Source: Agarophyton chilense
Lineage: Eukaryota; Rhodophyta; Florideophyceae; Gracilariales; Gracilariaceae
DNA: 61,030 nucleotides
NCBI GenBank assembly: GCA_030374765.1
Contig: JARGXX010000082.1
Coordinates: 1-61,030 of the forward strand
Direction: 5' to 3'
A program made the translations under genes and the position numbers. This document shows positions 1 through 61,030 of the stretch, in pieces (position 1 is the first letter of the stretch; every line of letters begins with the position of its first letter). Under the pieces are notes generated by a model that was given only the letters and a program-made list of their open reading frames with translations, ran no database searches and had not been told where the DNA came from.

Positions 1-1104
1 GTTATCTAGAGTATTAACGAGGCGCTTCTTTCTGGTTACAGGGGAGTTCGGGCAATATGGGGACGTCCTCCGAATCGTTCAAGTACATTTGGGGTTTAAG
101 GCGGAGGACTTCCAGAGTTTTGCACTGTTCTACGGACCCTACCTATTTAACAACTCGATCAATGCAAGGCTGACCACTAAATGGAGGTTGACGTCCAAAA
201 TCACGCATATTCTTTTAAAAACGGTACCTAGAAAGGACGACGTACTTCGACTGAGAGAACCGGTGGTACAAGCTCATTCATTGTTTGTGAAGTATTTCTA
301 CAACGGTACCTCTTCCCTGTTCTGTTTCACTCCTCGTACGCATGCCATTCTCCACTTTCCTGAAATTTTACATGAATGTGGCCTTCTACGTAAAAGATCC
401 CAGTTCTTTGTTGAGCGTGTGGCGGGGAGTTTGAATGACATTTTGAAGTCCAGGCAACGGCCAGAAGCAAACGTATTACACAAAATAAATACCCTGTTCG
501 CCTTGAAAATGATTGGTGGCGGGATGGGGTCCAAGAAAGAGAAAGCAGAAAACGAGTTGAGCACACCGTGGAACAAAAATATGAGACACCCAAATTCGCA
601 TTTTTCGAGCAACTCCGAATCCCTGCAACAGGAGACCGAAGAGCTGAGTGGCAAAAGCAAAACCATGTTACAAACAGCCGTGTCTCGTGTAAAATCTTCG
701 GGACTCGCTCGAGGTTGTGAGGCCCGGAACGTTTCAGGCAAGTGAAAGAATACGTTGGGTCATCTCTTCCGATCACTGCAAACGACATTGAGCTAGTGAG
801 TTGGGACTTGTTCCCGTCAATCACAGCGTCAGGCGATGATGCCTCTCTTGAAATAGAGTGTTTGGCTGTATTTTTCCGTCTTGAAAGACAGGGTATGCAT
901 AAAGCCCGACAGCGATGGTGTGTGGCAGCACATGTCGAGCCTGAAGACTCGGATGACGTACGAAACTGTGATGGTTCTGAAGTTCAACCGTTCAACATGT
1001 ATTATAGGGTCATACATGAGCTTTGGGTGGTCAACGTCTCGTACCAAACGCCAATGGAGCAAGTAACATTCTCCAGAACCTACCAAAGTTCAAGGTTCTA
1101 TTAG
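1..1104 (+). pseudogene. tnp2-like (CACTA-type) transposase, C-terminal part, copy A
   Basis: This is the C-terminal half of a DNA-transposon transposase of the tnp2/DUF4218 kind. Visible signatures are a WGRPP motif near base 65 (read clearly in the other copy), then a HAILHFPEI block and FVERVAGSLNDILKSRQRPE around 340-465, which match the family's conserved 'HLLLHLPE...FE...G.LK...R..PE' region. The main frame is open from 89 to 745; a second frame (742-1104) continues with an acidic stretch and ends SSRFY. The two frames overlap by four bases, so a frameshift or small intron joins them. Two single-base losses before base 100 break the frame here but not in the copy at 43531. The N-terminal part lies one period away (41589-43530). 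Function: cut-and-paste mobility, now probably lost. Confidence 0.7.
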
Positions 1105-1874
1105 ATGTACGGAATCTTGTTCGACCGCATCACAGGGCGGTTGTACACCCGCTTAAATGGAGCACAGCGGAGGGGTACCATTCGAGACACAAAAAAACTA
1201 TCGAGGACCTTTCTTGTATCAAGAGAAACATCGTTTCCTGGAGTTAAACGGCCGTCGAACCTTCTTCGATTCTGTGGGTGAAAGTATTGTTGATGGAACT
1301 GGAAGACAAGGGCGTTTACGAGGAGTCGCAGGAGAAACGCATTCGTGATGAGCAGTGGAGAGTCATTGATAAAGGTGCGCCGATGTGCGAGGAAAACTAA
1401 CATTGAGTGTGACAGGTTGTGACGAAGAAATACGAGATAATGGATACGAAATGGACAGCACATTGTGAAAGAGCAGTGTTTGGAGGCCAACTGCACTTGT
1501 TATCTACATTCCATGTTCAAGTTGCAATGGCATCAAATGCCAAATAATATTTGCCAAACAGAATTGGCTGCGAGTTCAAATATAATCAACTTTGATTGGA
1601 TGATCTTGATGCCGAGACGGGCATTGTAAGGGTATCTCAAGAACATATTATTTTCACGGACGTAGGAAACTGCTGCGCATCCAATGCACACATTGTCGGT
1701 CATCATCTTCACATCAATAGAGCGTCCATTGTAGATACCGTGTACATCCACAGTACATAATTTGAGGTAATCTTTTGCGTATTTTCTGTAGATCCAGTGC
1801 ACATCATTTTGCCTTCAAAATTGTTTTAAGTTGACTTCAAAATCGATGTAATCTTAAATATCTTTGGAACATTT
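1105..1874. other. Transposase downstream region, no recognised gene
   Basis: Holds short open frames on both strands, the longest being an 89-codon minus-strand frame at 1533-1802, none of which I recognise. It is duplicated at 44640-45410 with one homopolymer difference (7 versus 8 A near 1192). That single base changes which plus-strand frames are open, which argues against strong coding constraint here. Confidence 0.5.
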
Positions 1875-2445
1875 ATGGCATATCACAGTGCCTCTCCGGA
1901 ACAGGACGTCAAGATAAAGAATTCACTGCTTTTCATCAGTGATCTCATATACATTTCCTCTTTTCAAAGGAATGAAGGAGGAAAGATGTTGGAGAAAGAG
2001 GACAAAAAGCACTTCTACGATTACTTCCCATGTTGCATTGTGGCCCACTTTCGACCGAAAGACTTCTGTAATGTTTACAGAGTTCCTCGGAACGAAGCCA
2101 ACTTAATGCCCGGGTCGGCAGAGGCGATCGAAAAAAATATGAAATGCGAATGCAACGAAATACTTCGTTTCTGGTGAACTAGAAATCTAGACTTGAAGCC
2201 CTACAACCCTGTTGATGGTGCCTGGTACAAAACTTCAAAGCAAAGATCAACCAAGAAACCTTCAAAGAGCACTCCGCGTTGTTTGGGGCGACGTGCAACG
2301 CCCATACTTGAGCTTTGATCCGGCAAGTCTCCCTACCAGCGTGGCTTCCCTGGAAACAATATTCAATGCCATTACAAAGGTAGAAGCCCATAAAGGGTTT
2401 ACACAGAAACTACAGGATAGCGTTTACGTTTTCGACAATATGTAA
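1875..2445 (+). pseudogene. Unrecognised reading frames downstream of transposase, copy A
   Basis: Two plus-strand frames, 1875-2177 (100 codons) and 2212-2445 (77 codons). The first contains an aromatic-rich stretch HFYDYFPCCIVAHFRPKDF and looks protein-like, but I cannot assign a family. It may be the end of the transposase gene or a second ORF of the same transposon. The second half lies in the patch that differs most between the two 17.5-kb copies. In copy B a third frame stays open across 45665-45720 where copy A has gained stops, so copy A looks like the more decayed version. Confidence 0.35.
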
Positions 2446-3346
2446 GAAAAAATGATTATTAAACAACAACAGAAAGCCTCACGCTCGTCGTATATTCCCT
2501 GAAAAGGTTTTCGTATTCAAAAGTCAATATACGGAACTGAATGAGCTGCACGATTATAGGCCATTCTATTCCATTACACAGTGACAGCCTAGAGAACTCC
2601 CTCAGCATTTCATTCCAGACATTTGATGTACACAGCATGACTCTCATTAAGACATCCGTGATGTTCTAATAGACGTCCTCAAGATATTCGGGAGATACTA
2701 GTAAGATGTATCTACAGTAAAATTGTTTAATCACATCTTAGGAATATATTATTATGGTGCAGTCAAGCAGTCTATTAAAGACGGCCGTCTCTACTTGTAC
2801 AAGCCTGTGCCCTATGAACCAGATTGATATCCTCGAGAAACCCGTTCGATTTTGGTTTCAGACATCTCAAATACATGGCATGACAATCAGTTGGACTTTC
2901 GAGATGTCCTGTAGACGTCTTTAAGATATTTAGAAGAGGTTAATAAAAGTTATTCGGTAGATCTCCAGCCCATATCCCTTTTCTTTCCTAATGATGTCTA
3001 TTGTGATTTCGCTTACATTATCAATCAATTAAACCATCAATCACGTGGGTCCTTATTCTAATAAGACTTTATAATTATAAACTCTAACATTATAATATAT
3101 TCTTAACATTCAGGTTGATTAATTAATGTTTCAAGTATCCCTCCTTTTAATTTATTGACCATTACGTCATATAGGCAGATGTCAACTTTGATCCGAACTC
3201 CTCAATATTAAGATTCAAATTAATATCCTGCCCCGATAGACTCCTACCGTAATAATAATGTTAAGTTATAAATAGTTATAGCAAAAAGCAAAGCGCCGTG
3301 AATGTAATACATTAATGAATCTGAAGATCGATGAAAGACCTTTGAT
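2446..3346. repeat. R-family terminal repeat, left copy (R copy 1)
   Basis: AT-rich, no gene. From about 2820 to 3346 this is a diverged copy of 10545-11110 and of 27165-27713, with shared landmarks 'attgatatcct.gagaa', 'gatgtcct.tagacgtc', 'ggtagatctccag' and 'aaagcaaagcgcc.tgaat'. A shorter copy of the motif around 'agacgtcc' also lies at 2630-2700. The same block on both sides of a 7-kb internal region makes R resemble a large non-autonomous LTR element, but no clear TG...CA ends were found. Confidence 0.6.
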
Positions 3347-4102
3347 TGTTTCTTGACAACGATGAGGAGTTCCAATCGAATTAGAAGGACTGAGGCCACC
3401 GCCATGTGTCGGTTCAGAACATGTGCCGAGCTGTTGGTGAGCCAACAGCAGGGTTCTCTACCCTGTACTTGGATAAGTTACAGTTTATCGCTGTTTTTGG
3501 TTTCGACAACGACTGCGAGGACGTGGTAATACGACGGTTGGACTGGACAGAATAAAAACAGTCCAATCCATATAGAATTTCCGTGTACACGAAAGTTCCT
3601 TGTACTACAAAACGTCGACAATCAAGCCAGCCCTACGTCTGGGGCCCAAACTTAAAGGTCGCATGATGTTTGTGCAGCAAACATTGCCCCATTTAAGACA
3701 TGATATCAGGCGTCTTGCCCAAAAGAATATTATCCTCACGCCTTCAAAATCTTACCAAGCCAACATCAAACTATGTTGACGTCACTAGAAGATGAAGCAG
3801 CAGAAGTAATCGCTTTTATTCCCCTTGCCTCAACCACATTCATGCCTCCAATTTGCAATGGGCGAGCTTTCGGTCCAGGTTTTGGTCAAGAATATGCATC
3901 ACAGACGACCAGTTTAATATGTGGATTGCAGCAGAATATCTGATGAATATATCGCAATAAATCTTAACGGCTGTATGCTTCTTGCTTCATGGTTTCTAAT
4001 TTTCTCGTATCAGAACACTTTTTGCCCTTGAGCTAAGAACTTTACATAAGTCTTGAGAATGGAGCAGACTTCGTTGCAGCCCCACCTGTATCGTTCGTAA
4101 AC

Positions 4103-4548
4103 TGTAACGAAATGACCGCTGGGATAGCGTACAGGTCTCGACGGGTGGTAGTGTGCTAGAGCAGATCCTAAGGTTCGAATCGTTGACGGCGGCCCTCCCA
4201 GAGTACTCGGTGCAATGGGCTGGCGTTTACTGCGTAGTCCTACAGGTTGGAGCTACGAAAACGACGGTTTGAAGACCAAAGGGCGGAACTAATATACCAA
4301 AGGGGGTTGATTAGTACCCTAACGGTACTTACCGTGCTTTAAGGGAGAAGCGCCACTCGAGCCAAGTACATAGTACTGGCGAGGCGCTGGGATCTCCCTG
4401 GCACTGTAATGCTAAACTATTACACTAATTAAAATAATTTAATAATCTACATGAGTCCACCTGAGGTCGACCCGTCCACGTGTCGTCTGTGAGATACCTC
4501 AGGGCCCGGCGGCTCACAGAGCTCAACCGTTGTCATCGCTCCTTCAGA
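4103..4548 (+). mobile_element. SINE-like insertion with tRNA-type promoter boxes
   Basis: A 446-bp block present here and at 47639-48084 but absent from the diverged R copy near 37092, where the flanks are joined. It is bounded by TAAAC on both sides (4098-4102 and 4549-4553), consistent with a 5-bp target duplication. It contains TAGCGTACAGG (4125-4135), a fair RNA polymerase III A box, and GGTTCGAATC (4172-4181), a perfect B box, 36 bases apart as in tRNA genes. The rest folds poorly as a tRNA, so this is a tRNA-derived head with an unrelated 3' body. No poly(A) tail is visible. Confidence 0.55.
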
Positions 4549-5445
4549 TAAACGCCAAAGCTGTACCATGTGCAAGCGGACAAATCTCGCCTTCGTTCCG
4601 TTCCAGCCCTTTCACAGTTCGCTTGGCGGCGATGGCTCCATCATCTCTTTCAGCGACTTTGGCACTCGTATGACACAAGCAAGACTATTAAAAGACTCGA
4701 GAATGCCATTTTGGATGATTGTGATTGATTTGAGATTCGAGTGCAAGGACAAAAATCAAAGATGCGAAGTATTGATGGGTTTGCATGGAAGTTTCCGTCT
4801 CTGCCCCGAATTGACTGTCCAAACACAAAGCCAGCAAAAAGAAGACATTGGCAGCCCAAACTTAATCATTTCTTTGCTGGCTTAGAGACAATTATTACTT
4901 TTAAGTCCCGTTTTAGTTTTTAACGTATTTCAACCCAAAGCGAAAATGAAATGCCTTTTTAGTCAATAAATGCCAGGTAGATGGCGAAGTCCTCGTAGTT
5001 GAAAAATCTAATACGAAGAAATCAATCTATGGAAGCAGGAAGTAGAAGAAAAAACGTACAACCTCGAAACCCTTCAAATCTTTTGACTAAATCCGACCCA
5101 ATGTGCAGAAAAGAAAAGAAAATTCACAAAAGAAAGAAGCTTGATAAACAATATATCTCGAAAAAGCTCAACAAAACCTATTCTTAGATGGTAACTATGA
5201 ATCAGAACTTGCCTTTTGATAAGGCATCTCTTATATGACGCATTAGGATTATTCTTTGAACTTCTGCTTCAAGCAGAAATAGACGTGTACATCCCCTACA
5301 AAGTAGTGAAACAAGTACTCTGTGACAAAGGTATAGCGAAGTGATTATGAGCTTTCCAGTGTTGAAAACTAAACCCACTTCTAAGAACTATTTCCAGCAC
5401 TTCTTAATGGGGCATAACGTTTGACCTGAATGAATCCAGCTAATT

Positions 5446-6562
5446 GTGTCGAACATTTGTCCAGCTCTCGCCAAGTTAGGATTGATTGTCGTGTCTTCTT
5501 TTTCGAGCACATCCGGCACCGCTAAAGAGCCCTGCGTGATGCTTTCGAACAATGATGACCCCATGTCTGTGTTTCTACGCCGATTAGATAATCGGCTTTT
5601 TCTGCGATTGACTCCGTTTTACGAAAAAGGTCTGCGTTTCCAGTCCACACCGAGTATCATCTTCGATTAATGTCCTTCTAGCCCGCTTTCCGCTCAACGG
5701 GTCTTCCAGCTCTACCACCTTTTCGTTAAAGCTCAAGGACACGTACGCCATCCGAACTCTGTCGTTTGTGTTTTCATTTACCTTTGAGGTGGATAATACA
5801 AATGGTCTTGCAACTTCGAAGCGCTGCGGTCAGCTGCGCTAACCATTTCGCTCCTGTATCAAGATATCGATACAAATACTTGGAACTAGGAAAATCGTTC
5901 TCTTCTACCAGGTACCGAACCACTTCCGACTAGTGCGCAATTTCCCAGAGGTGGACAAATTGTTGGCAAGGAGAGAAAACCCATTTGTTTCGCACCTGTA
6001 TATAAATTGGGTCTACGCAGCTGAAGAGCCGAAGCCACTCAAGTAGTTGACACCGACATCCTACCAGACCACCCCAAAAGCTGTATTCCGCCTCCCTTGT
6101 AGACGCTGAAGAGCTGGTCGAGCGGTACACTATGTTTCGCTCCCTCCCTGTTAAGAATAAACGGGATCCCACGGGAAGTCCCGGTTGCTGTTGTGGAGAT
6201 TTCGGTGCTCTCCAAAGAATCCATACTCGCCAGAAGCGTCCTTGGAATTGGAAGAAGTATGGTCCTTGCACCAAACTGCTCCGTTTCAAGTCTGGGATGA
6301 GCACTTCATCCTCACGAAATGGTTGCCTGCGCCTGGTTGGCTGTGTATGGCTGCCCTTGGATTCTCTGTTTCCTGCTATTATCATAGAATCTGGAAGATT
6401 CTTCTCGATTTAACGGTTTCTTCAAACGCCTGGAGGAGGCAGTATATGCGCAGAACTGCTGCAAAACCATTCTTGCTAGAAAAAAAAGAAGTTCCCTTTT
6501 ACGAAGACCATTCGAAGAAGCGGACATTTCGATATAGGAAGCGGATTTTCGCCCGTTATTAA
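5446..6562 (+). pseudogene. Degenerate membrane-protein-like frames inside R
   Basis: Plus-strand frames that look coding but shift repeatedly: a 74-codon piece at 5446-5670, a stretch around 5690-5830, a stretch at 5920-6040 and a 125-codon frame at 6185-6562. The last has a hydrophobic segment PAPGWLCMAALGFSVSCYY followed by a basic tail, like a C-terminal membrane anchor with a cytoplasmic end. I cannot name the family. The block from 6305 on is shared with R copy 2 (22645), so any capture of a host gene happened before R spread. A chance run of open frames cannot be excluded. Confidence 0.25.
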
Positions 6563-8429
6563 AATGAAGAATGGTAAAATGCGGAGTGTAACAGTTCTAG
6601 GACTCTTGATTCTGCTTATTTAAATTCGTTAAATAACAAGGGAAACGGTGATGCTTATGAAAGGTCCATATCTGGGAACAAAACACTTCCTTGTGGTCAT
6701 TGGAGAAAGAAGATGTAACTCAAATATGATTGGAGGATCTCATATGCACATATCCGTTTTACCGGGCAGTTCTCAACAATAGACAAAACAATCTGAACGG
6801 GTAGAACAGAAAGCTCTTTGGGCACGCAACTGTGGCGGTTACATTGTTGTTCTTTCTGAGCACTAAGATGCCTTCACCCGCCGTACAACAGGAGATCCTG
6901 TACCTTACGCATGCGACTGGTAAATCGAGGGAACTATGTCCTGAGTATAGATCGAAGCATACCCAAGCCTTTGTTTGCCTGTAGTTTTCAAATCGGCCTA
7001 TAAAAAGATCGCCATGTACATTGACAGGTTTGAAATTAGCACAATCTCATTTCTAGCTGGATATCGAGAGAAGTTTTGCAGCGTCTTTTTCTTGAAGTTA
7101 ATTTGGTTTTCACAAGTTATAGGAGACACGCAAAAAGAATGCAGCATTTCTGGTCGCAGAAAGCCTTTCCGTATCTTTCTGAGGAAAGAAAGCCTTTGTA
7201 TGGTGTAGCTTCTCCAATGTATTTCTTTACAGGGGCATCAAAACCAGCTTGCTGATATTCAAGTCCCGAACGACTTGCACGCCTCTATGTACACATACAT
7301 GACCTGTTTTCCCTGCCGATAGAACTCGAACTGGGCCGGACCAAATCTGAATTTCCGGAAACTATGCTACCCGAAACTCTGCTTTCCTCACTCCAGTATC
7401 CTACATGTTTAGTTTCCCCACATGAAAGGTCGCTCGCGAAAGATGCTGTAGAAGATGAAGTAGATAGTTTGTTTAGGTCCATGTAACCTTGATTCTTGGT
7501 ATCTGACAGGATTCTCGAATCGATACTACTTTTATATCTCACAACTTCCCGAAGACGTTCTGGTTGTGGAGCATCATAAATGAGCTTTTGAGATGGTAGG
7601 ATTCAGCAAAGACGTGATTCCAGGGCGAGGCACTTGCCAACTGCTAAATGCTTCATCGGTTTCTGTCTTGAGACCATTTTTCTTTGAAGGCAGGGACATT
7701 TGCAACTGATATATGAAACATCTCTCAATGTGCCAATGATATGTGGCTGAGGCTTGAGGAAAATTAGTCTATGGAGGAAAAGAGCTAAAACGCCGATGCC
7801 TATATCGTGTAAACATTTTAGTTGGGCACTTATTCGAGGAACACCTATAAATCTTAGAGAGGCCACAAACAGTGGTCATGAGGATGAACAACAATCTGAG
7901 TTTGTATTGTGGAAGTTTGGAGACAAAATTAGGTCAGCGTTGTGCAGACTTGTTGAAAACCCTCAGAGAACACTGTCAAGGTTTACACTTCGGTAAACGG
8001 TTTGTCTTTCTGCGATGATGACACGTAACCGATGTTCTTCTCAGTTCCCAGAAAAACAAAATGAAAATAACTCGAACCGAAATCCTTTACATATAGCGTC
8101 CTACCAGAACAATGTGCATTTGAGTACTACTACGGCATAAAAAATGTGACGAGGGTTGCTGAAGAGAGACATATATGCGGCTTCCTCCATGAACTCTCCA
8201 TCACAGCTTATTTCTGGCTATATTTGGTGACGGTTGTGAAAGATGAAAATCCTTCTTTATGGCCCTTATCATCTTCTAATCAAATCTTCCAACAGCGTAA
8301 GCATCAGAAAAGAAATTGAAAACTTTATTAAAGTCCATTAAGGAAACCTTATGAGTTATCCGAGCTCGGAGAAGGAACTATTATGAGGATCGCTGTTGTA
8401 CGTATTCGTCGTTCAGCTTCTCAAGCTGA

Positions 8430-8993
8430 GTGACGTCTTTCTCTTTAACGAATCAAAGCACTGCGCATGAACAAAATGGCTGGGTTATGACGGAGTTCAT
8501 CAAAAAAACATTCAAAGAGACACGAAAGATGCTACGGCTGAAAAGACGAAGAAAATTCGTGACAAATGTTCGTCTGGAAGGGTTAGCGAGCGTATCTTGG
8601 AAGACCCGCATGCTTGAAAAAGTGCACCTACGAAGGCAAATGGACGAACTCAACCGATGCTATCCGTCAATTCTTTTTACCTGAGTCAGACGTAGGAATT
8701 TTGGACAGGTTTCCTCATCGAAACAATTCTGCATAGCGTGGACACTCGAAGCATATCTAGAAGACTCGGATGACCAAAACGGTAACACAGGCTCGAGCAA
8801 TTCTCACTTGGAAGCCGCAGACGAAAACCATGGTTGTACCTGTCATCAGCCACGTAGCCTGAAATCAAGGCACTACGAGAACAGAAACCGCAACGTCAAC
8901 CGTAAGAGCATCTGTTACACAGACATCAAGCTCGTCCATTCTCGCATCAAAAATTCTTCTGCTGCCCCTTCCCTTCGGGGCCGACTTATGTGA
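8430..8993 (+). pseudogene. R-encoded basic ORF with one in-frame TGA, copy 1
   Basis: A single frame of 187 codons plus its stop, interrupted by one TGA at 8682-8684. The N-terminal part is very basic (KKTFKETRKMLRLKRRRKF), the middle is acidic and Asn-rich (LEDSDDQNGNTGSSNSHLEA), the C-terminal part is again basic and ends in SLRGRLM. R copy 2 (24805-25616) keeps both halves, the same TGA at the same place and the same last residues, although the two copies differ at many bases. The composition suits a nucleic-acid-binding or Gag-like protein, but no zinc knuckle or known domain is visible. The first codon is GTG directly after an in-frame stop; the first ATG is a few codons further in. Function unknown. 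Confidence 0.35.
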
Positions 8994-10430
8994 ATTAATT
9001 TGATTCATATGCCTCTTAAGCGGTTAGAATCCTTTTGCATACTTTTTTTTCAGGTAGTTCATCTTCTCTGTTTGTGTTTGTTTTTGTGTGGGTAGGTTAC
9101 TAGATAATAATTTAACTTACTGTGCGCAATGCCAGAGGTTTATTTTAAACCTGCGTATGGCGCGACATACCACTTTGTTTTCGGTCGTTCTATTTCTTTG
9201 GATCTTGGTATGGTTTCGAAGTTTTCCTATGACTCACTCTTTATATAATTCACATTGCAAAATCTCTCATGCGCGCCTAGTACTCCCCAAAACATATACT
9301 TCTTCCGTTTCCTTCGATATCTCGTTGCAGAGGGCCACCGTTTGAAACTGATACACCGCTATGAACTTTTCACAGCCCAACTTGATCTCCGAAGAAAAGA
9401 ATGCAAAATTCAAAACTCTACCATGTAAGTTTACCTACTTGAAACAGCATGATTCACCGTAATGTCCATTAGGCCCATTCCTCTCCAATGTTTTTGACTT
9501 TTTCGCAGATCCGACTCTGCGTGATCAGAACTCATGTCGGTGTCTTTTAGGTTTAAGATTATTGATCCAGTCAAATGTTCTGGAAAGCAGAAAGTAACAT
9601 TCCGAATTCTCTCAAGTCCACCAGTTCGTAATTCCAGTCTGCGACAGAGTCCTAACGTTCTAATGCTTCTCCTCTTTCACAGTCTGCCACCACACTACCA
9701 TTCCTCCCCCTCAAGATCTTAGGGCGCCGCAACCATATCGATGTCGTTCATCCTTCTACTAAAGCAGCAATGGACAGATCAATATATTCTTTTCTCAAGT
9801 GTGGCCAACTCTCTACACGACTAATGTTTAAACTAAACTGCATATCACTCACTGCCAAGTGTACCCACACTTCCTAAACCCCCTTGAAGACTTGATATCT
9901 CTCTTGCACGTTCAAAGTGGTTCTGAATTTATGAAAGTATGTGCCAGTTCTTATGCTCTGAATTCTAACGGATTTAAGCCCACCGAAGCTCTTTTAACAA
10001 TCGCAGAAATTCTCATTATTTGACTGCTCTGATGCGGATCTTCTAACCATAAAGCAAATTCATCGTTACATTTTACATGCGACGTCGATATTGGCTTGCC
10101 ACAAGGCGCGGTAGTGTTCTGATCGACATATGGACAGACCTACCTATATATGAATAGTTTAGAACTCTTACGGTGTTAATTCGAACTTGTTCTGGGCTAT
10201 AAGCTGACTTATTGGGTCTTTTGCTGGAGAAATTGAGAGCTAAATGTGGCTTTAATCTCGTCGCGAGTCCAACAAAATTGTTTGATACCTGGTAGACCTG
10301 ATTCTGAACATATTTCTAACAGAAAAAATAAACGAGGTGGCCTAGTTTTCGGCAACTGTGAATCAGAACGTGATCAAATTTAACACTTTTTTGAGACACA
10401 TTTTCATTGCATCTGGTTCACTTTTATAAG

Positions 10431-11110
10431 TTCATATATGGAGCATCTCTTAATGTTCGCATTTGGGACAAGTAGATGACCCACATGCAGTACTTTTTCT
10501 GGGCCATATTTTGTACACAAATAGTTGATCAAGTTTGGGCTTCGTGAAGCACATTGATATCCTTGAGAACCCCGTAAGATTTTAGTTCCGGACATCTAAA
10601 CTATATAGCATGTAGCATGACTGTCGGTCCGACTTCTGAGATGTCCTATAGACGTCCTTAAGATGTTCGGTAGATGTAAATAAAAGGTATTTGGTAGATC
10701 TCCAGTCCACATATTCGTCCGATTTGTCAGTGTTGTGTAATATGTTTTGCTGTGATCATGAATCAACTCAATCATCAATCAACTAGATCTTTATTTTAAT
10801 ACTACTTTATAATGATAAACTGTACCATTATAATAAAATATTAGATAAAGAAAACGAATTATTATACACGGGTTGATTAAGTGTTGTTTCAAGTATATCT
10901 CGTTCCGATTTTTTGACGAATTCGTCAGATATGCTGATGTCAACTGTAATTTGGACTCCTCAATATAAATATTCAAGATAATATCCTGGGCCGATAGACT
11001 CCTACCGTGATAATAATGTTAAATGATAAATAGTTGTAGCAAAAAACAAAGCGCCATGAATAGGGTGTTTCATTAATGAATATGATGATTCAGAGAAGAC
11101 CTTTGAATGC
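10431..11110. repeat. R-family terminal repeat, right copy (R copy 1)
   Basis: Matches 2820-3346 and 27030-27713. It contains an inverted repeat TTATAATG (10807-10814) and CATTATAA (10826-10833) with an 11-base loop, also present as 7+7 at 3069-3095. Similarity to the other R copies stops at about 11110, where Copia-B sequence begins. No gene. Confidence 0.65.
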
Positions 11111-11289
11111 TTTTGTCCATGCCTTTGAATCGGCACGTGACATTGCATCACGACATGACGGGGGAATGTCGTCACTGGCAGTGAGCAGAGCGGTTCCTCG
11201 CCACCAAGACGTTTGTTTACTCCGTTCGCGCGTGTAACGTCGCAATTACTGTGTCTCTTGTTCAGGTGAAGCAACGTGTTCTACCACTG

Positions 11290-12622
11290 GGGATTTGGCT
11301 GTCTCAAGATCGAGTGGTCCATCACATGCTGTTGTTGGTGTGCAGGGATCCTCTTGTGCCGGATCAATAACTGTGGAAGAGTTTTCGAGTTCATTTGACT
11401 CAGATTCACCCGAAACTTTAACATCGACATTGTTAGAGTTGTCAAAACTGTTTAACGGGTCATCCGTGCAGTTCAGCTCAGTAAACTATACATCCCGTGA
11501 CACTATTTTTTCCTTCTTATTCATATCCTACAGCTTATATCCGTGCCACTCGGCAGTGTTTCCGATAAAGACAGATTCCTTGGCGCGCTTCTCTAATTTC
11601 TTCAGCTTGTGGTGCACCACCTTATACCATCACTTGCTTCTAAAGACTGGCAGATTGCTGAGATCAGGCTTGCGTCCACTCCAGAGCTCAAATGGTGTTA
11701 CATCGCTCGGCAATGCTTTGCAAGTGACTCGAGAGGGCCATGTCCATGAGTGTGCGGTTGAACCTTTCGGCGAGCATGTTCTGGTGTGGGTTGTACGGCA
11801 CAGTTCGCTGATGTTCAACACCGAGATGTTCTAATTCTGCAGAAAACTTTCGAGAAAAATATTCACCATCTTTGTCTATGTGTAATGCAAGTAGCACATT
11901 CTCACCTGCGGTGACGGTTTTCACTTCTGTTCCTGTTTCGTTCTGCACGAACTTGAGCCTCTGAATAAACATCCGAAACACCTCATCTTTGGTCTTGAGC
12001 ATGTAAACGTAGCAGTACCTACTGTACTCATCTATGAATGTGACAAAATAACCCGAGCCTCCGAAGTAAGCTAGCTCCATTGAACCAGAAACGTCCGAGT
12101 AAACCACTTCGAAGAGCTTTGTTGCGCGTTGCCTCCTTGCTTGAGAGTAGGAGCGCGCGTGATTTGGTCTACTACACACCAATCGCACAAATACATATTC
12201 TGCTTCAAGTTCACATTAAGACCAGATACAAAACTGTTGCGAGCCATTTTCATGATACAATCTTCATTCACATGAGCCATTCTAGCATGCAACAGAGATA
12301 AGTCGGACGGCAGTGCGATACCTCGATGTGTGAGCTGATCAGAAGTAGTGCGAAGGTGGTACAAACCTTTGATGCGACTGCCATGAGCAATGAATTCGGA
12401 GCCCTTGTATTCATTCACATGAAGCCTGTTAAACACAACATGCGCTCCCATGTCCCAAAATGCTGAAACTGACAACAGGTGGTACCTTAAACCAGGTACG
12501 TGCACAACTGGGTTGAGTCTGGACATGCGCTTCGAACCATCAACTGCGAGGTCTAGCTCAACACAGCCTTGTCCACAAGACTCAAGTTTGCAATCAATGC
12601 CAATACTAACACCGGAAGACAT
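11290..12622 (-). pseudogene. Copia-B integrase (pre-integrase zinc finger and catalytic core)
   Basis: Minus-strand reading gives the zinc-binding region (HARMAH near 12290 and CDWC near 12180), then the catalytic core with VYSDVSG, HIDKDGEYF and NMLAERFNRTL. These hold the three acidic residues D, D and E in correct context, so the catalytic triad is intact. A frameshift near 12135 separates zinc finger and core. A second break near 11690 joins MDMALSS to KALPSDVTPFELW with about 30 residues missing. The C-terminal GRKPDLSNLPVF block and an acidic, Ser-rich linker follow to about 11290 with in-frame stops. The integrase would insert element cDNA into host DNA, but this copy cannot be translated in one piece. 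Confidence 0.85.
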
Positions 12623-12897
12623 TCTGTGTTTTCATAGGACTGAAGCATTGATTTGTAATGAGTAATGTGTGCAATTGCGCCAGAGTCCACGATCCACTGG
12701 CTATTGGTGGCCTTGTGCAAAATGGTCGCAATGAGACAAACTAGATAGGAATCATCATCATCTTCGCCGCCCTGGTCGCAGAGTGCGGAGTGAAAACTTG
12801 TGTTAGCAGACGATTCTGGATCCTTTTTGGCCTCATCGCATTGCTTCTTGACGCAGTTTCTCCGGATATGACCCTTTTTGCCACAACAAACACGCAA
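12553..12897 (-). pseudogene. Copia-B Gag zinc knuckle and aspartic protease
   Basis: A 114-codon minus-strand frame. It begins with a CCHC-type knuckle, CCGKKGHIRRNC, where the expected first cysteine position is Arg, so metal binding is doubtful. It then has an acidic spacer and the protease active site WIVDSGAIAHIT near 12700, with the D-S-G catalytic triplet intact. A frame change near 12600 leads into the pre-integrase region. The protease would cut the Gag-Pol polyprotein. It is joined to the upstream Gag core only by a frameshift. Confidence 0.8.
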
Positions 12898-13532
12898 TCG
12901 ACTTCCATCGCAGGTTTCTGCCTACTAAGGTGGCGTCATTTACAGATTCGTCTTTCGTGCGATCCATTATGAGCTGCTGTTCTTGCAGAAAACGACTCTT
13001 GGCGAATTCGAGAGTGAGTGGACGGTCACATATGGTAGTATCGATTGCGACAATCAGGTGCTCAAAGCGTTCAGGCAGCCCAAACAGAATAGCTATGACA
13101 ATTTCTTCCTCCTCAATGATGACGTCCATGCTTTTCATGTCTGACGCAAAATGTCGAACACTATTGATAAACTGTAGCTTTTTCTACTCGTCACGCATCC
13201 TGGAGTTTTAGAAAGAACGTCTGGAGTTGATTCTGTTCAGTAAAGAATTGCTCTGAAACACATCGCAAATCGCCCTCTACATATATATATGCGACACTTT
13301 TGCTTTCAATGACGTGATCCAAATGATCGTCATTGAGGCTCAGTCAGATGATAGCTCTAGCGTTTTCATCGTACTTCCTCCACGTTGAAAGCTCCTCTCC
13401 GTCGGTGGGTCTCGTTGAGCTCAGATGTTCGTCAAGGTCTTTGGGCGCAAGTAACAGCTCTATTTTCTGCTTCCAAACATGGAAGTTGCCCTCACCAAGC
13501 TTTTCCATCTCCACGCCACTGAACGAGTCCAT
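12833..13532 (-). pseudogene. Copia-B Gag core
   Basis: Starts at ATG 13532 with MDSFSGVEMEKLGEGNF...WKQKIELLL, the usual start of copia-type Gag proteins of the UBN2/DUF4219 group. The frame meets a TGA at about 13344 and further stops before 13140. It resumes in another frame at 13138 with LFGLPERFEHLIVAIDTT and LTLEFAKSRFLQEQQL, the conserved helical Gag core. Gag forms the virus-like particle that packages element RNA. Multiple stops and at least one frameshift make it a pseudogene. Both 17.5-kb copies share every lesion. Confidence 0.8.
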
Positions 13533-13556
13533 AGCGACATTCGCTTGAATGGGGTG

Positions 13557-14690
13557 TGGATCTCACGGAGTAAACACAAAACACGACAACGGCAAAACTA
13601 AATAGAACAACAATAAAAAAATTCAAAGATTGACCTGAAAAGAGTCAGTCGGCGCAATGGCACGGCTTCCTATAACCGCTGCCCAAGGGAGTTGGACCCC
13701 TGGCTTCCAAAGCTTTTTTGGGTAGATGAAGGTTTCTGCAGTCTACCTTCTCTCACGCTAAAGGAAGAAGGCGCGTTGCTCCCTACGAGGCGTCCATTAA
13801 ATGGCTTGTGACCAAGGATATGCCTCCACCATTTTAACCCTCCCTGACCTCTTGCAAGAACTTGTGCAACCTTGAAAGCGAAGCTACTTCAACACCCAAA
13901 GTACGTTCCTGACGCGCAACCAATGCAGATTGCACGTGGCTTGATCCTGAAAAGGAGTTCAGCCTGCAGAACGTAGCCTCCCCGTTTAGCACGGATCAAA
14001 AGCTCTTTATAGTACCTGTTCCGACAGTCCAATCGCCCACTAAAAATGCCAGGCTCATAAACAAATTCAACAACCCTACCGGATGCAGTACGCAACGGCA
14101 CCCCGTCCACAGATGCACCCGGGGTTCTCACCAGCTCTTACCGATCGTCACTGTTATCCACTCTAAAAAGAGCCATCGGGGAGCCCGCTTGAGGGAACAC
14201 CTGCTTTTGTTCAAGCCACCAGGCTAACCTCCCCGTCGCACTGGATAAAGATGATGACCAAACACAAACGATTTCTGAGCCCAAAACAGAAGGCTCAGAC
14301 TTCAGCGAAACAAGAGTCGCACCCCGAAGAACTAACACGAAAACCACACGGGGTTCCAAAGACGAAACAAAAAAGGGGCGACTCTAACAAGAACAGAACG
14401 CGAAGCAGAATGAAATCGACAACGACGGCCAAAACAAAGTCCCAAAGCAAAAAATAAACCATAAAACACGTCGAACCACGACCGCCAAGACGCTTTTCGG
14501 AAAGAACGCCAACCAAAAACATAACACAGATATCAACACCGATTAAGTACAGCAATCAAGACACCCAACTCGGCGACGGCGAAATGAAGCGAAATCGAAA
14601 CGAAACAACGAAAACGATACGACAGAGCGGGTATACAACGGTGCGGGAGAGTGGGGACAAACGGAATTTGACGGCAGATGTCAGCGGGGC
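13557..14690. other. Copia-B untranslated leader
   Basis: Between Gag start and primer-binding site. At 1.1 kb it is long for a copia leader. The part at 14250-14680 is strongly A- and C-rich on the plus strand, giving long but low-complexity open frames on both strands (for example 14251-14457 plus and 14295-14555 minus). I treat these as compositional, not genes. Confidence 0.5.
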
Positions 14691-14703
14691 TAGGCCCATA
14701 ACC
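14691..14703 (-). promoter_or_regulatory. Copia-B primer-binding site (half-tRNA iMet type)
   Basis: The minus strand reads GGTTATGGGCCTAGC directly after the LTR end ...CTACATCA. It is complementary, with one mismatch in 15, to the anticodon arm of eukaryotic initiator tRNA-Met (GCTGGGCCCATAACC). Priming from a cleaved initiator tRNA half is known for Drosophila copia and yeast Ty5. Confidence 0.7.
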
Positions 14704-15103
14704 TGATGTAGGTAGATGAAAAGGTTGAGGGTTGTAAGGGAAGGGCGCCAGCTCTGGCTAGAATTTACTTGGAGGTTGTAGATCTTCGACTTATATACTA
14801 CTTCACTCTGATAGCCATCCAACCTTAAGCTCCTGTAAACCCTAGATTACAAGCCGAGGATATTCAATACCACGAATCATATTCCACAATGACATTAAAG
14901 CCTAACCCAAACTCACTTCCACATACTACAGCAAGGTACAACAGTGCACAATACACCATTACAATGACTTGAGCACAAACTCAACGTGCTAGCACATATT
15001 AAATGTAATCCGCCTCCATGCACGATCTTGTTCCAACAAAGCACTGCATGCCTTCTGTAATACACAAGAAAATATATATCCATTCTTCCAGAACATTCCA
15101 TAG
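14704..15103 (-). repeat. Copia-B 5' LTR, 3' portion
   Basis: Ends (minus strand) in ...CATCTACATCA next to the primer-binding site. The LTR is cut by Copia-A after 400 bp and resumes at 22064-22187, where the minus-strand start TGTTGGATATCG is a typical copia LTR start. Total reconstructed length is about 524 bp. The 3' LTR has been lost, so this is inferred from the ends and not from LTR-LTR comparison. Confidence 0.6.
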
Positions 15104-15311
15104 TATGGGAAGCAATCGTATGCAGAGCGAGAGGGCTGTCAGTCTAATGTGTAGCATGCACTTGTAACGCGCGGTGGAACCGACGAAGATGGAACAGGCA
15201 CAATTTGTCTTCCCTTGCTCCTCTCTCCTCAGTGTCTCGAGGTAGAAGAAGGGTGAAGTTCAGTATGTAGCACCGGCGGCATTGGGCCAGATGGCAATCG
15301 TGTATTGCACA
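15104..15311 (-). repeat. Copia-A 3' LTR
   Basis: 208 bp, aligning without gaps to 21856-22063 with 44 differences by hand count (about 79 percent identity). On the minus strand it starts TGTGCAATACACG directly after the polypurine tract and ends ...CTTCCCATA. Confidence 0.8.
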
Positions 15312-15321
15312 ACCCCCGCCT
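15312..15321 (-). promoter_or_regulatory. Copia-A polypurine tract
   Basis: The minus strand reads AGGCGGGGGT immediately upstream of the 3' LTR start TGTGC. A G-rich tract in this position is the expected primer for plus-strand DNA synthesis and fixes the LTR boundary. Confidence 0.7.
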
Positions 15322-15629
15322 TGGCGCCATAAAAAAAGTTTTTATTTTTTGAAGTGCGGCCAAATTCTCAAGAACTCCTTTCTGACCCTAAGCGCAATAT
15401 TTTTTGGCGCATCTTCCTCACGGGCCAGGTATCTCAAATAACCCCCCATGCCTATCTTCAGCGTTTTGCGATTACCCCCATTTTTCCGTTCGAAAACCGC
15501 ACACGCGCCGAAAACGCTTTATTTGCAACGTCACTGCTTCGATCTGAAAGTGTGAATTCTTGACTCGGAACTGGACGTGTCACCTCTCTTCGAAAAGTGT
15601 GGACGACTTTCGCTCAGGTGAATCCATCG
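15322..15629 (+). promoter_or_regulatory. Possible promoter region of the antisense cassette
   Basis: The 308 bp between polypurine tract and H3-like start. It has A/T runs (15331-15352) and the 8-mer TTTGGCGC at 15403-15410, a match to the E2F/DP consensus TTTSSCGC; a palindromic TTGGCGCCA lies at 15321-15329. E2F sites are common upstream of S-phase genes, histones included. No TATA box is clear. Promoter activity is inference. Confidence 0.3.
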
Positions 15630-15926
15630 ATGGCTCGAACTAAGCATACGGGTCGCAAATCTGTTGGCCGAAAACCCCCACCGCGCCAGCTTGCAGGCAG
15701 AGCGGCAAAAATCACAAGCGAGACATATCTTGACCAATACCTTAACAAGAATATTGTCAAGGTTCTCTGTTCGAAACTGCAGCGTGGCCTGAGGAAAATC
15801 TACGCAATCACATTGGAAGGCAGAAACAATCTCGTGCGATTTAGCGAAAACGAAGCGATTATTCTTCTCGGGCGCAGGATACTCATTTTATCCGGCCGTT
15901 TCGTGGCACGCAGTTTGGAGGGTTGA
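15630..15926 (+). CDS. Histone H3 tail-like protein, antisense in Copia-A
   Basis: 98 residues from ATG 15630, although the frame is open from 15597. The start ARTKHTGRKS, a conserved K at position 14 and QLAGRAA at 19-25 align without gaps to the histone H3 tail (ARTKQTARKS...K14...QLATKAA). Residues equivalent to R2, K4, T6, R8, K9, S10, G12 and K14 are kept. After about residue 27 the similarity ends: there is no H3 histone fold, and the remaining 70 residues are basic and hydrophobic with no family I recognise. So this is a tail mimic or tail fusion, not a working H3. It lies antisense between RNase H and polypurine tract, and its TGA overlaps the next ATG. It may act in the nucleus as a decoy for H3-tail readers or modifiers; that is inference. 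Confidence 0.65.
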   Translation: MARTKHTGRKSVGRKPPPRQLAGRAAKITSETYLDQYLNKNIVKVLCSKLQRGLRKIYAITLEGRNNLVRFSENEAIILLGRRILILSGRFVARSLEG

Positions 15927-16978
15927 TGATGTTCCGATTGGACCTTACAGAGGCTTTGGACGACGACGACGATCCCGATATCAGAATTGAGTACAACGAT
16001 TGGATGATCGAGAAGTTATGGTATTTGGGAGGAGGTCGTGGTAAAATTAAGGACCAAATCTATGCTCTGGAGCATGTCACTAACGTAGTGTGCCGCATCG
16101 ATATCCATACTTTCCGAATCGAGTACAGTCAGGCAGTTGGAGGCGGTGCGTCGAGAAGTAGGGTGACGTATAATGAGGAAGGCGCAGAAGAAACCATCTA
16201 TTTGGGAGTTAAGGACCGTTATGAAGCGACCAAGAGCATTTAGGCTACTTGCAACGCAAAGCCAGGTCAAAGGCCCACCGTGTTTCAACCCGAAGCGCAG
16301 ATGCCGTCGTCGGGCGTCCGATGTTTCCATCTCCTTCATACGTCCGTGCAGTTTCGCGACGAGACGTTTCTGTGCCTTAAAGCTTCTCTAAGTATTGCAT
16401 TAGCTCTCCCCATTAGGTCCGAGAAGGCTGCTCAGTGTTGGGCGTATCTCGTCGATCGTGTTACGAAAAACGCAGAAGATAATGAGATGTACTTGAACGC
16501 CGTTGCAGGTCTTGGGTTTAGTGATATTCTTGAGCTTGACTATTGGAACCGGAAGGGGCGAGGGGAGGTCCGAGGGAAGTTTCGTGATCTCAAGGATATG
16601 CAGAGATTTGTTCGGGAAAAGACGCGTGTCATTATCCTCCATTACCTTCGTGATGGGAATGAACACCGAGAAGAAAAATTAGATTTGTGGAACTTCCGCG
16701 ATAGTGGAAACGTCTTCCTTGTCAGTCTTCAGGCCATTGACGGGGACCTGCCTGCGATTTGCATAGATGGGGAGCGCAACATGATTATTGATCCAGTGGA
16801 CAAGTGTCACATGGATCTCATGCAGGTTGCTCTCGAGTCCTGTGTTGGATCAGACCGTTCTTCCAGTCATATTGTAGACTGTCGCGTATTGCGTTTGCTC
16901 CCAGGGAGGAAGAATGGGAAACGGGCTCGCCGCGGGAAGATACATCGTCACCAAGAAGGTTCTTCAAACAGAGTTTGA
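15926..16978 (+). CDS. Antisense accessory ORF with one in-frame TAG; peptidase-like C-terminal half
   Basis: The ATG at 15926 overlaps the stop of the H3-like frame (TGATG), with a second ATG directly after. The first part, to TAG 16241-16243, is 105 residues with an acidic run LDDDDDPD. The same frame continues without another stop to 16978, with an ATG at 16301. The second part contains FLCLKASLSIAL near its start and, about 160 residues later, PAICIDGERNMIIDPVDK. This spacing recalls cysteine peptidases of papain-like fold (Cys near the N-terminus, 'HxxxI...IIDP' near the end), but the expected His is Pro or Ala, so catalysis is doubtful. The C-terminal end is a basic cluster (GRKNGKRARRGK), a likely nuclear signal. 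The family assignment is a guess. Confidence 0.5.
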
Positions 16979-17084
16979 AATCTTTTCTATAGTAGATCCT
17001 AACCCTTAGGGTTCCATGCCTTAAGATGGTGGCCCATAGTAGATATGATAAATTTGCTTAGTATGGCTTGAAATATATCTTGGT

Positions 17085-17640
17085 TCGATTGAGTAAATGA
17101 ATGATGATTGCCCTTTGTCAACACGTTGGCTTAGTGCAGACTTCCTGTTCTCCAACGCATCGAGGATATGTCTCCAGTTTTAAAGGAGTCACGGAGGCGC
17201 GACAGCGTGGGGCGCAATCAGTAGTCTCGGCATTCGTGAAGGGTGGTAATTGTTGAGTATAAACCAAATGCGTCCACGTAAAGGGCGAGCGAACGAAAAC
17301 CCGATGCAAGAACTTCAATGCATTTCTTAATTAGTATGGATCTGTCTGCGGCTTCTGTTGCCGCAAGAATTTCGGCACCAATTGAACTAAAAGATATGCG
17401 TCTTTTCTTCAAGCTATGCCAGTCGACGATGTGATATGAAACGTTTTCACCTTTGGAGAAGGGGATGCCACTAATATAGCCTGTTTGATCGTAGGATGAT
17501 TTCCAGTGCTGGCTTCAGAGATCGTCACTATGTGGCAAACGTTCATGTTATCTTATACGATCGCAGATCTCGGAGCCATGTACTCAAGGACCGGGACGGA
17601 GCTTTAGGACGAGGTTGAGGATCTAGTTTTCCTTCAAAAG
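17085..17640 (-). pseudogene. Copia-A RNase H
   Basis: Minus strand. DQTGYISGI, then WHSLKKRR and SSIGAEILAATEAADR (17320-17420) are the core of copia-type RNase H, including the 'SS..AEI.A' helix with its catalytic Glu. The end shows LRDSF and ANVLTKGN, the conserved terminal 'ADxLTK' block. In-frame TGA (after CRDY) and TAA (before ANVLTK) and further stops upstream of DQTGY break the frame. The enzyme would remove RNA from the RNA-DNA hybrid. The copy at 60620-61030 differs by one A fewer near 60716 and one T more near 60979. Confidence 0.75.
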
Positions 17641-18420
17641 ATGCTTCATGCCCATCTCTGCGACCAGCTGCTGCATGAAACTAGAAGGGTACGCGGCTTG
17701 AAGCAGCACACCATGGCCGAAGTAGTTGAGTTTTCCAGCAAGAGACTGGGTATCTCGGACATCTTCTTGGGTGCATGGATCCTCTGACTGTTTCCTCCGA
17801 TCCCTCGAGATTGGAATGGGAGCGAGCTTTTACATAAACTCTGCCATGTAGATCTCAATCGAGAAGTCTTAATATGACGAATCCAAAGGCGGCTAAAGAT
17901 AATCTCGTTCTTGAAGATGGCTTTGCCGACCTTGAAGTGAGCTGAGAGAGCCTCGAAGAATGTTTTAATCTCACTCTTTTATCCGGCAAGGAGAAGATCG
18001 TCCACCAATTTGGCCAGGTGTAGAGAAATATGCCCGTGGTTGTTCGACAATAGAAACATCTCTGGCATACCAGGGACAGTAAGAAATTCGTACTCGCATA
18101 GCCATTGCTCGATGCAAAGCTGCCAAGAACGACTGGACTCTACGAGGCCATTCGCAGGCTTGAGTAGCTTCCATACTTCGTCTACAAACTGTTCCCATCC
18201 CTTTGGAGGCCGCATGTATATATCTCGTTTGAGGTCGCCTCATTGCAAATACGCTCTAGAGAGATCAATGTTTACAAGGTAGAGGTGTAGTAAAGTTGCA
18301 AGGGAAAGCAGAAGTCTGCTGCAGGTAAATTGGGCCGTAGAGGAGTCAGATCGAATGTTATCTTTTTGGGAATCTCGATTCCTATGGGGTTCCAGTCAGC
18401 ACTTGAGCTTAAGCTTACCA
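17640..18420 (-). pseudogene. Copia-A reverse transcriptase
   Basis: The minus strand starts with FVTKFDGESGKLKLKCRLVP (shared with the end of the preceding frame), then YLVNIDLSRAYLQ, MRPPKGWEQFVDEVWKLLKP (17979-18215 frame), and KLVDDLLLAG, the polymerase box with its two aspartates (LVDD for the usual YVDD). Thumb and connection residues such as SLAGKLNYFGHG follow near 17740. At least three frame changes and in-frame stops occur, so it is not translatable as one protein. Role: cDNA synthesis. Confidence 0.8.
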
Positions 18421-19990
18421 CTCTCCCCATCGAACTTCGTCACGAAGAAGTGGTGGGAGGAGATAATATTTGCATTTCGCGGGAGTCCTTTGATGGAGAC
18501 TGGCTTGTATGCCTTGGCATCAGAGTAGTTTCTTTTCTCTGCTTCGATGGCCTTGTCGGTTATCCATGGTCGGGCAAACTGGAGCTTGACTTCTGTGGCT
18601 GGCTGGTCTACAATGAACTTCTTGATCTGCTCAAGAATTCTTTTCACCGAAGACAATAGATTTTCGCCTAGGGTAGGGAATCTAAGCGAGGTGTCACCAA
18701 CACCTCTGCAGAGTTGCAGGTTTCTGACATCCATTGAGGGTGCAATCATAGCAGTTTTGTCTTCTTTGGACGCAAACACGGATAAAGAGAACGGATGCAT
18801 AGACCAAAAGTTTGGTTCGTCCGATATGTTTAGGTCGAAACTTAAAGGGTCTTGTGTGTTTTTCTCAGGGAAGTCTGTGACTTCTTCATCCTGAAGAGGC
18901 GGAAGAGAAGAACAATCAGAATAATTCCTTTCTTCAGGGACTGCGATTGGTTCTTCTTGTGCGTTGGTGTCCGCGAAGAACGAGTATCCAAGCTCCTGTT
19001 TGCCCAGTTTTTGTAAAAGAAATGAACGCGGGACTAACCTTATGTCTTCGTAGGCGATCTGATGCTTTGGTCCCTGGAGATTTTTTCTAGGAGAGACCGA
19101 CCTTATATGGTCAGTAGTAGTGACCACAAATTTCTTGTGCCAGGCACCATGTTTTCCGACTCTCTTGAAGACATATACCTGATTCTTTGGTACCAGAAGG
19201 TGTTGTGATAAAGGGTACGATGGCCTGATACGAAGAAGGGTGTGTACGGCACGCCTGGAAAGTTGTTTGCTGTAAAAAGCAAGGAGCTTCTCTGGTAGCA
19301 TCTGCTTGGGTACCCAAAAAACAGAAGGAGTGTAGCAGTGAACAAGCTGGACGATGCTGAGTGACTTGTTACCATACACCAAATTCTTAAGGAATGTGGC
19401 TTTTGAGAGGTTCCCTGAGTCCGTGCGATACACTTGACGAGTTTTCCTCAGATGAGGTTCGTCGAGAAGGAACGTTTGGACAAATATACGGATGGTCTCG
19501 TTGCTCGATTGGACGCTTCCAATTTTGTTTTGGCGTCGAGCAGGCCACGGTTCGAATGATATCTGATTCTCGCCACCCAATCGCTGAATTGAGACGTTAT
19601 CGAACTCTGAGTCTCCTGTTAACTTTGATGGAGGCCCAAAGACATCAAAAAAGTGAACCACAATCATGTGAGCGGTATCAGTCATATCCTTTAAAGTCAA
19701 TAAGACATTAACGGAGAGACCGGTTGATAAATCGTTTATATGCAGAATGGGGAGCTTTCGAAACTCGCGTATGAATAGGAAATCAACTTGAGGGTGCTCG
19801 TTGTACTCATCCATTATTTTCTTGAGTGACATCTTTCGAGAATGTAGTAGGCGGTTAGACCTTTTGCATGAAGGGCAAGATTGTAGGCCTCTTCGAGCTC
19901 ACCAGCAAGTGTTCGATTTAGAATCCCACCTCGACTGCAAAGCTTTTTCATGTCCTTGGCGGAGAGATGGGACTGAAAGTGAAGCTTTTT
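18396..19990 (-). pseudogene. Copia-A integrase and integrase-RT linker
   Basis: Minus strand. The pre-integrase part (SAKDMKKLCSRGG...ELEEAYNLAL) ends at a TAA just after CHSRK near 19815. The frame shifts by one into the 478-codon frame 19832-18396. That frame has ILHINDLSTGLSV and HFFDVFGPPSKLTGDSEFDN, a degenerate catalytic core with the second Asp in 'TGDSEF'. The region expected to hold the catalytic Glu (usual form 'NGKVER.N') reads NKIGSVQSSNETIR, so the Glu appears lost. A 200-residue acidic, low-complexity linker follows, then the start of RT. Integrase function is therefore unlikely, although the frame stays open over 1.4 kb. Confidence 0.75.
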
Positions 19991-20574
19991 GGCGAAACGA
20001 CGGGCATGGGTTCGATCGCTTGATCCATGCCGTCCTTGCCAGATAGTTTGGCGATCGGATGAGAAATCGTACAGAGAAAGGAAGAATGAGAATAAACGAA
20101 GGATTTGAACGAAGGTTTTATCGAAGGAAGGACAAATAAGTGTGTTTGGCGGTCAATGTCTTCTCTTAGGACGTATATTGACAGAACTGCGTCATCCCGA
20201 AAGATTCCGACCGAAACGGGCACTACATGCGTTTTGTCCGAAGTCATGAGGTCCGAACGTGACACTATGTCGTTCCCAAGTAGCAAAGGACCGTCGCCTT
20301 CCGTAATGTAGAACTTAATGTCTGATTCCACATCGTTGAGTCCTTTGATCTTCAACACCCAAGTTCCAAATACCAGTTTTGGATTTGAACATTCTCGATC
20401 ATCATCGTGATATAAGGAGTCATAGTCAAGGTCTTCAACGTGAAATTGGATGCCAATTGCGATTGATAGAGCAGCGGCAGAGTCAATGCTTCGCACAATA
20501 TGGGGACAACAAATGTCAATGAAGGGGTTAGGATCTCGCGTACCACTAACCACACCAGAAGGAGCCCCAACCAA
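19948..20574 (-). pseudogene. Copia-A protease region
   Basis: A 208-codon minus-strand frame. FIDICCPHIVRSI stands where retropepsins have the 'D-T/S-G' loop, and DGPLLLGNDIVSRSDL is the later hydrophobic 'LLG.D' motif that packs against the active site. The Gly of the catalytic triplet is replaced by Cys, so activity is uncertain. It lies between Gag and integrase, as expected for Ty1/copia. Confidence 0.65.
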
Positions 20575-20579
20575 TGACT

Positions 20580-21682
20580 TTAGCCATGATTGCGCTTCGA
20601 TGGGGCAGCGCCTGGCGTAAATTGAGCGTTAAACCCACGATTTCGTTTTCTGGAGGAATCTTTCCTCGGGTTTCTTCCTCCACGACGAGGAACTGTGGAC
20701 CTACCGTCTAAGTCGTTGCTCGATATCACCACAATCGAAACAGAAAGACGACTTTCCACCTTTCCCGGCTTAAGATCGGTGCGTTTCCTCTTGCCATTGC
20801 CCGGTTTGAAAGACACGGTTGATGCATTTCCCTCTTTCCTATTTCCCAAGCGTGTTAGTACGCTCTCGTTGGATTGGAAAATTGCAAATAAGGCAGTTTG
20901 GACTTTCTGAACCACGATGTTTTCAAGGTCCTCCCTTATATAGTGAGCAGCAGAGCTCGAAGAGGTAAAAGAAAGACTCCATATGACTGTAACGGCGTCA
21001 TCCAGGTTTAGATGGCATCTGCGGGAAGGATGAATTAGCTTGTTGATAGAAGGAGTTGGGCTAGTCTTTGAGTGAGTGTCTGTAAGATTACCCTCGAACT
21101 CAACGACCACTTCATTGATCTTTCTCTCGGTTACAAAAAGCTTTACCTTTGTCGTATTGTGATTATTGCTCCTCGAAATCTTAAGGTGAGGCCTCCACAG
21201 CATTTCACGAAGGTGAATTACGGACTCCTGAAACTTCAAAAGATTGATGTGGTACTGGGTATCCCCAGCATAACTTCCACTTCTCATACGAGTTTCGGCG
21301 AGAGAGATTGGTTGTAGTTTGGCATTGGTCAACGTCTCCTCACACAAAGATGCGTTGTTGAGTACCGTTATTGCTAGAACATCTCCAACCTTAGATGAGA
21401 ATGATAGTCCACCATGCACGAGATGCTCGGCAGCCAAGCCGCCGAAACGTGATACGAAGCTAGCTACAGGCTCGACCTCGCGACGACAGCAGTTTGTAAC
21501 ACGATTGAAAGAAGAAACCAAAAAAGAAACAACAGCAATTGGATGGTCGACTTCAACAAGTTTACCATTTTTGCCTACCGCTTTGACTTGGTCCTCTTGC
21601 TTGTAATGAACAACTCCTTTTTCCTGGGCTTCGTCGCCATTGAACACCAGGTAAAGCTCTGTCGTACAGCCGTAGACCTAGA
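20580..21682 (-). pseudogene. Copia-A Gag
   Basis: Minus-strand frame open from about 21682 (after a TAG) to 20580, more than 360 codons. There is no ATG at the start, so initiation is unclear. The N-terminal half has features of a copia Gag core (RFGGLAAEHL, then LAITVLNNASL and TLTNAK). The C-terminal part is basic (GKRKRTDLKPGK). A zinc-knuckle remnant CFDCGDIEQRLR lies near 20730 in a different frame, so a frameshift separates core and knuckle. Gag would form the particle shell. Confidence 0.65.
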
Positions 21683-21840
21683 GTTGCAAAGATTGTTGGG
21701 TAACATCGATCGGTGCCCTTCTTGGCAGCACTATAAATAATATCTACACATCCACAAACGTTGCGATGACAGTCTTGTAGATCCTTGGTAGGGTCAATCT
21801 TTTTGGTGTCTCTCGGATTGAAAGATATAACAGCTCATGA

Positions 21841-21855
21841 AGCTGGGTCCATAGC
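21841..21855 (-). promoter_or_regulatory. Copia-A primer-binding site (half-tRNA iMet type)
   Basis: The minus strand reads GCTATGGACCCAGCT directly after the LTR end. It is complementary to the initiator tRNA-Met anticodon arm with a few mismatches (plus strand GCTGGGTCCATAGC versus GCTGGGCCCATAACC). This is less exact than the sites of Copia-B and Copia-C. Confidence 0.5.
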
Positions 21856-22063
21856 TATGGGAAACAGTCGTACGCAGAGCAAGAGGTCTGCCGGTCTAAT
21901 TTCTACTATGCGCTTGAAACGCGCGGTAGAACCGAGGAAGATGGAACGGGCACAAGGTGCCCCCTCTTGCTCCTCTGTCTACAGTTTTTTAAGGTGGAGC
22001 AAGGGTGTGGCTTAGTATGCAGCGCCGGTGGCATTGAGCCAGGTGGCAATCATGTGTTACACA
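21856..22063 (-). repeat. Copia-A 5' LTR
   Basis: 208 bp, the gapless partner of 15104-15311 with 44 differences. On the minus strand it begins TGTGTAACACATG. Confidence 0.8.
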
Positions 22064-22187
22064 CATACAGCCTGTACTATGTATTCAACATAAGATCTCG
22101 AAAGCGTGGACACGTGTATACGGCAGACTCCTACTACCTTCCCACCAACTACAGTGACAGCACTTATCAATCATACGATATCCAACA
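22064..22187 (-). repeat. Copia-B 5' LTR, 5' portion
   Basis: Remaining part of the Copia-B LTR beyond the Copia-A insertion. The minus strand starts TGTTGGATATCG at 22187. No gene. The boundary rests on the TG...CA ends and on the target duplication of Copia-A. Confidence 0.5.
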
Positions 22188-22419
22188 ATGACGTCATATT
22201 TGCAGCATCTCTTAATGCTCGCATTCGGGACAAATAGGGGACCCACATTCAGTACTTGTTCTGGGCCATATTTCACACACAAATAGTTGATCTTGTGTGG
22301 GCCCTATAAAAAACATTGATATCCTTGAGAAACCCGTTCGATTGTAGTTCTCGAAATTTAGAGTATATAGCATGTAGCATGACTGTCAGTCAAACTTCTG
22401 AGATGTCTTATAGACGCCC

Positions 22420-22640
22420 TGAATGTCGCTGGACACTTTGCAGGGTCGCCAGGCTGACTATAGACCAAGCTACAGCGGGGAACGAGCCTGACGTAGAGAC
22501 TGAAAGATAAGAGCGAAAGCGATAGGAGAGAGCACGCAGCGACGTAGTTAGAAGCGAACACGACCGTGTGGTCCAGCGTTTACTTCTATTCCCCTCACCC
22601 CCGCCTTCTGAGATTGGGGAGGGGTAACAAATTAAAACTA
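22420..22640. repeat. Unassigned block inside R copy 2, possible solo LTR
   Basis: About 220 bp with no counterpart in R copy 1, lying where the terminal-repeat match breaks off and the internal match (from 6305) starts. It contains a TG...CA span (TGTCGCTGG to GGGGTAACA). No flanking duplication is visible, so the solo-LTR reading is weak. Confidence 0.25.
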
Positions 22641-24804
22641 AAGTTACGAACTTCATCCTCACGAAATGGTTGCCTGCGCCTGGTTGGCTGTGTATGGCTG
22701 CCGTTGGAATCTCTGTTTGCTGCTATTAACGTAGAATCTGGAAGGTTGATCTCGAGTTAACGGTTTCTTCAAACGCCTGGAGGCGGCAGTACATGCGCAG
22801 AACTGCTGCAAAACCATTCTTGCTAGAAAAAAAGAAGTTTCCATTTACGAAGACCATTCAAAGAAGCTGACATTTTGATGTAGGAAGCGAATGTTCGCCC
22901 GTTATTAAAATGAGGAATGGTAAAGTGATTCTGCTTATTTAAATTCGTTGAATAATACGGGAAACGGTGATGCTTATGGAAGGTCCATATCTGGGAACAA
23001 AACACTTCCTTGTGGTCATTGGAGAAAGAGGATGTAACTCAAATATGATTGGAGGATCTCATATGCACATATCCGTTTTACCGGGCAGTTCTTAACAATA
23101 GACATAACAATGTAAAAGGGTAGTACGGAAAGCTCTCTGGGCACGCACCTGTGGCAGTTACATTGTTGTTCTTTCTGAGCACTAAGACGCCTTCACACGC
23201 CATAAAATAGGAGATCCTGTACCTTAGGCATGCGACTCGTAAATCAAGGGAACTATGTCCTGAGTAAAGATCGAAGCATACTCAAGTCTTTGTTTGCCTG
23301 TAATATTCAAATCGGCCTATAAAAAGATTGCCATGTACATTGACAGGTTTGAAATTAGGACAATTTCATTTCTAGCTGGGTATCGAGAGAAGTTTTGCAG
23401 CGTCTTTTTCTTGGAGTTAATTTGGTTTTCACACGTTATAGGAGACACTCAAAAAGAATGCAGCATTTCTCGTCGCAGACAGGCTTTTCGTATCTTTCTG
23501 AGTAAAGAAAGCCTTTGTATGGTGTAGCTTCTCCAATGGATTTCTATACAGGGACATCAAAAACAGCGTGCTGATATTCAAGTCCCGAACGACTTGCACA
23601 CCTCTATGTACACATACATGACCTGTTATCCCTGCCGATAGAACTCGAACCGGGCCGGACCAAATCTGAATTTCTGGAAACTATGCTACCCGAAACTCTG
23701 CTTTCCTCACCGCAGTACCCTACATTTTTAGTTTCCCCACAAGAAAGGTCGCTCGCGAAAGATGCTGTAGAAGATGAAGTAGAAAGTTTGTTTATGTCAG
23801 TTAAACCTTGATTCTTGGTATCTGACAGGATTCTCGACTCGATACTACTTTTATATCTCACAACTTCCCGAAGACGTTCTGGTTGTGGAGCATTATAAAT
23901 GAGCTTTTGAAATGGTAGGATTCAGCAAAGACGTGATTCCAGGGCGAGGCACTTGCCAACTGCTAAGTGCTTCATCGGTTTCTGTCTTGAGACCATTTTT
24001 CTTGGAAGGCAGGGACATCTGCAACTGAAATATGAAACATCCCTCAATGTGCCAATGATATGTGGCTGAGGCTTGAAGAAAATTAGTCCCTGGAGGAAGA
24101 GAGCTAAAACCCGATGCCTATATCGTGGAAACAGTTTAGTTGGACACTTATTCGAGGAACACCTATAACTATTAGAGAAGCCACAAACATTGGTCATGAG
24201 TATGAACAACAATCTGAGTTTGTATCGTGGAAGTTTGGAGACAAAGTTAGGTCAGCGGTGTGCAGACTTGTTGAAAACCCTCAGGGAACACTGTCAAGGT
24301 TTACACTTCGGTAAACGGTTTGTCTTTCTGCGATCATGACACGTAACCGATGTTCTTCTCCGTTCCCAGAGAAACAAAATGAAAATAAATCGAACCGAAA
24401 TCCTTTACATATAGCGTCCTACCAGAACAATGTGCATTTGAGTACTACTACGGCATAAAAATGCAACGAGAGTTGCTGAGGAGTGACATATATGCGGCTT
24501 CCTCCATGAACTCTCCATCACAGCCCACTTCTGGCTGAATTTGGTGACGCTTGTGATAGATGAAAATTCTTTCTTTATGGCCCTTATCATCTTCTAATCA
24601 AATCTTCCAACAGCGTAAGCATCAGAAAAGCAATTGAAAACTTTATTAAAGTCCAGTCAGGAAACCTTATGAGTTATCCGAGCTCGAAGAAGGAACTATT
24701 ATGAGGATCGCTGTTGTACGTATTCTTCGTTCAGCTCCTCAAGCTGAGTGACGTCTTTCTCTTTAACGAATCAAAGCACTGCGCGTGAACAAAATTGCTA
24801 GGTT

Positions 24805-25616
24805 GTGACGGATTTCATCAAAAAAACATTCAAAGAGACAAGAAAGATGCTACGGCTGAAAAGACAAAGAAAATTCGTGACAAATGTTCGTCTGGAAGGG
24901 TTAGCGAGCAAATCTTCGAAGATCCGCATGCTTAAAATAGTGCATCTACGAAGGCAAATGGACGAACGCAACGGATCCTATCCGTCAATTCTTTTTACCT
25001 GAGTCAGACGTAGGAATTTTGGACAGGTTTCCTCATTGAAACAAGGCTACATAGCGTGGACACTCGAAGCATATCTAGAAGATTCGGATGACCAAAACGG
25101 TAACACAGGCTCGAGAAATTCTCACTTGGAAGCCGCAGACGAAAACCGTGGTTGTACCTGTCATCAGCCACATAGACTGAAATCAAGGCGCTACGAGAAC
25201 AAAAACCGCAACGTCAATCATAAGAGCATCTTCTGCACAAACGTCAAGCGCGTCCATTCTCGCTACTACCGGAATGCCAAACGCAACAGCACTGGCAAAT
25301 ACAGCGCTTCGAAAGCGAGTAAAGAGGGGCCGACTGTAATACATGGAAAACAATACTGAGCCACGTCTTTCAAACGATGATAATGAGATTAGCGAAGGTG
25401 GGATTGAGCAGTGCCCGCCTGCCTCTAAGAAAACGAGGAAAGGTGGGTGATAGCTTTCATCGGTCTGCTGATTTGTTTGGAAAGACACAAAAGAAACCAG
25501 CCCTGCCTTCTTGGCACCTTGAATCAATCCGTACGGCTTGAGAAAGCTTCCGCCCAAGTCGCTCTCACATCAAAAATTCTTCTGCTGCCCCTTACCTTCG
25601 GGGCCGACTTATGTGA
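24805..25616 (+). pseudogene. R-encoded basic ORF, copy 2
   Basis: Counterpart of 8430-8993. It keeps the basic N-terminal part, the same in-frame TGA (25000-25002) and the end LRGRLM. It has 305 bases (25264-25568) that copy 1 lacks, which add a further hydrophilic stretch with EGGIEQCPPASKKTRK. A multiple-of-three break means that the last 16 residues are in a different frame from the middle, so this copy is also disrupted. Short similar bases CTCGC and CTCAC at the ends of the extra block suggest that copy 1 arose by deletion. Confidence 0.3.
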
Positions 25617-27713
25617 ATTAATTTGATTCATATGGCTCTTAAGCGGTTAGAATCCTTTTTGCATACTTTTATTTTCAGCTAGTTCATCTCTTCTGTTTGT
25701 TTTTGTGTGTATAGGTTACTAGATAATACTTTAACTTACTGTGCGCATTGCCAGAGGTTCATTTTTCACCTGCGTATGGCGCGACATACCATTTTGTTTT
25801 CGGTCGTTCTATTTCTTTGGATCTTGGTATGGTTTCGAACTTTTCCTATGACTCACTCTTTATATAATTCACATTGAAAAATCTCTCATGCACGCCTAAT
25901 ACTTCCCAAAACATATACTTCTTCCGTTTCCTTCGATATCTCGTTGCAGAGGGCCACTGTTTGAAAATGACACACCGCTATGAACTTTTCACAGCCCAAC
26001 TTGATCTCCGAAGAAAAGAATGCAAACTTCAAAAAGCCATCTTGTAAGTTTACCTACTTGAAACAGCATGATTCACCGTAATGTCCATTAGGCCCATTCC
26101 CCTCCAACGTTTTTGACTTTTTCGTAGATCCGACTCTGCGTGATCAGAACTCATGTCGGTGTCTTTTAGGTTTAAGATTATTGACCCAGTCAAATGTTCT
26201 GGAAAGCAGAAAGTAACATCCCGAATTCTCTCAAGTCCACCTGTTCGTAATTCCAGTCTGCGACAGAGTCCTAACATTCTAATGCTTCTCCACTTTCACA
26301 GTCTGCCACCGCACTGCCATTCCTCCCCCTCAAGATCTTAGGGCCCGCAACCATATCGATGTCGTTCATCCTTCTACGGAAGCAGCAATGGACAGATCAA
26401 TATATTCTTTTCTCAAGTGCGGCCAACTCTCTACACGACTAATGTTCAAACTAAACTGCATATCACTCACTGCCAAGTGTACCCACACTTCCTAAACCCC
26501 AGTGAGGACTTGATATCTCTCTTGCACGTTCAAAGTGGTTCTGAATTTATAAAAGTATGTGCCAGTTCTTATGCTCTGAATTCTAACGGATTTAAGCCCA
26601 CCGAAGCTCTTTGAACAATCGGAGAAATTTTCATGATGTGGCTACTCTGAGGCGGATTGTCTAACCATTGAGCACATTCATCGTTACATTTTACATGCAA
26701 AGTTGATGTTGGCTTGCTACAAGGCGCGGTAGTGTTCTGATCGACATATGGACAGACCAACCTAAAAATGAATAGTTTAGAACTCTGACGGTGTTAATTC
26801 GCACTTGTTCTGGGCTATAAACTGACTTATTGGGTCTTTTGTTGGACAATTTGAGAACTAAATGTGGCTTTAATCTCGTCGCGAGTCTAACAGAATAGTT
26901 TAGTACCTGGTTGAACTGATTCTGCACATATTTGGAACAGAAAAAATAAACGAAGTGGTCTAGCTTTTGGGAACTTTGAATCAGAACTTGATCAAATTTA
27001 ACAGTTTTTTGAGACACATTTTCATGGCATCTGGTTCGCTATTATAAGTTCATATATGGGGCATCTCTTAATGGTCGCATTTGGGAAAAATAAATGACCC
27101 ACATGCAGGGATTTTTCTGGACCATATTTTGTACACAAATAGTTGATCATGGTTGGGCCTCGTGAAGCACATTGATATCAATGAGAAACCCGTAAGATTT
27201 TAGTTCCGGACATCTAAACTACATAGCATGGAGCATGACTGTCGGTCCGACTTCTGAGATGTCCTATAGACGTCCTTAAAATGTTCGGTAGATGTTAATA
27301 AAAGGTATTTGGTAGATCTCCAGCTCATATTCGTGCGATTTGTCAGTGATGTGTAATATGTTTTGCTTTGATTATGAATCAACTAGGTCTTAATATTAAT
27401 ACCAATTTCTAATTATAAACTGTACCATTATAATTTAATATTAGATTAATAAAACGCATTATTATATGCGGGTTGATTAAGTTTGGTTTCAAGTATACCT
27501 CGTTCCAATTTATTGACGAATTCGTCAGATAGGCTGAGGTCAACTGTAATTCCAACTCCTCAATATAAATATTCAAGATAACATCCTGCTCCGATAGCCT
27601 ACTTCTGTAGTAATAATGTGAAATCATAAATAGTTGTAGCAAAAAACAAAGCGCCGTGAATAGGGTGTTTCATTAATGAATCTGATGATTCAGAGAAGAC
27701 CTTTGAATGTGTT

Positions 27714-27845
27714 TGTGAAGGAAGCACTTGCCTCTTCAACTCTCGTGGCTCTGGCGTTGCCGTCGGCTTATCCACCATGTTCTCTACTGCAATGTGATCT
27801 GACCGAAAAGTGGCAGGACAGAGATTGAGCTAATTTGATCTGACA
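27714..27845 (-). repeat. Copia-C 3' LTR
   Basis: 132 bp, TGTCAGATC...CTTCACA on the minus strand (TG...CA ends). Partner of 36116-36244. Confidence 0.7.
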
Positions 27846-27858
27846 GTCCCCTGTTTCT
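27846..27858 (-). promoter_or_regulatory. Copia-C polypurine tract
   Basis: The minus strand reads AGAAACAGGGGAC just before the LTR start TGTCAG, the expected place and composition. Confidence 0.6.
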
Positions 27859-27859
27859 T

Positions 27860-28640
27860 GCCGCCTTTCGGTGGAGATGTAGGGAGTTTGATGTTCAGTT
27901 GGCTTTGGAGGTGTGTGTAGTGGCCGGGTTGGAGGGGCTTGGCGAATATGTCCGCTTTCGTTGCTGCGGTAGGTGGTTTCCAGAATGTGACGGTTTTCTT
28001 TTGAATAAGATCTTGGATGTCATGATGGCAAATGTTGATTCCGTTTGCGAGTTGGAGCCTGATTCTTTGATGTCATGATAGCAGATTTGGTGTCCACAAA
28101 ATGTTGCATGCCAAAGCGTAGTTACAGAATTAGGAAGGCAAAGGGATACTTGACCCACGTTGTATGTCAAACTGCGGCCAAGGCGGCAAGCTATTCAGAT
28201 TCCGTGGTGAATAGTGCCACGATACGTTGCTTTGCCAATGCCCAAAATATGGGACTGCCATTTTAAAGGTGGAGAATTCCGCTTACTGACTTTCAATCTT
28301 TTGCGTTCGCAAATTTTGCATCACTGTACACTATAAGACGGTTCTTGGTGAGGGGATTCGATCGAAAATAGGTTAGGCCGGCGCTGGTGGTGTCTGGGTG
28401 TATGTGGTTCAGACTCACATTCCAGTTGTGCATCAATAGTGCTAGGCGAGTCGGAGTTGCCGGCTTGTGTGGATTAGGAAGGCGCCGGAGGCGAGTCGTA
28501 CTCTGTATTCGCGATGTGGGCGCATGGAGAACTGGATGAGAAATGCCGATTGGAACAGTCTCGAGTTTCCTTTTTGATGTTCGCTTTGTCATGATGCGTG
28601 CTGGCTTTTCATGCATGATTGGACGGGCTTTTATTTCATA
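27860..28640 (-). pseudogene. Copia-C RNase H
   Basis: Minus strand. RLIVYSDAKFANAKD (first catalytic Asp), an in-frame TGA, then KSVSGIL, AKQRIVALFTTESEYLAAL (catalytic Glu in 'TESEY') and the terminal ADIFAKPLQPGHYTHLQSQL block near 27930, which is typical of Ty1/copia Pol ends. Several stops and frame changes occur, so it is a pseudogene. The RT that should precede it is not recognisable. Confidence 0.8.
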
Positions 28641-30085
28641 TTTTTATTTGTCCCAATGAGCCATGGCCTCTATCTTAGAGAGCGTGACGCGTGTGTTTAG
28701 AACTAATGAAGTATTGGGAGAGAAAGTGGCAAGGCCATACCGGATGGCTAGGTCATGGATAGACTGGAGATTGTGTTTGAGGTGCTTGTCAACCACTTCA
28801 AATATTCAGAGTGGAGTGTTACTCGGCGTAGTAATCAACATTGTGCCGCAGTGCGTGCATAGGGAGAGTTGTCGGGTGGCTTTCTCGGTATGTGTCTTGG
28901 TGAGGAAACGGTGCACTGGGGGACGCGAAATGATAACGTGGGTTGCGTGTGCACCCCTGTTGAGAATGTACTTACCGTCCTGGATTTTTTCTTCATTCGA
29001 TTCAGGGTCTTGCGGCTGGAAGTCATTTTCATAATGCATAAAGTCCTTAATCGGAATCTGAGAATTATCTGGTACTGCCATTTGCTAAATTGGTTTTAGA
29101 TTGGAAGCCCTGACGTGGGGATCTCTGAATTTGTCTCTGGTTTGGGTTTTGGGTTGACCAGAGTCTCAGCATTGTTCGTCCGTATCTTGCAACGGAATTC
29201 ATCGGTCGGTGGGATGACCGCATAGCGTAGGATTTCGGGGAATTCGAGCTGCGGTTTTGCTGTGGCTGGAATGTACCGAGTGCTCCATAGATCCCTGCAG
29301 AGGACATGCTGGGTTGAGTGGCGGGTTGAACGTGCTTAGTAGAGGCGTGATGGTGGTTGGATATATGTGTACGAATTCTTTCCCTGTAGTGGGTTTTTGA
29401 GTCATGATCTGGTGTCCGATACTCATTTTTGCTCTGTTATACTTCAGGCCATTGTCCACGAGTTTCACTGTTCTGGACTCGTCCAAACTAAACGGATGTG
29501 TGGCAGGTATCCTCTGTGTGCCAATCTTTTGATGATCAGATATATAGGATGAAATAGTAATTTCAGAAAAAAAGGTTGTTGACTCTACCAAAGTTTTGAG
29601 GTACTGTTGGCCCCTTTATTGGAGCGATCGAGATGCGATATGATTTGTTTGATAAGTTTGTAAGGTGTGGGCTCGTGTTGGGCTCGCAAATGAGCATTAC
29701 AAAATTTGCTGGTACTTTTGAGATAAGAATGGGTAGGAGAGTGTTTTTGTGCTTCAAACACGTGTTCTGTTGAACTGGATATTCTTGGCAAGGTTGGTCC
29801 CTATTCGATGAGTTCAGCTGCATCTGTTGCAGCGGCTCTTGCTTTGACTGGAAGAAGATCAGGTGCATCATTTAATGGGTTCAACGTGAGAACAATAGCT
29901 TTGGTACCCATATTAATAGTACGGTTGCTAATTGTTTCGTGTCGAGTGTGTGTGTCGCAGGAGTCCAGCTGTGCTTGATCGCATAAGATGTTGGTGTATT
30001 CGCATGTGTCTTTATGCTGCTGTCTAAGAGGCATGCTTCCAAGAAAGGCGACAATATCATACCCTTTTTGCATGGTGCAAAACAT
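28641..30085 (-). pseudogene. Copia-C pol remnants
   Basis: Minus-strand frames at 28806-29081, 29199-29591, 29563-29871 and 29801-30085. They are hydrophilic and overlap in different phases. CNAHLRAQHEPTPYKLI near 29690 resembles the C-terminal end of copia integrase ('..RTPYELL'), and the rest resembles the Pro/Ser-rich integrase-RT linker. No catalytic motif is visible. Assignment relies mostly on position between RNase H and LTR. Confidence 0.4.
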
Positions 30086-30404
30086 GTCTCTTGTGACCGG
30101 CTACATCTCCAAGTAATGGAATTAGCACAACCTGATACAAAAAGCTTCCAGGACTGCGAATATTGGATCTCTATACAAGAGAGATCAGATCAGCTCCAAT
30201 TCCCTGCACACGAAAGAAACCCGTTCATATTGTCACGGCACGGCGATTTGCGCCCAACCAAGATGCATTTTCACCCAGCAGCCTCTCCGTCCAGAACGTC
30301 TCGAACTCTTTTCTCCTTCGTCCTTAGTGCTGTTCCTTTCTCAAACTGCTTGTCAACGCCTTTCTGAGGATCTCTGATGAGCTGGAACCTTGTATGACGT
30401 CAAC

Positions 30405-31869
30405 ATGCCGTCATCATCAACATCAAGCTCCGAATATCATTCTCTTTCTACCGCACCCCCACCGCCAAATGCAGACTTCAACATTACTCACGCGTTTCTT
30501 TGCGAGCCATCTGTCGAAAAGTTGCAAAATATCTCACGCTACTGGCGCGTTGGAAACCATTTTCAAACCACACACACCTCCAAAGCCATAGTAGTGGCAC
30601 AAATACTGTGCCTCATACATATCAAATGTGTTAAATCGGAGAAAACCACAATTAAAAGTATCCTCACAGTGCGATCGCATTGGGAGTTTATAGACTTCCA
30701 GTCTCGCTGGGCTGTAATCGGAAACCCAAAGATATTACCCGACATTAAAATCCTGGAACCAATTGCGGCATGTGATGGCGATATTTCTAATATAACGCGC
30801 CGTTTTCCCGAGCTTTCAACGAATGGAAAGAGCTCTTCTCGTCGAGGAAAACGTAAGCGCACGAGTATAAAGAATGGGCTCGAGAAGAATTATGGAACAC
30901 CTATGAAGAAAGGAAGAGTCGAAGATGATATGGAATTGGTTCTTGTAGATCATGAATCTCAGAGCGAAGGTAAAAGCCTGAAACAAAAGCGTGTACCATT
31001 CTCTTTGTCGAAATTTGCGCGACCTGTTGTTTGGATTCGCAATGACCCCGAAACCCGTCAGGCATTTCTCCGATCCTCCCAAACAATTTGGAAGCGGGCT
31101 CTGTTAGATATCAAAGACAAACCAGTGGAAAAATGGACCATTTTTATTAAGGTTCGTTTCAATGACGCTTCATTGGCCCCGTGGTTTTCTTTTGATCACT
31201 TTCTTGACGAGATTGTGTCACCTGAACTTCCACCTCGATGTTTTAGAAGTGGAGTGTATTTGTGGTCGGTCTGGGACGGTTTTAGGTCTCTGTCGTCGTT
31301 GCCGATTACGAACTTTAAGAAGAGCGGGCAAAACAACCCAGACTTCAAGGAGTTTGTAAACGGACCTATTGGTTCAGAGTTGTAAAAGTTGAGCCAGGTG
31401 AATAGAGATCCCGTTGTAGCAGGAGCTACTGCATTTGGTTTAGGAACGAAGGATGAAGACGAAGAATTATTGGGTTCCTCTGTTAGGACTATCGACTAGA
31501 AAGGAATGTTTGGTCATGATGGGGGGACTGGTTTTTTCGACCGTCAAGGTTATGGGTCAAACTCGAACAGTCGAGTACACTAAATAAAAGCTATCATCTG
31601 AAGAGTTCGAGGATGCTAGTGTTAATCTCATGCATTCTGTCAGTAGCTTTTTCAATACTGAGAAGGAAGCAGAGAGTCCGGCTCCTGTTCAGAAATCTGT
31701 TGTTTTGGAGCGCGGAAAATCAGGTCTGGCGGAGATTGAGCAGCGTCGCAAGCTTTTAGTGGAGTTAAATCTTGCAAAAGAAATGATGGACAAAGACATG
31801 AATAATTCTGATTGGGAAGCTCATATAATCGTGATCAGGAGGCTGTTAGATGAACTCGACAAGTCTTAA
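30405..31869 (+). CDS. Unrecognised nuclear-type protein, 326 residues plus C-terminal coiled-coil frame
   Basis: First ATG 30405; the frame runs to 31385. The N-terminus is Ser/Pro-rich, a basic cluster SSRRGKRKRTSIK near residue 150 looks like a nuclear signal, and the C-terminal half is aromatic-rich (WTIFIKVRFND, APWFSFDHFLDEIV, GVYLWSVWDGF). A shifted frame continues (QVNRDPVVAGATAFGLG, then a stop) and a 79-codon frame 31630-31869 carries a heptad-like helix (EIEQRRKLLVELNLAKEMM). The parts probably form one gene broken by a frameshift and stops. I recognise no family. It lies inside Copia-C and may be a transposon accessory gene or a captured host gene. Confidence 0.4.
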
Positions 31870-31994
31870 CGGTCTGAGGCAAACTGAAGCACGTAGTAGA
31901 AAAAACGCACTCTAAATCTAAGCCCGTTAGTCTGAATACAGTTTCGCTCATTCCAGTATAAGTGGACTTTTTTGCTATGTCTTCAGCACTGAGA

Positions 31995-32720
31995 TTCAAA
32001 AGATTCAACCCAGGAAGAGTATTCACCCGTGATGAAAATTGGGAATCGAACGCACTAAGAGGTAACCTCTTTCCGAAAGACTGTGGTCGCATAGTGTAAT
32101 TAAGCATGTACCGCGCAGGTCTCTCTTGCTTGCCTTGTCGCTCACTGGTTCTGGGACACCACCCATTCGGAATAGGGTGTTGGTGATGACAATGGAGCGT
32201 TCACGTCCGAGGTACCAGTTCTGCGTAATTTTTTTGTGGATAACACAACGCAAATTCAATTCTGAGGCAATTGCAACAGGTTTTCTTCCAGATCTAGTGA
32301 GAGAAACCCCGCTTCATATCCCATACCCGCCATCTTAAACGTGCGCACAGAAATTCTCATCTTGTACTTGTTGACCATCATCGCCGAAAGACTGGGAGTA
32401 GGGTTGAAAAGAGAGCAATTGATGACAAGAATATCGATGGGTTTCGGGTCCAAGTTGTTTCGACGCAACAGAGCGTCCATGTAGCTGAATCGAACCAGTT
32501 CACCTTCCTCCCTTGAAAAATGCATGTTAAATACGGCTCATTCATCACCACCATTCTCCGGAATGGAATGGAAATGTCTAAGGATTCCAACCGGAAATGC
32601 TCTTTTACCGCCAATGCCACAGCGCCCCAACAGCTTCTTCTGGAACGCTATGGACTCCTTATTATACTTGTTCGAGGAAAAGTTAGTCTTTATTTATCGA
32701 TCGATGCTAATATGGTACCG
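31995..32720 (-). pseudogene. 3-ketoacyl-CoA synthase fragment (FAE1/KCS family)
   Basis: Condensing enzyme of very-long-chain fatty acid elongation, normally in the ER membrane. The minus strand shows FQKKLLGRCGIG, a stop, DPKPIDILVINCSLFNPTPS, SAMMVNKYKMR, AGMGYEAGFLSLDL and NWYLGRERSIVITNTLFRMGG, all in family order. The usual GMGCSAG, which contains the active-site Cys, reads GMGYEAG, so the nucleophile is gone. At least one in-frame TGA and one frameshift occur. The N-terminal membrane part and the C-terminal His/Asn region are missing. No intron-like gaps are visible in the retained part, so a retrocopy is possible. Confidence 0.85.
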
Positions 32721-33345
32721 TGCCCCATCTCGGATAAGAATATTATGGTGACCTTCAACAGCACGGTGGCGTACTTTGACGGGGAGACGCAGGTCGTGGA
32801 GGAGCGCGGAGGAGCGCTCGGCAAATAATTGCATGGCATTTGCAGACCCGCACCGCGCCACTATCGCCAACTCAGGCTTCACCCACCGTGTACCGTCTTT
32901 TTGGATGTGATCCAGGTGCCCAGTGCGCCGGCGCACACTGAGCACGCCCTTCCCGCCCCTCCGGCTCCACCACGCGCTGGCGACCACAATTCCTTCGACT
33001 ACTTCCGTTGGGCGGCCTACGAAAACGCCCCATGGGAGCCGGCTCATTCTGCCGTCGCTAATCTCTCTTAGGGCGCGTCCTGCGGCGCCATTGGCGAGCT
33101 GCACTGCGCCAAACTGGGCGTTCACGCCCCGCGTTCGCAGTTCTAGGCTGCATGCAATGGACTGCTGTCTCTGGTTGGCGCGCTTGTCACCGCGCCTCAC
33201 GCAGCCACATCACCGCTCACCACCAAGAGAAGTTCACGCCGTGCTGTCCAAAACGTCTGTACTTGCCATGCTGCTTTGCATTCCGCTTCCATCGCAAATC
33301 CGTTTTCCTTCCTGCATCGCGCCGACCGAACCCACTGTTGGTTGG
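32721..33345. other. GC-rich stretch, no recognised gene
   Basis: Clearly richer in G+C than its surroundings. Long open frames exist on both strands (32694-33200 minus, 168 codons; 32829-33071 and 32923-33471 plus), but they are Arg/Pro/Ala-rich as expected from composition, and none resembles a known protein. The 3' part may be the 5' region of the WD40 gene. Confidence 0.4.
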
Positions 33346-34095
33346 CCTCATCCGATGATGAAGATTCGGTACCGCCGGATGACGAAAATGACCTTGATAA
33401 CTTGGATGACGACTGTTGTCACCGTTCCGCCGACTGTCGTGGTTGCGCTGCTGCTTCAAAGTCTTGCGTGAAGAACAGCAGTACTCAGTTCACCCTCGGC
33501 GATTTTAACCCTTATGGCATTTCTGCTGGTGATATCACTGCTAAGCATGCCGCCCAAGGTGTGGATGTACAGGGCCATTCTATGGGATACGCTACAAGTC
33601 CCCAGGGTTGACTACCGCGCTGCGCGCCTGCGCGAAAATCCAGGTCGCTTTGTCTTGGAATGCGCCGATGGGGTGGTCAAGGAACCGAGGAAGGATGCAA
33701 GATTCTACGACTTATATAGGAATACCAGAAAGGTTAAGTGCAACATTATTCATTCTCGGCTGCGAAACCTTGCGTGGGCTACTAGCAAGCATGACGTGTT
33801 TGTCATGAATGAGGGCGTCATTGTTCACTGGGATGCCTGTGCTAAGCACAAGCCAAAGGTGCTTGATCTTAGTGGCTTCACCATTTCAGGACCTGACGGC
33901 CTCGGCATGTAGGTTCAGATCTCTACACTTACTACCAAGGACGACTTTGTTATTGCAGGCGGCTTCTATGGAGAAGTGATTGCCAAAAATGATAATAACG
34001 GCACAATCATTCACAACAACAGGATTACTTATGACGACAATGCGATCACCAAGGCCATCGACATCCATAACGATACTGCCATTGCTAGTAATTAG
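33346..34095 (+). pseudogene. WD40-repeat protein fragment
   Basis: Plus strand. An acidic N-terminal stretch SSDDEDSVPPDDENDLDNLD leads into NPYGISAGD. A frame change near 33600 gives RVDYRAARLRENP, then FYDLYRNTRKVKCNIIHSRL, NLAWATSKHDVFVMNEG and, after a TAG, TTKDDFVIAGGFYGEVI and RITYDDNAITKAIDI. These blocks match, in order, the N-terminal half of a conserved eukaryotic WD40 family (the fission yeast C2A9.03-like group). The remaining repeats are missing after a TAG near 34095. With the frameshift and stops this is a truncated pseudogene. Confidence 0.75.
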
Positions 34096-34491
34096 AGCCG
34101 GTAGCTGCTTTTATCAGAGTGAGAGTTGCCGCACCCAGGAGCCAATAAAAAGGGGCCCTAATGCAGCTGCGGCTGCGGCTGCAGCTGAATACCGAAAATA
34201 CCAAGCGTTGCTAGCCAAGCAGCATGGCGCGTGCTACAATAATCTCTAGTGGCAGCAGACATACGCTATAATGGACTAAGACTTCAACATGCCGCAGAGT
34301 TATAATCCGTACTAGAAATATCTCCAATCATACATGAACATACATGCTTCTGTGAATAGCGCTGATGGTAGTGTGGGAGTGCCTGCCAATGCTGCCTGGC
34401 CAAATGCTGTCGGTGCCGAAGGTAAGACCTCATTTGTCTCTTTATTAACGAGCAGAATCATCTGTTTGGTCTTTGAAGAGAGCAAGATTTT
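34096..34491 (+). other. Low-complexity coding-like remnant
   Basis: The plus frame contains an eight-Ala run from GCTGCGGCT repeats (34162-34186) followed by EYRKYQALLAKQHGACYNN and, after stops, Asn/Ser-rich segments. It looks like part of a disordered host protein such as a transcription regulator, but it is too short to name. Confidence 0.3.
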
Positions 34492-35782
34492 CTATTTTGG
34501 CAAGACCAGGTTTTTACTGGCTAAAGTGAGCATGTCTTCCTTGTTATGCGCAGCCTTAATGCAATAGTTCGTAGTCGTTGCCGCGTTTTGTGAGTACTTA
34601 TCGACGATCACGTTTAACATATTTCCTTCCTTCTCCATGTCTTCCTTAGGATCAGGAGCAAAGAAAGAATCGAAGCCAGACCTATAATACTCTAACCACC
34701 TAACTAAACTGTCTTTAGTCACCACCAGGTTTCACATACCATGATACTCATGTTCGTCGCGTGATTCTTCGTTAATGCAATAGTTTTCAAGCTTCATAGC
34801 GTTATTTATTATTACTAATAACCGCTGTACACCGAACTTTAACGGTCGCCATAGAATTCCCCATCGACCCTTTAATCGTCCAAATGCCTGCTCGACGTGC
34901 ACCCTGTGCGACGACAACAGCATGTTGAGAACCTGATCAAATTCATCAGTTTCAGAGCTAAACACCGCTCTAATTATATATCGTTACAGATATAAGACTC
35001 ATCTCCAGTAATTCAAAAACCCGGCGGTAGTCCAATCTCGTCTAAGAACTTTGAGATATTAGAATGGGCGAACGCAACTGAGTCCACGGTAGACCTAAGG
35101 CAGATTGCAGAACAAGCAACAAAACGATATCTAGAGTCTACTACTGCCTGCACAGGGACACCAAACCCTCCTTCTCGAGTGTTGAACTGTTGATTATTTA
35201 GTTCTTTCGAAGGTTTCTCCAAATATATGAAAGATCCATCCACAGCACCAATGCGCCCCGGTAGGGAACTAAAATGCCTTCTCGACAACGAGAAATCTAT
35301 CGCTCTGTCGAAATAAGCAGTGTGGTCTTCTTTTTGCGGAAACTGCTCAAAATGTAGTCCTGAATCACACGCAATTAAAACACTATCGAAAATGGTATAT
35401 AACGTTGATCTTTCTAGGCCAATCGTAAAGCACATATCCCAGTAGCTGGTTCCGGCCATAATTCGTAAAACAATTGCCATCTTCGTCGCCATCTCGACGT
35501 CATGCCCTTTGATATGGGCTCCCGGTTCGTGGTGTTCTTCACCGTCGTAAAAGCGACAAATAAATGGCTGAAGAACATCAGCAAGAGCATAAAACGCGGT
35601 ACGCGACATCCGAAAATTTTTGGTGAAATCGGATTTGGTGAGATGTTGAGTGACAGAAATGAAAGAACGACGATTAGGTGCTTCTTTTTCTTCGAGTATT
35701 TCTCCCTTTTGTTGTACACCCACAAAAATATGGTGAACACCAGCACCAAATATTGAAAGCCGCGACGTTTCCGCTCAATCAT
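34492..35782 (-). pseudogene. PIF/Harbinger-type transposase (DDE_Tnp_4)
   Basis: Minus strand. The main frame 35723-35013 contains LTKSDFTKNFRMSRTAFYAL, an N-terminal helix region, then GRIGAVDGSFIYLEKPS (first Asp) and AVVDSRYRFVACSA (second Asp), and ends LPPGF at a TGA. The next part, ITGDESYICND, meets a TAA. A shifted frame (34965-34732) gives SSHRVHVEQAFGRLKGRWGIL, which holds the catalytic Glu. The residues usually found between these parts are largely missing. The first residues (MIERKRRGFQYLV) are in another frame. A further minus frame at 34725-34492 may be the C-terminal end or a second ORF. All three acidic residues exist, but the gene is broken. Confidence 0.85.
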
Positions 35783-36103
35783 AATGGATAGAAACGCTGT
35801 GGAACTGACGTGACGATCAATGAATCACGGCACGGCGATAGCGGCCTGTGAAACGTGACGAAGCTCTTCGTCGTCTTCATGATTTATCTGAAGTTGTAAA
35901 GTCATAATTCAGTAAAACTTGTTTTTTATTTTCAAAGCTTTTCGTAGTTGGCAATGAATGACGAAGTGCCGATGGTGTTTACATGGTTGTGCACGAACGA
36001 AACTTTTTCCCTAGGACCCCCCCTAAATTGTCGCCGTAGGATGCGTTGGTCTGCTGATGCCGTCTTGGCGTGTTAATATGCTTGTTTTACTGATCAGCTG
36101 TAT
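35783..36103. other. Spacer between Harbinger gene and Copia-C primer site
   Basis: No gene. A C-run ccctaggaccccccc (36011-36025) followed by TAA could be one Harbinger terminal inverted repeat with its 3-bp target site, but I found no convincing partner. The bases from about 36030 to 36103 are the start of the Copia-C internal region. Confidence 0.3.
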
Positions 36104-36115
36104 GGGCCCATAACC
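36104..36115 (-). promoter_or_regulatory. Copia-C primer-binding site (half-tRNA iMet type)
   Basis: The minus strand reads GGTTATGGGCCCA directly after the LTR end ...CTTCACA, a perfect complement over 13 bases to the initiator tRNA-Met anticodon loop and stem. Confidence 0.7.
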
Positions 36116-36244
36116 TGTGAAGGAAGTATTTGTCTCTTTTACTCTCGTCGCCCCGGCGACGTCGTCTTGTCTATCATCTTCTCTATTGTAGTGTGATCTG
36201 ACTGAAAAGTGGCAGGACAGAGATAGGGCAAATGCGATGTGACA
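36116..36244 (-). repeat. Copia-C 5' LTR
   Basis: 129 bp, TGTCACATC...CTTCACA on the minus strand, diverged from 27714-27845. The flanks GTGTT (left of the 3' LTR) and GTTTC (right of this LTR) are a poor target duplication at best. Confidence 0.7.
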
Positions 36245-38460
36245 GTTTCTCAACAACAGTGAGTAAGTCTAATCGAATTAGAAGGATTGAGGCCAATGCC
36301 AAGTGTCGGTTCGGATCATGAGCCGAGCTGTTGGAGAGCCAACAGCAGGGTTCCTTACCCTGTACTTGGATAAGTTACAATTTATCGCTGCTTTTTTGTT
36401 ACGACGACGAATGCGAGTACGTGGTATTTCTACGATTCATTCGGCTTGGCAGAATAAAAAACAGTCCAATCCATAAAGATCTTCCGAGTACACGGATGTT
36501 CCTTATTCTATAAAATGTTGACAAGAAAGCCACCTCCACGCCTGGGACCTGAACCTGAAGGTGGCATGATGTTTGTGCAGCTATCATTGGCCCATTTGAA
36601 ACATAGTTATGGGTGTCTTGCCCAAGAGATGGTCATCCCCAGACCTGCAAACCCCTACCAAGCAAACATCAAACGATATTGACGACGTTTAAAAATGAAG
36701 CAGCAGAATAGATTTTTTTATATCTCTTGCCTCAACTACAATCATGCATCCAATTTGGAATCGGCGAGCTTTCGGTCCAGCTTTTGTCCAACGATATGCA
36801 TCATAGGCGAATAGTGAAATATGTCCATTTCAGAAGATAATCTGGTCAATACAGCGCATTGAACCTTTACAGCTGCATTATACTGGGTACATGCTTTTCC
36901 AATTTTTCGCCACTGCTTTAAAAATACCTTGGGAGACCTACCACCTCAACGACGTTTGACGTTTGACCACCGTTTCGTATTACTATATGCCGAATCAAAA
37001 CGCTTTATTCCCTTGATATAAGAACTTTAAAAAAGTCTTGAAAATGGAGCAGATTTCGTTCCAGCCCAACCTCTAGCGTTCGTAAACGCCACAGATGTAC
37101 AACGTGCAAGCAAACGAATCTCGCCTTTGTTCCGTCCCAGCTCTTTTACAGTTCGCTTGGCGGCGATGGCTGCATCATCGGTTTCAGCGACATAAGCACT
37201 CGTTTGTCACAAGCAAGACTCATAAAAGACTCGAGAATGTCATTTTAGGTGAATGTGACAGTTTTATTTTTCGATGGAGAGGACAAAAACCAAAGATGCG
37301 AAATACTCATGGGTTTGGATGGAAGTACCCGTGTTTTCCCAAATTGACCGCGCAAACCCAATGCTAGCTCGAAATAGGCGGTAGCCGCCCAAACGTAATG
37401 ACTTTTCGCTGGCTTAGGAACAATAATTAGTTATAGGTCCCGTTTTGGGAGAAAACGTATTTCAACTCAAAGAGAAAACGAAATGCCTCTTTGTAGTTTG
37501 GACAAGAGCCGTGGGCATCCTTATAGCTCTCATTGTAAATGTTCCAAACTATCGGCATGATACAGTAAGCTAGTACGTCGAATAACAACGGAAATGATGA
37601 TTGGCATGGAAAGTTTATATCTCGGAAGAAGAACACATTTTTGTGGTCGCTGAAGACAGAGGGTGTATCTCAAAAAATAATTGGAGGAGCCAACATGAAC
37701 ATAGCCATTTTATATGGCGGTCCTGGATTGTAGATACATATATCCAAAGGTGTAGAGCGAGAAGCGCTTAGAGCGGACACACCTGTGGCGGCTACAGAAT
37801 TATTCTTTCTCAGCAGTAAAAAGCCTTCAAATGCGATGCAACAGAAGAACCTTGATCTTTTGAATTCAATTCGGAATGCAAATGAATGATACGCTGAATA
37901 TACAGTTCAAGGCAAACCGAAGCTTTTGTCCGCCCGGAATTTTTTACTCGGAGGAGAAGAGGACTGTTTTGTGAATAGACAGGTTTGAAAGTAGCTCTAA
38001 CTCTTCTGTAGTTCGATATCGAAAGTGGTAGTGAAGAGTCCTTTTCATGGAGTTGAATTAGTTTTTATACGTTTTAGGAGGCACAGCAAAAGGATGTGGC
38101 ATTTCGCGTCGCAGAAAGACATTCAGTTCCTTTTTCAGTATGGACGACCTTCGTATAGTGGAGCTTCCCCAAAGAGTTGCTATATATGCACATCAAAAGC
38201 ACAGTGCTCATATCCAAGTCCCGAAAGATTAATGCCTCTACTTTTACATCCCCGATCTTTTATCCCTGGAGATAAAATCCGAACTTACCAGAAGACATCT
38301 GAACATCTTACAACAATTCTGCCCGTAACCGTGCTCAGTTCATTGCAGGATCTTCTGTTTTCAGATATGTCGCGCATAGAATCGCCTGAAAGGGAAGATT
38401 TAGTTGATGACGTAGATAGTTTGTTTATTTCTGTGTATCTTTGATCCCAGTGAGGCACCT
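36245..38460. repeat. R-family copy 2, right part
   Basis: Diverged match to 3360-7500 lacking the SINE-like insertion and lacking about 5000-6640. It begins with 'aatcgaattagaagga' as at 3375. Similarity fades after 38460. A 139-codon plus frame at 38025-38444 has no open counterpart in the other copies and is probably chance. Confidence 0.7.
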
Positions 38461-38589
38461 TGATATCCGTAGAATACAAAGAAGATGTACCCTAGATGTA
38501 TTTTTGTGCATTATGATGTCCCGGTGATGTACAATAGTTCTGAAAATAAATTTTGAAGAATACGTGAAGGTGGGCAGGATGCACCGACG

Positions 38590-39590
38590 ATGTGCCATGC
38601 AGTACTCCACTCACGTTGGATGCGCTATGGTTTCTGTTTAGCACGTGATATCTGCTTTGGATGCACCAAAGACTTTTTTGTTTTGAGTGGTGAGGAGTGC
38701 GTGTATCGCACCCAGAGACATTGCACGGTACTCGTACGAAACGAGCCGCTGCTCATCTCCCCAACCTCATTTCCAACATGCTTCTACCCTCCTCTGTTTT
38801 TCTACTCTATCTCGACATTTCCCGCATTTACTGTCGTCAAGAGTTTGGCTCCTGGGCGTTACTACCGTCGAGAGCATTGCATTGGGCAATTCGATCCCTG
38901 TTGGCGTGTACGCCGCCATGGCCAGCACCTTGCTTTCCAACGTCTTCACTTTGACTGCGCCAGTGCCATCTCTCTAATTACCTTGTTGGGCTATGCGTGG
39001 TCGTGTTTCAATTTCTCTACTTCTATCTTTTACGTGCTCAATCTACGCTACTGTGCTGATAATTACCGAGCCACCGTCAAAGCATTCATCGCCAATCTTT
39101 TCTCCCTTGCCGTCGCTCTCCTTTTTGGCTTTTTCGATCAAGAGCTGCCAGCCTTTTCTACTTACTCCATATCTCACCCAAAGGCCCCCTAGTTTTTTCA
39201 TTTGCCTCAGTGCGGGATGCCTCTTGTCGGTGTCGTCTGCGTTTGACGCTGCGTCGAGCAGTGTTCTACCCTACCTTGCGCAGACATAGGGGATCGCGAT
39301 GTTTTTTATGGGAACTGCAATTTTGCGCACCAAGGCTAACCCTCACGCTTGGTTCGGTGTGTTCCCTGCGTTGATATCGGGCTTCCTGTTCGTGTACGCC
39401 AAAATACATACCCACAATGTGGCGTTAGGTATTTCCAGACCCATTGTTAGCAGTCCAACGTTAGAGCTGCTGCTTTGCTCACATCAGATCAAGTACACCG
39501 CCAATTCGAACCTGCAGCCCCACAGTTGCAGACGGCAAAACATGAAAACATTCTTTACACCGCACACACGAGCAACGGGTAGGTTAGGGT
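38590..39590 (+). pseudogene. Polytopic membrane-protein-like frames
   Basis: Plus-strand frames in two phases with several hydrophobic segments: VWLLGVTTVESIALGNSIPV and AAMASTLLSNVFTLT (38840-38960), ATVKAFIANLFSLAVALLFG (39080-39140) and MFFMGTAILRT with WFGVFPALISGFLFVYAKI (39300-39410). The pattern suggests a transporter broken by frameshifts. I cannot name the family. The base composition is host-like, richer in C than R. Confidence 0.35.
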
Positions 39591-40853
39591 AGCAATGATC
39601 TCTTCGAGGAAGGTCATGGACTGATTCACGGCAGTGGAGTGTGTAAGATCCTCTGAGGGTCCCAAATCAGAAAGGCGATACGATTCCATTTTTGACTTCC
39701 AAGCTGAATAGAAACCATACATTGCAGTACAGTGGCATTCTATGAGGATCTCTGGAAGGACTGCATCTCTGCCCAATAGGTGCGACACTGTCGTAGCATA
39801 GAACTCCACCAGACTGGAAAGTCGGTAAAGAACAACAACAGGCAAGGTCTGCTACAAAGATTGTTCAAGTCGAATAAGAAAGCGGCGACAAAGGGCATCA
39901 AGTACAGTGTTGAAAACTTTAAGGGCCAACTTTTCGTTTTGAGCTCGAATGGGATCATAGCCAGAATTCGCGTCGAGTGGAAAAGCGACTGGTTAAGTCC
40001 TACTCCGAAGAAAGACCCTGATGCATCCATGCATACATTTCATTGGTATATCGCATAGCGTCATGGGCGTGCATTTTGATGGGTGTGGCCATGCCAGCCG
40101 GACCTCCCTTTGTTCACTAATTTAGTTACAAGAGAGACTCCACGAGCTGAATTACGCTCTTCAGCCCAGTAGCAAAGCAGCATCAGACGAGCGCGAAGCG
40201 TCCGAATAGCTTTCTCGCAAAAGAACGATTTCTTGTTCATTTTCCTCAGCATCTACATCCAAAATGGCGCACTGAGCCTGGAAAAAACGGAACACCTTTT
40301 CATACCCCTCTTTTTTCTTGGTAGCCGTGAACTCTAGAGCTTCCAAGCCAGCGTTTTGGGTGCCTGATCGTAGAAGAAAACGAGGATCACGATCAGCTCG
40401 GTTCAGCTTACGCAACGCTTCCAGATATGTGGCATCGGCGTTATTGGTTTGAAAGGCAGATGCAAGCGCACCTTGCAACACAGATCGACTTAGAAATGTG
40501 TTGGACACAGCATCGCGATACTGATCATCGAAGAGGATTGCTCGTAGTTTTTAAGTTTGCCACACGACCGTGCCGGCATCACTGCGTGGGCCGGGTAATC
40601 GCTCGGTGAGGAAAGTGATGTCCTTTTGTATTTCGGCATTGTGAGTTTGCACAAGTTGTAGTTGCTTTTGAGCGTCGGAAAAAATGTCTAGAACGGTTTT
40701 GCTGCTTCCAACTGCGCGGTGCGCCAACATAGGGGCGAGGTCGCGGTGTGTGGCGGGTGAGTTAGTTTTGTAGAAGGATTGAATCTCAAGGATTGCAGCC
40801 AACAAAGCGGGATGTTCACCTGGAATGGGAGCGTAAAGAAGGGAGTGCATCTT
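39560..40853 (-). pseudogene. COG6 (conserved oligomeric Golgi complex subunit 6) fragment
   Basis: COG6 is part of the eight-subunit tether for retrograde vesicles in the Golgi. Minus-strand pieces in family order: PALLAAILEIQSFYKTNS and a coiled-coil KQLQLVQTHNAEIQKDITFL (40850-40551); ADATYLEALRKLNR, LLRSGTQNAGLEALEF and KKEGYEKVFRFFQAQC (40508-40161); ARLMLLCYWAEERN with a GRSGW and HTHQNARPxRY block (40252-40061); and PVVVLYRLSSLVEFYATTVS with ILIECHCTAMYGFY (39845-39650). Frameshifts near 40550, 40160, 40060 and 39850 and a stop break the gene. The C-terminal part is missing. Spliceosomal introns could explain one gap but not the in-frame stop. Confidence 0.65.
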
Positions 40854-41588
40854 GGTAACAGCCCATGATGTTGCGGGCTGTTGCTAGACGTTTCAGTTGT
40901 GGTAGTCATGAGTGCCGCGGAGCTTTGTGGATGCAGGTTCTTCAGCATGGAATCGGCGCGAAGGGACGATCACTACTGAGGCGGGGACGGGACATGCAGA
41001 AGAAACCCAACCTGCAACAGCCTACGAACACTGATTACTCTAACGAGGGTTTCAGTTGGATTGCTTCTTCGTGGGCAGTCGATGGCGTTGAGTTTCGTGT
41101 AGAAGAGAACTGCGAAATGCGCCACGACGCGGTGGTGAGAAGTGTTTGTTCGTGTATGAAAGTTAGAAGTGTGCAAGGCTGCCAATTCAATCGGGCGACA
41201 ACAAAGCAGCTGCTCGCGCCGACTGCCTCCTCGGCTCTACATCGACAGGGATCAACTTCCAAGCCAAATTTATCTTCGAGATTCTTGCGCCCCTTTTGGG
41301 CGCGAAAGAACGTCTTCCTGCTTCATCCTGTTCTTTCCAGGCCTCTCGCATGCGGTGCCGTAAAGCAGAGCGCCGGAAAGACAACTGAGAACTTTTCACT
41401 CTCTTCTCTTTCATGCATATTGGCTGAGAACGTCGGAATTGAAACACACTGCGTTTGCCTGCCTTGCCCTTCACAATATGAACTCCATAACTCCGAACCC
41501 TGTACACAGGTGACTAATCGAAAGAAATCCTACATTGGTTTCCGTTGATCACCATCCTTCACAAGTTGTACGCTCTCCGTCGCACCCG
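40854..41588. other. Region between divergent COG6 and transposase frames
   Basis: Open frames on both strands (40865-41548 plus, 227 codons; 41187-41507 minus, 106 codons) overlap each other. They have Cys/Ser/Arg-rich composition and no recognisable motif, so I leave them as unsupported. The region may once have held the COG6 5' end. Confidence 0.35.
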
Positions 41589-44500
41589 ATGTCGCGCCCT
41601 GTGCCCATGGTCGTCACCATAGATGACGGCGATTACGAAGACCCGGGGCGCACCAATGCCGCTGAGGTTTCTCAAGAAGTCCATTACAGCAGTAGCTCGC
41701 GGAGTGATTCTTCAGACAGTCGATCTGAATCTTTGAAAAGGATATTACAACAAACTGCCAATGCGAATAGGACCCTCGACGAAGAGACTCAGAAGCACAA
41801 AAGACAGCGGAAATCTTCTGAGCCTGAATCACTGCATGTCACACAAAATGCATGTACAGTTCTAAAAGAGCAAGAGCTTTTTACTCGAAGCTGGCCCAAT
41901 GCAGAAATGAATCGTATTCATTTAGATAATGGTGAAGAAGAAAACACCATCAACGCGCCATCCAATGATGTATCTGGAGATCTTTTCGAAAGCAGCATCG
42001 ATTCTTTGAATCCGGGGAATTCGGGAGTATGTACGTATCGACTTCCCAACGTCTTCTGTCCCTGCTATTGTACAAAAAACCGTTGTGGGCACCACAAGCG
42101 GCGCAAATCATCTGGAAGACGAGATGGGATTCCTTTTTCAGGATGCAGAAGATCCTTTGTATGATTGGCAGCCAGATGAAAGCAAATGCTTTGTGGTTGT
42201 CGGAAGTGAAGGAATAAGGCAATGGAAAGCTTGTCGGGTAACAATTCGTTCGAGGCCACCTCAAGGAATAATCGATGCCCTGAAGCAGATTGAAACAAAA
42301 AGGCTGCTGGAAGCTTGTTCAATCATTGAGTGCGGTGGACATTCAGAGAATCAATTGCAAAGGTTGCTTCAAACAGCGGATATAGGTTTAAAGTTTAGCT
42401 ACGACGCCAATATGATCTTTTTGAGGCGAAGATCTGGAGTTCGACGCTATTTTGGCGTCATGTGCCAAGAAGAACACGCACCATGCTTCGAGCAGTACAC
42501 TGAAAACATACGGTGCCCGAGTGGCAAATGAAGCCTTCCAGTAATAAATCATAGAAGATATTAGTACAGACTGCTTTCAGAGCAGATAGCGGCACTTTGC
42601 AGCGAGCGAGATTCCTTCCAAGCCTTGTGGAAAGGATGCAAATTTGCATATAACGCAGCACTAGGAACCGATAGCCATGATCTCTATCTGTATGGCTTCT
42701 ACAATTGCACAAACGTTCTAGACTTACACATGGAGCAACTGTGCAAGTGAAACGAAGATGATGAATTATATGTTTTCTTAACATTCTCATCGGACGGTGT
42801 TGAAGTGTCTAAGGGGCGAAAGATGAAAAAATCTCTCTGGACTTTGATGTTCACCATTCTGAACTACAGTCCGGAGTACCAATCCCAAGCTTCAGACGTT
42901 CTTTTGGGTGCCTTAGTTCCCGGATCTCACGATACTGAGCTCTTCGACTTGTTCTTCTCGCCTCTAGTCAACGACATTGTAAATCTGGAAAAGGGAGTTA
43001 GTATGTACTGCAACGACGGGAAGTTAAGGACCGTTTATGTTTACCTCCTATTCTGAACAGCAGACTGGCCTGCACCCAGCAAAATGATTGGCAGGAAGGG
43101 TCATAATGCGGAGTTTCCCTGAAGAAAATGTCACAAAGGAGCTCGGAGAGCATCTCAAAGAGGAAATCGTCTATTGATGTTACCTGCATCTACAAACAGT
43201 AGGCGCCTCAATAGAGTCTCGCCAAGGAGCAGACCAGAAGCTTGTATTGCAGTAGAATGTTCATAGTTGCCCAATGCAAATGAAGTTATGAAAACATGGA
43301 GTCCATTGGAGAGATCTGGCAGTAGAAATGTGCAGGAAAGAATCATGAAGAGTACAGGAATCAAGAGACGTCTAGTAATGGGAAAGCTCTAATTTGATAT
43401 AGTAAAGTGTGCGCCCTATGATCCTACACACCAATGGCTTCCAGACTGGGCAAAACATTTGGTTGCTCTCAGCATTGCTACACATCCAAAATTGGACCTG
43501 TGAAAATACGCTTTCGTCGTTGAGGACGGCGTTATCTAGAGTATTAACGAGGCGCTTTCGTCTGGTTACAGGGGAGTTCGGGCAATATGGGGACGTCCTC
43601 CGGAATCGTTCAAGTACATTTGGGGGTTTAAGGCGGAGGACTTCCAGAGTTTTGCACTGTTCTACGGACCCTACCTATTTAACAACAGCTCGATCAATGC
43701 AAGGCTGACCACTAAATGGAGGTTGACGTCCAAAATCACGCATATTCTTTTAAAAACGGTACCTAGAAAGGACGACGTACTTCGACTGAGAGAACCGGTG
43801 GTACAAGCTCATTCATTGTTTGTGAAGTATTTCTACAACGGTACCTCTTCCCTGTTCTGTTTCACTCCTCGTACGCATGCCATTCTCCACTTTCCTGAAA
43901 TTTTACATGAATGTGGCCTTCTACGTAAAAGATCCCAGTTCTTTGTTGAGCGTGTGGCGGGGAGTTTGAATGACATTTTGAAGTCCAGGCAACGGCCAGA
44001 AGCAAACGTATTACACAAAATAAATACCCTGTTCGCCTTGAAAATGATTGGTGGCGGGATGGGGTCCAAGAAAGAGAAAGCAGAAAACGAGTTGAGCACA
44101 CCGTGGAACAAAAATATGAGACACCCAAATTCGCATTTTTCGAGCAACTCCGAATCCCTGCAACAGGAGACCGAAGAGCTGAGTGGCAAAAGCAAAACCA
44201 TGTTACAAACAGCCGTGTCTCGTGTAAAATCTTCGGGACTCGCTCGAGGTTGTGAGGCCCGGAACGTTTCAGGCAAGTGAAAGAATACGTTGGGTCATCT
44301 CTTCCGATCACTGCAAACGACATTGAGCTAGTGAGTTGGGACTTGTTCCCGTCAATCACAGCGTCAGGCGATGATGCCTCTCTTGAAATAGAGTGTTTGG
44401 CTGTATTTTTCCGTCTTGAAAGACAGGGTATGCATAAAGCCCGACAGCGATGGTGTGTGGCAGCACATGTCGAGCCTGAAGACTCGGATGACGTACGAAA

Positions 44501-44639
44501 CTGTGATGGTTCTGAAGTTCAACCGTTCAACATGTATTATAGGGTCATACATGAGCTTTGGGTGGTCAACGTCTCGTACCAAACGCCAATGGAGCAAGTA
44601 ACATTCTCCAGAACCTACCAAAGTTCAAGGTTCTATTAG
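41589..44639 (+). pseudogene. tnp2-like (CACTA-type) transposase, longer copy
   Basis: ATG 41589 opens an acidic, Ser-rich region (MVVTIDDGDYEDP, SSSSRSDSSDSRSES). A frame change near 42020 leads to 42085-42531 (GFLFQDAEDPLYDWQPDES). The same phase then continues through stops at 42529, 42562 and about 42748 to LYVFLTFSSDGVEV, KKSLWTLMFTILNYSPEYQSQ, VLLGALVPGSHDTELFDLFFSPLVND and ADWPAPSKMIG. These match, in order, the tnp2 core ('DGV...S.WP..L.ILNLPPE.R...L..GL.PGP...FL.PLV.EL', 'DLPA'). After further breaks, YDPTHQWLPDWAKHLVAL and RAIWGRPPESFKYIWGFKAE lead into the DUF4218-like end described for 1-1104. It is a pseudogene; the part after 43531 lacks the small indels found at 1-150. Confidence 0.7.
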
Positions 44640-45410
44640 ATGTACGGAATCTTGTTCGACCGCATCACAGGGCGGTTGTACACCCGCTTAAATGGAGCAC
44701 AGCGGAGGGGTACCATTCGAGACACAAAAAAAACTATCGAGGACCTTTCTTGTATCAAGAGAAACATCGTTTCCTGGAGTTAAACGGCCGTCGAACCTTC
44801 TTCGATTCTGTGGGTGAAAGTATTGTTGATGGAACTGGAAGACAAGGGCGTTTACGAGGAGTCGCAGGAGAAACGCATTCGTGATGAGCAGTGGAGAGTC
44901 ATTGATAAAGGTGCGCCGATGTGCGAGGAAAACTAACATTGAGTGTGACAGGTTGTGACGAAGAAATACGAGATAATGGATACGAAATGGACAGCACATT
45001 GTGAAAGAGCAGTGTTTGGAGGCCAACTGCACTTGTTATCTACATTCCATGTTCAAGTTGCAATGGCATCAAATGCCAAATAATATTTGCCAAACAGAAT
45101 TGGCTGCGAGTTCAAATATAATCAACTTTGATTGGATGATCTTGATGCCGAGACGGGCATTGTAAGGGTATCTCAAGAACATATTATTTTCACGGACGTA
45201 GGAAACTGCTGCGCATCCAATGCACACATTGTCGGTCATCATCTTCACATCAATAGAGCGTCCATTGTAGATACCGTGTACATCCACAGTACATAATTTG
45301 AGGTAATCTTTTGCGTATTTTCTGTAGATCCAGTGCACATCATTTTGCCTTCAAAATTGTTTTAAGTTGACTTCAAAATCGATGTAATCTTAAATATCTT
45401 TGGAACATTT
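44640..45410. other. Transposase downstream region, copy B
   Basis: Counterpart of 1105-1874 with one extra A in a homopolymer near 44727. No gene recognised. Confidence 0.5.
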
Positions 45411-45981
45411 ATGGCATATCACAGTGCCTCTCCGGAACAGGACGTCAAGATAAAGAATTCACTGCTTTTCATCAGTGATCTCATATACATTTCCTCTTTT
45501 CAAAGGAATGAAGGAGGAAAGATGTTGGAGAAAGAGGACAAAAAGCACTTCTACGATTACTTCCCATGTTGCATTGTGGCCCACTTTCGACCGAAAGACT
45601 TCTGTAATGTTTACAGAGTTCCTCGGAACGAAGCCAACTTAATGCCCGGGTCGGCAGAGGTGATCGAAAGAAATATGAAATGCTGGTGAAACGATATAAT
45701 TCGGTTCTGGTGGACTACAACTTTAGATTTGAACCACTCCAACCCTGTTGATGGTGCCTGGTACAAAACTTCAAAGCAAAGATCAACCAAGAAACCTTCA
45801 AAGAGCACTCCGCGTTGTTTGGGGCGACGTGCAACGCCCATACTTGAGCTTTGATCCGGCAAGTCTCCATACTAGCGTGGCTTCCCTGGAAACAACGTTC
45901 AATGCCATTACAAAGGAAGAAGCCCATAAAAGGTTTACACAGAAACTACAGAATAGCGTTTACGTCTTCGACAATCTGTAA
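45411..45981 (+). pseudogene. Unrecognised reading frames, copy B
   Basis: Counterpart of 1875-2445. Here the frame around 45675-45735 reads RYEMLVKRYNSVLVDYNFRF without stops, while copy A has stops at the same place, so this version is closer to the ancestral coding sequence. Confidence 0.35.
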
Positions 45982-46882
45982 GAAAAATTGATTCTGAAAC
46001 AACCACAGAAAGCCTTATGCTCGTCGTATATTCCCTGAAAAGCTTTTCGTATTCAAAAGTCGATATACGGAACTGAATGAGCTGCACGATTATAGGGCAT
46101 TCTATTCCATTACACATTGACAGCCTAGAGAACTCCCTCATCATTTCATTCCAGACGTTTGAAGTACACAGCATGACTCTAATTAAGACATCCGTGATGT
46201 TCTAATAGACGTCCTCAAGATATTCGGGAGATACTAGTAAGATGTATCCAAAGTAAAATTGTTTAATCACATCTTAGGAATATATTATTATGGTGCAGTC
46301 AAGCAGTCTATTAAAGACGGCCGTCTCTACTTGTACAAGCCTGTGCCCTATGAACCAGATTGATATCCTCGAGAAACCCGTTCGATTTTGGTTTCAGACA
46401 TCTCAAATACATGGCATGACAATCAGTTGGACTTTCGAGATGTCCTGTAGACGTCTTTAAGATATTTAGAAGAGGTTAATAAAAGTTATTCGGTAGATCT
46501 CCAGCCCATATCCCTTTTCTTTCCTAATGATGTCTATTGTGATTTCGCTTACATTATCAATCAATTAAACCATCAATCACGTGGGTCCTTATTCTAATAA
46601 GACTTTATAATTATAAACTCTAACATTATAATATATTCTTAACATTCAGGTTGATTAATTAATGTTTCAAGTATCCCTCCTTTTAATTTATTGACCATTA
46701 CGTCATATAGGCAGATGTCAACTTTGATCCGAACTCCTCAATATTAAGATTCAAATTAATATCCTGCCCCGATAGACTCCTACCGTAATAATAATGTTAA
46801 GTTATAAATAGTTATAGCAAAAAGCAAAGCGCCGTGAATGTAATACATTAATGAATCTGAAGATCGATGAAAGACCTTTGAT
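45982..46882. repeat. R-family terminal repeat, copy B left
   Basis: Counterpart of 2446-3346. The first 270 bases belong to the patch that differs between the two 17.5-kb copies; the rest is identical as far as I compared. Confidence 0.6.
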
Positions 46883-47638
46883 TGTTTCTTGACAACGATG
46901 AGGAGTTCCAATCGAATTAGAAGGACTGAGGCCACCGCCATGTGTCGGTTCAGAACATGTGCCGAGCTGTTGGTGAGCCAACAGCAGGGTTCTCTACCCT
47001 GTACTTGGATAAGTTACAGTTTATCGCTGTTTTTGGTTTCGACAACGACTGCGAGGACGTGGTAATACGACGGTTGGACTGGACAGAATAAAAACAGTCC
47101 AATCCATATAGAATTTCCGTGTACACGAAAGTTCCTTGTACTACAAAACGTCGACAATCAAGCCAGCCCTACGTCTGGGGCCCAAACTTAAAGGTCGCAT
47201 GATGTTTGTGCAGCAAACATTGCCCCATTTAAGACATGATATCAGGCGTCTTGCCCAAAAGAATATTATCCTCACGCCTTCAAAATCTTACCAAGCCAAC
47301 ATCAAACTATGTTGACGTCACTAGAAGATGAAGCAGCAGAAGTAATCGCTTTTATTCCCCTTGCCTCAACCACATTCATGCCTCCAATTTGCAATGGGCG
47401 AGCTTTCGGTCCAGGTTTTGGTCAAGAATATGCATCACAGACGACCAGTTTAATATGTGGATTGCAGCAGAATATCTGATGAATATATCGCAATAAATCT
47501 TAACGGCTGTATGCTTCTTGCTTCATGGTTTCTAATTTTCTCGTATCAGAACACTTTTTGCCCTTGAGCTAAGAACTTTACATAAGTCTTGAGAATGGAG
47601 CAGACTTCGTTGCAGCCCCACCTGTATCGTTCGTAAAC

Positions 47639-48084
47639 TGTAACGAAATGACCGCTGGGATAGCGTACAGGTCTCGACGGGTGGTAGTGTGCTAGAGCAG
47701 ATCCTAAGGTTCGAATCGTTGACGGCGGCCCTCCCAGAGTACTCGGTGCAATGGGCTGGCGTTTACTGCGTAGTCCTACAGGTTGGAGCTACGAAAACGA
47801 CGGTTTGAAGACCAAAGGGCGGAACTAATATACCAAAGGGGGTTGATTAGTACCCTAACGGTACTTACCGTGCTTTAAGGGAGAAGCGCCACTCGAGCCA
47901 AGTACATAGTACTGGCGAGGCGCTGGGATCTCCCTGGCACTGTAATGCTAAACTATTACACTAATTAAAATAATTTAATAATCTACATGAGTCCACCTGA
48001 GGTCGACCCGTCCACGTGTCGTCTGTGAGATACCTCAGGGCCCGGCGGCTCACAGAGCTCAACCGTTGTCATCGCTCCTTCAGA
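47639..48084 (+). mobile_element. SINE-like insertion, copy B
   Basis: Identical to 4103-4548, including A box (47661-47671), B box (47708-47717) and TAAAC flanks. It arrived before the 43.5-kb unit was duplicated. Confidence 0.55.
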
Positions 48085-51000
48085 TAAACGCCAAAGCTGT
48101 ACCATGTGCAAGCGGACAAATCTCGCCTTCGTTCCGTTCCAGCCCTTTCACAGTTCGCTTGGCGGCGATGGCTCCATCATCTCTTTCAGCGACTTTGGCA
48201 CTCGTATGACACAAGCAAGACTATTAAAAGACTCGAGAATGCCATTTTGGATGATTGTGATTGATTTGAGATTCGAGTGCAAGGACAAAAATCAAAGATG
48301 CGAAGTATTGATGGGTTTGCATGGAAGTTTCCGTCTCTGCCCCGAATTGACTGTCCAAACACAAAGCCAGCAAAAAGAAGACATTGGCAGCCCAAACTTA
48401 ATCATTTCTTTGCTGGCTTAGAGACAATTATTACTTTTAAGTCCCGTTTTAGTTTTTAACGTATTTCAACCCAAAGCGAAAATGAAATGCCTTTTTAGTC
48501 AATAAATGCCAGGTAGATGGCGAAGTCCTCGTAGTTGAAAAATCTAATACGAAGAAATCAATCTATGGAAGCAGGAAGTAGAAGAAAAAACGTACAACCT
48601 CGAAACCCTTCAAATCTTTTGACTAAATCCGACCCAATGTGCAGAAAAGAAAAGAAAATTCACAAAAGAAAGAAGCTTGATAAACAATATATCTCGAAAA
48701 AGCTCAACAAAACCTATTCTTAGATGGTAACTATGAATCAGAACTTGCCTTTTGATAAGGCATCTCTTATATGACGCATTAGGATTATTCTTTGAACTTC
48801 TGCTTCAAGCAGAAATAGACGTGTACATCCCCTACAAAGTAGTGAAACAAGTACTCTGTGACAAAGGTATAGCGAAGTGATTATGAGCTTTCCAGTGTTG
48901 AAAACTAAACCCACTTCTAAGAACTATTTCCAGCACTTCTTAATGGGGCATAACGTTTGACCTGAATGAATCCAGCTAATTGTGTCGAACATTTGTCCAG
49001 CTCTCGCCAAGTTAGGATTGATTGTCGTGTCTTCTTTTTCGAGCACATCCGGCACCGCTAAAGAGCCCTGCGTGATGCTTTCGAACAATGATGACCCCAT
49101 GTCTGTGTTTCTACGCCGATTAGATAATCGGCTTTTTCTGCGATTGACTCCGTTTTACGAAAAAGGTCTGCGTTTCCAGTCCACACCGAGTATCATCTTC
49201 GATTAATGTCCTTCTAGCCCGCTTTCCGCTCAACGGGTCTTCCAGCTCTACCACCTTTTCGTTAAAGCTCAAGGACACGTACGCCATCCGAACTCTGTCG
49301 TTGGTGTTTTCATTTACCTTTGAGGTGGATAATACAAATGGTCTTGCAACTTCGAAGCGCTGCGGTCAGCTGCGCTAACCATTTCGCTCCTGTATCAAGA
49401 TATCGATACAAATACTTGGAACTAGGAAAATCGTTCTCTTCTACCAGGTACCGAACCACTTCCGACTAGTGCGCAATTTCCCAGAGGTGGACAAATTGTT
49501 GGCAAGGAGAGAAAACCCATTTGTTTCGCACCTGTATATAAATTGGGTCTACGCAGCTGAAGAGCCGAAGCCACTCAAGTAGTTGACACCGACATCCTAC
49601 CAGACCACCCCAAAAGCTGTATTCCGCCTCCCTTGTAGACGCTGAAGAGCTGGTCGAGCGGTACACTATGTTTCGCTCCCTCCCTGTTAAGAATAAACGG
49701 GATCCCACGGGAAGTCCCGGTTGCTGTTGTGGAGATTTCGGTGCTCTCCAAAGAATCCATACTCGCCAGAAGCGTCCTTGGAATTGGAAGAAGTATGGTC
49801 CTTGCACCAAACTGCTCCGTTTCAAGTCTGGGATGAGCACTTCATCCTCACGAAATGGTTGCCTGCGCCTGGTTGGCTGTGTATGGCTGCCCTTGGATTC
49901 TCTGTTTCCTGCTATTATCATAGAATCTGGAAGATTCTTCTCGATTTAACGGTTTCTTCAAACGCCTGGAGGAGGCAGTATATGCGCAGAACTGCTGCAA
50001 AACCATTCTTGCTAGAAAAAAAAGAAGTTCCCTTTTACGAAGACCATTCGAAGAAGCGGACATTTCGATATAGGAAGCGGATTTTCGCCCGTTATTAAAA
50101 TGAAGAATGGTAAAATGCGGAGTGTAACAGTTCTAGGACTCTTGATTCTGCTTATTTAAATTCGTTAAATAACAAGGGAAACGGTGATGCTTATGAAAGG
50201 TCCATATCTGGGAACAAAACACTTCCTTGTGGTCATTGGAGAAAGAAGATGTAACTCAAATATGATTGGAGGATCTCATATGCACATATCCGTTTTACCG
50301 GGCAGTTCTCAACAATAGACAAAACAATCTGAACGGGTAGAACAGAAAGCTCTTTGGGCACGCAACTGTGGCGGTTACATTGTTGTTCTTTCTGAGCACT
50401 AAGATGCCTTCACCCGCCGTACAACAGGAGATCCTGTACCTTACGCATGCGACTGGTAAATCGAGGGAACTATGTCCTGAGTATAGATCGAAGCATACCC
50501 AAGCCTTTGTTTGCCTGTAGTTTTCAAATCGGCCTATAAAAAGATCGCCATGTACATTGACAGGTTTGAAATTAGCACAATCTCATTTCTAGCTGGATAT
50601 CGAGAGAAGTTTTGCAGCGTCTTTTTCTTGAAGTTAATTTGGTTTTCACAAGTTATAGGAGACACGCAAAAAGAATGCAGCATTTCTGGTCGCAGAAAGC
50701 CTTTCCGTATCTTTCTGAGGAAAGAAAGCCTTTGTATGGTGTAGCTTCTCCAATGTATTTCTTTACAGGGGCATCAAAACCAGCTTGCTGATATTCAAGT
50801 CCCGAACGACTTGCACGCCTCTATGTACACATACATGACCTGTTTTCCCTGCCGATAGAACTCGAACTGGGCCGGACCAAATCTGAATTTCCGGAAACTA
50901 TGCTACCCGAAACTCTGCTTTCCTCACTCCAGTATCCTACATGTTTAGTTTCCCCACATGAAAGGTCGCTCGCGAAAGATGCTGTAGAAGATGAAGTAGA

Positions 51001-51965
51001 TAGTTTGTTTAGGTCCATGTAACCTTGATTCTTGGTATCTGACAGGATTCTCGAATCGATACTACTTTTATATCTCACAACTTCCCGAAGACGTTCTGGT
51101 TGTGGAGCATCATAAATGAGCTTTTGAGATGGTAGGATTCAGCAAAGACGTGATTCCAGGGCGAGGCACTTGCCAACTGCTAAATGCTTCATCGGTTTCT
51201 GTCTTGAGACCATTTTTCTTTGAAGGCAGGGACATTTGCAACTGATATATGAAACATCTCTCAATGTGCCAATGATATGTGGCTGAGGCTTGAGGAAAAT
51301 TAGTCTATGGAGGAAAAGAGCTAAAACGCCGATGCCTATATCGTGTAAACATTTTAGTTGGGCACTTATTCGAGGAACACCTATAAATCTTAGAGAGGCC
51401 ACAAACAGTGGTCATGAGGATGAACAACAATCTGAGTTTGTATTGTGGAAGTTTGGAGACAAAATTAGGTCAGCGTTGTGCAGACTTGTTGAAAACCCTC
51501 AGAGAACACTGTCAAGGTTTACACTTCGGTAAACGGTTTGTCTTTCTGCGATGATGACACGTAACCGATGTTCTTCTCAGTTCCCAGAAAAACAAAATGA
51601 AAATAACTCGAACCGAAATCCTTTACATATAGCGTCCTACCAGAACAATGTGCATTTGAGTACTACTACGGCATAAAAAATGTGACGAGGGTTGCTGAAG
51701 AGAGACATATATGCGGCTTCCTCCATGAACTCTCCATCACAGCTTATTTCTGGCTATATTTGGTGACGGTTGTGAAAGATGAAAATCCTTCTTTATGGCC
51801 CTTATCATCTTCTAATCAAATCTTCCAACAGCGTAAGCATCAGAAAAGAAATTGAAAACTTTATTAAAGTCCATTAAGGAAACCTTATGAGTTATCCGAG
51901 CTCGGAGAAGGAACTATTATGAGGATCGCTGTTGTACGTATTCGTCGTTCAGCTTCTCAAGCTGA

Positions 51966-52529
51966 GTGACGTCTTTCTCTTTAACGAATCAAAGCACTGC
52001 GCATGAACAAAATGGCTGGGTTATGACGGAGTTCATCAAAAAAACATTCAAAGAGACACGAAAGATGCTACGGCTGAAAAGACGAAGAAAATTCGTGACA
52101 AATGTTCGTCTGGAAGGGTTAGCGAGCGTATCTTGGAAGACCCGCATGCTTGAAAAAGTGCACCTACGAAGGCAAATGGACGAACTCAACCGATGCTATC
52201 CGTCAATTCTTTTTACCTGAGTCAGACGTAGGAATTTTGGACAGGTTTCCTCATCGAAACAATTCTGCATAGCGTGGACACTCGAAGCATATCTAGAAGA
52301 CTCGGATGACCAAAACGGTAACACAGGCTCGAGCAATTCTCACTTGGAAGCCGCAGACGAAAACCATGGTTGTACCTGTCATCAGCCACGTAGCCTGAAA
52401 TCAAGGCACTACGAGAACAGAAACCGCAACGTCAACCGTAAGAGCATCTGTTACACAGACATCAAGCTCGTCCATTCTCGCATCAAAAATTCTTCTGCTG
52501 CCCCTTCCCTTCGGGGCCGACTTATGTGA
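51966..52529 (+). pseudogene. R-encoded basic ORF, copy B
   Basis: Counterpart of 8430-8993 with the same in-frame TGA (52218-52220) and end LRGRLM. Confidence 0.35.
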
Positions 52530-53966
52530 ATTAATTTGATTCATATGCCTCTTAAGCGGTTAGAATCCTTTTGCATACTTTTTTTTCAGGTAGTTCATCT
52601 TCTCTGTTTGTGTTTGTTTTTGTGTGGGTAGGTTACTAGATAATAATTTAACTTACTGTGCGCAATGCCAGAGGTTTATTTTAAACCTGCGTATGGCGCG
52701 ACATACCACTTTGTTTTCGGTCGTTCTATTTCTTTGGATCTTGGTATGGTTTCGAAGTTTTCCTATGACTCACTCTTTATATAATTCACATTGCAAAATC
52801 TCTCATGCGCGCCTAGTACTCCCCAAAACATATACTTCTTCCGTTTCCTTCGATATCTCGTTGCAGAGGGCCACCGTTTGAAACTGATACACCGCTATGA
52901 ACTTTTCACAGCCCAACTTGATCTCCGAAGAAAAGAATGCAAAATTCAAAACTCTACCATGTAAGTTTACCTACTTGAAACAGCATGATTCACCGTAATG
53001 TCCATTAGGCCCATTCCTCTCCAATGTTTTTGACTTTTTCGCAGATCCGACTCTGCGTGATCAGAACTCATGTCGGTGTCTTTTAGGTTTAAGATTATTG
53101 ATCCAGTCAAATGTTCTGGAAAGCAGAAAGTAACATTCCGAATTCTCTCAAGTCCACCAGTTCGTAATTCCAGTCTGCGACAGAGTCCTAACGTTCTAAT
53201 GCTTCTCCTCTTTCACAGTCTGCCACCACACTACCATTCCTCCCCCTCAAGATCTTAGGGCGCCGCAACCATATCGATGTCGTTCATCCTTCTACTAAAG
53301 CAGCAATGGACAGATCAATATATTCTTTTCTCAAGTGTGGCCAACTCTCTACACGACTAATGTTTAAACTAAACTGCATATCACTCACTGCCAAGTGTAC
53401 CCACACTTCCTAAACCCCCTTGAAGACTTGATATCTCTCTTGCACGTTCAAAGTGGTTCTGAATTTATGAAAGTATGTGCCAGTTCTTATGCTCTGAATT
53501 CTAACGGATTTAAGCCCACCGAAGCTCTTTTAACAATCGCAGAAATTCTCATTATTTGACTGCTCTGATGCGGATCTTCTAACCATAAAGCAAATTCATC
53601 GTTACATTTTACATGCGACGTCGATATTGGCTTGCCACAAGGCGCGGTAGTGTTCTGATCGACATATGGACAGACCTACCTATATATGAATAGTTTAGAA
53701 CTCTTACGGTGTTAATTCGAACTTGTTCTGGGCTATAAGCTGACTTATTGGGTCTTTTGCTGGAGAAATTGAGAGCTAAATGTGGCTTTAATCTCGTCGC
53801 GAGTCCAACAAAATTGTTTGGTACCTGGTAGACCTGATTCTGAACATATTTCCAACAGAAAAAATAAACGAGGTGGCCTAGTTTTCGGCAACTGTGAATC
53901 AGAACGTGATCAAATTTAACACTTTTTTGAGACACATTTTCATTGCATCTGGTTCACTTTTATAAG

Positions 53967-54646
53967 TTCATATATGGAGCATCTCTTAATGTTCGCATTT
54001 GGGACAAGTAGATGACCCACATGCAGTACTTTTTCTGGGCCATATTTTGTACACAAATAGTTGATCAAGTTTGGGCTTCGTGAAGCACATTGATATCCTT
54101 GAGAACCCCGTAAGATTTTAGTTCCGGACATCTAAACTATATAGCATGTAGCATGACTGTCGGTCCGACTTCTGAGATGTCCTATAGACGTCCTTAAGAT
54201 GTTCGGTAGATGTAAATAAAAGGTATTTGGTAGATCTCCAGTCCACATATTCGTCCGATTTGTCAGTGTTGTGTAATATGTTTTGCTGTGATCATGAATC
54301 AACTCAATCATCAATCAACTAGATCTTTATTTTAATACTACTTTATAATGATAAACTGTACCATTATAATAAAATATTAGATAAAGAAAACGAATTATTA
54401 TACACGGGTTGATTAAGTGTTGTTTCAAGTATATCTCGTTCCGATTTTTTGACGAATTCGTCAGATATGCTGATGTCAACTGTAATTTGGACTCCTCAAT
54501 ATAAATATTCAAGATAATATCCTGGGCCGATAGACTCCTACCGTGATAATAATGTTAAATGATAAATAGTTGTAGCAAAAAACAAAGCGCCATGAATAGG
54601 GTGTTTCATTAATGAATATGATGATTCAGAGAAGACCTTTGAATGC
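53967..54646. repeat. R-family terminal repeat, copy B right
   Basis: Counterpart of 10431-11110, including the 8+8 inverted repeat (54343-54369). No gene. Confidence 0.65.
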
Positions 54647-54825
54647 TTTTGTCCATGCCTTTGAATCGGCACGTGACATTGCATCACGACATGACGGGGG
54701 AATGTCGTCACTGGCAGTGAGCAGAGCGGTTCCTCGCCACCAAGACGTTTGTTTACTCCGTTCGCGCGTGTAACGTCGCAATTACTGTGTCTCTTGTTCA
54801 GGTGAAGCAACGTGTTCTACCACTG

Positions 54826-56158
54826 GGGATTTGGCTGTCTCAAGATCGAGTGGTCCATCACATGCTGTTGTTGGTGTGCAGGGATCCTCTTGTGCCGGAT
54901 CAATAACTGTGGAAGAGTTTTCGAGTTCATTTGACTCAGATTCACCCGAAACTTTAACATCGACATTGTTAGAGTTGTCAAAACTGTTTAACGGGTCATC
55001 CGTGCAGTTCAGCTCAGTAAACTATACATCCCGTGACACTATTTTTTCCTTCTTATTCATATCCTACAGCTTATATCCGTGCCACTCGGCAGTGTTTCCG
55101 ATAAAGACAGATTCCTTGGCGCGCTTCTCTAATTTCTTCAGCTTGTGGTGCACCACCTTATACCATCACTTGCTTCTAAAGACTGGCAGATTGCTGAGAT
55201 CAGGCTTGCGTCCACTCCAGAGCTCAAATGGTGTTACATCGCTCGGCAATGCTTTGCAAGTGACTCGAGAGGGCCATGTCCATGAGTGTGCGGTTGAACC
55301 TTTCGGCGAGCATGTTCTGGTGTGGGTTGTACGGCACAGTTCGCTGATGTTCAACACCGAGATGTTCTAATTCTGCAGAAAACTTTCGAGAAAAATATTC
55401 ACCATCTTTGTCTATGTGTAATGCAAGTAGCACATTCTCACCTGCGGTGACGGTTTTCACTTCTGTTCCTGTTTCGTTCTGCACGAACTTGAGCCTCTGA
55501 ATAAACATCCGAAACACCTCATCTTTGGTCTTGAGCATGTAAACGTAGCAGTACCTACTGTACTCATCTATGAATGTGACAAAATAACCCGAGCCTCCGA
55601 AGTAAGCTAGCTCCATTGAACCAGAAACGTCCGAGTAAACCACTTCGAAGAGCTTTGTTGCGCGTTGCCTCCTTGCTTGAGAGTAGGAGCGCGCGTGATT
55701 TGGTCTACTACACACCAATCGCACAAATACATATTCTGCTTCAAGTTCACATTAAGACCAGATACAAAACTGTTGCGAGCCATTTTCATGATACAATCTT
55801 CATTCACATGAGCCATTCTAGCATGCAACAGAGATAAGTCGGACGGCAGTGCGATACCTCGATGTGTGAGCTGATCAGAAGTAGTGCGAAGGTGGTACAA
55901 ACCTTTGATGCGACTGCCATGAGCAATGAATTCGGAGCCCTTGTATTCATTCACATGAAGCCTGTTAAACACAACATGCGCTCCCATGTCCCAAAATGCT
56001 GAAACTGACAACAGGTGGTACCTTAAACCAGGTACGTGCACAACTGGGTTGAGTCTGGACATGCGCTTCGAACCATCAACTGCGAGGTCTAGCTCAACAC
56101 AGCCTTGTCCACAAGACTCAAGTTTGCAATCAATGCCAATACTAACACCGGAAGACAT
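54826..56158 (-). pseudogene. Copia-B integrase, copy B
   Basis: Same zinc finger, intact D-D-E residues, frameshift and internal deletion as 11290-12622. Confidence 0.85.
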
Positions 56159-56433
56159 TCTGTGTTTTCATAGGACTGAAGCATTGATTTGTAATGAGTA
56201 ATGTGTGCAATTGCGCCAGAGTCCACGATCCACTGGCTATTGGTGGCCTTGTGCAAAATGGTCGCAATGAGACAAACTAGATAGGAATCATCATCATCTT
56301 CGCCGCCCTGGTCGCAGAGTGCGGAGTGAAAACTTGTGTTAGCAGACGATTCTGGATCCTTTTTGGCCTCATCGCATTGCTTCTTGACGCAGTTTCTCCG
56401 GATATGACCCTTTTTGCCACAACAAACACGCAA
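56089..56433 (-). pseudogene. Copia-B zinc knuckle and protease, copy B
   Basis: Same as 12553-12897: CCGKKGHIRRNC knuckle and DSG protease site. Confidence 0.8.
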
Positions 56434-57068
56434 TCGACTTCCATCGCAGGTTTCTGCCTACTAAGGTGGCGTCATTTACAGATTCGTCTTTCGTGCGATC
56501 CATTATGAGCTGCTGTTCTTGCAGAAAACGACTCTTGGCGAATTCGAGAGTGAGTGGACGGTCACATATGGTAGTATCGATTGCGACAATCAGGTGCTCA
56601 AAGCGTTCAGGCAGCCCAAACAGAATAGCTATGACAATTTCTTCCTCCTCAATGATGACGTCCATGCTTTTCATGTCTGACGCAAAATGTCGAACACTAT
56701 TGATAAACTGTAGCTTTTTCTACTCGTCACGCATCCTGGAGTTTTAGAAAGAACGTCTGGAGTTGATTCTGTTCAGTAAAGAATTGCTCTGAAACACATC
56801 GCAAATCGCCCTCTACATATATATATGCGACACTTTTGCTTTCAATGACGTGATCCAAATGATCGTCATTGAGGCTCAGTCAGATGATAGCTCTAGCGTT
56901 TTCATCGTACTTCCTCCACGTTGAAAGCTCCTCTCCGTCGGTGGGTCTCGTTGAGCTCAGATGTTCGTCAAGGTCTTTGGGCGCAAGTAACAGCTCTATT
57001 TTCTGCTTCCAAACATGGAAGTTGCCCTCACCAAGCTTTTCCATCTCCACGCCACTGAACGAGTCCAT
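56369..57068 (-). pseudogene. Copia-B Gag core, copy B
   Basis: Same as 12833-13532, starting at ATG 57068 and broken at the same stops. Confidence 0.8.
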
Positions 57069-58226
57069 AGCGACATTCGCTTGAATGGGGTGTGGATCTC
57101 ACGGAGTAAACACAAAACACGACAACGGCAAAACTAAATAGAACAACAATAAAAAAATTCAAAGATTGACCTGAAAAGAGTCAGTCGGCGCAATGGCACG
57201 GCTTCCTATAACCGCTGCCCAAGGGAGTTGGACCCCTGGCTTCCAAAGCTTTTTTGGGTAGATGAAGGTTTCTGCAGTCTACCTTCTCTCACGCTAAAGG
57301 AAGAAGGCGCGTTGCTCCCTACGAGGCGTCCATTAAATGGCTTGTGACCAAGGATATGCCTCCACCATTTTAACCCTCCCTGACCTCTTGCAAGAACTTG
57401 TGCAACCTTGAAAGCGAAGCTACTTCAACACCCAAAGTACGTTCCTGACGCGCAACCAATGCAGATTGCACGTGGCTTGATCCTGAAAAGGAGTTCAGCC
57501 TGCAGAACGTAGCCTCCCCGTTTAGCACGGATCAAAAGCTCTTTATAGTACCTGTTCCGACAGTCCAATCGCCCACTAAAAATGCCAGGCTCATAAACAA
57601 ATTCAACAACCCTACCGGATGCAGTACGCAACGGCACCCCGTCCACAGATGCACCCGGGGTTCTCACCAGCTCTTACCGATCGTCACTGTTATCCACTCT
57701 AAAAAGAGCCATCGGGGAGCCCGCTTGAGGGAACACCTGCTTTTGTTCAAGCCACCAGGCTAACCTCCCCGTCGCACTGGATAAAGATGATGACCAAACA
57801 CAAACGATTTCTGAGCCCAAAACAGAAGGCTCAGACTTCAGCGAAACAAGAGTCGCACCCCGAAGAACTAACACGAAAACCACACGGGGTTCCAAAGACG
57901 AAACAAAAAAGGGGCGACTCTAACAAGAACAGAACGCGAAGCAGAATGAAATCGACAACGACGGCCAAAACAAAGTCCCAAAGCAAAAAATAAACCATAA
58001 AACACGTCGAACCACGACCGCCAAGACGCTTTTCGGAAAGAACGCCAACCAAAAACATAACACAGATATCAACACCGATTAAGTACAGCAATCAAGACAC
58101 CCAACTCGGCGACGGCGAAATGAAGCGAAATCGAAACGAAACAACGAAAACGATACGACAGAGCGGGTATACAACGGTGCGGGAGAGTGGGGACAAACGG
58201 AATTTGACGGCAGATGTCAGCGGGGC

Positions 58227-58239
58227 TAGGCCCATAACC
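58227..58239 (-). promoter_or_regulatory. Copia-B primer-binding site, copy B
   Basis: Same GGTTATGGGCCTA as 14691-14703. Confidence 0.7.
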
Positions 58240-58639
58240 TGATGTAGGTAGATGAAAAGGTTGAGGGTTGTAAGGGAAGGGCGCCAGCTCTGGCTAGAAT
58301 TTACTTGGAGGTTGTAGATCTTCGACTTATATACTACTTCACTCTGATAGCCATCCAACCTTAAGCTCCTGTAAACCCTAGATTACAAGCCGAGGATATT
58401 CAATACCACGAATCATATTCCACAATGACATTAAAGCCTAACCCAAACTCACTTCCACATACTACAGCAAGGTACAACAGTGCACAATACACCATTACAA
58501 TGACTTGAGCACAAACTCAACGTGCTAGCACATATTAAATGTAATCCGCCTCCATGCACGATCTTGTTCCAACAAAGCACTGCATGCCTTCTGTAATACA
58601 CAAGAAAATATATATCCATTCTTCCAGAACATTCCATAG

Positions 58640-58847
58640 TATGGGAAGCAATCGTATGCAGAGCGAGAGGGCTGTCAGTCTAATGTGTAGCATGCACTTG
58701 TAACGCGCGGTGGAACCGACGAAGATGGAACAGGCACAATTTGTCTTCCCTTGCTCCTCTCTCCTCAGTGTCTCGAGGTAGAAGAAGGGTGAAGTTCAGT
58801 ATGTAGCACCGGCGGCATTGGGCCAGATGGCAATCGTGTATTGCACA
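58640..58847 (-). repeat. Copia-A 3' LTR, copy B
   Basis: Identical to 15104-15311. Confidence 0.8.
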
Positions 58848-59165
58848 ACCCCCGCCTTGGCGCCATAAAAAAAGTTTTTATTTTTTGAAGTGCGGCCAAA
58901 TTCTCAAGAACTCCTTTCTGACCCTAAGCGCAATATTTTTTGGCGCATCTTCCTCACGGGCCAGGTATCTCAAATAACCCCCCATGCCTATCTTCAGCGT
59001 TTTGCGATTACCCCCATTTTTCCGTTCGAAAACCGCACACGCGCCGAAAACGCTTTATTTGCAACGTCACTGCTTCGATCTGAAAGTGTGAATTCTTGAC
59101 TCGGAACTGGACGTGTCACCTCTCTTCGAAAAGTGTGGACGACTTTCGCTCAGGTGAATCCATCG

Positions 59166-59462
59166 ATGGCTCGAACTAAGCATACGGGTCGCAAATCTGT
59201 TGGCCGAAAACCCCCACCGCGCCAGCTTGCAGGCAGAGCGGCAAAAATCACAAGCGAGACATATCTTGACCAATACCTTAACAAGAATATTGTCAAGGTT
59301 CTCTGTTCGAAACTGCAGCGTGGCCTGAGGAAAATCTACGCAATCACATTGGAAGGCAGAAACAATCTCGTGCGATTTAGCGAAAACGAAGCGATTATTC
59401 TTCTCGGGCGCAGGATACTCATTTTATCCGGCCGTTTCGTGGCACGCAGTTTGGAGGGTTGA
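59166..59462 (+). CDS. Histone H3 tail-like protein, copy B
   Basis: Identical in sequence to 15630-15926, including the ARTKHTGRKS start and the TGATG overlap with the next frame. Confidence 0.65.
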   Translation: MARTKHTGRKSVGRKPPPRQLAGRAAKITSETYLDQYLNKNIVKVLCSKLQRGLRKIYAITLEGRNNLVRFSENEAIILLGRRILILSGRFVARSLEG

Positions 59463-60514
59463 TGATGTTCCGATTGGACCTTACAGAGGCTTTGGACGAC
59501 GACGACGATCCCGATATCAGAATTGAGTACAACGATTGGATGATCGAGAAGTTATGGTATTTGGGAGGAGGTCGTGGTAAAATTAAGGACCAAATCTATG
59601 CTCTGGAGCATGTCACTAACGTAGTGTGCCGCATCGATATCCATACTTTCCGAATCGAGTACAGTCAGGCAGTTGGAGGCGGTGCGTCGAGAAGTAGGGT
59701 GACGTATAATGAGGAAGGCGCAGAAGAAACCATCTATTTGGGAGTTAAGGACCGTTATGAAGCGACCAAGAGCATTTAGGCTACTTGCAACGCAAAGCCA
59801 GGTCAAAGGCCCACCGTGTTTCAACCCGAAGCGCAGATGCCGTCGTCGGGCGTCCGATGTTTCCATCTCCTTCATACGTCCGTGCAGTTTCGCGACGAGA
59901 CGTTTCTGTGCCTTAAAGCTTCTCTAAGTATTGCATTAGCTCTCCCCATTAGGTCCGAGAAGGCTGCTCAGTGTTGGGCGTATCTCGTCGATCGTGTTAC
60001 GAAAAACGCAGAAGATAATGAGATGTACTTGAACGCCGTTGCAGGTCTTGGGTTTAGTGATATTCTTGAGCTTGACTATTGGAACCGGAAGGGGCGAGGG
60101 GAGGTCCGAGGGAAGTTTCGTGATCTCAAGGATATGCAGAGATTTGTTCGGGAAAAGACGCGTGTCATTATCCTCCATTACCTTCGTGATGGGAATGAAC
60201 ACCGAGAAGAAAAATTAGATTTGTGGAACTTCCGCGATAGTGGAAACGTCTTCCTTGTCAGTCTTCAGGCCATTGACGGGGACCTGCCTGCGATTTGCAT
60301 AGATGGGGAGCGCAACATGATTATTGATCCAGTGGACAAGTGTCACATGGATCTCATGCAGGTTGCTCTCGAGTCCTGTGTTGGATCAGACCGTTCTTCC
60401 AGTCATATTGTAGACTGTCGCGTATTGCGTTTGCTCCCAGGGAGGAAGAATGGGAAACGGGCTCGCCGCGGGAAGATACATCGTCACCAAGAAGGTTCTT
60501 CAAACAGAGTTTGA
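59462..60514 (+). CDS. Antisense accessory ORF with in-frame TAG, copy B
   Basis: Identical to 15926-16978; the TAG is at 59777-59779. Sharing of the TAG by both copies shows that it is not a sequencing slip in one of them. Confidence 0.5.
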
Positions 60515-60619
60515 AATCTTTTCTATAGTAGATCCTAACCCTTAGGGTTCCATGCCTTAAGATGGTGGCCCATAGTAGATATGATAAATTTGCTTAGTAT
60601 GGCTTGAAATATATCTTGG

Positions 60620-61030
60620 TTCGATTGAGTAAATGAATGATGATTGCCCTTTGTCAACACGTTGGCTTAGTGCAGACTTCCTGTTCTCCAACGCATCGAG
60701 GATATGTCTCCAGTTTTAAGGAGTCACGGAGGCGCGACAGCGTGGGGCGCAATCAGTAGTCTCGGCATTCGTGAAGGGTGGTAATTGTTGAGTATAAACC
60801 AAATGCGTCCACGTAAAGGGCGAGCGAACGAAAACCCGATGCAAGAACTTCAATGCATTTCTTAATTAGTATGGATCTGTCTGCGGCTTCTGTTGCCGCA
60901 AGAATTTCGGCACCAATTGAACTAAAAGATATGCGTCTTTTCTTCAAGCTATGCCAGTCGACGATGTGATATGAAACGTTTTTCACCTTTGGAGAAGGGG
61001 ATGCCACTAATATAGCCTGTTTGATCGTAG
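60620..61030 (-). pseudogene. Copia-A RNase H, copy B, partial
   Basis: Same as 17085-17494 except for one A fewer near 60716, which shifts the frame before the terminal LTK block, and one T more near 60979, which shifts the frame before KGE/WHS. Copy A keeps the better frame at both places. Confidence 0.75.

Follow-up and report, generated by a model that had tools for sequence, protein, structure and literature searches.

Histone mimics are known from viruses; the NS1 protein of influenza virus, for example, carries an ARSK-type C-terminus. Giant viruses encode histone doublets, and virus-encoded histones keep the histone fold. Bracovirus encodes a histone H4 (PMC9145170). Accessory coding sequences of another kind are present in LTR retrotransposons of plants. 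These antisense additional open reading frames (ORFs), located between pol and the 3' LTR and termed aORF-3R, include gene23 of Grande and the corresponding frames of RIRE2, Retand and PvRetro13, and the Grande product is nuclear according to a review (PMC7264820).

Here we describe an antisense gene in a lineage of Copia retrotransposons of the red alga Agarophyton chilense, whose product begins with a stretch resembling the N-terminal tail of histone H3. With influenza NS1 it shares a short H3-like tail, in both cases carried by a protein that is not a histone and is encoded by a genetic parasite. This is one mark of a histone mimic, the other being recognition or modification by histone enzymes or readers of the host. 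In contrast to NS1, the Copia tail is N-terminal, spans 26 residues, includes both the K4 and the K9 context and belongs to a retrotransposon. Virus-encoded histones likewise represent histone-derived sequence in a genetic parasite, but the Copia gene has no globular domain. Plant aORF-3R correspond to it in position, orientation, presence in most copies, conservation and orphan sequence (PMC7264820). They differ from the Agarophyton gene, which has the H3-tail start, an algal host and kin in both Copia and Gypsy elements; no histone tail is described for plant aORF-3R in the accessible part of the review (PMC7264820).

The window, i.e. the whole analysed stretch of 61,030 nt, contains a Copia element on its minus strand. 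The element is delimited by LTR-like direct repeats, 79% identical, at about 15106..15311 (3' LTR, with TG...CA ends recognised by eye) and about 21855..22064 (5' LTR; 21848-22063 in the repeat comparison). A purine-rich minus-strand stretch at 15312..15325, adjoining the former, is probably the polypurine tract, judging by eye. The decayed reverse transcriptase-RNase H region occupies 17005..18506 (minus strand) and is 60-65% identical to its relative P0004, which matches RVT_2 in Pfam (6.9e-20), as do the relatives P0005 and L031. Judged by eye, the upstream pol ORF (18396..19832, minus strand) resembles integrase as far as the point where the reverse transcriptase begins; upstream pol ORFs of the window copy and its relatives gave no match to Pfam integrase models. 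In pol proteins of two loci (L027:7515-8513 and L031:726-2384), a stretch upstream of the reverse transcriptase resembles Tudor_FRX1 at 17-18 bits, below the cut-off of 25.9; it could be an integrase C-terminal domain or a methyl-reader. A second, different Copia element, with gag pre-integrase and rve matches, lies at 11688-13532 on the minus strand. The contig ends are duplicated (positions 1-17494 correspond to 43531-61030 with 99.68% identity) and contig C81 is 99.6% identical to window positions 14000-20239. These duplicated ends, together with copies on C14, C106 and C81, reflect either tandem repetition or an error of assembly. A search against plasmids returned no match.

Between pol and the 3' LTR of this element, on the opposite strand, lies an ORF of 98 amino acids (15630..15926, plus strand) that starts MARTKHTGRKSVGRKPPPRQLAGRAAK; a second copy in the duplicated contig end is found at 59166..59462 (plus strand). 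The Met of MARTKHTGRKSVGRK is the first ATG of the ORF, and the open stretch upstream of it has no in-frame ATG. Host H3 with a canonical tail, encoded at three places in the genome (L009-L011), served as reference. Without its Met, the window tail aligns to residues 1-26 of host H3 without gaps and with 16 of 26 positions identical, including K4, R8, K9, S10, K14 and Q19-A21; when the tail was shuffled 100,000 times, this value was never reached. Met and the 26-residue tail thus occupy 15630..15710 (plus strand). The following 26 residues share no identity with H3. Taken alone, the window ORF has no PDB match at E 0.001, and residues 1-45 of host H3 searched against the genome detect the window copy at E 0.0125; the window tail by itself is therefore marginal in database searches and the case rests on its relatives. 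One of them, P0002, matches residues 1-30 of H3 chains in PDB at E 1e-5 (phmmer). Pfam searches revealed no histone domain, and four copies compared past R26 have 0 of 26 identities, so that the N-terminal tail of H3 is present and the globular histone fold absent. An earlier note, made from the letters of the window, had read this ORF as an H3-tail mimic devoid of the globular domain and encoded antisense in an LTR retrotransposon. The resemblance, the missing domain and the antisense position between LTR-like repeats all hold up. The remaining part of the ORF, in that note about 70 unrelated residues, turned out to be the truncated, frame-broken beginning of a longer gene (about 448 codons), appearing unrelated because the window copy, compared with its relatives, is disrupted by a shift of frame at about residue 84 and by a later in-frame stop. 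The ORF is the first open piece of this broken gene; the second, past the frame break, spans 15923..16243 and the third, the C-terminal part, in which the Cys and the Asp known from relatives are present along with the Lys/Arg-rich end, 16280..16978 (both plus strand).

When the genome (79.8 Mb in 135 contigs) was searched with the 98-residue ORF, 61 match rows were obtained at E 0.001, a single copy being in some cases split over several rows. The plastid gene content of the assembly, with a 488-residue rbcL and rbcS- and cbbX-like frames after it, indicates an alga with a red-type plastid, probably a red alga. The ORF occurs in identical form at four places, two in the window contig, a third on C14 and a fourth on C106. 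A subset of the match places, 20 loci of 9 kb and 20 shorter ones, was taken for comparison; one of them (L026) is near-identical to the window and was removed from the counts, which leaves 39 loci and the window, 40 copies altogether. Similarity of the long loci to the window begins at positions 15100-15111 in 17 of 20 cases (exceptions are L026, L035 and L041). Full gene length among relatives is about 448 codons, yet the frame read from the position of the tail is interrupted before about codon 448 in all 20 long loci, the longest open stretch being 377 codons (L024). Since the frame is broken in every one of the 20 loci followed, the H3-tailed family looks extinct in this genome. A search of 5.8 billion proteins, including EukProt, in which candidates sharing short words were scored, gave no match to the H3-tailed Copia gene, and there is no sign of its present expression.

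The association of the gene with pol was examined from the pol side. The best 85 of 1492 candidates were scored, giving 90 rows, so that the counts refer to the best-scoring places; 57 rows were used, and those with at least 59% identity were merged by eye into 35 places, four of which (C82, C14, C81 and C106) are the near-identical window element. Comparison with these places covered 43 of 105 gene rows; the remaining rows adjoin none of the five places lacking the gene. In 30 of the 35 best-scoring places the antisense gene is located within 1.5 kb of pol, in the position characteristic of aORF-3R. The two genes are arranged tail-to-tail, and complete copies of them are typically separated by about 30 nt. 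The earlier note had left open whether relatives of the element carry the frame; they do, and the genome matches and the 30 pol places rule out an ORF confined to a single element. Relatives of the C-terminal part are also present in a second Copia clade (pol identity 46-51%), where 5 of 11 places have one at the same antisense position. No H3-like N-terminus was found in L071 and L072 of this clade, nor in the similar L073, for which no pol was scored; the frames of these loci are broken. At pol identities of 43-44%, none of the six rows used had an antisense relative, and none was found in one 1.1-kb downstream stretch.

All 26 tail codons are covered in 27 of the 40 mapped copies, 22 of which are free of stops there. 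These 22 tails are identical to host H3 at 15-21 of 26 positions; nine contain exact ARTKQTARK and six ARTKQTARKS. The H3-identical residue prevails at A1 (29/29), R2 (27/30), K4 (28/31), R8 (29/35), K9 (30/35), S10 (25/35), K14 (24/36), Q19 (32/38), K23 (30/38), A25 (34/38) and R26 (25/38), retention being poorer at G13 (17/35), A15 (12/35) and R17 (18/36). Three H3 residues are changed throughout the family: T11 (kept in 1/35), K18 (0/37) and T22 (0/38). K27 is retained in none of 38 copies, and from there to position 44 only 0-2 copies match at each position shown. With the K9 region kept and everything from K27 onward lost, the first ARKS motif of H3 is retained and the second is not. Even at the most diverged place, on C120, where the gene is in part 29% identical to L030, an H3-like stretch is recognisable (54.5% over 22 residues, L067). 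At the nucleotide level, seven copies match host H3 at 47-56 of 81 positions over the tail and at 13-17 of 69 directly after it. This divergence and the sharp edge at R26 rule out a recent insertion of a host H3 fragment, which the earlier note had considered; moreover, the most distant pairs of copies differ at about half of their synonymous sites.

Protein-level constraint was estimated by pooled pairwise NG86 comparison of the 40 copies (780 pairs; the pairs are non-independent and the values therefore descriptive). The frame of the gene has a dN/dS of 0.44, whereas the two remaining forward frames, taken as controls, give 1.00 and 1.05; for the tail the values are 0.54 versus 1.14 and 0.92. 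The frame thus does not decay neutrally across the family, an outcome under which, according to the earlier note, the mimic idea would fall. One reverse frame is also low (0.56, tail 0.67), as expected where the complement mirrors a coding strand; over 24 copies this frame contains 291 stops and the gene frame 95. Binned by distance, the tail ratio falls from 1.39 among pairs less than 0.12 apart (32 pairs; whole frame 0.66) through 0.62 (131 pairs) and 0.51 (368 pairs) to 0.47 above 0.3 (246 pairs). Such a course would be as expected if the protein was constrained while elements moved and drifted after insertion, the small numbers being a warning. Codon phases point in the same direction. Among 18 copies, tail differences in the three phases amount to 0.154/0.175/0.239, and the 285 nt directly upstream of the gene give 0.182/0.201/0.192. 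The resulting phase ratio of the tail, 1.45, exceeds the maximum of 1.36 found in upstream 78-nt windows; with all 40 copies it is 1.27 (half-sample range 1.14-1.44), and in the rest of the gene it is higher, 1.39-1.63. Constraint on the tail is no stronger than on the rest of the gene (dN/dS 0.54 against 0.44 overall).

The last point agrees with a reading in which capture was passive: captured 5' sequence from an H3 gene would have supplied only a start codon and an N-terminus, and the tail, whose dN/dS lies slightly above that of the remaining gene, would have no role as a mimic. The genome does contain captures of this kind. An H3 fragment is present in another repeat family at about seven places, of which four were examined (L074-L077, on C113, C77, C75 and C31); these are 84-90% identical to each other and have no match to the Copia loci. 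Three of them cover H3 codons 1-43, preceded by some 14 nt of 5' sequence; their nucleotide identity is about 80-85% and their frame is broken. The fourth contains only a later part of H3. Captured 5' DNA of H3 thus lost its frame in those copies, whereas in the Copia family the frame of the tail is kept. The tail stays in frame and H3-like even between copies more than 30% apart, and its codon-phase ratio stands above that of the sequence upstream; with this evidence against it we regard passive capture as unlikely, although it is the strongest of the competing explanations.

The C-terminal part of the H3-tailed gene has distant relatives elsewhere in the genome, at about 30% identity. One of them, P0006, is encoded on the antisense strand, immediately downstream of an integrase of the Gypsy type (H2C2 6e-17, rve 9e-10). 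This Gypsy relative exists in four near-full copies, 96-100% identical, two of them uninterrupted, with open frames of 471 codons. The Gypsy family was observed at C92:376215-377486 (L063), at L069 and also on C4, C3 and C135, and a shorter form of 276 codons is present at five places. P0006 matches a EukProt protein, P0007, at 98%, so the collection that yielded no H3-tailed Copia protein does contain its Gypsy relative. The name of P0007 cites GEZJ01002355.1, apparently a transcriptome record, and the Gypsy relative thus appears to be transcribed, on one strand or the other; the predicted start of P0007 lies downstream of the N-terminal 25 residues of P0006.

Cys, His and Asp residues line up between the Copia and Gypsy versions in papain-like order, and this C...H...D pattern could represent a putative cysteine-peptidase-like active site. 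At the position of the His, present in most relatives, the window copy has Pro. Conservation of the three residues among decayed copies is average (ranks 67, 200 and 112 of 341), Pfam and PDB searches of the C-terminal part returned nothing convincing, and two single-sequence AlphaFold models (mean pLDDT 36.5 and 35.1) were too weak for a fold search. The C-terminus of the H3-tailed protein is rich in Lys and Arg, from which a nuclear location may be predicted.

The N-terminus of the Gypsy relative is basic and identical to H3 at 9 of 27 positions (p 0.0015 by shuffling, 0.0044 if M and A are kept in place, in one unplanned comparison), a likeness that is suggestive only. It could represent an intermediate stage or the remains of a tail, and as an intermediate stage it would fit a convergent origin, in which a basic DNA-binding segment at the N-terminus grew H3-like without descent from an H3 gene. 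We consider this improbable, as the identity observed in each of four copies was unmatched by 100,000 shuffles and the alignment has no gaps, starts at Met and ends sharply at R26; convergent mimicry would in any case be mimicry all the same. That the antisense region works as an RNA, for instance in antisense regulation of the element, with the ORF incidental, is very improbable in view of the constraint on the reading frame, of the codon periodicity that the gene displays along its length and of its protein relatives in Gypsy elements, even if antisense transcripts are discussed for such regions in plants (PMC7264820).

On balance, we favour the explanation that this Copia lineage carried an antisense accessory gene of about 448 codons, a chimera of an H3 tail and an orphan protein, which engaged host readers or writers of the H3 tail. 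The position of the gene, the identity of its tail, its constraint at the protein level and its relatives in two classes of elements are observed directly; binding or modification of the tail and a resulting benefit to the element are putative. What stands of the mimic proposed in the earlier note is thus the likeness to H3 and the constrained frame, its action as a mimic being inferred and the window protein itself a decayed fragment.

A free N-terminal ARTK...ARKS is what H3K4 and H3K9 readers and writers bind. After removal of Met, the protein would display A1-R2-T3-K4...A7-R8-K9-S10, and such a tail could be recognised by host readers or writers of H3K4 and H3K9. Recognition would bring the protein to the silencing machinery or keep this machinery occupied, and silencing machinery engaged in this way may allow easier expression or integration of the element. 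A role as decoy or bait ranks slightly above tethering to chromatin. In a more specific and rather doubtful version, the H3 tail was joined as bait to a pre-existing antisense protein, whose domain, possibly peptidase-like, would disable or redirect the readers or writers attracted and so let the element escape from silencing.

Domains of candidate partners were found in the host genome: 9 PHD matches, 86 SET matches, of which many belong to a repeated ORF, and also chromo matches, for which the best 150 of 1935 candidates were scored. The repeated ORF, with a SET-like domain of about 25-30 bits (for example C10:2496-2972, C25:6076-6552 and C96:11155-11631), is multicopy, often open over 1141 or 1043 codons and partly located near contig ends; it is perhaps a subtelomeric mobile element.

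Antisense accessory ORFs are known and histone mimics are known; we did not find their combination reported. The full-text literature searched, mostly without subscription papers, contained no report recognised as a histone tail in a transposon among the matches listed. We therefore file the gene as an aORF-3R with an added H3-tail module.

If our reading is correct, transposons too would imitate the marks used to silence them, as so far known from viruses and host proteins, and the long-unexplained antisense accessory ORFs would gain a concrete, testable role at chromatin. Which host readers are relevant would be predicted by the residues lost (K18, T22 and K27) and those retained (K4, R8, K9 and K14). 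These observations suggest that a jumping gene of this alga once imitated the tag by which its host switches genes on and off.
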